Part shown: positions 1-32,416 of the stretch, one piece after another
How positions within the stretch are numbered: the stretch's first letter is position 1
How the letters are laid out: the number at the start of each line of letters is the position of its first letter
IMG/VR virus record: IMGVR_UViG_3300005538_000220
Span: 1 to 32,416 of that record
Reading direction: 5' to 3' (one strand)
Length of the DNA stretch: 32,416 nt
DNA from: a virus
Notes under the pieces: model-generated
What the model saw: the letters and a program-made list of their open reading frames with translations, nothing else
What the model was told of the DNA's origin: nothing
The model's database searches: none
Made by a program: the position numbers and the translations under genes

Positions 1-2625
1 TCAGCGGGTTTCGAGCACGTCATTCTCTTCGTGCCGCAGGTTCTCGCTGCTTTCGAGGGGGAGGTGACTGTTGGACATCGCCCCGTTTTGGACCATCTCG
101 GCGGGCGCGATGGCGTCTTTTTCGACGAGCACGGGAAAGACGCCCGGAATTACCGAAGAGCCCCGCGGGGTATATTCCCAGATCGTGGTGTCGGCGAGGC
201 TTTGGGCGCCGCCACCGACAAGGTTGAAGCTCGGGAATTCGAAATAGAGGGTTTGGCCGACAAACTGAGCCGGCAGGACCTCCGCGAAAATGGGTCCGGC
301 CAACAACAGAAATTGCGAGCCGGCCGGCAAATCGATCGCGTAAGTACCATAGAGCCCGCGATAAAGGCCGGTAAGCGTGTATTGGTTGGGGCCGGTCAGA
401 GTTGCGTTGCTATATGACAGAAATTCGATGGCCCCCTGCGAGGTTCGCAGCGCACACAAAGTGGCGCCCGAAGCGGCCAGCTGCGACGAGATGCTGGTCA
501 ATTCGCCGCCGCTCTCGGCGAGGTTGACGGCAAGAGATGCGCCGCTCGGGCCGCAATCGGCGGTGCTGTAGCCCATCACCGAACGGCCGGCGAAAGAACC
601 GAACCGGGCGAAACTTGTCCCATCGATCGAGACATAGATGTCGGCGCCACCCCAATTCGGGTTGAACGTGCCGGAATTCTGGCCAACCGCCGGACCGCCG
701 CAGAGCCCGATCAAAAGATAGGGCGAGGTCAGACCTTGAGCCGCGAGCAATTGAGCCGTGGGTTCAAGGATAAAGGGCGGGTTTACCGAAGGGGCGGCTT
801 GGCCGTAATTGGTTGCGGCCGCCTCGGAGGCGCCGGCCTGTTTGGGGTATGGAGTGGCGGTGCCGGCCCCCGCGCCTAAGGCGGTCACCGCCTCGGAAAA
901 CACGGGCAGCGGTTTAGAGGGCGGGTAAAGTACCGGGGCCGGTGAACCGAACCAGTCTTCTGCGGTGATCGAGAGCGTGCCCTCGTCATCCTCCTCGATG
1001 GCCGTGATGCGGACCGTCAAGGCTTGGGCGCCGAGCCATTTGTCGGTGATCTGAACCAGATCCATCGGTTCCAGCAAAATGTATTTCCAGCCCAGCTTGA
1101 AGCTGTAGCTGTTGCGGTAGAGAAGCTGGCGCTGCAAGGCAAGTTGAGCGGCGATCGTCGCCACGAAATAGGGGTCAACGATCGCCCGCGCCTTGATCGA
1201 AGTATCGCGGCGCACGCCGTAAAGATCGATGGCGCTCTGGTCGAAGGCCTCCGTGATATTGGTATTGTATGAGGTGCCGCGATCGGTGATCTCGAGCTGC
1301 ACCATATTGAGGGCGTCGGCCGGGGTCGATCGCGTAACGTGCACCGGATCGTCGGTGAAACCACCGGTGATCGGACCGGCGCCAAGCCTGAGCGCCGGAC
1401 CGCCCGGGGTGACGCCGAGATAGGCGCCGACCGATGATTGCTGCACAATGAAATCGTCGTCGCCGAGGCTGTAAACCGGCGTTGTGTTTGGTGTCCAGGA
1501 ATAGGGCGCACCGGGCGCGCCGACCGTGATCGTTTCGGCACCGCTGGCCGAAGCCGAGATCGACGGCACAACACCCCGGGTTGCGACGATCATCAGCCCG
1601 TTGGTTGTCACACTCGCATAGATGCCGGCCGCAGCGAGGCTGCCATTTCCCGGATCGGCGACCGTACCGTCGCCGGTGATCAGCATGCACAAGGCGGCTC
1701 CCGCCGCGGCGTTCGAGACGATGTCGTTGGGGGTCAGATAATGCGAAAGTGTAATCGGCGAGCCCTCGAAGGCGCCCGAGAAGGTCAAAGTGAGCAGGTC
1801 GCCTTGGGCCAATTCGCCCGAAATCTCGATCGGGATATAGACCGCGGTCAAAGGCATATCGCCGCGCGGAATCACCTTCAACAATCCGCCTGACCAGACG
1901 ACTTCGCTGTTGGTGACAGCGGCGATTTCGGCCAGGATCTGCGCTGCCGATTGCTGGGAATCGTAGACCGGCGCCAGCATCAAACCGGCGGCATTGCAGT
2001 AGAGGGCCCAATCGGCGAGGCTGTCGAGATTGGCGGGCGGAAACTCAGCTCCGTAGCGCGGGTTGGTCAGCAGATCCTTGACGACCGCGGCGGGGTTGGC
2101 ATCGACCCCGTTGGGCGCGGTTCCCGCCTCGAGGCCGACGATTTCGACATTGAAATTCGGGAGTGCAGGGCTCGCGCCGAGTTGGTATTGGTCGCCGGTG
2201 AAGAACGCTGTCCCGGAATAGCCGATCGCATTGTTTGGATAGTTGGCCGCCCAGTAGGGATCGGCGTTCTGCCCGTCAGCTCCGGTTGCCGTGTAAGAGA
2301 TCCCCGTCCCGCCTTCGAGGGTCGTGACCGTCTTGTTGTACCAGAGGAGGCCAAAGCCAACCGGACCCTGACAAAGCCCGGCGATAAAATCGACCTGGTA
2401 CATGGTTTCGGACGGGCTCTTGCCGCCGCCCGCAACGCCCCCCTTGCCGCCCTTGCCCTTGCCGCCATTGGCGTTAAAGTTCTGGTAGTCGAGCAGGTTC
2501 ACCGCGATCCGGTTGGTCCCGTAGACAAGCGGGATCACCGCACCCTTCTGGCTCGTCTGGTATCGGAGCGAGGCAACGATGTTTTTCTTTTTGGCCTCGC
2601 TGCCGAGACCCAGAATGCCGGTCAT
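1..2625 (-). CDS. gpJ-like tail tip / host-specificity protein (RcGTA gp15-type)
   Basis: Probable central tip protein of the tail, 874 aa, complete with ATG at 2625 and TGA at 1-3. The N-terminus (residues 1-50) has the QTSQKG...IPLVYGTNR pattern common at the start of phage tip proteins, followed by a Gly/Lys-rich linker at about 54-69. Residues about 180-265 and 430-575 resemble the Phage-tail_3 fold that forms the hub barrel in gpJ/gp15 proteins. The C-terminal third has beta-rich segments and an LYRGLYGT motif typical of this family. It is shorter than RcGTA gp15 and I see no TIM-barrel glycosidase region at its start. Its ATG overlaps the stop of the upstream NlpC/P60 gene by 4 nt, so the two are translationally coupled, as in the GTA g14-g15 pair. 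Family assignment is by pattern only; the role in receptor contact is inferred. Confidence 0.85.
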   Translation of the reverse strand: MTGILGLGSEAKKKNIVASLRYQTSQKGAVIPLVYGTNRIAVNLLDYQNFNANGGKGKGGKGGVAGGGKSPSETMYQVDFIAGLCQGPVGFGLLWYNKTVTTLEGGTGISYTATGADGQNADPYWAANYPNNAIGYSGTAFFTGDQYQLGASPALPNFNVEIVGLEAGTAPNGVDANPAAVVKDLLTNPRYGAEFPPANLDSLADWALYCNAAGLMLAPVYDSQQSAAQILAEIAAVTNSEVVWSGGLLKVIPRGDMPLTAVYIPIEISGELAQGDLLTLTFSGAFEGSPITLSHYLTPNDIVSNAAAGAALCMLITGDGTVADPGNGSLAAAGIYASVTTNGLMIVATRGVVPSISASASGAETITVGAPGAPYSWTPNTTPVYSLGDDDFIVQQSSVGAYLGVTPGGPALRLGAGPITGGFTDDPVHVTRSTPADALNMVQLEITDRGTSYNTNITEAFDQSAIDLYGVRRDTSIKARAIVDPYFVATIAAQLALQRQLLYRNSYSFKLGWKYILLEPMDLVQITDKWLGAQALTVRITAIEEDDEGTLSITAEDWFGSPAPVLYPPSKPLPVFSEAVTALGAGAGTATPYPKQAGASEAAATNYGQAAPSVNPPFILEPTAQLLAAQGLTSPYLLIGLCGGPAVGQNSGTFNPNWGGADIYVSIDGTSFARFGSFAGRSVMGYSTADCGPSGASLAVNLAESGGELTSISSQLAASGATLCALRTSQGAIEFLSYSNATLTGPNQYTLTGLYRGLYGTYAIDLPAGSQFLLLAGPIFAEVLPAQFVGQTLYFEFPSFNLVGGGAQSLADTTIWEYTPRGSSVIPGVFPVLVEKDAIAPAEMVQNGAMSNSHLPLESSENLRHEENDVLETR

Positions 2626-3059
2626 CCAGGAAAGCTATCGAGAAAGGGGGAAAGGAACCGCACGGGGCGGCGGCTTAGCAGCGGCTGGGTGGCGTCGCCG
2701 CGGATCACACCGCCGGCATGCCAAGCATGGATCACCTGCGGCCATTCGGTGATGATCGCACTGTGGGAAAAGCAGCGCCCGAAGCGGAACAGCGCCACAT
2801 CGCCCGGCCCGGGCACCGCAACCTCTTGGGCGTAGCGAAGGATTCCGGCGAGGTAGCGCTCGGTCGAGCGGTGCAGATGCCAGTCGGGCGGGTAATAGGG
2901 CAGGTCGATTGCCGGCGCAACCCCGGCCGTGCAATAGACCGCAGCCAACAGCGTGAGGCAATCACAGCCCACGCCCTTCAGCCGGCCCATATGGTGATAG
3001 GGTGTTCCGAGCCAGCTCTCGGCCTCGGCAACGACCCGACGGCGAGGATCGGTCTCCAC
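2622..3059 (-). CDS. NlpC/P60 family tail peptidase (RcGTA gp14-type)
   Basis: Cell-wall peptidase of 145 aa that likely cuts peptide stems of peptidoglycan during DNA injection. The NlpC/P60 signature is clear: a GCDCLTL segment puts the catalytic Cys at 34, FSHSAI gives His99, and VIHAW gives a third polar residue (His111). The WLGTPYHHMGRLKG segment before the Cys is also typical of phage members. Translation starts at GTG (3059), three nt after the stop of the small membrane-protein ORF, and the stop overlaps the next ATG by 4 nt. Position directly before the gpJ-like protein matches RcGTA g14. Expected to sit in the tail tip, not to act as a free endolysin. Confidence 0.92.
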   Translation of the reverse strand: METDPRRRVVAEAESWLGTPYHHMGRLKGVGCDCLTLLAAVYCTAGVAPAIDLPYYPPDWHLHRSTERYLAGILRYAQEVAVPGPGDVALFRFGRCFSHSAIITEWPQVIHAWHAGGVIRGDATQPLLSRRPVRFLSPFLDSFPG

Positions 3060-3062
3060 GGC

Positions 3063-3239
3063 TCAAGAATGCGGTGGGAAGTCGGGCGGATGCATCAAGG
3101 CTGCCCCCAACGTCGAAAATACCGAGGCCGCCGCCAGCAACGCTCCCGGCACAGTGTTCCAATCGGCCTTCGCCGCCACTCCCAATACCGCGGCCGCACA
3201 CATGCAGCCCCACGCGGCAAGATAGGCCCACTTGTTCAC
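3063..3239 (-). CDS. small two-helix membrane protein (holin-like candidate)
   Basis: A 58-aa ORF starting at GTG. It has two hydrophobic stretches, about residues 4-23 (AYLAAWGCM...) and 31-49 (PGALLAAASVFSTLGAALM), separated by a short KADW-containing turn, and a Pro/His-rich tail. Coding use is supported by its tight fit between the lipoprotein gene (17 nt away) and the NlpC gene (3 nt away), and by an in-frame TAA just upstream that fixes the GTG as the first usable start. No good ribosome site is seen. Size and topology fit a class II holin or a small superinfection-exclusion protein; the sequence alone cannot decide. The adjacent lipoprotein raises the chance that the pair acts on the envelope. 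Confidence 0.6.
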   Translation of the reverse strand: MNKWAYLAAWGCMCAAAVLGVAAKADWNTVPGALLAAASVFSTLGAALMHPPDFPPHS

Positions 3240-3256
3240 GACTTTTTATATCGGGG

Positions 3257-3472
3257 TTAGGGAGCCGTGGCTGCGACGCCGTTCAATTGCTGCTTTAGCT
3301 GCCCGAGGCTTGTCGCCGCTTGGCTGACCACCTGGCTGCAGATCGCCAGCGGTGAGGCGGCTACCGCCGAGACTTTGGCGTCGACACCTTGGATCGAGCC
3401 GGTTGCGGCACAACCACCGAGACCGAGCGACGATGCGAGAATGACATTCAAACAAAGTGACCGTATCATCAT
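3257..3472 (-). CDS. small phage-encoded lipoprotein
   Basis: A 71-aa protein with a type II signal peptide: MMIRS, a hydrophobic core, then a lipobox Leu-Gly-Gly-Cys at 18-21, so Cys21 would be lipidated. The mature part is about 50 residues, Ala/Ser/Val-rich, with no domain I recognise. The purine-rich stretch GGGAAGAGAA directly before the ATG can serve as a ribosome site. It lies between the glycosyltransferase and the small membrane protein, in a block inserted in the tail-tip gene order. Possible roles are superinfection exclusion (small prophage lipoproteins are known to do this) or an outer spanin. It lacks the Pro-rich composition typical of Rz1, so exclusion is slightly favoured. 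Role is inference. Confidence 0.75.
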   Translation of the reverse strand: MMIRSLCLNVILASSLGLGGCAATGSIQGVDAKVSAVAASPLAICSQVVSQAATSLGQLKQQLNGVAATAP

Positions 3473-3490
3473 TTCTCTTCCCTTTCTTCG

Positions 3491-4546
3491 CTAACCAAAT
3501 CGCTGCACCCAAACGCGCTCCGCGCTCTGCGACCAAGTCGCCAAGTCGGCGAATTGACGGGCGAGGCGCGATGGCTGTGCGGGGAATGCCGCCGCCAAAA
3601 CCGCAACGATGCCGCGCATGTTGGTCGCCTGCGCTTGCGCATAAGGTCCGAGCCAACCAATCTCAGGCGAGACCACGGTCGGCACTCCCGCCGCTACGCT
3701 GTCGGCGGCGACAATATTGAAGGTCTCGGACAGCGACACCTGCATCGAAAGGTCGATCGAACTGCGCAGATACGCCCGGAATGCGTCCCATGGTCGCCAT
3801 GGCTCGGCGACCAGGACATGCTTCGCCCCGGGCGGCCCCGCCGAGCCGTCAAAAAGCGCCCGTAGATTGCGCCACACCGGGTCGCCGCCTTCGCTGCGAC
3901 CGGCGTTGACGTGAAAATAGAGCCGTCGGCCAGTCTGATTGGCGAAGGTGATCGCAGCGATCGCCTGCGTCAGGTGGTTCTTTAACGGCCGCAAGGCGCC
4001 GAAACAGCCGATATGGATTTCGCCGCGGCGGACTGGCGGCTTGGGCCGTTCGACAATCGGGTGCGGCGGGTAGTAATTGGGGCCGTAGCTGACAAGCACT
4101 TCCGGCCGGCCGTAATCGGTCGCAACCTGGCGCAGATCGGCCATCGCGGTCCGCGCGTTGCACATAACCTCAATATCGCGTTCGAGATAGCCGGCTATCC
4201 ACTGCATCGCTATTCCTTCACTCGCCAGAAAGGGCAGTTGCGAATGCAGCCGGACAATCCATTGCAGGCGGGGATAGAGCCGCTTCAAGAGGTCGAATTT
4301 TTCCGGCACCACCCACAGCGCTTCGACGATTACGTGAGTGGGACGGAAGGCGACAATCTCTCGTTCGATAGAATTGTTGTCGACGACCTCCACCGCCTTT
4401 GCCGCAACACCGCTGGCGTTCAGCTTGTCGACAATAAATCGCACTGAATTCCCGAGGCCGGACGAACGACTTGCCCCGTCAGGTGCGGTGTCCGCCCAAT
4501 AACCATGACGTCTCTTGCATATGAACAGCAGCCGAAACAGGCTCAT
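3491..4546 (-). CDS. GT-B type glycosyltransferase encoded within the tail-tip module
   Basis: 351 aa. Residues 26-60 (RSSGLGNSVRFIVDKL... and VVDNNSI) and 66-115 (FRPTHVIVEALWVVPEKF, WIVRLHSQLPF, SEGIAM) match a family of phage-borne glycosyltransferase-like proteins. The C-terminal half is a nucleotide-sugar-binding lobe: EIHIGCFGALRPLKNH at 176-191 and SETFNIVAADSVAAGVPTV at 273-291, the E-rich donor-binding segment of GT4-like enzymes. No membrane segment, so it should act in the cytoplasm or at the inner face of the membrane. Likely substrates are host surface polysaccharide (serotype conversion) or a virion protein. The gene has an A8 run and no clear ribosome site before its ATG. It separates the DUF2163 and NlpC genes, which are normally neighbours. 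Confidence 0.75.
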   Translation of the reverse strand: MSLFRLLFICKRRHGYWADTAPDGASRSSGLGNSVRFIVDKLNASGVAAKAVEVVDNNSIEREIVAFRPTHVIVEALWVVPEKFDLLKRLYPRLQWIVRLHSQLPFLASEGIAMQWIAGYLERDIEVMCNARTAMADLRQVATDYGRPEVLVSYGPNYYPPHPIVERPKPPVRRGEIHIGCFGALRPLKNHLTQAIAAITFANQTGRRLYFHVNAGRSEGGDPVWRNLRALFDGSAGPPGAKHVLVAEPWRPWDAFRAYLRSSIDLSMQVSLSETFNIVAADSVAAGVPTVVSPEIGWLGPYAQAQATNMRGIVAVLAAAFPAQPSRLARQFADLATWSQSAERVWVQRFG

Positions 4547-4648
4547 GCTTTTTTTTCGGGGTCAGAAAAGTGGTGAACGGTTCTTCGCCCAGCGGCGGAG
4601 AAGAATGAAGAGTAGAGTAGCCGCTTGTCGTGTTCGCCGGCCTGGCGC
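4547..4648 (-). other. 102-nt spacer with a candidate hairpin
   Basis: Gap between the DUF2163 gene and the glycosyltransferase gene. It holds an imperfect inverted repeat at 4581-4602 (9-nt arms with one mismatch, 4-nt loop) and an A8 run before the downstream ATG. No coding ORF is seen. The hairpin lacks a U-tract immediately after it on the minus strand, so it is not a classical terminator. It may mark the left side of the inserted glycosyltransferase block. Confidence 0.3.
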
Positions 4649-5503
4649 TTAGACCGCGTTTTCCGGCGCCGGAATGAAAGGCATACCGCCGAAATGTGCC
4701 TGGTTACCAAAGGTATTGGTGCAGGTGGCAAGGGTATGGTCGCATCCGGGCAGCAGCTGAAATTGATCGCCTGTCGCGGGCAGCGACAGAAAGGCAAGTT
4801 TGACGGTGACCGACTGGCCCGGGACAAACCCGGTGATAGTCCGCGTCTGGCCGGCGTTGGCGCCGCTCAAGCCGGTAATCGAGCCTTGTACATACGGGTT
4901 GCTCGTGCTCGGCGCTCCCTGGATCAGAGTTGATGTCGATCCTGAAGCGCAGCCAAAGGTCAAGGCCATGCTCGAGCGGTTGAATTGGCACATCGCATCG
5001 CCGAAGACATGGGTGCAGCTGGGCTGCCACAACCGTCGCGGCATCTGGATGTTTAACAACTCGAGATAGGAGCGGCATTTCATGTCGATGCCGGTACGGC
5101 TGCAATCGATATCACTGACCCGGCCGACAAACAGCACAACCGTGCCGACCACAATCCCGTAAGGCTGCATAAAGGCGCGCTCGAGGGTCAGATTGGCACC
5201 GTCGAACTGTCCGGTCCATGCTGCCTGCAGCCATGGGATCGAACCCAGCAGGTCGGTTGTCTTTGGGTAGATGTGGAGGGTTAGCTCGTCGACCTGCACC
5301 CCGGTCATCAATTTTATGCGCGAGCGCTCAAATCTGGGGCCGAGTTGAAAATCGCGCCCGCTGTTTTGATCACTGATGGCGGTATTGCCGCCTGAATAAA
5401 GGAACGTGCCGCCGCCTTGCAATACGAAGGTGTAGAGGTCTGCCATTGTAAACTGTTCATTAGAATTTAAGAGGGCCACGAGGGCCGAAGAGGCCGGCCT
5501 CAT
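4649..5503 (-). CDS. DUF2163 / phage BR0599 family tail hub protein (RcGTA gp13-type)
   Basis: 284 aa; predicted baseplate hub component between the distal tail protein and the tip peptidase. N-terminus MRPASSALVALLNS matches the family start, which supports ATG at 5503, preceded by GAGGAAAA. The C-terminal region is diagnostic: Cys-rich CDHTLATCTNTFGN followed by AHFGGMPFIP (about 253-280). Further Cys residues near 162-172 and 185 (CTHVFGDAMC, FGC) fit the metal or disulfide cluster known in this family. The gene lies 28 nt after the DUF2460 gene, as in RcGTA g12-g13. Length is close to the usual family size. Confidence 0.88.
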   Translation of the reverse strand: MRPASSALVALLNSNEQFTMADLYTFVLQGGGTFLYSGGNTAISDQNSGRDFQLGPRFERSRIKLMTGVQVDELTLHIYPKTTDLLGSIPWLQAAWTGQFDGANLTLERAFMQPYGIVVGTVVLFVGRVSDIDCSRTGIDMKCRSYLELLNIQMPRRLWQPSCTHVFGDAMCQFNRSSMALTFGCASGSTSTLIQGAPSTSNPYVQGSITGLSGANAGQTRTITGFVPGQSVTVKLAFLSLPATGDQFQLLPGCDHTLATCTNTFGNQAHFGGMPFIPAPENAV

Positions 5504-5531
5504 CTAATTTTCCTCAGCATCAGAGCTTTAT

Positions 5532-6149
5532 TCAGAATACTGAGATAAAGATGAGCTTCTTAAGCTGCCACAATCGATACATGAAATTTTCAAAATCGCT
5601 TCGGTCTTCGACAAACCGACACCGAAACCAATACGAAAAATCGGCCGTTATTACGACGCCGTTTTGCGGCGGTGTTAAGAAGGAGACGATCCCGGTGTCG
5701 GGATCGACATTGTAGCTCGAGGCGTTTTGCACGATCCCGTCGAAATAGATCGCGTCGACCGTCTGGGGAGCGGTGATCGGCTCCAAAAAACCGCCCCCCG
5801 GCAGCTCTAGACCGATCGAACGCTGCAGCTGGTAAAGGTCAGTGCTCGAGTCGCCGGTGCCGATATATTGACCGCTGACCTCGAAGTCGGTGGGGTCCTG
5901 AAAAAGGAAAGTCCCGTAGGCGCCATAACAGGAGAGGTAAAACCCCATCAACGTGCGCAACTCGTCAAATCCGGCGTTCGGGTCGTCACGCAAGAAGGCG
6001 AACACGAGCGTGAACTGCCATAAGGGGTAGGGGTAGTCGAGAGTGCGCAATTCGCGGCCAGATACCGCGCGCTGGATCCGCGTTTGAAAAATCGGGGCTT
6101 TGGTCACGCTCCATGCAAGACCTGGCAGCGAAGGAAACACCGGGGTCAT
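5532..6149 (-). CDS. DUF2460 family distal tail protein (RcGTA gp12-type)
   Basis: 205 aa from the ATG at 6147-6149. Longer in-frame extensions upstream run through the tape-measure gene in another frame and have no protein-like composition, so the short start is chosen. FPSLPGLAWSVTKAPIFQTRI near the N-terminus and the following LDYPYPLWQFTLVFAFLRD are characteristic of DUF2460. The centre carries GAYGTFLFQDPTDFEV and the C-terminus ends in a beta-rich FSYWFRCRFVED segment. The family forms the ring that joins the tail tube to the hub. The start overlaps the tape-measure stop by 1 nt (TGATG), indicating coupling. Confidence 0.88.
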   Translation of the reverse strand: MTPVFPSLPGLAWSVTKAPIFQTRIQRAVSGRELRTLDYPYPLWQFTLVFAFLRDDPNAGFDELRTLMGFYLSCYGAYGTFLFQDPTDFEVSGQYIGTGDSSTDLYQLQRSIGLELPGGGFLEPITAPQTVDAIYFDGIVQNASSYNVDPDTGIVSFLTPPQNGVVITADFSYWFRCRFVEDRSDFENFMYRLWQLKKLIFISVF

Positions 6150-7642
6150 CAGCTGCTCCGCAGCGAAGAGCCGTTGCGCATGGCCTGGTTGAGGGCGGCC
6201 ACCAAGCTTGCTCCATTGTTCCGGAAGAACGCCGCTACTGACTGTGAGTCCATCGCCGAGACTGAAAACGTAACATTGGGCGGACTGGTGGTGCCGCTGC
6301 CGATCATCGATTGCAGCCCTTGGCTGATATCCGCCGGCAGCACCATCTCGTTGGTGTGGAGCAGGGCGAGCGAGGTGTTGGGCACCATCCAACCGCCGGC
6401 GGCGGACGGGACAATTCCGCCCTTGGCAAAGCCGAGGATTGACCCGATGCCCTTAAACAAGCCGCCGAGCAGGCCGCCCGAGAAGAGACTGGGGACGCCT
6501 AGGGCGCCGAGGAGGCCGCCCGATCCGAAAAGACCTCCGGAAACACCCGCCCCCAAGATTGTCTCGCCGGCGCCGGCGAGGCCGCCAGAAAAATCCTGGT
6601 CGCCGCCGGATCCGGACCCGCTACTCAATCCTCCAATCAACAGGTTGCCCAAGCCGCCAAAGACACTCGATACCCCGGAGCCGACCAACCCGCCGACCGC
6701 AGCGCGCGCCAGACGAGCCACACCTTGCTGCACCGTGGAGGTTCCAGTCAGGAGCCCGGTGAGGGAGGTGTCGAGGGCACGCTCGACCGGTTGCGTCAGG
6801 CTTTGCCACTGTCTTTGGCTGTCGCCAGCCGCCTGTGCATCGAGTTTTGTCTTGTCGGTAAGATAGTTTTCGTAGGCGACATTCTGCTCGCCCGTCAGCT
6901 TTTGCTGAGTGTCGGCGTCGTCTTGGGCCGCGTCGAGCTTCTGGCGATAATAATCCTGCTCGATCGCCCAACGCGCGTCCAGGCTGTCTTCGAGTTCGGC
7001 GATCTGCTGAGTTGACGAGATCTGGCCAAGAGCGGCCTGCTCTCCGAGCGTCGCTTTTCTGCGGGCATAGGCCGCCTCGGCCGATCGTTCCTCGGCAGAA
7101 AGTGCCGCCAGCGCATCGCGCTCGCGCTCTGCGGCAAGTTGTTTTTCAAGTTCGTAAATATTGCTTTCGACTGCAAATTGCTCTTTCGAGCCAGCCGCGG
7201 TCAAGGCCAGCTTGTCCTGCCAAAAGGCCAACTCTTCGGCCTTCGAGCTGGCGAAGAACGATTGTTCGTCACTAAGACGACCTTGCAGCTCGGCGCGCCA
7301 TGCCGCCAATTGGCTGGTTGTGCCTTGTGCGCTTTGGTCGGACGCTTCTCTTACCGAGATGCCGGGGAGTTGCGCGGCTCTGGCTCCGTCCCCGCGGCCG
7401 AGGTTGGCGAGCGGTGCGGTAAGGCCGGAGGTAGTCGCCTGGAGCGCGTTGATCGTCGTGCCAATCTGCGCCGCAGCCGCCGTGATGCGAGCCTGTGCCT
7501 GCTGAGCGGCGGCTCCGAGCGCGTCGAATTGCGCCGTCATCGAGCCCGCGGCATCGCCAACTGCGTTGGCGGCCGCCGCGAGGCCCGATTGCAGCCCATC
7601 GGTCCGAGCGGTTATGGCGATGCTGGTTTGAAGATCAGCCAT
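6149..7642 (-). CDS. tail tape measure protein
   Basis: 497 aa; sets tail length and is likely ejected ahead of DNA. Residues 1-95 are Ala-rich helical (NAVGDAAGSMTAQFDALG...). Residues about 115-280 are a charged coiled-coil with many Glu, Lys and Gln. Residues about 300-410 are Gly-rich and hydrophobic and could insert in a membrane. The C-terminal AKGGIVPS...GGWMVPNTSLALLHTNEMVLPA is a hallmark of tape measure C-termini. If mostly helical, about 0.15 nm per residue gives an upper limit near 75 nm for the tail; this is a rule of thumb. It follows the chaperone pair, as in nearly all siphophages, and overlaps the DUF2460 start by 1 nt. Confidence 0.88.
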   Translation of the reverse strand: MADLQTSIAITARTDGLQSGLAAAANAVGDAAGSMTAQFDALGAAAQQAQARITAAAAQIGTTINALQATTSGLTAPLANLGRGDGARAAQLPGISVREASDQSAQGTTSQLAAWRAELQGRLSDEQSFFASSKAEELAFWQDKLALTAAGSKEQFAVESNIYELEKQLAAERERDALAALSAEERSAEAAYARRKATLGEQAALGQISSTQQIAELEDSLDARWAIEQDYYRQKLDAAQDDADTQQKLTGEQNVAYENYLTDKTKLDAQAAGDSQRQWQSLTQPVERALDTSLTGLLTGTSTVQQGVARLARAAVGGLVGSGVSSVFGGLGNLLIGGLSSGSGSGGDQDFSGGLAGAGETILGAGVSGGLFGSGGLLGALGVPSLFSGGLLGGLFKGIGSILGFAKGGIVPSAAGGWMVPNTSLALLHTNEMVLPADISQGLQSMIGSGTTSPPNVTFSVSAMDSQSVAAFFRNNGASLVAALNQAMRNGSSLRSS

Positions 7643-7686
7643 GGCGTTCCCCGCGAGCCTGAAGGGTCTACTGGGTTGACTTGGCG

Positions 7687-8004
7687 CTAACGCCGGGCCT
7701 TAACGGGATTGGCACAGCCCGCTTCGGCGAGAGCCTTTTGACGCAGTTCGTTGATGTCGAGCACCGCGGGGCCGAGACCGGCGTTGACATCGCGCTTCTG
7801 AAAAGCCGGGCCGAGTTCCGCGACAAGTTGACCAACATCACGGGGCGCGGCGCTTGGGGCTCGCGCCTCCGGCGGCGCTCGCCGAACCCGGGCCCGATTT
7901 TTGCCCAGGCCAAGATAGGCACCGAGCACCAGGTGAACGGGGGGATGGTCAATCCAATAACTTACCAACTCCTCAACATCGAGGAGCGTCATCGCATCGA
8001 TCAC
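7687..8004 (-). CDS. tail assembly chaperone, second part (gpT-like; probably made by -1 frameshift)
   Basis: Open from a GTG at 8004 that overlaps the stop of the preceding gene (GTGA), 105 aa if translated separately. Protein-like sequence in this frame begins well before the GTG: the segment DLDQWQQIYGLLATACGYSY lies upstream in the same frame and leads straight into IDAMTLLDVEELVSYW. This argues that the product is made as a -1 fusion with the upstream ORF (237 aa in total), like lambda gpG-gpGT. The C-terminal half is Arg/Pro-rich, then has a DVGQLVAELGPAF helix. Location between the gpG-like ORF and the tape measure is the classic position. The separate 105-aa form remains possible through coupled reinitiation. 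Confidence 0.7.
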   Translation of the reverse strand: MIDAMTLLDVEELVSYWIDHPPVHLVLGAYLGLGKNRARVRRAPPEARAPSAAPRDVGQLVAELGPAFQKRDVNAGLGPAVLDINELRQKALAEAGCANPVKARR

Positions 8005-8399
8005 CGGATAGCTGTATCCGCAGGCGGTGGCGAGCAGGCCGTAGATCTGTTGCCATTGGTCGAGATCGGCTGAGCCCCCAGGCCGCGGCCGGGGGCTTCC
8101 GCTTCCCCCGGTGTTGTTCCAGCCTTGAGGCCCGAGCCGGTGAGCACCGCGCTGAGTACCCGACCGGCATTGGCCAGGTCCAAGATATTCTCCACCTCGT
8201 CAGCCGTGACGTCGGGATAATTGCGCTGCAATGCGGCGGTTACGATCTCAACCACGATCGCGATTTCGGTGTCGCCCATTTGCGTGTCGATCGCGGAAAG
8301 CTGACGGACTTTGGGCATCAATCGTCGCAATTGGCCTAGGGTCAACGGCGGAACGATCCACTCACATTCGCCGATGGTGATGGTGACCCCGGGTAACAC
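8001..8399 (-). CDS. tail assembly chaperone, first part (gpG-like)
   Basis: 132 aa from a GTG at 8399 with a strong AGGAGG six nt upstream. Residues 1-90 form a compact domain: beta start (GVTITIGECEWIVPPLTLGQL) followed by helices (LRRLMPKVRQL, IAIVVEIVTAALQRNYPDVTADEVENILDL). From about residue 98 the frame degenerates into Ser/Thr/Pro-rich sequence up to the stop, whereas the -1 frame becomes protein-like. The short form would coat the tape measure protein and the frameshifted form would recruit tail tube protein, by analogy with lambda gpG and gpGT. It directly follows the major tail protein gene, the expected place. Confidence 0.8.
   Translation of the reverse strand: MLPGVTITIGECEWIVPPLTLGQLRRLMPKVRQLSAIDTQMGDTEIAIVVEIVTAALQRNYPDVTADEVENILDLANAGRVLSAVLTGSGLKAGTTPGEAEAPGRGLGAQPISTNGNRSTACSPPPADTAIR
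8075..8109 (-). other. candidate -1 ribosomal frameshift zone joining the two chaperone ORFs
   Basis: In the coding strand three five-base homopolymer runs lie within 35 nt: G5 at 8109-8105, C5 at 8095-8091 and G5 at 8079-8075. Each run contains an in-frame GGG or CCC codon preceded by the same base (codons 98, 103 and 108 of the upstream ORF). A single-tRNA slip of -1 at any of them enters the downstream frame, which is open from about 8200 to 7687. No perfect X-XXY-YYZ heptamer is present. The GC-rich sequence around these runs could fold into a stimulatory hairpin. Which run is used cannot be told by reading. Confidence 0.55.
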
Positions 8400-8434
8400 C
8401 GGCCCCTCCTGTTAAAGCCCAGACCGCGCAGATT

Positions 8435-9181
8435 TCATTCGACAGTGCTCAGATACCCGATCGTACCCGACGCGTCGGCGAAGGCCATGAAGTCAAACTC
8501 GCTGATTGTCCAATCGTCGATTTTTGTGGGGATCGACAACTTGTTGGCGGTACAGGCGTTGAGGCGCAACGCGGTGCCGGAGCCACCATAAGTAGTGTAA
8601 AATGTCGCCTTGAAGGTTGGCGTCGTTCCCATCAGTTGATTGGTCAATGTTAGCCGATTACCTTGGGTATTCGTCAGGTACGTATAGGAAATCAGTACGG
8701 CGGTATTGGCGTCGGCGGCCGCAAACGAATAGACCCCGCTCGCGAAGTTGACCGAGTACTGGCCTGCCGCAGACGGGGTCGTCACCCGATTAAACCGCTC
8801 GCCGGTCGCTGCGTAAACGACGCCGAGATCGTCATTATAGTTTGAAGCGTTCGCAACTGCCACGGTGAAAGGGGTGGTGGCCGGGACAACCGCCGCCTCG
8901 AGCTGTGAGACTGCGAACTGGCCGGTTGTCGCCGGCACCCCGAAGAACAAATCGCTATAGAGCAGTCCCAGGATCTGGGCAAACTTGGCTTTTCCGGAAA
9001 TCTTTCCCTGTCCGCGCGCGATCGCCACCGGGAACTGCAACTGTCCATAGAGCTCCTTGTCGGTCCAGTCGAAATCGATTTCGATGTCCTGCAGTATTCC
9101 GAACTGTCGCGGGCCGATACCGGAACCGGTCAGATCCGTGCGCTCGCCCCAAAGCGCGCCAGAGCCGAAGCTCAATTGCAT
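8435..9181 (-). CDS. major tail tube protein
   Basis: 248 aa from the ATG at 9181, chosen because AAGGAG lies at good distance upstream and the N-terminal extension beyond it is not protein-like. The start MQLSFGSGALWGERTD and the segment ILQDIEIDFDWTDKELYGQLQFPVAIARGQGKISGKAKFAQI are typical of tube proteins in GTA-like and related siphophages. Residues about 120-190 hold an insert-like stretch (TTPFTVAVANASNYNDDLGVVYAATGE) seen in some tube proteins. The C-terminal half is beta-rich and ends IGYLSTVE. It precedes the tail chaperone genes. The protein should polymerise into hexameric rings forming the tail tube. Confidence 0.85.
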   Translation of the reverse strand: MQLSFGSGALWGERTDLTGSGIGPRQFGILQDIEIDFDWTDKELYGQLQFPVAIARGQGKISGKAKFAQILGLLYSDLFFGVPATTGQFAVSQLEAAVVPATTPFTVAVANASNYNDDLGVVYAATGERFNRVTTPSAAGQYSVNFASGVYSFAAADANTAVLISYTYLTNTQGNRLTLTNQLMGTTPTFKATFYTTYGGSGTALRLNACTANKLSIPTKIDDWTISEFDFMAFADASGTIGYLSTVE

Positions 9182-9183
9182 TT

Positions 9184-9423
9184 TCAGATACTCCTTTCCT
9201 GATCGTCGGACGTGACCGACGAATTGGCCGTGCGCGGTCGAGTCAATAGCGTTTTGAGGGCCTCCTTGGCGGCGTGCGCGACGTTCCACGAGGCGGTGTC
9301 GCGGGCCACCGCCGAGCCCGGAAAATGATCAGCCCACCAACGCTCAATCAGCGCTGCGACAGCCTCGTCATTCGTTTGCGTTGGCGCCCGAACCGCCGGT
9401 TCGGCGGCATGATCGATGTCCAT
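9184..9423 (-). CDS. small conserved-position protein of unknown function
   Basis: 79 aa, acidic start (MDIDHAAEPAVRAP), then a helical part with NDEAVAALIERWWADHFPGS and WNVAHAAKEALKTLLTR. No family is recognised. The stop is 2 nt before the major tail protein ATG, and its 3' end contains the ribosome site of that gene, so the two are probably coupled. Small helical proteins occupy this place in many alphaproteobacterial siphophages, but the function is not known to me. Confidence 0.65.
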   Translation of the reverse strand: MDIDHAAEPAVRAPTQTNDEAVAALIERWWADHFPGSAVARDTASWNVAHAAKEALKTLLTRPRTANSSVTSDDQERSI

Positions 9424-9521
9424 AACTCTGTCTCGCTGCTAGGGGGCAACCGTCGTACCCGAAGGCTCGTTGGGCGGTGGCCGGGACGACGGCCCGGGCT
9501 TGCGCCAATAAAACCCAGGTT

Positions 9522-9953
9522 TTAGGCGCACAGAATGACGATCGGGACGATGGCTACCGCCTGGTCGCCGAGGACGCCTTCGTCGGTTTCGACCTTGCCG
9601 CTGATGAAGGCGTGTTGCACCATATTGGGCAGCCCCAGATTTTGTACCCCGGTCGCCGCCGGGGCCAATGCCTGCTCGAGAGCGTCGAGAAGTGGGTTCA
9701 ATATTGTCGACGGAGCGACATATGGATCATTGGAATGCGCATAGAGGTAAAAATCGGCGTAGAGCGTCCACACAATCGGCGCTCCCAACGCTTTGATTTC
9801 CGCCTCGCCACCCCTCTCGGCCATAAACAGAGCCGGCTGTTCGGCCGGGCTCACCTCCGACCAATGACGCATCCGCCGGTTGGCGCTGGCGAAATTGGTC
9901 GAGGCGGACGCCAATGCCCACAAGGCCGAATAGATCCTCTCACGTTCGATCAC
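9522..9953 (-). CDS. tail terminator-like protein
   Basis: 143 aa from a GTG at 9953, one nt after the stop of the gp10-like gene. The start MIERERIYSALWALASAS, the segment MRHWSEVSPAEQPALFMAERG and the central WTLYADFYLYAH are characteristic of a family of tail completion/terminator proteins in GTA-like phages. The C-terminal half reads like a helix followed by a beta-hairpin (VQHAFISGKVETDEG...VAIVPIVILCA). It would cap the tail tube and join it to the head. Followed by a 98-nt gap (9424-9521) that holds only a short CCGGG/CCCGG inverted repeat. Confidence 0.75.
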   Translation of the reverse strand: MIERERIYSALWALASASTNFASANRRMRHWSEVSPAEQPALFMAERGGEAEIKALGAPIVWTLYADFYLYAHSNDPYVAPSTILNPLLDALEQALAPAATGVQNLGLPNMVQHAFISGKVETDEGVLGDQAVAIVPIVILCA

Positions 9954-9954
9954 G

Positions 9955-10425
9955 TCAGCGACCCGCTATTGTCTTGTCGACGACGGCGCGGCCTCCGGGT
10001 GCGAGACCGGCAAGGGCTGTCTGCAGCACTGGGTGTTCCGATCTCGCGCGTGGCCGGGCATGCACTTCTGCGTCTCGAGGCGTGAGCGGGTGGCGAAAAG
10101 CAATCTGGGCCTGCCGGAGGCCAGCGCGAACGCCGATGGCACGACCCGAACCGCCCCGGAATGCCCGCACGCGGCGAGCCCGACCGAAGGACACCGTCGC
10201 AGCTTTGGTTCCGGAATGGGCCGCGAGCGAGCCGGCCTTGGATCGCGACTGACGACCGCCAATGCGAGGATGGGCGGCGGTGCGGCTTGGCCCCGAGGCA
10301 GAGGCTGTTGCCAGCCGGTTCCGTGCAAGCGCGGCAATCGTGCCGGTGAGCGTGCGGCCTGCCTGGCCGGCTTGCCTGAGCCATTGCTGGACGGCGACCA
10401 CACCTTCGACGCTGATCCGGATCAC
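9955..10425 (-). CDS. HK97 gp10-like head-tail joining protein
   Basis: 156 aa from a GTG at 10425, overlapping the connector stop (GTGA). The start MIRISVEGVVAVQQWLRQAGQAG is the usual beginning of gp10-like/virion morphogenesis proteins. The rest is unusually Arg- and Ala-rich (RTAAHPRIGGRQSRSKAGS, FGRARRVRAFRGGSGRAIGVRAGLRQ), which makes the frame look weak, and two other frames are also open here. This frame is preferred because of coupling at both ends and the family-like N-terminus. Expected role is joining neck to tail. Confidence 0.65.
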   Translation of the reverse strand: MIRISVEGVVAVQQWLRQAGQAGRTLTGTIAALARNRLATASASGPSRTAAHPRIGGRQSRSKAGSLAAHSGTKAATVSFGRARRVRAFRGGSGRAIGVRAGLRQAQIAFRHPLTPRDAEVHARPRARSEHPVLQTALAGLAPGGRAVVDKTIAGR

Positions 10426-11069
10426 AGCGCCGCCCCAACCAGAGCGGGGTCGGTCGCTGTTGCCGCCAACATTACAAAGCCGGCGGCAACCGGCGCTACC
10501 GCGCGGTATTGCTGCAGCAAGGTCGCCGTTGCAGCGCTCATGTCCTTTTGCGCATAGCTGACAGTTTCACCGCCGCCGAGAGCCTTGGAAACCTCGCCGA
10601 CGCGGGTTCGCTCGCGATAGCGCAACGCGACCAGCTCGATGCATGCTTGGGAAAGTTCCGGCGGCGTCACCGGATAGCCGGCAGTGTAGGTCATCACGAC
10701 ATTCTGCGGGCGACGCGTGAAGTAATAACCCCGCAACGCGATCTCGGTCGACGAGAACATGTAGCCGGCCGTCAATCCTGTGCCCGGGGCGGGAGGTGGC
10801 GCCGGTGGGATGGGAATGCCGTCGATCGTAAGCGACTGCACCGCAGTCACCGGAAAGCAGGCGAATTGGAGGCGCTGGCCGCCGGTGCCGTCACGCACTT
10901 CCGTATAGTCCGCAGGGGCTATGCGGCGATTGAGCCAGGTCTGGATATATTGGCTGGCGGCGGTAATCAGCCGGGCGAGCAGGGCGTCGTCGGTTGGCGG
11001 AAATGCGCTCTGCCCGACTTGCAGCCAGGCCTTGACATCCGAAAGCGTTGTCAGGTCGCCATAGGTCAT
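10422..11069 (-). CDS. head-tail connector (gp6-like adaptor)
   Basis: 215 aa from the ATG at 11069, which has GGGAG about 10 nt upstream; the longer open frame to 11456 reads as Arg-rich non-coding sequence. The N-terminal MTYGDLTTLSDVKAWLQVG, DDALLARLITAASQYIQTWLNR and the helical ELSQACIELVALRYRERTRVGEVSKALGGGETVSY match phage gp6-like connector proteins. The middle (70-130) is a beta region with a Pro-rich loop (PIPPAPPPAPG). It forms the ring under the portal. It overlaps the gp10-like gene by 4 nt. Confidence 0.82.
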   Translation of the reverse strand: MTYGDLTTLSDVKAWLQVGQSAFPPTDDALLARLITAASQYIQTWLNRRIAPADYTEVRDGTGGQRLQFACFPVTAVQSLTIDGIPIPPAPPPAPGTGLTAGYMFSSTEIALRGYYFTRRPQNVVMTYTAGYPVTPPELSQACIELVALRYRERTRVGEVSKALGGGETVSYAQKDMSAATATLLQQYRAVAPVAAGFVMLAATATDPALVGAAL

Positions 11070-11073
11070 GGCG

Positions 11074-11502
11074 TCACACTCCCGCATTCCCCGCCCGATA
11101 TTGCTGCGATCCGGTTGGATCCGGCTGCGGCGCCGCCATGGGCGGCGGCGTCGCACTGCCGTGCCGGTTGGCTTCGCCGCCCGTCGCCCGGCCCGTCGCT
11201 GCCGCGCCGCGGGCAACGGTTGCTTCGGCGGGCGCTGTGAAGCAGCCGTTGCGCCTTTTGCCGCATCGGCGGGGGCCTGAGCGGTTCGCCATAGCGTCCG
11301 AATGTTGAGCCCGGGTCGGCGTTGCGGCTTCGCAGGCATCCGGCGCATTGTCGGCGTCGATGCGCTCAAAGCCCGCGTTCCACAACAGCCAGCGCGCGAC
11401 CTCGACCGGCACCAGCACCCGCCCATCGGGGCCGACGCGATAGCGCATCGTGCCATGCCCCACCTCGTCCTGGCCGCACATGGCGCGCAGCGCTATGAGC
11501 AT
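11074..11502 (-). CDS. small head-region protein of unknown function
   Basis: 142 aa from an ATG 13 nt after the capsid stop; a second ATG at 11448, after a GAGGTGGGG stretch, would give a 125-aa form beginning MRYRVGPDGRVLVPVEVARWLL. The segment up to about residue 60 looks folded (EVARWLLWNAGFERIDADN), and the rest is Ala/Arg/Gly/Pro-rich and probably disordered. No family is recognised. Its stop is 4 nt before the connector ATG, with that gene's ribosome site inside its last codons. Could be a head completion or decoration-type protein; this is only positional inference. Confidence 0.55.
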   Translation of the reverse strand: MLIALRAMCGQDEVGHGTMRYRVGPDGRVLVPVEVARWLLWNAGFERIDADNAPDACEAATPTRAQHSDAMANRSGPRRCGKRRNGCFTAPAEATVARGAAATGRATGGEANRHGSATPPPMAAPQPDPTGSQQYRAGNAGV

Positions 11503-11515
11503 CGCGACCCGCCGG

Positions 11516-13021
11516 TCAACCGTTGGCGATGTTGGTGATCACACCCATTGCAAAGGGGGCATAAACCGCCAGCACCTCCTCGGCATAGACGCCGACTTGG
11601 CGTTGACGAGTGGTGATCGGCCAATCGATCTGGTAATAATCTTGCCGGGTCTTGACTTCGGCGACGTTCGGCACTTCGTTGGACTGGTATTGGATCGGAA
11701 GATTTTCCGCCCAGCCGATAATTGTTCCCGGCGGTACCCGGGGATGGATTTTGATCGGGATCCGCAACCCGCCATAGATCGCAAAGGGGTTATAATAATA
11801 TTGGACGACGCCGGACGCAGTGAGCTGGTATTCGCCGCTGCTGCCATCGGCTGGACTATCATACCGAAGCAACGGTCCCGAGGCATTCGAAAGCACTTTG
11901 GTGGTGATGTTTTTCAGCTCCTGGGCATTCACGTAGAGCACGGTCGGCGACAATTCGAAGTTGCTCCACATCGTCTGAAACATGTTGTCGATCTCGACAA
12001 CCGAGCCGCGGCCCGAAGGCGTCAGTGCCGTACCGGTTCCCGCGGGGCCGGTCGCGAGAATATTGACATAGGCGTTTGACGCCGGCTTCAGGGCCGTGGT
12101 CAGCAATCCGTCGTAAGCGTAGCCGGGATTGGCCGAATAATCGGTGCCCGGGGAAAAGACCGTCTGCGGCTGGTTGCCGGCGCTGAGCGGAGCCGCCACC
12201 GCCACGCTGTTGATCGTCGTGATCGCCTGCAGGGTTTCGGTTCCGGAGGAGGTTGAAATATACCAGGCGTAGGCAACCGCGCCCTGGATCGGTGTGACCG
12301 TGCAATAAAGCGTCTGTCCCAGAGTTACCGCCTGGCTGGCCTCTCCGCTGATCGCAGACGCGCCGCCGTTCAGGGTATAGGTTTTGCCGTCGACACCGGT
12401 GACCGTTTTGGTCGTCGCGACACCGCCGACCAGGCTCGAGTTTTGATAACCTTCGAGGGTTAAAGCGACAACCTTGACGTAATAGGTCGCCGCCGGCAGC
12501 GTTGCCCCGGTGCCCGAAGCTGACAGCGACGGCGTGGCCGGGGTGCCGAGCTGCAACGACGCATTACCGGCAAGGATTGCCATCTCTTCCTTGAGCATCA
12601 TTTTCTGCAGCAAGCGGAAGGTCATCCGCGCCTGGATGTCTTCGAATTCGCGGCCGGCGGAAATCGCTTCAAAGGTGGCCGCGTCTTCCTCGCCGATTGT
12701 GACATAGGTCGCCGATTTGCTCGACGTCGAGTACGACATTTGGCCCGAGCGTTGTCCTTCCGGTACCCAGCCCATGGCATCAAAGCCAGAGCCGATAATG
12801 GCATTGACTTGTCGCCAGTTGGTGGCGGTGCCGGTGCCGCCGCCAACCCGGGGCATCACATTGCGGATCGGTGTGACAAACGGGTACAGGTTCTTTGCCG
12901 GCGCCTGCAGATCATAGGCGACCAGCCCGGTCGCAGTGGAAATAGACTTGGCAAGATCGTAATTCGGTGCCGCAAGCGCCTGCTTGAGCAGCGCGAGCGA
13001 ATCCTGGGTTATGGAATTCAT
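11516..13021 (-). CDS. HK97-fold major capsid protein with inserted Fn3/Ig-like domain
   Basis: 501 aa from the ATG at 13021, with AGGAG seven nt upstream. The first 155 residues (MNSITQDSLALLKQAL, then FVTPIRNVMPRV, TNWRQVNAIIG, AATFEAISAGREFEDIQARMTFRLLQKMMLKEE) and the C-terminal part (MWSNFELSPTVLYVNAQELKNITTKVL, IPIKIHPRVPPGTIIGWAENLP) are typical of large HK97-fold capsids in GTA-like phages. Residues about 160-287 interrupt the fold with a domain containing LPAATYYVKVVALTLEGYQ and YAWYISTSSGTETLQ, the strand pattern of Fn3/Ig-like modules. It follows the protease/scaffold gene, as expected. Confidence 0.88.
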   Translation of the reverse strand: MNSITQDSLALLKQALAAPNYDLAKSISTATGLVAYDLQAPAKNLYPFVTPIRNVMPRVGGGTGTATNWRQVNAIIGSGFDAMGWVPEGQRSGQMSYSTSSKSATYVTIGEEDAATFEAISAGREFEDIQARMTFRLLQKMMLKEEMAILAGNASLQLGTPATPSLSASGTGATLPAATYYVKVVALTLEGYQNSSLVGGVATTKTVTGVDGKTYTLNGGASAISGEASQAVTLGQTLYCTVTPIQGAVAYAWYISTSSGTETLQAITTINSVAVAAPLSAGNQPQTVFSPGTDYSANPGYAYDGLLTTALKPASNAYVNILATGPAGTGTALTPSGRGSVVEIDNMFQTMWSNFELSPTVLYVNAQELKNITTKVLSNASGPLLRYDSPADGSSGEYQLTASGVVQYYYNPFAIYGGLRIPIKIHPRVPPGTIIGWAENLPIQYQSNEVPNVAEVKTRQDYYQIDWPITTRQRQVGVYAEEVLAVYAPFAMGVITNIANG

Positions 13022-13089
13022 CGATGTTCTCCTGGCTGGGGCCAACCAACAAACCGGCAGTCGAGCCCGCTAGGGGCGTCGTGCCGGCC

Positions 13090-15180
13090 TCATTCGCGAC
13101 TGAAATCCTTCGCCGGGCCGGGTCCCGGCGGGTAGATTGGACGGGTATAGCTCGCCTTTATAAGCGCTAAGGTCTGCTCTTCCTTGGTCATTTTGGAGAA
13201 GGCCGCAGCCAGATCGTCTACAGACGGATTGCCGCCGCCACCGTCCTGCTGTTTTGATATCGCGGTTATCCCCTTTGAGAGGGCGACGGGCGGCAACGGG
13301 GCGCGGGCGATCTCTTCAACCCGCTGTGCCAACCGGTCGAGCTTCGGCAGAATTTCGTTCAGCGCTTCAGCCAGCGCCGGATTTGCCGACCGCTCCGCTG
13401 TCGGCGATTTACTGAGGCTACTGTGAGCGGCCATTCGGAAATCCGCATTGGGGTCCGGCCAGACCCCGCGAGCGCTGATGCCGTTGCACGACGCCCCGGC
13501 CGCTACCAGATGATCATGAGCTGTTGCAAGATGCGCGAGCGTCTCGCGTGAATGGCGGGCCCCGGCCTTTGCAGCCGCCATACAGCACCCGCCATCAGTC
13601 AGCTTGTCGAGGCACGTATGCGCGAGATCCATCAAGGCCTGATGGCCAGCATCCTTTTGCGCGAAGACGGCCGCGATGATGTCGAGCATGTCGCAGTCGG
13701 AGGGTGCATCAGGTGCGCCGGACGCCATAGGCACATTGCCGTCAAATGCCGACGGCCAATATGGCGACTCAATATCAAGAGCTGAGGCGCCGTTGCCCGT
13801 TGCGCCGGCGTCCTGCAGTGCGTCGCGCGCCTTGATCATATGAGCGCGTTGGTCAAACAGCAGCCCTTTCATTGCCAGACATTTGACGACGGCACGAAAG
13901 GCGAGATCCAACAAGGCCTGGTCAACATCGCTGTGTTTGGCCTTGGCGAGGATCGCCGTCGCCAATTTTTGCAGCTTTGGTCCGCGGCCTCGGCACAAGC
14001 CTGCAATGTGTACCGCGCCGCGAGCGCCGGCGGCCCGCATCACGACGTTAGCCGCTCTATCCTCGGTAGGCTCGCCCATTGCTCCGGCATCGTTCATAAT
14101 CTCGCCGGTCTCTTCGGCGACCAGAGCATTTAAAAAGGCGCATAACTCGGCGATAATTGACTGCAATCGCGCGGGTTGCGGAGAATCGTCGCCTTCGATT
14201 GCGGCTTCGACGGCAAGGCTTTCCTGCAGCCAGTCTAGATCGAGGATGATCCGTGCGATGTGGCCAACATCGCACAGCGCCTTTGCCAAAGCACGTTCGC
14301 CATGCAGTCGCGCGGCCTTGGCGTTTTCCGCCGCAGAAGGTGGCCCGTCCGGGTCGATTTTCTTCTTCCAAGCGGCAATAATGCGCGCCTTGATATCGTG
14401 CAACTGGGCCGATGTATATCGCTGCGCATTGCGCGGCCGGTTGATGAAATTCCAAGCCGCACGGATATGGCTCTCGGTGTCGATCGGGTATCGCCTCTTG
14501 CCGTCGGCCTGATAGCCCGGGTCGGCGTATTCGACTTCCCCGTAAGAGGCGCCCGAAGCGGCGGCGGCCGGCGGAGATTGCGCGGCGGCGGCAATACTGG
14601 CTTTTGCCGTGGCCGGAACTGCAAAGCGCCTGGAGTTGGCCATTTCTGCCTGACACCTGAGGGCCTCGACTTTACCCAAATGCTGGTGGTGAGGGATACC
14701 GCAGGCCCAGATTTGGATCGGGAAGGTCGATGACGAGGGAGGAGGATTGGCCTGAGCGCCGTTTGCTTTCCAGTAGTCGAAAACCGCCTCCGGATTGGCC
14801 GGGCGATCGACCAATGATATTTCGTTCAACACCAGACCGGTGATGGTCTTGGGGTCGCTCGGATCACGCCGCGTGACCTGGCCGCCGATCGAATATCCTT
14901 TATAGACTCCCTCGACAATCTTTTGCCACGCCTGGTCGTCGACAATCTTGGCGCCGATATACAGGCCCTTGTTGTCGACCGTCGCTTCTTTGGCAACGCC
15001 AACGGCGGAGAGCTGATGCATCTCACGAATATTGGCGAATTTCATGTAATCGCCGAGCGCCTCTACCAACGCTTCACGTTTGACGACTTCGCCCTGGTCG
15101 TCGCGCGCCTCTGTGGACGCGTATCCCCATACCTCGCGCCGCTCGGCGTCGATCTTGGCGATCGGAAAGTAGAGTTTCAT
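13090..15180 (-). CDS. prohead protease fused to DUF6582-like and long helical scaffold region
   Basis: 696 aa from the ATG at 15180 (GAGAGA upstream). Residues 1-140 form a U35/XkdF-type prohead protease: IREMHQL supplies His55, VYKGYSIGGQV supplies Ser97, and EISLVDRPANPEA at 120-132 is the conserved end of the domain. Residues about 216-275 match the DUF6582 pattern (ADPGYQADGKRRYPIDTESHIRAAWNF..., LHDIKARIIAAWKKK). Residues about 280-620 are helical, rich in Ala, Cys and His pairs, then a coiled-coil LAEALNEILPKLDRLAQRVEEIA precedes the end. The product probably works as protease plus internal scaffold that is removed during head maturation. It is much longer than simple proteases (about 200 aa). 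Confidence 0.85.
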   Translation of the reverse strand: MKLYFPIAKIDAERREVWGYASTEARDDQGEVVKREALVEALGDYMKFANIREMHQLSAVGVAKEATVDNKGLYIGAKIVDDQAWQKIVEGVYKGYSIGGQVTRRDPSDPKTITGLVLNEISLVDRPANPEAVFDYWKANGAQANPPPSSSTFPIQIWACGIPHHQHLGKVEALRCQAEMANSRRFAVPATAKASIAAAAQSPPAAAASGASYGEVEYADPGYQADGKRRYPIDTESHIRAAWNFINRPRNAQRYTSAQLHDIKARIIAAWKKKIDPDGPPSAAENAKAARLHGERALAKALCDVGHIARIILDLDWLQESLAVEAAIEGDDSPQPARLQSIIAELCAFLNALVAEETGEIMNDAGAMGEPTEDRAANVVMRAAGARGAVHIAGLCRGRGPKLQKLATAILAKAKHSDVDQALLDLAFRAVVKCLAMKGLLFDQRAHMIKARDALQDAGATGNGASALDIESPYWPSAFDGNVPMASGAPDAPSDCDMLDIIAAVFAQKDAGHQALMDLAHTCLDKLTDGGCCMAAAKAGARHSRETLAHLATAHDHLVAAGASCNGISARGVWPDPNADFRMAAHSSLSKSPTAERSANPALAEALNEILPKLDRLAQRVEEIARAPLPPVALSKGITAISKQQDGGGGNPSVDDLAAAFSKMTKEEQTLALIKASYTRPIYPPGPGPAKDFSRE

Positions 15181-15368
15181 GGTATCTCTCGGCTCGTGAG
15201 GATGCATCGGTTCGCGGCCTGCGCAGCCGCAATGGCCCCGCGTCGAAATGCGCGATCAGCGGTGTTCGGCAAAGATCAGCCCGGCGGCAGATGTCCCTGC
15301 CGGGGCTGGTCTGGAAACCTGTATGTTGGGGCAGCGGCATGGCGCCGCGGATGGGCCGCGGATCAAGA
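15181..15368 (-). other. 188-nt intergenic region between accessory cassette and head genes
   Basis: No ORF with protein-like composition is seen. A perfect CCGCGG/CCGCGG inverted repeat with a 5-nt loop lies at 15345-15361, a few nt after the stop of the upstream gene. It has no U-tract, so it would be a weak terminator or an mRNA-processing/stability hairpin. The end of the region holds the ribosome site for the protease gene. Confidence 0.35.
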
Positions 15369-15740
15369 TCAGCTTGAAACCAAAAGGGTTGCGGCCTGTT
15401 CAAGCACCCGTCCATCGTTTAGCGCGACGGTTGCCCGCAACAGGTACCATGCGCCCGATGCAGCGGGCGGAAAATGGCCAATCTCGGCCACCGAAAACTT
15501 TCCGTGCAGCGTCTGCGGCGACAAACCCGGCAACCGCGCCGGCTGCTGCAACAGGCTTACGGCAGCCACAGACAGCACATGACTCTGCGGGTCAGGATCA
15601 CACCCGTTTTGATAAGCGGGCAACAAAACGCAGGTCCAGCTCGTCGAGATGATTTCAGCCAAACCCGCATCCAGCGTGAAATCAAAAGCAAAGGTGTCGA
15701 TCTCCCCTGGCGCGATCGGGTCGAACGGCCGAACGTTCAC
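15369..15740 (-). CDS. small phage structural-type protein, unknown function
   Basis: 123 aa from a GTG at 15740 with AGGAGG about 8 nt upstream (inside the end of the preceding gene). The start MNVRPFDPIAPGEIDTFAFDF and the alternating strand pattern (STSWTCVLLPAY, GAWYLLRATVALNDGRVLEQAATLLV) suggest a small beta-sandwich. Proteins of this type with a VFPPK/FDPI-like start and a W-x-V core occur among alphaproteobacterial phage structural genes, with no known job. It follows the repeat protein by 4 nt and is the last gene of the accessory cassette before the protease. Confidence 0.65.
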   Translation of the reverse strand: MNVRPFDPIAPGEIDTFAFDFTLDAGLAEIISTSWTCVLLPAYQNGCDPDPQSHVLSVAAVSLLQQPARLPGLSPQTLHGKFSVAEIGHFPPAASGAWYLLRATVALNDGRVLEQAATLLVSS

Positions 15741-15744
15741 TGCC

Positions 15745-16416
15745 TCAGCCTCCTATGAGCCGGATACGAAGTCCCGATACTTGGAATACCGCGGGTGCCG
15801 CCGCCGGCGTTTGGCCACCAATCTCTGCCGGCAACTGGCTGTCGGCAGTCACGGCGACCGACATCACCCATTCGCCTTGCGTGCCGCCATAGCCGGGCGT
15901 GCTCACGACGATTTCGATCGGGATACCGCTGTCGCGGGCAAGCGAGGCGGTTGCGTTCGATTGGTTTTCGAGCGGCGCGTCAATCTTTCCGGCAGTGTCG
16001 AGCGAGATTTCCAGCGCCGACCGGCGGTCGCCCTTTTGCACGGCAAGCCATTCGAGGACGGCGACCGCATTGACCAACGCAGCGATGGCGGTGCTGCCGA
16101 GGATCTCGGCCGGATCGTTGCTGTCGATCTGCAGCGTCTTTTGCCACGCCACCGGCGCATTGGCATCGCGGCGCGAGCCAGCCTGAACTTCAAGGCGCGG
16201 TACGGCATCAATCGTGATCGTCGCGCCGCCGAGCGCTTCGAGCGCAAACCCCGTTTCGCGCCGTTGACTGGCGGCGAGCTCGCCCGATGCAGCGCGCTGG
16301 GAATTCTGCCGGGCGAGCCATTCGATCTGCGCATAACCAGGCTGCACCGTCCCGGCGAGTTCGGCCGGGGCGCTGCTGTCGGCCATGGCGCCGGCGTTAA
16401 CTTCGAAAAGCGCCAT
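15745..16416 (-). CDS. repeat-containing cassette protein, unknown function
   Basis: 223 aa from an ATG at 16416. The first 160 residues are built from a degenerate unit with an Asp-x-Ser/Ala-Ala-Pro-x-Glu core (for example SSAPAELAGT, DANAPVAWQ, DSNDPAEIL, KIDAPLEN, DSGIPIEIV), followed by hydrophobic/Gly residues. The last 60 residues look like a separate beta part (TPGYGGTQGEWVMSVAVTADS..., VFQVSGLRIRLIGG). There is no ribosome site before the ATG. It lies in the same frame as the preceding short ORF, which carries the same repeat, separated only by TGA-ACC. It may therefore be the larger half of a once-continuous gene. Confidence 0.65.
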   Translation of the reverse strand: MALFEVNAGAMADSSAPAELAGTVQPGYAQIEWLARQNSQRAASGELAASQRRETGFALEALGGATITIDAVPRLEVQAGSRRDANAPVAWQKTLQIDSNDPAEILGSTAIAALVNAVAVLEWLAVQKGDRRSALEISLDTAGKIDAPLENQSNATASLARDSGIPIEIVVSTPGYGGTQGEWVMSVAVTADSQLPAEIGGQTPAAAPAVFQVSGLRIRLIGG

Positions 16417-16419
16417 GGT

Positions 16420-16599
16420 TCAATCGTCGCGACGGGTTGTGCCGCTGGTTTCGATGGGTGCGCTCTGATCGATGGTCTGCGGCGTCGTGGTTGTGCCGGT
16501 CCATTCCACGGGCGCAAGGCGGTCGCTGATCACGGCGATCGCGTAATATCGCGCGGCACGCGGCGCGCCGGGGCGATTGACGGGGCTGATCCACGGCAT
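16420..16599 (-). CDS. short repeat protein, in frame with and possibly a broken part of the next gene
   Basis: 59 aa, ATG at 16599, MPWISPVNRPGAP then YYAIAVISDRLAPVEWTGT and DQSAPIETSGTTRRDD. The two Asp-x-x-Ala-Pro-x-Glu units are the same as those in the following gene. The stop TGA (16420-16422) is followed by one codon and then the ATG of that gene in the same frame. It starts 4 nt after the stop of the membrane-anchored protein gene, so it is packed as a real gene would be. Either two small ORFs or one gene interrupted by a nonsense codon. Confidence 0.55.
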   Translation of the reverse strand: MPWISPVNRPGAPRAARYYAIAVISDRLAPVEWTGTTTTPQTIDQSAPIETSGTTRRDD

Positions 16600-16603
16600 C
16601 GGC

Positions 16604-17503
16604 TTAGCGGCGACGAAAGCCGGCCGGGGCGCGGGTCACGACCCGCTTCGGACAGGGCGAGGTCAGCGCGGCGCCGGCCGGCGACCAGCAACTCCAAAAG
16701 CTCGTCATCCCCGGCGGGTTCTGCACGTTGGTGCCCCCATAGGCGGTCGAGCTCGTGGTCGGGCTGCCCTGCGTTTGCAGATTGACCGGGGCGCCGTTGG
16801 CGGTCACGTCGTAAATCAGAAACTGGTCGTAATTCGCGGTCGGGCCGCCCGAGCCGGTGCCGTTGTCTTCATTCGGCACGTAATTAACCTGGCCCAGGCC
16901 GACATTGGCGCTGGCCGGGGCTGAGCTGCTCCAGGTCCATTTCTGGGTGTAGTCGGTGACCGAGAAATTCCATTGCTGGTTTGTCGCACCGCAGGGTGTG
17001 GTGCAATTGAGGCTCATCTTGATGACGTCGCCGGGATAAGCGTCAAAGGTGCCATCCGACTGGCTCGAATGCGACGTGTTGAGGCCCCCCGAGATTACCG
17101 TCCAGTTCGGGGTGGTGATGCAGCCGCTCCAATTCGGGCAACCCGAGGCAACATTGTTGGGAAACCACACCTGGGCCACTGTGGTGTCGCCGGTGTCGCT
17201 GATCCCGACCCAGAGATCGTTGAACTGGCTCGATCCGCCATTCACCGGCGCAAATTGCACGGCCGGCATGATGATCGTCATCGAGGCCGAGGTGCACGGA
17301 TTGCAGGCCGTGACCCGGTAGCCATCCCAATAAAGCCACCCTGCCTGTGCCGGACGCGTGCCGAGCGCCAGGCCGGCGGCGATCACGGCCGTCGCCGCGG
17401 CCAGCGCCCACAGCAACAACAGCCACAGCGCCCCGGCGAGCTCGATCAATCGCGTCGCGCCGAGCGGGCTTCGCACCGGCCGCTTTTCCCGCGCCGCAAT
17501 CAT
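16604..17503 (-). CDS. membrane-anchored extracellular protein, weakly peptidase G1-like
   Basis: 299 aa from the ATG at 17503, chosen over 17515 because GGAGAG is placed 6 nt before it. Residues 1-17 are basic; 18-48 are a hydrophobic segment (LIELAGALWLLLLWALAAATAVIAAG), either a signal peptide (Ala-rich end TRPAQA, cut near 54) or an anchor. The mature part is Trp-, Thr- and Ser-rich with several Cys (67, 70, 122, 128, 167, 171), suggesting disulfides outside the cytoplasm. DLWVGISDTGDTTVAQVWF at 97-113 and YPGDVIKMSL at 156-165 resemble the WVGIDG...Q and GD-I segments of G1 (eqolisin) beta-sandwich peptidases. A Gln111 candidate exists, but the matching catalytic Glu is unclear. The start lies 12 nt inside the end of the glycine-rich gene. 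Function unproven. Confidence 0.65.
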   Translation of the reverse strand: MIAAREKRPVRSPLGATRLIELAGALWLLLLWALAAATAVIAAGLALGTRPAQAGWLYWDGYRVTACNPCTSASMTIIMPAVQFAPVNGGSSQFNDLWVGISDTGDTTVAQVWFPNNVASGCPNWSGCITTPNWTVISGGLNTSHSSQSDGTFDAYPGDVIKMSLNCTTPCGATNQQWNFSVTDYTQKWTWSSSAPASANVGLGQVNYVPNEDNGTGSGGPTANYDQFLIYDVTANGAPVNLQTQGSPTTSSTAYGGTNVQNPPGMTSFWSCWSPAGAALTSPCPKRVVTRAPAGFRRR

Positions 17504-17514
17504 CTTGCTCTCCA

Positions 17515-19080
17515 TCAAAACGCGACTGCAATGGCCGCCCCGTCGCCGCCCGCCCCGCCGGCGCCCGAGGTGCAGCTGGTCGCATCGCAAGCGCCCCCGC
17601 CGCCGCCGCCGGCGCCATAGCCGCCGGCACCCCCGGCACCGGCGGTGCAGCTCGCGGTCGTGCACGCGCCGGCGCCGGCTCCCCCGGCGCCCGCCAATGA
17701 ACGCAGGGCGATGATCGGTGGGTTGCCGCCGGCCGGGCCGTTCCCGCTCGAGACGCCACCGGCCTGTGTCGTCTGCGCGGCGCTGATCCCGCCCGAGCCG
17801 CCGGTGCCGCCGGCGCCGCTGCCGTTGATGCCGGCGCCGGCGCCCCCGCCCGGGCCGCCCCAAGAGCTATAAGCGCCATTGCCGGCAAAGCCGCCGGTCG
17901 AAGGAGCGCCGCCCGCCTGGCCGCTGGTATCGGCATTTGATGGGCACAATATCCCAAGCCCATTGGTACAGGTGGCGCCGCCAGCGTTGTTGTAACTGCC
18001 TGAGGTGCGGCCGCCGTAGCAGGTCAGATAAGTGGTGCCGCCATTGGCGAAGGTCGTCGCCCCGCCGGCGTTCGAGGCATTGCCATTGCCCGAGGTAACG
18101 CCGGCCGGCCCCGCACCGCCTTGCCCGACCGTGACCGTGACCGGCCAGGTCACCGAGCTGACCGGCAGCGTGATCTCGTTGTACACGCCGCCGGCGCCGC
18201 CGGCGCCCCCAGAAACGCTGGCGGTGGTCCCGGCAAAACCGCTGGCGCCGCTGCCGCCGGCGCCGATGCAGGCAAAGGTCACGGCATGGGCATAAGGCGG
18301 CTTGGCATAGCTGTAGGTGCCATGCCCGAGCCAGGTGGTCACGGCGCTGGCGCCGATCACCAGCGCGTCGTAATTGCCCGAGCCGTCGAGCGCGATGATC
18401 GCACTCTGCCCCTGGTTCAGGGTCATGGCGCTGGCGCCGACCGTGCCGGCGTAATTGATCGTCGAGGTTGTCGGCGTGATCGTCACCGCCCCGGCGCCAT
18501 AATTGGCGACCATCAGCACAAAGCCGTTGTCGGGGAAGCCGGCCGAGCCGCCCTGCGGCAGGGTCACGGCCACGGCACTGGCGCTGTTGTAGGTGACAAG
18601 CCCGCCATTGTCGGTGGCGAGGATCGTGTCGCTGGCGCCGGTGACGGCGCGGACATTGGCCCCCGGCGCATACCAGGCGGCGACGTTCCAATTGCTGTTC
18701 GGCCCGTCGCAGGCGAGGATCACGCCGCCGAGATTGGAGGTGATCGCCACCCCGCTGGCGCTGCCGCCGACATTGCCGCTGGCGGCGACGATGCCGAGGT
18801 TGTAGGTCGCGGCGTTGCCCTTCTCGTCGATGACCCCGATCCAGGCGCCGTTGTTCGCGGCCCCGCAGGCGGGCAGCGTCTCGGTCTTGGCGCCGGTCGT
18901 GGCACTGCGCCAAAAAATCCAGCCTTGGTAATCGCGCGGGCTGGCGCTGTCGGCGGTACCGGTCGTAACCGCTCTGCCCGGGGCCGGAAATCCAAGCAAC
19001 CGGTCCTGCGCGACTGACGGGCTGACAGCCGCGATCGACAGCGCCGCCGACAGCGCGAGCGCGCGCTTAGTTGTAGACAT
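17515..19080 (-). CDS. secreted-type glycine-rich adhesin / receptor-binding candidate
   Basis: 521 aa from the ATG at 19080 (another in-frame ATG lies 9 nt upstream). Residues 1-24 are a Sec signal peptide: MSTTKR, hydrophobic Ala/Leu core, SVAQ cut site. Residues about 150-240 form a beta module (ATDNGGLVTYNSASAVAVTLP ... LDGSGNYDAL) that resembles the repeats in the tailspike at 23189-25768. Residues 272-516 are extremely Gly-rich with GAGGAGG-type runs, the composition of polyglycine-II sandwich domains of phage adhesins such as T-even gp38. Cys pairs (473/478 and 498/503) lie in two similar SCT-x-GAGGAGG units. It overlaps the upstream gene by 14 nt. A receptor-binding role is inference; a signal peptide is odd for a virion protein. 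Confidence 0.75.
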   Translation of the reverse strand: MSTTKRALALSAALSIAAVSPSVAQDRLLGFPAPGRAVTTGTADSASPRDYQGWIFWRSATTGAKTETLPACGAANNGAWIGVIDEKGNAATYNLGIVAASGNVGGSASGVAITSNLGGVILACDGPNSNWNVAAWYAPGANVRAVTGASDTILATDNGGLVTYNSASAVAVTLPQGGSAGFPDNGFVLMVANYGAGAVTITPTTSTINYAGTVGASAMTLNQGQSAIIALDGSGNYDALVIGASAVTTWLGHGTYSYAKPPYAHAVTFACIGAGGSGASGFAGTTASVSGGAGGAGGVYNEITLPVSSVTWPVTVTVGQGGAGPAGVTSGNGNASNAGGATTFANGGTTYLTCYGGRTSGSYNNAGGATCTNGLGILCPSNADTSGQAGGAPSTGGFAGNGAYSSWGGPGGGAGAGINGSGAGGTGGSGGISAAQTTQAGGVSSGNGPAGGNPPIIALRSLAGAGGAGAGACTTASCTAGAGGAGGYGAGGGGGGACDATSCTSGAGGAGGDGAAIAVAF

Positions 19081-19615
19081 CGGTGACATAGGTCGTGACC
19101 TGATTGCCGGCGCTATAGGTGGCAAGCGCCACACCACTCTGATTGTAACAAAGGATCGTGATAAAGGTCGGCACGTTGCCGTCGGTAAAGATACCGCGCA
19201 GCCCGTGCCAGCGGGTGTAATAGGTCGTGACGCTGTTGCTCAGCACCAGCTGGTCAAGCAGAGCGAGGCTGGCGAACTGCGGGTCGTAGGCGAGCAACGC
19301 CGCCAGGGCGGCCGATTGGTCGCTCGACGATGTGGGGCTGATACCGCCCGGCCATACCGGGGTGGTGTTGTCCTCGCTGGCCAGAATATAGCGGCTGAAG
19401 GTGGCACCGGTCGTCGGCCCCGAAGCAAAGGTGATCTTCCATGGCGGGATGATCAGATCGCCGAGCGGGGCAGTCAGCGTCGCCGGCTGCACGACCCCGA
19501 CACATTTCGCCTGGCCATTGGGAAGCCCCGAGAAATTGTCGCCCGAGGCGCCAGCGGCGCCATAGGGCCAAACCAGCGGGGCGCCGGCGGCGGCCCGGTT
19601 CCACGGATTGCTCAT
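19067..19615 (-). CDS. phage structural-type protein, unknown function
   Basis: 182 aa, ATG at 19615. Trp/Pro/Gly-rich N-terminus (MSNPWNRAAAGAPLVWPYGAAGASGDNFSGLPNG) followed by beta-rich sequence with LIIPPWKITFASGP and YYTRWHGLRGIFTDGN. No domain is recognised and no signal peptide is present, unlike the next gene. It lies 11 nt after the lysozyme-like gene and its end overlaps the start of the glycine-rich protein by 14 nt. Could be a chaperone or a fibre partner for that protein; this is positional inference only. Confidence 0.6.
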   Translation of the reverse strand: MSNPWNRAAAGAPLVWPYGAAGASGDNFSGLPNGQAKCVGVVQPATLTAPLGDLIIPPWKITFASGPTTGATFSRYILASEDNTTPVWPGGISPTSSSDQSAALAALLAYDPQFASLALLDQLVLSNSVTTYYTRWHGLRGIFTDGNVPTFITILCYNQSGVALATYSAGNQVTTYVTDVYN

Positions 19616-19626
19616 TCAGAGCCCTT

Positions 19627-20112
19627 TCAGCTCAGCGGGAGATCAAGACCGGTCAGCGCCCAGTTCTGCATGAACTGGGAGAGCGTCGCCGCCCCGGCCG
19701 CGGTGTTGTAATGCGCCTTGTAGTAGCCAAAAAGCGCCGTCACGGTCGGTGGTTGGGGGAGCGGCTCCGGCACTTTCCAATAGAGCAGGCGAGTCACGGC
19801 GACCGCATAGGGCAGGTTGGCGACCACATTGTGCGCGGGCGTCGTTGGCGCCGCCAATAGCGCGAGGGCCGACTTTTCCGCTCCCGACAGCCGCGTGAGC
19901 AGATCGTCGAGGGTTGCCGGCTCGACCTGCCCAATTCCCAGCGCCGGCCCGTCTTCCTGCACAAGGTAGGTGCCCAATAGGCTTTCCTGCGCGATCGTTC
20001 CCATCACCAAATAAAAGGCCGCGTCCGAGTAGGGGATGCTCGCCATGCGGTCGAGCCATTCCAGTGTCGGGATCACGACCTGCTGCGCAAACTGCTTGGC
20101 GTTGATGGTCAT
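19627..20112 (-). CDS. lysozyme/transglycosylase-like virion protein
   Basis: 161 aa from the ATG at 20112, which overlaps the upstream stop by 4 nt; the longer open frame beyond it is not protein-like. Residues 38-66 (MGTIAQESLLGTYLVQEDGPALGIGQVEPAT) have the layout of the SLT/goose-lysozyme core: a catalytic Glu candidate at 43 in a helix, then GPALGIGQVEP, comparable with the A-x-G-L-M-Q-V-x-P motif of lytic transglycosylases. The rest is helical (NLPYAVAVTRLLYWKV, TALFGYYKAHYNTAAGAATLSQFMQNW). No signal peptide. It may be a virion-borne muramidase, in addition to the NlpC/P60 peptidase of the tip. Activity is inferred from the motif only. Confidence 0.6.
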   Translation of the reverse strand: MTINAKQFAQQVVIPTLEWLDRMASIPYSDAAFYLVMGTIAQESLLGTYLVQEDGPALGIGQVEPATLDDLLTRLSGAEKSALALLAAPTTPAHNVVANLPYAVAVTRLLYWKVPEPLPQPPTVTALFGYYKAHYNTAAGAATLSQFMQNWALTGLDLPLS

Positions 20113-20327
20113 CGCCGCGCTGCCACAATACGAATGCCCCACGGGCCGAAATTGTGTTCGTCGGTCTGTTCTTCGCCGTTGACGATCGTCCGCATCAGAC
20201 AAAGACCGGTTTCGACATTGGCGCTGAGGATCAATCCAGGGAGGTCGGCCATCGTGTCGCAGCGCACGATCTTGTAGAGCCGGCGCTCGCTCTCGGGGTC
20301 GGCGGCCGTCAGCTTCAGCGGCAGCAT
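20109..20327 (-). CDS. small protein of unknown function
   Basis: 72 aa, ATG at 20327. MLPLKLTAADPESERRLYKIVRCDTMADLPG... then beta-type VETGLCLMRTIVNGEEQTDEHNFGPWGIRIV. No family recognised. Mixed alpha/beta look with a conserved-type FGPWG near the end. It is coupled to the lysozyme-like gene by a 4-nt ATGA overlap and follows the next gene upstream by 15 nt, so it belongs to the same transcript. Confidence 0.6.
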   Translation of the reverse strand: MLPLKLTAADPESERRLYKIVRCDTMADLPGLILSANVETGLCLMRTIVNGEEQTDEHNFGPWGIRIVAARR

Positions 20328-20342
20328 GGGCGTCGTCTCGCC

Positions 20343-21458
20343 TCAGGTGGTGGCGCCCTGCACGCGGATGTCGGCCGAGCCCTTGTAGGCGGCGGTGCCG
20401 GCCGGCAAGGTCAGGCGCAGCCAGATGCCTTGCGCACCGGCGCTGTTGGGTGCCGCCCCTGATGGCAAATTGCCGGGCGACGGCACGTTGATAAAGGCCG
20501 GCTGGGTCACGAACGAGCCGCAGCCGGTCGGGACAAAGCTCGAAATTTGCTGGCGCGGGTTGATGGTGTTGGTGTCGTTGAGCGCCGTGCACAACGCGGC
20601 GTCGAGCAGCGCCCCGGTCGGCAAGGTCGGGGTCTCGCTCGCGATCTCGATCTGGGCGCCGGTCAGCGCCGTCGCAGTGTTGTTGTTGACCGCGAACACC
20701 TTTTCAAAGAAATACCGGGCCGAGCCGGTCGGCACATCGGCGGCGGCAGTCCAGAACAGGCGTGTGACCGCGAGCACTGCGTTGGGGCTGATCTCGAACA
20801 ACAGCCCTTGCACGATCTTATAGGTAGTCGTGTTGTCGGGCACCGTTCCCCAGTCGCGATTGATCGCAACGGTGTCGGTGCCATAGCCCGAGGTGGCAAT
20901 AATCATGCGCAGCTGGTTGGGGCCGGTGCCGCCGCGCGTCCAGATCAGCATGCCGGGCGACACGCTGGCGCCGTCGCCGGACTGCAATTTGAACAATGGC
21001 GGGGTGGTGCCGCTGGTATTGGCCGAGCCGGTTTGTGCCGTGTGATAGGTCGTGTCGGTCGTGACCGAGCTCGCCGGCAACACGCAGGTATGGGCCATGC
21101 AGGCGACATCGCCGACCGCGGCGGTGCCGCCCGGATTGGTGAGCCCGGCGATCGCGCCGCCGGTGATCACCGCCGCGCCGATGCGCTCAAAGGTCTGCGA
21201 GCCGGTGACGACGGTCTGGCCGTTCAATGTGACAGCGGCCGGCGTCTGAATCACGCCGGTACTGTCACGGCCGGTGACCTGCGCTTTGACCGCGGTGTCG
21301 GAGGCCGAACTCGACACCCAATCCATCGTGCCGGCCGGCGAGATGTCGTAAAACGCGACGCGCTTTGTAAAATCGACCGCGCCGCCGACGGTGACGCCGT
21401 CGGCCTCGGGCATATTGGCCGAGCCATAGACGACAACGTTGTTTGGTGTGACGCTCAT
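20343..21458 (-). CDS. beta-rich structural-type protein, unknown function
   Basis: 371 aa, ATG at 21458 with AAGGAG at ideal spacing. N-terminus MSVTPNNVVVYGSANMPEADGVTVGGAVDFTKRVAFYDISP, then alternating Thr/Val/Gly-rich strands to the end (WLRLTLPAGTAAYKGSADIRVQGA). No signal peptide. The N-terminal phrase VVVYGSANMPEADG looks like virion or fibre proteins of alphaproteobacterial phages, but the function is unknown to me. It opens the accessory cassette after the 243-nt gap that follows the portal gene. Candidate decoration or fibre-base protein. Confidence 0.65.
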   Translation of the reverse strand: MSVTPNNVVVYGSANMPEADGVTVGGAVDFTKRVAFYDISPAGTMDWVSSSASDTAVKAQVTGRDSTGVIQTPAAVTLNGQTVVTGSQTFERIGAAVITGGAIAGLTNPGGTAAVGDVACMAHTCVLPASSVTTDTTYHTAQTGSANTSGTTPPLFKLQSGDGASVSPGMLIWTRGGTGPNQLRMIIATSGYGTDTVAINRDWGTVPDNTTTYKIVQGLLFEISPNAVLAVTRLFWTAAADVPTGSARYFFEKVFAVNNNTATALTGAQIEIASETPTLPTGALLDAALCTALNDTNTINPRQQISSFVPTGCGSFVTQPAFINVPSPGNLPSGAAPNSAGAQGIWLRLTLPAGTAAYKGSADIRVQGATT

Positions 21459-21701
21459 TTGCGCATCTCCTTAACGGCGGTACGTGGCCAGCCAGTGACT
21501 AAGCCGCATTGATGTCTCTCGCAGTGATCGCGCCGAGAAGCACGCCTCAACTGACAAACCCAAGGGGTTCAGTGGCGGCTCTTTGAATATTCGAACGGCC
21601 TGGGATGTCGGCTGCGTTGACCCGGCCCCAGGCAAGCCGACTGCTTTAACCGGGTCCGCTTTGAGCGCGGAGCCGCTGCACAATTGCGATGGTGGTGTCG
21701 A
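21459..21701 (-). other. 243-nt non-coding gap with interlocking inverted repeats
   Basis: No convincing ORF on either strand. Three 7-bp perfect inverted repeats interlock within 59 nt: GCCTGGG (21598-21604) with CCCAGGC (21627-21633), GTCGGCT (21607-21613) with AGCCGAC (21635-21641), and GACCCGG (21619-21625) with CCGGGTC (21650-21656). They cannot all form as simple nested stems and would give a pseudoknot or alternative folds. A small hairpin AACCC-AAG-GGGTT lies at 21557-21569. The region borders the accessory cassette and may hold a transcript-processing or recombination junction. Confidence 0.35.
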
Positions 21702-23012
21702 TTATTGTCGGGTTGTGATTTGTTGCAGCGGGCGATCCCCGCCTACGATGCCCGGGAGCCCCAGCACGTTGCGGGCCTCGTTAAGCGAATAGATTCCGTC
21801 TTTGACATAGGTGTCGAGGATCGCTGCAAGATCTTTCGCATTCGAGGGCCAGACATCGGACCAGACGAATTCCAGGTCTTTATGCCCCATGCGTTCTTGT
21901 ATGACGGTGTCGACAAGTCGCTTGACCCAGTTCGTCAGTGGCGCCAAGCCTTCCTCGATCGCGGTTTCCTGGGCAGATTGGGCTGTCGCTCGGTTGACTT
22001 GCGGTGTGAATGCGGTGGGCGGCAATGAGAATGCATAGCAGACAATCCGCGCCAGCCACTCGTCGAACTCGTCTTTGTAGGGCGCCTCTTTGAACGGCTG
22101 ATATTTGGCCCCGGTCGGGGCCCAGATCAGTCGCGTACGATTGGCCGTATTGCCCGCGAGGATCGAGTCGAACCACTCCTGGAATTGGCGGATCTGCTCC
22201 GCATTCCAACCGTCGGGCGCATTGAGGAGGCCGGGCGGAACATTACCCTCGGTGAAGTGCTGTAACTGCATCAACTGCCGACGCAGGCCGATGTTGATCG
22301 TGACGACAATCTGCTCGCAGGGGCTGAACCCATAGGCCTTGTGCGGACGCATATTGCGCGGCAAATAGATAATCTCGTCGGCGGTCAGCAGTTTCCACGG
22401 CCGGCCGTGAATGACCTGTTCATAAGCCGGCGCCGGCGGCTGAGGGCGTCGCCCAGTGTCGTCGATCAGCACCTTGATCGTGGCGCCATCAACCACGTCA
22501 AGGCCGACAATCTCTTGGGTGCGGCTGCGCCTCACTTCGAGACAAGGCGCATCCAGCACCAACAGGTCTTCAAGCAGGTCGCGCAGCCAAGTGGCGAATG
22601 GCCGCTCGCCGTCGGGTCGGCGCCAGAACTCGGTTAGCTTGGCAAGCCGCCCCGAGGCGTCGGGGAGCGGAGCCACGTCGCGACGCACTCTGATCGTCCA
22701 GCCGAGCTTTTCGATCTGGTCCTTGCGCGTTTCGATCGCCAGGCGGGTGATGTCATGATGCTCGGCCAGCGCCCGAAGCTCCTCAAACCCGATGCGTTCA
22801 TAGGCGCGGGGCGTATAGATCGTGTTATAGCCGACCGGAAAATCCCATACGCGTAGCCTTTCGCGCTCGGGCGGAACCAGCGGGTAGCCCGGAGAAAAGA
22901 TTCCCTGATCGGGCTGGAACACCTGGCGATATCGGGTGATGTCATTTTGTGATCCGAAACCGCCCCAGCTGTACGAGGCGACTGGAGCCGGCTTTGCTTC
23001 CGATACGCTCAT
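21702..23012 (-). CDS. portal protein
   Basis: 436 aa from the ATG at 23012 (GAGAGAG upstream). Residues 30-70 contain PDQGIFSPGYPLVPPERERLRVWDFPVGYN; 90-125 contain FEELRALAEHHDITRLAIETRKDQIEKLGW, the helix typical of this portal family; and the central ADEIIYLPRNMRPHKAYGFSPCEQI is the usual portal core motif. The C-terminal half carries LARIVCYAFSLPPTAFTPQVNRATAQSAQETAIEEGLAPL, another hallmark, and ends with a hinge NEARNVLGLPGIVGGD. It forms the dodecameric DNA channel. It is separated from terminase by the tailspike and a small gene, and from the protease by the accessory cassette; both separations are unusual. Confidence 0.9.
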   Translation of the reverse strand: MSVSEAKPAPVASYSWGGFGSQNDITRYRQVFQPDQGIFSPGYPLVPPERERLRVWDFPVGYNTIYTPRAYERIGFEELRALAEHHDITRLAIETRKDQIEKLGWTIRVRRDVAPLPDASGRLAKLTEFWRRPDGERPFATWLRDLLEDLLVLDAPCLEVRRSRTQEIVGLDVVDGATIKVLIDDTGRRPQPPAPAYEQVIHGRPWKLLTADEIIYLPRNMRPHKAYGFSPCEQIVVTINIGLRRQLMQLQHFTEGNVPPGLLNAPDGWNAEQIRQFQEWFDSILAGNTANRTRLIWAPTGAKYQPFKEAPYKDEFDEWLARIVCYAFSLPPTAFTPQVNRATAQSAQETAIEEGLAPLTNWVKRLVDTVIQERMGHKDLEFVWSDVWPSNAKDLAAILDTYVKDGIYSLNEARNVLGLPGIVGGDRPLQQITTRQ

Positions 23013-23062
23013 TTTACTCTCTCGGAAAACCTGTCCGTTACAGGCCGATCTCTCGGTCCTGC

Positions 23063-23091
23063 CCAGGAATTGGCTTGCGACCCAATCCTGG
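23063..23091 (-). terminator. candidate hairpin between tailspike and portal genes
   Basis: CCAGGAATTGG (23063-23073) pairs with CCAATCCTGG (23082-23091) around an 8-nt loop, with one bulged A. It sits in the 176-nt gap between the tailspike stop (23189) and the portal start (23012). No U-tract follows on the minus strand, so it is a weak or partial terminator, or a processing hairpin that would separate tailspike and portal mRNA levels. Confidence 0.35.
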
Positions 23092-23188
23092 CGACCCTGC
23101 CGCAGCGCGACAAACATCTCCAGCCGCACTTGCGTCGGGGATCACCGGCCGGCTCTCGCAGCTCGGCCATAGGTTCGCCCAGTCGTTC

Positions 23189-25768
23189 CTAGAAGCTCGA
23201 CAGGGCAGCGCGCTTCCACGTGTTCGGTGCGGCGCAGAAATAGATGTAGCTGCTGTCCGCCTGCAGTTGGCCGACATTGCACGCGGCGGAACTGCTGCTT
23301 GGCGTGCCGGGCGAAATCAAACCGCCGAGAGTGTTCAAGGTCTGTGGCGTCACGCTGACGACGCGAAAATTGCTGCCATCAAAGCGCAACTGGAGAAATT
23401 CGTAATTCTGACCGGGTGCGAGAGCAAGCGAGGAAACGGCGGCACCCCCTCGAGCCGGGACCAAGATCATCGCCCCGCCGCTCCCGGCGACCTGGACGGT
23501 CAGAGGCTTTCCGGCATCGCTCGAAAATCCCATCGTCCACCCCGGGGCGATCCCGCTGGGCGGCGGCAGGGTCACCGTCAAACCGCCCGTCGTATTGGCG
23601 CTCGATAGAGCGTTGCCATTGTCGCCGGGGCCTGCGACATAAGTTGCTGCGCTGGGGAAATTCCAGCGGTTGAGATCTGGCGTCGATCCATACATTCCGA
23701 TCAGCGCCGCGGTGGCCGGGGTTGCCTCGGTGATCCGAAAGTTGCTGCCATCAAAGCGCAGCACCAGAAACTCGTAGTTGGCCGTCGCCAGTGATACGCT
23801 CGAGACCGAGCCACCGCTCCCAGGATAGAGAATATGGGCATTACCGGCGCTGTTAACTTGAACCGACATGGTTTTGTTGTTGTCTGTGGCCAACGCCATT
23901 GTCCAGCCCATCGGCAATGTACTGGGATTGGGCAGGGTTACTGCCATGTAAGAGGCCGGACTGTTGTAGTTGGAAACGGCATTGCCGTTGTCGGACAGCG
24001 CGGCGGCATAGCTGCTGACCGCGGGGAAACTCCAATGGGTGATCCCGGCTGTTCCGATCATGCCGTTGGCTTGGGCGGTGGCCGGGGTGGCTTCGATCAC
24101 ACGGAAATTGCCGCTGCCGTCATATTGCAACACGGCAAATTCATAGGCCCCCTGGCTGGTGTTGGCGAGGGTCATGCTGGTCGCGGCGGCGCCGCTGCCC
24201 GGCCACAGGAGATGCCCGCCGGAAGCGGCAGCGACCTGAACCGTCAATGGCTTGCCATTGTCAGTCGCAAAACCGATGCTCCACCCCGCCGGCAGACCGG
24301 TGACCGGCGGCAGCGTGACGGTTAGACCCGCAGCACTATTGTAACTCGACAAAATGTTGCCGTTGTCACCAAGCGTCGCTGCATAGCCTGAAGCGGAAGG
24401 ATAAAGCCAGTTGCTCGGCCATGGCGGCGGCTCGAAACCCATGTTGAGACGCGTGTTGCGGGTCGAGGAAACCACGCGCCAATTGCTGCCGTCGGATTGG
24501 ACGCGCAGATATTCGTAATTGCCGGCGCCAAGGGTCACCGACGAAAGGGATCTATTGCCGAGCAGAATGCCGCCCGTCGGCGCAATCAAGATCAACCCTT
24601 TGCCGTTGTCGGTGGCCACCGCCATTGTCCAGCCCGGATTGACCGCGGCGATCGGCGGCAGGGTGACGGTCATCGAACTGCCGGGCGTATTGTAGCTCGA
24701 CACGGAAAGACCGTCGTCGATCGGCGCCGCGGTGTAGCTTGCGGCCGACGGGAATATCCATTGCGGCCGTGATCCGGTGCCCTCGACCGAGATACCGACC
24801 GAATTGGGTCCATAATTGACAACGGAACCGCCGTAATTCGGGTTGATGAGGGTGTTGCCGATGCTCGCCGTGGCGTTGACCGCAGTCGCGCAATCGAAAT
24901 AGGGCGATACAAACGTGTTGAGACCGTTGTGAGTGAATGTAATCGCCAGACAGGTCGGGGAAACCTCAAGGTCGAGCGCGAAAAAGGTGTTCGAGAAATT
25001 GTAGCCATTCTCCAGCACGACGCCACGGCCGCCGACGCCGCCCGCAGTCGCCGCCCCCGAGATATGCGAGAATTGGGTCTGCTCGAACGCCATGCCGGCG
25101 GCACCCCCGGTCGTATCGCAGACCGCATAGATGTCGCTGTCGAGGACGTAATTGAACTGGCAAGCCCCTGCCAATGAATTGCTGCTGTTGTTATTGACCA
25201 CCAGGTGGTCGATCTTGATCGAATTCTGGGCGTCGGAAAAATCGGGGCGGCCGAGGATGAACGCGTAGCCGGTGGTATTGGCTTCGATGTTCAGATTCCC
25301 CTCTTCTTTGAAATAAAAGCACCCGGTTGGTGAAGACGGAGTGCCGCCGGAGCATTGAATTTGCAGGGTTGGTCCGTTGGAGATCGCGCGCCCATCGATG
25401 GTGGCGCCGCGCGAGATCAAGCGAAACCCGGCGCTTGCTTGACCCGCATAGTCAACGACCAGGCCGGCGGTGATTTTGTAGGTGCCGGACGGCAGATGGA
25501 CCGGCCAATTGTGGGTAATCGCGGCATTGATCGTGCTTTGGATGGCGTTGGTGTCGTCGTGGACATCGTCACCGACCGCACCATTGCAGCGCACATCGAT
25601 CCACGGGCGTCCCGAGCACATCAAGGCATCGCCGCCGAGTGTGGCGGTGCCTGTCGTCGACAAGGTGGAAAAATTTCCCGGCGATTGCGCGAACCCGTTC
25701 GCGGCGTCGATCGTCGCGAAGCAGACCGCGAGAAGCGCCATCACTGCGTGTTTGAACCGCGGTTTCAC
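23189..25768 (-). CDS. secreted-type tailspike / beta-helix protein with four tandem C-terminal modules
   Basis: 859 aa from a GTG at 25768 with GGAGGGAG upstream. Residues 1-27 form a Sec signal peptide (basic MKPRFKH, hydrophobic core, NGFA before Gln28). Residues about 55-335 match the pectate-lyase superfamily beta-helix start of phage tailspikes: IDVRCNGAVGDDVHDDTNAI, then PVHLPSGTYKI. Residues 337-817 are four tandem modules of about 108-119 residues. A short C-terminal domain with Cys (830, 845) follows. The beta-helix suggests binding or cutting of a surface polysaccharide; no catalytic residues were identified. It lies between terminase and portal, an unusual place, and the signal peptide is unusual for a tail protein. 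Confidence 0.82.
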   Translation of the reverse strand: MKPRFKHAVMALLAVCFATIDAANGFAQSPGNFSTLSTTGTATLGGDALMCSGRPWIDVRCNGAVGDDVHDDTNAIQSTINAAITHNWPVHLPSGTYKITAGLVVDYAGQASAGFRLISRGATIDGRAISNGPTLQIQCSGGTPSSPTGCFYFKEEGNLNIEANTTGYAFILGRPDFSDAQNSIKIDHLVVNNNSSNSLAGACQFNYVLDSDIYAVCDTTGGAAGMAFEQTQFSHISGAATAGGVGGRGVVLENGYNFSNTFFALDLEVSPTCLAITFTHNGLNTFVSPYFDCATAVNATASIGNTLINPNYGGSVVNYGPNSVGISVEGTGSRPQWIFPSAASYTAAPIDDGLSVSSYNTPGSSMTVTLPPIAAVNPGWTMAVATDNGKGLILIAPTGGILLGNRSLSSVTLGAGNYEYLRVQSDGSNWRVVSSTRNTRLNMGFEPPPWPSNWLYPSASGYAATLGDNGNILSSYNSAAGLTVTLPPVTGLPAGWSIGFATDNGKPLTVQVAAASGGHLLWPGSGAAATSMTLANTSQGAYEFAVLQYDGSGNFRVIEATPATAQANGMIGTAGITHWSFPAVSSYAAALSDNGNAVSNYNSPASYMAVTLPNPSTLPMGWTMALATDNNKTMSVQVNSAGNAHILYPGSGGSVSSVSLATANYEFLVLRFDGSNFRITEATPATAALIGMYGSTPDLNRWNFPSAATYVAGPGDNGNALSSANTTGGLTVTLPPPSGIAPGWTMGFSSDAGKPLTVQVAGSGGAMILVPARGGAAVSSLALAPGQNYEFLQLRFDGSNFRVVSVTPQTLNTLGGLISPGTPSSSSAACNVGQLQADSSYIYFCAAPNTWKRAALSSF
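23318..24760 (-). repeat. four tandem about 115-residue repeats in the tailspike
   Basis: Approximate module limits in protein residues are 337-444, 453-571, 578-693 and 701-817. Each has W-x-F/Y-P-S/A at the start, then a DNG/DDG-N/L...S-x-YN/AN segment, a VTLP strand, GW-x-M/I, (A/S)TDNGK or SDAGK, a VQV or LIL strand, YEF/YEY, and finally (Q/R)-x-DGS-x-N/W-F/W-R. Divergence between copies shows old duplications with independent drift. A related module is seen once in the glycine-rich protein at 17515-19080. Confidence 0.8.
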
Positions 25769-25904
25769 TCTGTGCAGCTCCCTCCGTCACAGAAGGCCGC
25801 CGACAGCAGCCAGCTTTGCCGGACTGGCAGCAGCCTCCTTAGACGCTGTCAAGGCCCAAAGGCTCGGGCGGCTTCGCGTCGCTGTAAGCAGTGCCGGCTG
25901 CCGG
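25769..25904 (-). other. 136-nt gap upstream of the tailspike
   Basis: No ORF with credible composition. The end of the region carries the ribosome site for the tailspike gene (GGAGGGAG before GTG). A TTGACA box on the minus strand (25847-25852) has no matching -10 at 16-18 nt, so I do not call a promoter. Confidence 0.3.
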
Positions 25905-26342
25905 CTACCAGCGCCGCGCCGCAAAGGCCTGTCCGGAGGTCGCACCGAACAGACTGACAATGCCGGCGGGCTTGTAGCCGGGCGGCGTCGCGAAGACCGT
26001 GCCTGGGGGGATCGGAAGCGAAGCGCCGCCCGCTGACGCGGTACCGACATCCGACACGTAAAGCGTTGCGGAGGAGTTATTGGCGACCAGCCAGCCATTG
26101 CTCGGTACGATCCCGCCAAACAGGATCTGTGCGGTGCCGCCTGACACGATTGCGCCGCTGCCGTCTACGGCCGGCGCGCCGGCGGCATTGATCACGGGAA
26201 GCGGTGCCGCGGCACTCACCGGCGTGGCGATCCCAGAGACGACGGCGGCCGGGGTATGTACCGGCACAAGATTACCGGCAGTGTCGAGACCGGTCGACAG
26301 TGACTGAACAGTTGTGTTGGCGTCCTTGACAAGCAGTGGCAA
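25905..26342 (-). CDS. small structural-type protein following terminase, unknown function
   Basis: 145 aa from a TTG at 26342, supported by AGGAGA 7 nt upstream. MPLLVKDANTTVQSLSTGLDTAGNLVPVHTP is a typical start of small beta-rich phage proteins placed near fibres or decoration genes. The C-terminal part (FGGIVPSNGWLVANNSSATLYVSDVG, IPPGTVFATPPGYKP) looks like a jelly-roll or cupin-like sheet. The frame is the same as that of terminase, with TGA-GCG between them, which I take as coincidence given the good ribosome site. A decoration or fibre-linker role is inference. Confidence 0.65.
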   Translation of the reverse strand: MPLLVKDANTTVQSLSTGLDTAGNLVPVHTPAAVVSGIATPVSAAAPLPVINAAGAPAVDGSGAIVSGGTAQILFGGIVPSNGWLVANNSSATLYVSDVGTASAGGASLPIPPGTVFATPPGYKPAGIVSLFGATSGQAFAARRW

Positions 26343-26345
26343 CGC

Positions 26346-27752
26346 TCATCTCCTGACAGGCTCGGATGATGATTTGCCCGGATCGGCAGCCGTCATCTTA
26401 TCGTTAAGCTGACGGTAGGCTTCGTAGATCCCGGCGGCGGGCATCGACAGAACCATAAGGTCGGTCAGCGCCCAAACCAGCGCGTCGACCCGATCGCGCG
26501 CGAGCCGCCGATGCTGGACCTCGCTTGACCCGCCGTTCTCGCGCGCCAGGTTGCACATCTGATCTTCAAGCCTCGGAAATGCACCGACATGATGCACCTT
26601 TCCTTGCTCGTAGAGGGCGGCGACCGGTTCGGCGCGGATGGCCTTGCCACGCGAGGCGTGGACAGTGGTAATCGGCAGATTGGGGTCGACGACGCGCAGG
26701 GTCGTCGCCACCATTTCGCCGCCATTATTGACCTCCGCGACGATCCGATCGGCGCGATGGGCGTGGAAGGCGGCGGTCGCGACCTGCGCCCATTCGAGCG
26801 GACGATAATGTCCCGACAGATCGGCCATCACCCAGCCGTGTCCGCGACTGTCGCGTCCGGCGACAATAATGCCCGTTTCATCGCTTTCTTCGCCCGAGCC
26901 GGCGGCAGGATCGATCGCAACAACGATCCGGCGCTGTTGTGGCGCGTGACGGGCTCGACTGGCCTCGATCAGGCTGCGGTTCCACAACGCGCCCGGCAAA
27001 TCATCTAGAATTTCGGCGTCGATTTCTTGCCGGCCCAGATGGGTACCCGCGTATTTGGTAATGATCTGATCAAGAAACGCAGCCGCCAGGTTGGCGCGGT
27101 TGTCATAAGTGCTGCCGCGGGTGACGACGACTCGCGGATCCTGCAGTATCGCCCGCAGCAACGGCGTCGGCCGTGGCGTCGTCGTCACGACCACGCGCGG
27201 ATCGCTTCCTACGCGCAAGCCAAACATCAGCATGTCCCATGCTTGCGGATAACGCCAACTCGCCAGTTCATCGCACCACGCAGCGTCATGCTGGGGCCCG
27301 CGCAACCGGTCAGGCTCGTCAGCGCTGTAGAGCGTGGCAATCGCGCCATTCGACCACGTCAAGCGACGCCGCGATGGCTCATATCGCGGCCGATCCCAAT
27401 AGGGTGAGACGGCGAGAAGGCCGCTTTCGCCCTCGACCATGACATCGCGCGCGTCGGCCGCGGTCGGCGCCACCAGAGCAAAACGGCGGGCGCGGCGTGC
27501 GGCCACTCGCGATCGGACAAACTCAGCGCCGGTCCGGGTCTTGCCAAATCCGCGCCCGGCCAGCAACAACCATACTCGCCAGTCGCCGGGCGGCGGCAGC
27601 TGATTGGCGCGCGCCCAAAACGACCAGTCGTAGAGCAGCGCCCAAGCCTCATTCGGGCTCAGCGTGTCGATCAGGCGGTTGCGGAGGTCGGCGGGAAGCG
27701 ACGCGAGCCAGCCGGCATGTGCGCACCTCACCCTGCCTCCGTTCGGTGCCAT
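26346..27752 (-). CDS. terL: large terminase subunit (TerL)
   Basis: 468 aa; ATP-driven packaging motor and nuclease. Walker A is AGRGFGKT at 65-72, with WLLLAGRGFGKTRTGAEF a hallmark of the GTA/Terminase_6 type. Walker B with catalytic Glu is AAWCDEL (Asp161-Glu162), and the coupling motif is VVVTTTPRPTPLL. The nuclease domain begins VVAIDPAAGSGEESDETGI (Asp281), continues VAEVNNGG (Glu340), and ends near ARDRVDALVWAL (Asp420, Asp423). Length is normal. The start ATG at 27752 follows a 394-nt gap in which no small terminase is recognised. Similarity to RcGTA g2 fits the order of the rest of the module. Confidence 0.93.
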   Translation of the reverse strand: MAPNGGRVRCAHAGWLASLPADLRNRLIDTLSPNEAWALLYDWSFWARANQLPPPGDWRVWLLLAGRGFGKTRTGAEFVRSRVAARRARRFALVAPTAADARDVMVEGESGLLAVSPYWDRPRYEPSRRRLTWSNGAIATLYSADEPDRLRGPQHDAAWCDELASWRYPQAWDMLMFGLRVGSDPRVVVTTTPRPTPLLRAILQDPRVVVTRGSTYDNRANLAAAFLDQIITKYAGTHLGRQEIDAEILDDLPGALWNRSLIEASRARHAPQQRRIVVAIDPAAGSGEESDETGIIVAGRDSRGHGWVMADLSGHYRPLEWAQVATAAFHAHRADRIVAEVNNGGEMVATTLRVVDPNLPITTVHASRGKAIRAEPVAALYEQGKVHHVGAFPRLEDQMCNLARENGGSSEVQHRRLARDRVDALVWALTDLMVLSMPAAGIYEAYRQLNDKMTAADPGKSSSEPVRR

Positions 27753-28048
27753 CGACGGTTGTCTTGACCGGACCGGGTTTTTAGCGAAGGTGCCGCTTCG
27801 CGGCGCCGACCGCCGCGGATATTGTCGGCAATATTGGAACCGGACGAAATGCTTGTGGTCTCGGTCAAGGACCGGCCCGTTTGTGCGCCGAGCAGGCAGG
27901 GGTTAGGGGATGTCTCGGATGCCGCGGCCGGCGCGCTTGCCGGTCGGCGGGTTCGGGCAAAGCGAAGACCAAACCGATCGCCGCTCGGCGGAACCTTGGC
28001 AACATGCGGCCGCGAGACGCTTGGCGCCCGAACCGGCCAGCACAGCAC
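27728..28048 (-). CDS. possible small ORF before terminase, uncertain
   Basis: An open frame of 106 codons starting at GTG 28048 and overlapping the terminase start by 25 nt. Third-position GC is fairly high, and there is a credible promoter 50 nt upstream. The sequence (GDRFGLRFARTRRPASAP..., SSGSNIADNIRGGRRREAAP) is Arg/Ser/Pro-rich and resembles no small terminase; no good ribosome site is seen. Two other frames are also open here. Listed because a gene is expected before terL, but non-coding leader is equally likely. Confidence 0.2.
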   Translation of the reverse strand: MLCWPVRAPSVSRPHVAKVPPSGDRFGLRFARTRRPASAPAAASETSPNPCLLGAQTGRSLTETTSISSGSNIADNIRGGRRREAAPSLKTRSGQDNRRWHRTEAG

Positions 28049-28095
28049 CGTTCTGACCGCCCCGCCCCGATCGCCGATTTCGCCAGTATGCCAAT

Positions 28096-28124
28096 CTTAT
28101 ATCATAACGATCCCGATCGGTCAA
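28096..28124 (-). promoter_or_regulatory. promoter with operator-like palindrome upstream of terminase
   Basis: On the minus strand, a -35 box TTGACC (28124-28119), a 17-nt spacer and a -10 box TATAAG (28101-28096) form a near-consensus housekeeping promoter. The spacer contains CGATC-GG-GATCG (28119-28108), a perfect inverted repeat that a dimeric regulator could bind. Transcription would start near 28089, ahead of terminase and the structural genes. This is the best candidate for the late promoter. Confidence 0.6.
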
Positions 28125-28146
28125 TCGCAAAATGCGTTTATCACAA

Positions 28147-28698
28147 TTACCGCGGGCCGCGATAATGCGCTTCCAGCGCCCCCAGGGTAGCGACAAGGAT
28201 GCCGGCGGCGGTCTCTTGGCTGATACGGCGGCCGTTCCACCCTTGCCCAAGTGCCCAATCCTTGATCGATTGTTCCCAGCCCACGACGTGCCATAGACAC
28301 GAACCGCCCGGCGAGGAGGGACCCCCAACGGCAAGCAGCGCGCGCCAAACCTCCTCGCGCGCGGTTTCGATCCGCTGGGCCGGTTGCGCGTCGCGGTATC
28401 GAGGGCCGGCTTTCCCGGTTCTGGGTTGCAGATAATCCAGGGCCCGCAGCGGATCGAGCTGCGCCACCGCAAACCGCGACCGAAAATCTTCCGCGGCCTG
28501 GCGCATCGCGGCGGTGATTGTGCCGCGCCGCTCCATCGCGGTTAGGGTGTCAACGGCGCGAAATGGCCGCGCCGACCGCCCGTGATGGTCGGCAATAGCA
28601 TGCGGTACTGGCTCGATCTTGCCGTGATTTCGGCGTTCGTCGGTTGGCGCGATTTGAGGCGCAGCGAGGGGAATGGCGGCGCGAGCGGAGCGAGGCAT
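28147..28698 (-). CDS. DUF6456-like regulatory protein
   Basis: 183 aa from the ATG at 28698, 8 nt after the stop of the zinc-protein gene. The longer open frame to 29088 overlaps that gene in another frame and is rejected. The N-terminal third is basic and Ala/Pro-rich. Residues about 55-180 follow the DUF6456 layout: a helix (ITAAMRQAAEDFRSRFAVAQLDPLRA), a linker, then a helix (AREEVWRALLAVGG), LWHVVGWEQSIKDWALGQGWNGRRI, and a final helix ending LGALEAHYRG. DUF6456 proteins are common in alphaproteobacteria and are associated with regulation, but no mechanism is established that I can cite. Position between zinc protein and late promoter suggests control of structural genes. Confidence 0.7.
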   Translation of the reverse strand: MPRSARAAIPLAAPQIAPTDERRNHGKIEPVPHAIADHHGRSARPFRAVDTLTAMERRGTITAAMRQAAEDFRSRFAVAQLDPLRALDYLQPRTGKAGPRYRDAQPAQRIETAREEVWRALLAVGGPSSPGGSCLWHVVGWEQSIKDWALGQGWNGRRISQETAAGILVATLGALEAHYRGPR

Positions 28699-28708
28699 TC
28701 GAAACAAA

Positions 28709-29026
28709 TCAAGAACACTTTTGCCGCGCAAAAATCCCCACCGTTTGCTCAAGACGCCGCAGAAAACGGGGCGGCGGGTGTCCAGCGCGGGTACCACGGC
28801 GGCCACCGACCATGCGCGCCAAGGCTTCGACCTCGCGCAGCGCGTCCTTTTCGGCGGCTGTTCCGCAGCCAAGATGGCATAACGCGTGATGCCGATCGCA
28901 ATAGGCGGAACCCGGGCGGCGTGGCGCCCCGCAACGGCGCTGATTGGCGCTTTCGCCTGAGATATAGGCACACCCAAAATCGCTATCGAGGGGCGCGAGC
29001 GCAACCGCCGGCGGGATCCTCTCCAT
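28709..29026 (-). CDS. GcrA-like zinc-motif protein
   Basis: 105 aa, ATG at 29026 with AGGAGG 8 nt upstream. Residues 18-46 contain Cys-x(12)-Cys-GAPRRPGSAY-Cys-DRH-HALCHLGC, closely matching the C-terminal CGxxxxxGxxYCxxH zinc element of GcrA-type regulators. The rest is helical (AAEKDALREVEALARMVGG) and basic. It lacks the N-terminal HTH of full GcrA. It is the first leftward gene of the element, driven by the promoter facing the repressor, so it is likely an early regulator, comparable in place to Cro- or antirepressor-type genes. Function is inference. Confidence 0.7.
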   Translation of the reverse strand: MERIPPAVALAPLDSDFGCAYISGESANQRRCGAPRRPGSAYCDRHHALCHLGCGTAAEKDALREVEALARMVGGRRGTRAGHPPPRFLRRLEQTVGIFARQKCS

Positions 29027-29068
29027 CGCCGTCTCCTCCTTTGGCAGGGCTTGTCAGCTTCACATGGC

Positions 29069-29080
29069 GATGATATCATC
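29069..29080. promoter_or_regulatory. 12-bp perfect palindrome, candidate repressor operator
   Basis: GATGATATCATC is perfectly symmetric and overlaps the -10 box of the leftward promoter. A second imperfect palindrome, TGCG-TATAT-CGCA, lies at 29109-29121 just before the repressor start. Two such sites between divergent genes fit binding by the XRE/S24 repressor to shut the leftward promoter and adjust its own transcription. Binding is not shown. Confidence 0.5.
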
Positions 29081-29099
29081 AACGGCAATTTAGTGTCAA
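29070..29099 (-). promoter_or_regulatory. leftward (early) promoter of the phage module
   Basis: Minus strand: -35 TTGACA (29099-29094), 18-nt spacer, -10 TATCAT (29075-29070). Transcription would start near 29063 and run into the GcrA-like gene. The -10 lies inside the palindrome at 29069-29080, the usual layout for a repressed promoter. Confidence 0.55.
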
Positions 29100-29118
29100 C
29101 CTGATAATTGCGTATATC
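29090..29118 (+). promoter_or_regulatory. possible repressor promoter giving a leaderless mRNA
   Basis: TTAGTG (29090-29095), 17 nt, TATATC (29113-29118) would start transcription at or next to the ATG at 29125. No ribosome site precedes that ATG, which fits a leaderless message as for lambda cI from its maintenance promoter. An alternative -10 is GATAAT at 29103-29108. The -35 is poor, so confidence is low. Confidence 0.35.
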
Positions 29119-29124
29119 GCATCA

Positions 29125-29790
29125 ATGAATACAATCTGGTTCAATCAGGCGCTCGAACGAATCGGTGCCACCCAGGCCGATCTCGCCCGCCATCTGCGGC
29201 TCGCCCCGTCGGCCGTCTCGCGCATGCTCAAAGGCGAGCGGCAGATGAAACAACTCGAAACGGTTCAGATCGCCGGTTTCCTCGGCGTCAGCCCGGAAGA
29301 GGTGCTTCAACACGCGGTTGCCGAGAGGGTCTCCGCGGCGGTCTCTGAAACCCCCCGCGCCGGCCGTGGCCGCCCGCGCCTGGCGACCGGGCCGGCACCG
29401 CGAGCTGCGGATCTGATCCCGATCCGCAGCGCCGGTCGCGGCGGCAGCGATCAGGCCATGTTTCTGGAGGATGGTCCGATCGGCTATACCGCAAGGCCGG
29501 CCAATCTCAGCGGCGTGCGCGCAGCCTATGCGATTTACATGGTCGGCGACAGCATGGAGCCGCGTTATGAGCCGGGCTGGCTATTGCACGTCAACCCGTT
29601 CAAACCGCCGATCCGCGGCCGCGACGTCGTCGTCTACAAGCGCGGACAGGCGGTGCTGATTAAGCAGTTTGTCGGGTGGGAGGGGGAAACGCTGATCCTG
29701 CGTCAGCTCAACCCTCCGGAAACATTGCGCATCCCGCGGGCTGAGGTGCTCGAATGCCATCTGATCGTCGGCGCCGATCAGGAGGGATAG
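29125..29790 (+). CDS. XRE-family S24 peptidase-type prophage repressor
   Basis: 221 aa, CI/LexA-like. Residues about 5-60 form an XRE helix-turn-helix (ATQADLARHLRLAPSAVSRMLKGE) that binds operators. Residues 66-105 are a Pro/Arg/Gly linker. Residues 110-219 are an S24 peptidase domain with GDSMEPRYEPGW (Ser143) and VLIKQFVG (Lys180) as the catalytic dyad. An Ala103-Gly104 bond lies 40 residues before Ser143, a plausible self-cleavage site, so SOS-dependent induction is possible. It is the only rightward gene and is divergent from the phage module and convergent with clpB (31 nt between stops). Some host S24 regulators look alike, so host origin cannot be fully excluded. Confidence 0.88.
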   Translation: MNTIWFNQALERIGATQADLARHLRLAPSAVSRMLKGERQMKQLETVQIAGFLGVSPEEVLQHAVAERVSAAVSETPRAGRGRPRLATGPAPRAADLIPIRSAGRGGSDQAMFLEDGPIGYTARPANLSGVRAAYAIYMVGDSMEPRYEPGWLLHVNPFKPPIRGRDVVVYKRGQAVLIKQFVGWEGETLILRQLNPPETLRIPRAEVLECHLIVGADQEG

Positions 29791-29821
29791 CACCCCTAGC
29801 CCCTCGCCCGCGGCGCCCTGC

Positions 29822-32416
29822 TCAGGCAGCCTTGGCTGCGGCCCCCTCGGCGATTACCAGACCATTCTCGCCGGCACTGACGCGAACGACAGCCCCATCC
29901 GGGATGCGTCCTTCGAGGATTGCCTGTGCGAGCGGGTTCTGCAATTCGCGCTGGATCACGCGCTTGAGCGGTCGCGCCCCATAGACCGGGTCGTAACCGG
30001 CGTTGGCGAGCCAAGACATTGCCGCAGCGTCGATGTCGATCGTAATCTTGCGGTCGCTCAAGAGTTTGCGCAGACGCTCGAGCTGGATCGCCACGATGCC
30101 GCGCATGTCCTCGCGCGACAATCTGCGGAACAACAGGATTTCGTCGAGCCGGTTCAGAAATTCGGGACGAAAGGCGGCGCGCACCGCCTCCATGACCGCT
30201 TCGCGCGCAACCGACACATCGGTCCGCTCCGGCAGCCGCGCCAGCGCCTCGCTGCCGAGGTTCGAGGTCAGAATAATCAGCGTGTTGCGGAAGTCGACCG
30301 TGTGCCCCTGGCCGTCGGTCAGGCGTCCGTCGTCGAGCACCTGAAGCAGCACGTTGAACACATCCGGGTGCGCCTTCTCGATCTCGTCAAACAAGATCAC
30401 CTGATAGGGGCGGCGCCGTACCGCCTCGGTCAGGCTGCCCCCTTCCTCGTAGCCGACATAGCCCGGCGGCGCCCCGATCAAGCGCGCAACGGAGTGCTTT
30501 TCCATGTATTCCGACATATCGATGCGCACCATCGCGCTTTCGTCGTCGAACAGGAATTCGGCCAGCGCTCTTGCCAATTCGGTCTTGCCGACACCGGTCG
30601 GGCCCAGAAACAGGAACGAGCCCATCGGCCGGTTCGGATCCTGCAGGCCGGCGCGCGCCCGGCGAATGGCATTGGATACAGCGGCCACCGCCTCGTCCTG
30701 GCCGACCACGCGGTGCTTTAGGGCTGCCTCCATCTGCAGCAGTTTCTCGCGCTCGCTCGACAGCATTTTCTCGACCGGGATGCCGGTCCACCGCGACACG
30801 ACCGCGGCGATGTGCTGCTCGGTCACCGCCTCCTCGAGCATGCGCCCGGTTTCGGCCGCTTCCACTTCGCTGAGCTTGCGCTCGAGACCCGGGATGACGC
30901 CATAGGTCAGTTCACCGGCACGGCTCCAGTCACCGCGCCGCTGAACGATCTCGAGCTCGGCGCGGGCCTGGTCCAATTGCTCTTTCAGTTTTTGCGCACC
31001 GGCCAGCTTCTCTTTTTCGGCGCGCCATTGCGCAGTCAGCTCCGAGGAACGCTGCTCCAGCTCCTCAAGTTCTTTGACCAGCTTGCCGAGGCGCTCGCGC
31101 GAGGCCGGATCGCTCTCCTTTTTCAAGGCCTCACGCTCGATCTTGAGCTGCACAATGCGCCGGTCCAGCTCGTCGATCGCCTCGGGCTTGGAATCGACCT
31201 CCATGCGCAAGCGAGAGGCCGCTTCGTCCATCAGGTCAATCGCCTTGTCGGGCAAAAAGCGGTCGGTGATATAGCGGTTGGACAGGGTCGCAGCCGCGAC
31301 GATCGCCCCATCGGTAATCCGGACCCCGTGGTGCAGCTCGTATTTCTCCTTGATGCCGCGAAGGATCGATATCGTGTCTTCGACCGACGGCTCGTCGACA
31401 AAAACCGGCTGGAACCGACGCGCGAGGGCAGCGTCCTTCTCAATGTTCTTGCGGTATTCATCGAGGGTCGTGGCGCCGACGCAATGCAATTCACCGCGCG
31501 CGAGCGCCGGTTTGAGCATGTTCGAAGCGTCCATCGCTCCTTCCGCCTTGCCGGCGCCGACCAGCGTGTGGAGTTCGTCGATGAACAGGATGATCTCGCC
31601 CGCAGCGGCGGTGATCTCGGCCAAGACCGCTTTCAACCGCTCTTCAAACTCGCCGCGGAATTTCGAGCCGGCGATCAGGGCGCCGAGGTCCAGCGCCAGC
31701 AGACGTTTGTCCTTCAACCCCTCGGGGACGTCGCCATTGACGATGCGCAGCGCCAACCCTTCGACAATCGCGGTCTTGCCGACCCCCGGTTCGCCGATCA
31801 GAACCGGATTGTTCTTGGTCCGCCGCGAGAGCACCTGGATTGTCCGGCGGATCTCCTCGTCGCGCCCGATCACCGGGTCGAGTTTGCCTTGTCGCGCCGC
31901 CTCGGTCAGATCGCGCGCATATTTTTTGAGCGCATCGTAGCCTTCCTCCGCCGAGGCGCTGTCTGCTTTGCGGCCTTTACGCACCGCCTCGATGGCCGCG
32001 TTCAGCTTTTGCGGCGTCACCCCCCCTGCGGCGAGCGCACGACCGGCTGCTGTCTCTTTGGCCAGGGCCAGCGCCAGCAACAGCCGCTCGACGGTGACGA
32101 AACTGTCACCGGCCCGCGTCGCGATCTCTTCGGCTTGTTCGAAGACCCGCGCGATCTCGGGCGAAAGGTAGACCTGTCCCGCACCCGAGCCTTCGACCCG
32201 CGGCAGCTTGGCGAGTTCCGCCTCCACCGCGGTCAGCACGGCGCGTGGGTCGCCCTCTGCGGCCCGGATCAGGTTCGCCGCGAATCCTTCCTTGTCATCG
32301 AGCAGCACCTGCAACAGGTGCTCGGGCGTCAGGCGCTGGTGACCGCGTCGCAACGCCAATCCCTGCGCCGATTGGATAAACCCTTTCGAACGCTCGGTAT
32401 ATTTTTCGAATTCCAT
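29822..32416 (-). CDS. clpB: ATP-dependent disaggregase ClpB (Hsp100)
   Basis: 864 aa, full length, ATG at 32416. It rescues aggregated proteins together with DnaK. Domains: N-terminal Clp_N repeats 1-145; first AAA+ with GEPGVGKT (208-215) and FIDE (278-281); middle coiled-coil domain about 405-525, which distinguishes ClpB from ClpA/C; second AAA+ with GPTGVGKT (605-612) and VILFDEIE (673-680); C-terminal small domain to residue 850. All catalytic motifs are intact. This is host core sequence and marks the edge of the mobile element: its stop is 31 nt from that of the repressor. Its upstream regulatory region lies beyond the window. Confidence 0.98.

Follow-up and report, generated by a model that had tools for sequence, protein, structure and literature searches.

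Export signals on proteins encoded among the late genes of a GTA-like prophage point to probable host-surface-directed accessories

Three proteins encoded among the structural genes of a GTA-like prophage, a virus of soil Alphaproteobacteria, begin with export signals. This raises the question of whether they are parts of the particle or serve at the surface of the host. The genes lie on the minus strand of the window, the whole 32,416-nucleotide stretch analysed (IMG/VR record IMGVR_UViG_3300005538_000220); all other features given below are on the same strand unless stated otherwise. Judged from its sequence, the operon holding them is the late operon with the particle-building genes. An earlier note had suspected a secreted receptor-binding or surface-adhesin set. 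Our preferred reading, with a probability of about 0.6, is that the proteins are exported, host-surface-directed accessories produced with the virion genes. Most likely, they combine tailspike modules with modules of the host secretome and do not assemble in the cytoplasm as tail parts.

The spike, an exported tailspike-like protein of 859 residues (23189..25768), matches Pfam PF12708 (1.7e-8) and the PHROG tailspike and tail families, and it consists of a signal peptide, a beta-helix, four fibre repeats and a C-terminal cap (alignment A1). Its start codon is GTG, with GGAGGGAG upstream, and its N-terminus reads MKPRFKHAVMALLAVCFATIDAANGFA followed, beyond the cleavage site, by QSPGNFS. The signal peptide comprises residues 1-27 (25688..25768) with cleavage before Gln28, as indicated by conservation and codon selection. 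Spike relatives are present in about 30 prophage-like contigs (31 related viral loci). A survey of related prophages, as the earlier note had suggested, showed that every relative whose N-terminus is intact (27/27) carries a hydrophobic signal ending in A-Q, with A27-Q28 invariant in the aligned rows (20/20). In seven close relatives, pN/pS was 0.13 for the signal codons and 0.16 for the mature codons versus 1.07 for the codons just upstream. Purifying selection thus acts on the signal codons but not on those upstream, so the spike does not start downstream of its signal, which refutes the objection that the true starts might be placed there. On a home-made signal score, 20 of 28 spike ORFs reached the threshold of 11.5, whereas none of the roughly 200 ORFs for core head, packaging and tail functions exceeded 10.8. 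Both the spike and the second protein, P0002, have a charged n-region, a hydrophobic core, A-x-A before the cleavage site and conservation among homologues.

It could be argued that these signals are merely chance hydrophobic N-termini or wrong starts of ordinary cytoplasmic tail parts, as in L016, L017, L018 and L029 no start codon is evident at the spike signal itself, leaving their N-region uncertain. However, the A-Q pair is invariant, purifying selection begins at the proposed start codon, core genes do not carry such signals, and the cysteines are paired, making this explanation very improbable. The three signals are genuine and lie where they had been noticed. A Tat signal was rejected, as none of the three window proteins has a twin-arginine motif ahead of its hydrophobic core (N-termini inspected).

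P0002 is a glycine-rich exported protein of 521 residues (17515..19080; phrog_863, 1.2e-4), whose true start, the ATG at 19080, overlaps the end of the preceding gene. Its predicted signal peptide (residues 1-24, 19009..19080) is MSTTKRALALSAALSIAAVSPSVA, followed after cleavage by QDRL. The glycine-rich gene at this place lacks a signal in several relatives, which weighs against our preferred reading. P0001, of 303 residues (16604..17515), starts with an ATG that overlaps the stop codon of the glycine-rich gene (TGATG). Its signal or signal-anchor (residues 1-58, 17342..17515) contains a long hydrophobic stretch at about residues 26-51, followed by RPAQA and GW with a possible cleavage between AQA and G (APAEA and AW in the podophage copy described below), and could be either a cleaved signal or an uncleaved anchor.

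P0001, which had been described as a membrane-anchored beta protein, is not a generic beta protein, having an eqolisin fold instead. A Pfam run directly on P0001 gave no match, and the link came via a host homologue (L086), which is a Peptidase_A4 protein (1.8e-26). Foldseek on the predicted model, which is of moderate confidence (pLDDT 57), gave scytalidoglutamic peptidase (2ifr) as the best match, with an E value of 6.6e-9 and TM-scores of 0.57/0.67. The catalytic Gln is invariant in 9/9 rows of alignment A3 (seven host proteins and two phage copies). However, where the seven host proteins have the glutamate of the AEW motif, P0001 and the podophage copy both have Asn, so that the phage proteins lack the full Gln plus Glu pair. 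P0001 is homologous to secreted host G1 peptidases but is probably inactive. It shares the fold, the export signal, the catalytic Gln and some paired cysteines with eqolisins (peptidase G1, PF01828), and differs from them in the Asn and in being phage-encoded. A search of 385 genomes of the class gave one weak match, the useful homologues coming from the host order; none were found in plasmids or among PDB sequences.

The composition of the spike bears directly on whether it is a particle part. The right-handed beta-helix (residues about 51-335, 24764..25618) is supported by the PF12708 match, the AlphaFold model and Foldseek, and its homologues are stand-alone secreted host proteins with 43-54% identity. 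The four tandem fibre-type repeats (residues about 336-815, 23324..24763) are seen in alignment A1 and as four similar beta units in the model. The cap module (SSSAACxxGQ..YFC..NTWKRAALSSF; 23192..23323; phrog_17312, 9.4e-13) is shared with the C-termini of lytic Klebsiella tailspikes, at 46-55% identity for the best matches. Global confidence in the spike model is low (pTM 0.37), and the model was used at the domain level only; its Foldseek matches, all with low TM-scores, are tailspikes, PfbA and epimerases. In the spike, no active site could be made out. In a realigned, midpoint-rooted FastTree tree, the phage beta-helix copies nest among the host homologues, which suggests a host-to-phage transfer; a first tree was discarded because two host rows had implausible branch lengths. 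The spike thus looks like a chimera of tailspike and secreted-host-protein modules.

The mature proteins contain 10, 10 and 8 closely paired cysteines (spike, P0002 and P0001, respectively), so that the idea that cysteine pairs in two of them fit life outside the cytoplasm proved stronger than proposed. Conservation was counted for the spike, in which four of the five pairs lie in the beta-helix (51/61, 139/150, 203/217 and 273/293); at 203/217, 15 rows show Cys-Cys and 5 show Leu-Ala, the two cysteines being gained or lost together. The five pairs would suit an oxidising compartment.

Alternatively, the proteins could be receptor-binding particle parts that are exported first, fold and form disulfides in the periplasm, and join virions during or after lysis. 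The cap and fibre repeats are of tailspike type, and the position of the spike between terL and the portal gene, kept throughout the lineage, would suit a virion part and counts against our preferred reading. However, the spike has no N-terminal virion-binding domain: after the signal and a short linker, the mature protein enters the beta-helix almost directly. Moreover, P0001 and P0002 occur both in this GTA-like element and in a podophage with its own anchored tailspike, fitting no particular virion. To our knowledge, no tailed phage assembles exported tail parts outside the cytoplasm. We therefore regard this alternative as quite unlikely, and, as the beta-helix resembles secreted host proteins and the other two genes are mobile, the reading as tail parts is not supported in that form.

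The podophage, G046, is a temperate T7-like phage unrelated to the window element, and it shares with it a DNA block (16545..19615) at 89-93% blastn identity. The only part of this block that does not align is the P0001 signal region (17431-17514); at the protein level, the N-terminal signal region of P0001 is 48% identical and the rest 94%. Similarly, P0002 is 97% identical outside the signal, which in G046 is different yet equally good. The block also contains a companion gene without a signal (19067..19615), 99% identical in G046; diverged copies directly precede genes that bear signals in L009, L010 and L023. At the upstream end of the cassette is a phrog_3108 protein (19627..20112; 1.7e-29), 81% identical in G046 and possibly lysozyme-like (weak Phage_lysozyme2 match, 0.19). 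G046's own spike has a different N-terminus and no signal. On this sequence evidence, the P0001-P0002 genes move between unrelated phages. A tRNA-Ile prediction within the cassette is not believed.

Mobile genes with secreted homologues in host genomes might instead be lysogenic-conversion genes, made in the lysogen as adhesins or matrix hydrolases that benefit the host. In L043, a signal-bearing spike is directly upstream of an integrase-like ORF, and conversion genes usually sit near the integrase. However, neither the spike nor the cassette genes have a promoter-like site immediately before them, and the start and stop codons in the cassette overlap those of their neighbours, pointing to co-translation. 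The single strong promoter found, common to the spike, the cassette and the virion genes (29070..29099; TTGACA-18-TATCAT, 11/12, TG-extended), adjoins the gene for a CI-like repressor (29125..29790, plus strand; HTH and peptidase S24 domains by Pfam) and would likely drive the entire minus-strand operon. Conversion genes are thus an unlikely explanation.

A surface-directed set within the structural operon is probable, as had been supposed, but the signal-bearing set is wider than three proteins in related elements. Across the lineage, this operon encodes homologous or analogous proteins with signals. The same interval in relatives encodes signal-bearing GDSL esterases, alpha/beta hydrolases and Gly_rich_2 proteins (the latter two matches falling below Pfam cut-offs), and 7/41 variable-interval ORFs versus 0/166 core ORFs scored as signal-bearing. 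In L034, one more GDSL esterase with a signal is encoded immediately before the spike.

According to our preferred reading, of exported accessories acting at the host surface, the three proteins would be made alongside the virion upon induction. They would be exported via Sec, losing their signals and forming disulfides in the periplasm. They would then reach the cell surface at lysis or by way of type II secretion of the host, although Sec alone delivers proteins to the periplasm only, which weighs against this reading. At the surface, the glycine-rich and inactive eqolisin-fold proteins may bind glycans of the host's own surface or matrix, while the beta-helix (and the esterases and hydrolases in relatives) may cut them. 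Glycan binding or cutting is suggested by fold, and a function as adhesin is unproven. The gain would be that progeny are freed from the matrix, and that wasteful re-adsorption or superinfection is prevented. The secretin GspD, by which alone the presence of type II secretion was judged, is above the cut-off in the MAG of the uncultured host (G001), in favour of this route, but in only 17/43 genomes of the host order, which counts against it. We know of no sequence signature of type II substrates.

Known systems resemble this one in part. Virion-anchored tailspikes and depolymerases generally share the beta-helix body and the place in a structural operon with the spike, and the tail proteins of Klebsiella phages 0507-KN2-1 and Whistle share its cap; these have a virion-side N-terminal domain and no signal, whereas the spike has a signal and no anchor. 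Signal-free lytic homologues, which could have spoken against export, exist for the cap only, in two lytic Klebsiella tailspikes; a whole-protein search of 50,697 phage records gave no full-length spike relative. PblA and PblB of Streptococcus mitis phage SM1, likened here by description only, are also tail-type proteins of phages with a role at the surface of bacteria; adhesins of this type are tail fibres of the particle that are displayed on cells as well and bind glycans of host tissue. However, they belong to a Gram-positive system; S. mitis PblB is released by permeabilisation in the lytic cycle and binds neighbouring cells, and pneumococcal PblB has been reported with a predicted signal peptide (PMC4508584). 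Sec-exported endolysins (Lys44 and SAR endolysins; PMC6116005) are sent out by host Sec, as proposed here, but are cell-wall hydrolases for lysis, while the folds of the window proteins are those of extracellular proteins directed at glycans or proteins. In the open-access literature searched, we found no account of an exported tailspike from a tailed phage of Gram-negative bacteria.

More tentatively, and at somewhat less than even odds, we propose an "exo-spike" family, in which an export signal replaces the virion anchor of tailspike modules. Such spikes would act on the host surface from outside, alongside an inactive eqolisin-fold protein and interchangeable esterases, and the set would form a late, mobile cassette shared by unrelated phages. 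If so, annotation by tailspike homology, under which fibres and spikes are ordinarily taken for virion parts, can mislead about where a protein works, and phages would deploy soluble receptor-binding or receptor-modifying proteins via the host secretion pathway. The locus yields testable candidates for phage handling of host matrix and re-adsorption, and documents cassette exchange between unrelated virion types.

The promoter at 29070..29099 overlaps a divergent promoter-like site, and repressor-like genes similar to the CI-like gene of the window lie upstream of TerS in L037, L039 and L040.

Relatives of the putatively exported tailspike-like protein (hereafter the spike; 23189-25768, minus strand, 859 aa) are encoded at 31 viral loci, and all 27 intact N-termini carry a hydrophobic stretch directly before the mature protein, ending in A-x-A-Q or nearly so. 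In an alignment of 20 rows, A27 and Q28 are invariant, while mean pairwise identity is 0.37 in the rest of the signal versus 0.76 in the mature protein; signal peptides are usually far more variable than the proteins they precede. Within a single subclade, seven relatives gave pS 0.588 and pN 0.075 for the signal codons, a ratio of 0.13, compared with 0.16 over the 60 codons after the signal and 1.07 over the 24 codons upstream. As pN/pS is 0.13 within the signal but 1.07 ahead of it, the signal is translated and under purifying selection, and the start lies where proposed. The earlier note's claim of a clear N-terminal signal is therefore substantiated for the spike, and its refuting alternative, a true start downstream of the signal, is contradicted by the same codon data. 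A few relatives, L016, L017, L018, L025 and L029, have ambiguous starts. Signal calls rest on a home-made score with a threshold of 11.5, which was reached by 20 of 28 spikes versus none of about 200 core (head, packaging and tail) ORFs of these loci.

The mature spike contains ten cysteines in five pairs, three of which are invariant in the 20 aligned rows. Pair 203/217 is Cys-Cys in 15 rows, Leu-Ala in five and mixed in none. For pair 830/845, 15 rows have both cysteines, and the remaining rows lack the pair or are truncated there. Residues joined in a disulfide are expected to be gained and lost together in this way. The eqolisin-fold protein P0001 (16604-17515, minus strand) and the Gly-rich protein P0002 (17515-19080, minus strand) have eight (3.3%) and ten (2.0%) cysteines, respectively, versus 0.8% in other window proteins. 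However, cysteine content by itself is not decisive, because the baseplate hub and NlpC proteins are also cysteine-rich.

The spike consists of the signal (residues 1-27), a short linker, a beta-helix (PF12708), four similar beta units and a C-terminal cap; it looks like a chimera and has no virion anchor. The best-matching lytic Klebsiella tailspikes have C-termini 46-55% identical to this cap; the two of them that were inspected, from phages 0507-KN2-1 and Whistle, lack a signal peptide, and we read the N-terminus of the Whistle protein as resembling a T7-type anchor. Host-genome proteins of about 300-345 aa (L059, L064 and L066; also L069, in a longer frame, and L056) match the beta-helix at 43-54% identity. 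These host proteins carry signal peptides, and no recognisable phage genes lie beside them where neighbours were seen. In a FastTree phylogeny rooted at the midpoint, not by independent evidence, the phage copies make up a single group that branches from within the host sequences; this fits capture from a host secreted protein.

P0002, P0001 and the preceding companion gene (19067-19615, minus strand) share 89-93% DNA identity with IMGVR_UViG_3300027706_000028, a podophage record whose ends carry a 118-nt direct repeat, so that it maps as a circle. The adjoining phrog_3108 gene (19627-20112, minus strand) is 72% identical at the DNA level, and no DNA similarity between the two records was detectable elsewhere. 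The podophage encodes T7-type connector, capsid and tubular proteins, an integrase and a primase. It also has a separate tailspike whose N-terminus is of T7 type; a spike of the window's kind is absent from it. The signal region of P0001 is the only non-aligning stretch inside the shared block (N-terminus 48% identical, remainder 94%), and the P0002 signal is altered in length and sequence. Nevertheless, both proteins retain signal character in both elements, which bears out the signals proposed earlier for this pair. One main rival explanation is that the exported proteins attach to particles after export; such travel between virion types is not expected of proteins fitted to one virion architecture. 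ARAGORN called a 94-nt tRNA-Ile across the P0002/P0001 junction (17456-17549), which lies within coding sequence and is probably false.

P0001 itself has no convincing Pfam match, and a signal-bearing protein of the host MAG, 32% identical to it, matches Peptidase_A4 at 1.8e-26. Among solved structures, the nearest neighbours of the AlphaFold model of P0001, which is of moderate confidence (pLDDT 57, pTM 0.64), are G1 enzymes, among them scytalidoglutamic peptidase (E 6.6e-9). In an alignment of nine proteins (P0001, the podophage copy and seven host proteins), all have the catalytic Gln, whereas the AEW glutamate is present in every host protein and Asn stands in its place in P0001 and the podophage copy. 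P0001 has an eqolisin fold and is probably inactive, with a binding role more likely than a protease one.

Only one strong promoter-like site was found in the region; it is located at the repressor, from where it would drive transcription of the entire operon. Start and stop codons of the cassette genes also overlap, and the exported proteins are thus probably made together with the virion. The other main rival is a role that benefits the lysogen. We infer instead that these proteins target glycans of the host's own surface or matrix, helping progeny release and limiting re-adsorption. Export through Sec would place them in the periplasm. Folded, disulfide-bonded beta-helix enzymes usually leave by type II secretion and, since the host MAG encodes a full-length type II secretin, passage to the surface before lysis is possible; alternatively, they would be released at lysis.

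The window is a complete IMG/VR record (32,416 bases), and the material compared consists of MAG and metagenome contigs. Its prophage-like minus-strand operon runs: small terminase candidate, large terminase, hypothetical gene, spike, portal, variable interval, prohead protease, major capsid (presumed from position) and distal tail. The terminase candidate, proposed from position, is of DUF6456 type (PF20057, 1.1e-5, slightly under the cut-off), and the distal tail is of gene-transfer-agent type (DUF2460 and Rcc01698 C-terminal domain; TIGR02217 and TIGR02218 under their cut-offs). A CI-like repressor gene faces the operon, and the contig ends in host clpB. The spike is present at 99-100% on contigs of Centralia_MAG_3, an uncultured alphaproteobacterial MAG that also carries P0001 at 100%; two other carrier labels, Binataceae and Rhizobium sp. 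Q54, may be binning errors. In two relatives (L037+L098 and L039+L097), host genes flank both sides, with the repressor at one end and the terminase-to-Rcc01698-like gene stretch inside, and no integrase or replication gene was seen in either. These and the window (28147-29790) may together represent an element resembling a gene transfer agent in an order of soil Alphaproteobacteria. The element adjoins clpB in the window (29822-32416) and four relatives (L005, L006, L007 and L027, two being near copies) and prmC-DUF4167 in L040, which suggests that its location is favoured or inherited. In another prophage, L043, a signal-bearing spike (11285-13768) immediately precedes an integrase-like ORF and is not placed between terL and portal. 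The baseplate hub and NlpC genes flank a gene that we read as glycosyltransferase-like (3491-4546). It recurs in L100 (5803-6882, 58% identity); in three further relatives, the right half was read and the gene was not seen.

Signal-scoring ORFs number 7 of 41 in the variable portal-to-protease interval, leaving out a holin-like family, versus 0 of 166 in the core (Fisher p ~8e-6). This interval encodes a GDSL esterase with a signal in L009, signal-bearing alpha/beta-hydrolase-like and Gly_rich_2-like proteins in L010 (both under Pfam cut-offs), and in L027 a signal-bearing protein whose EIDLYE motif resembles GH16 (motif only, no Pfam match); a second signal-bearing GDSL esterase lies just upstream of the spike in L034. 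The Gly-rich gene lacks a signal in L005, L016, L020, L021 and L037, so both versions of the domain coexist in the lineage; in L005 and L021, the two read, the signal-less gene is fused to repeats. Small lipoproteins (lipobox LSGCA or LTGCV), about 109 aa long in L009, L010, L012, L034 and L037, lie beside the signal-bearing cassettes in these loci and in L083 (17719-17958); they are candidate outer spanins or exclusion proteins. Repeated 'AD..P.E..G'-like units occur in L005 (11997-14381), L021 (9755-11227), L027 (17062-18222) and the window (15745-16416); several such proteins end in RIRLL-type tails, some are fused to the signal-less Gly-rich domain, and they are perhaps a virion-bound counterpart.
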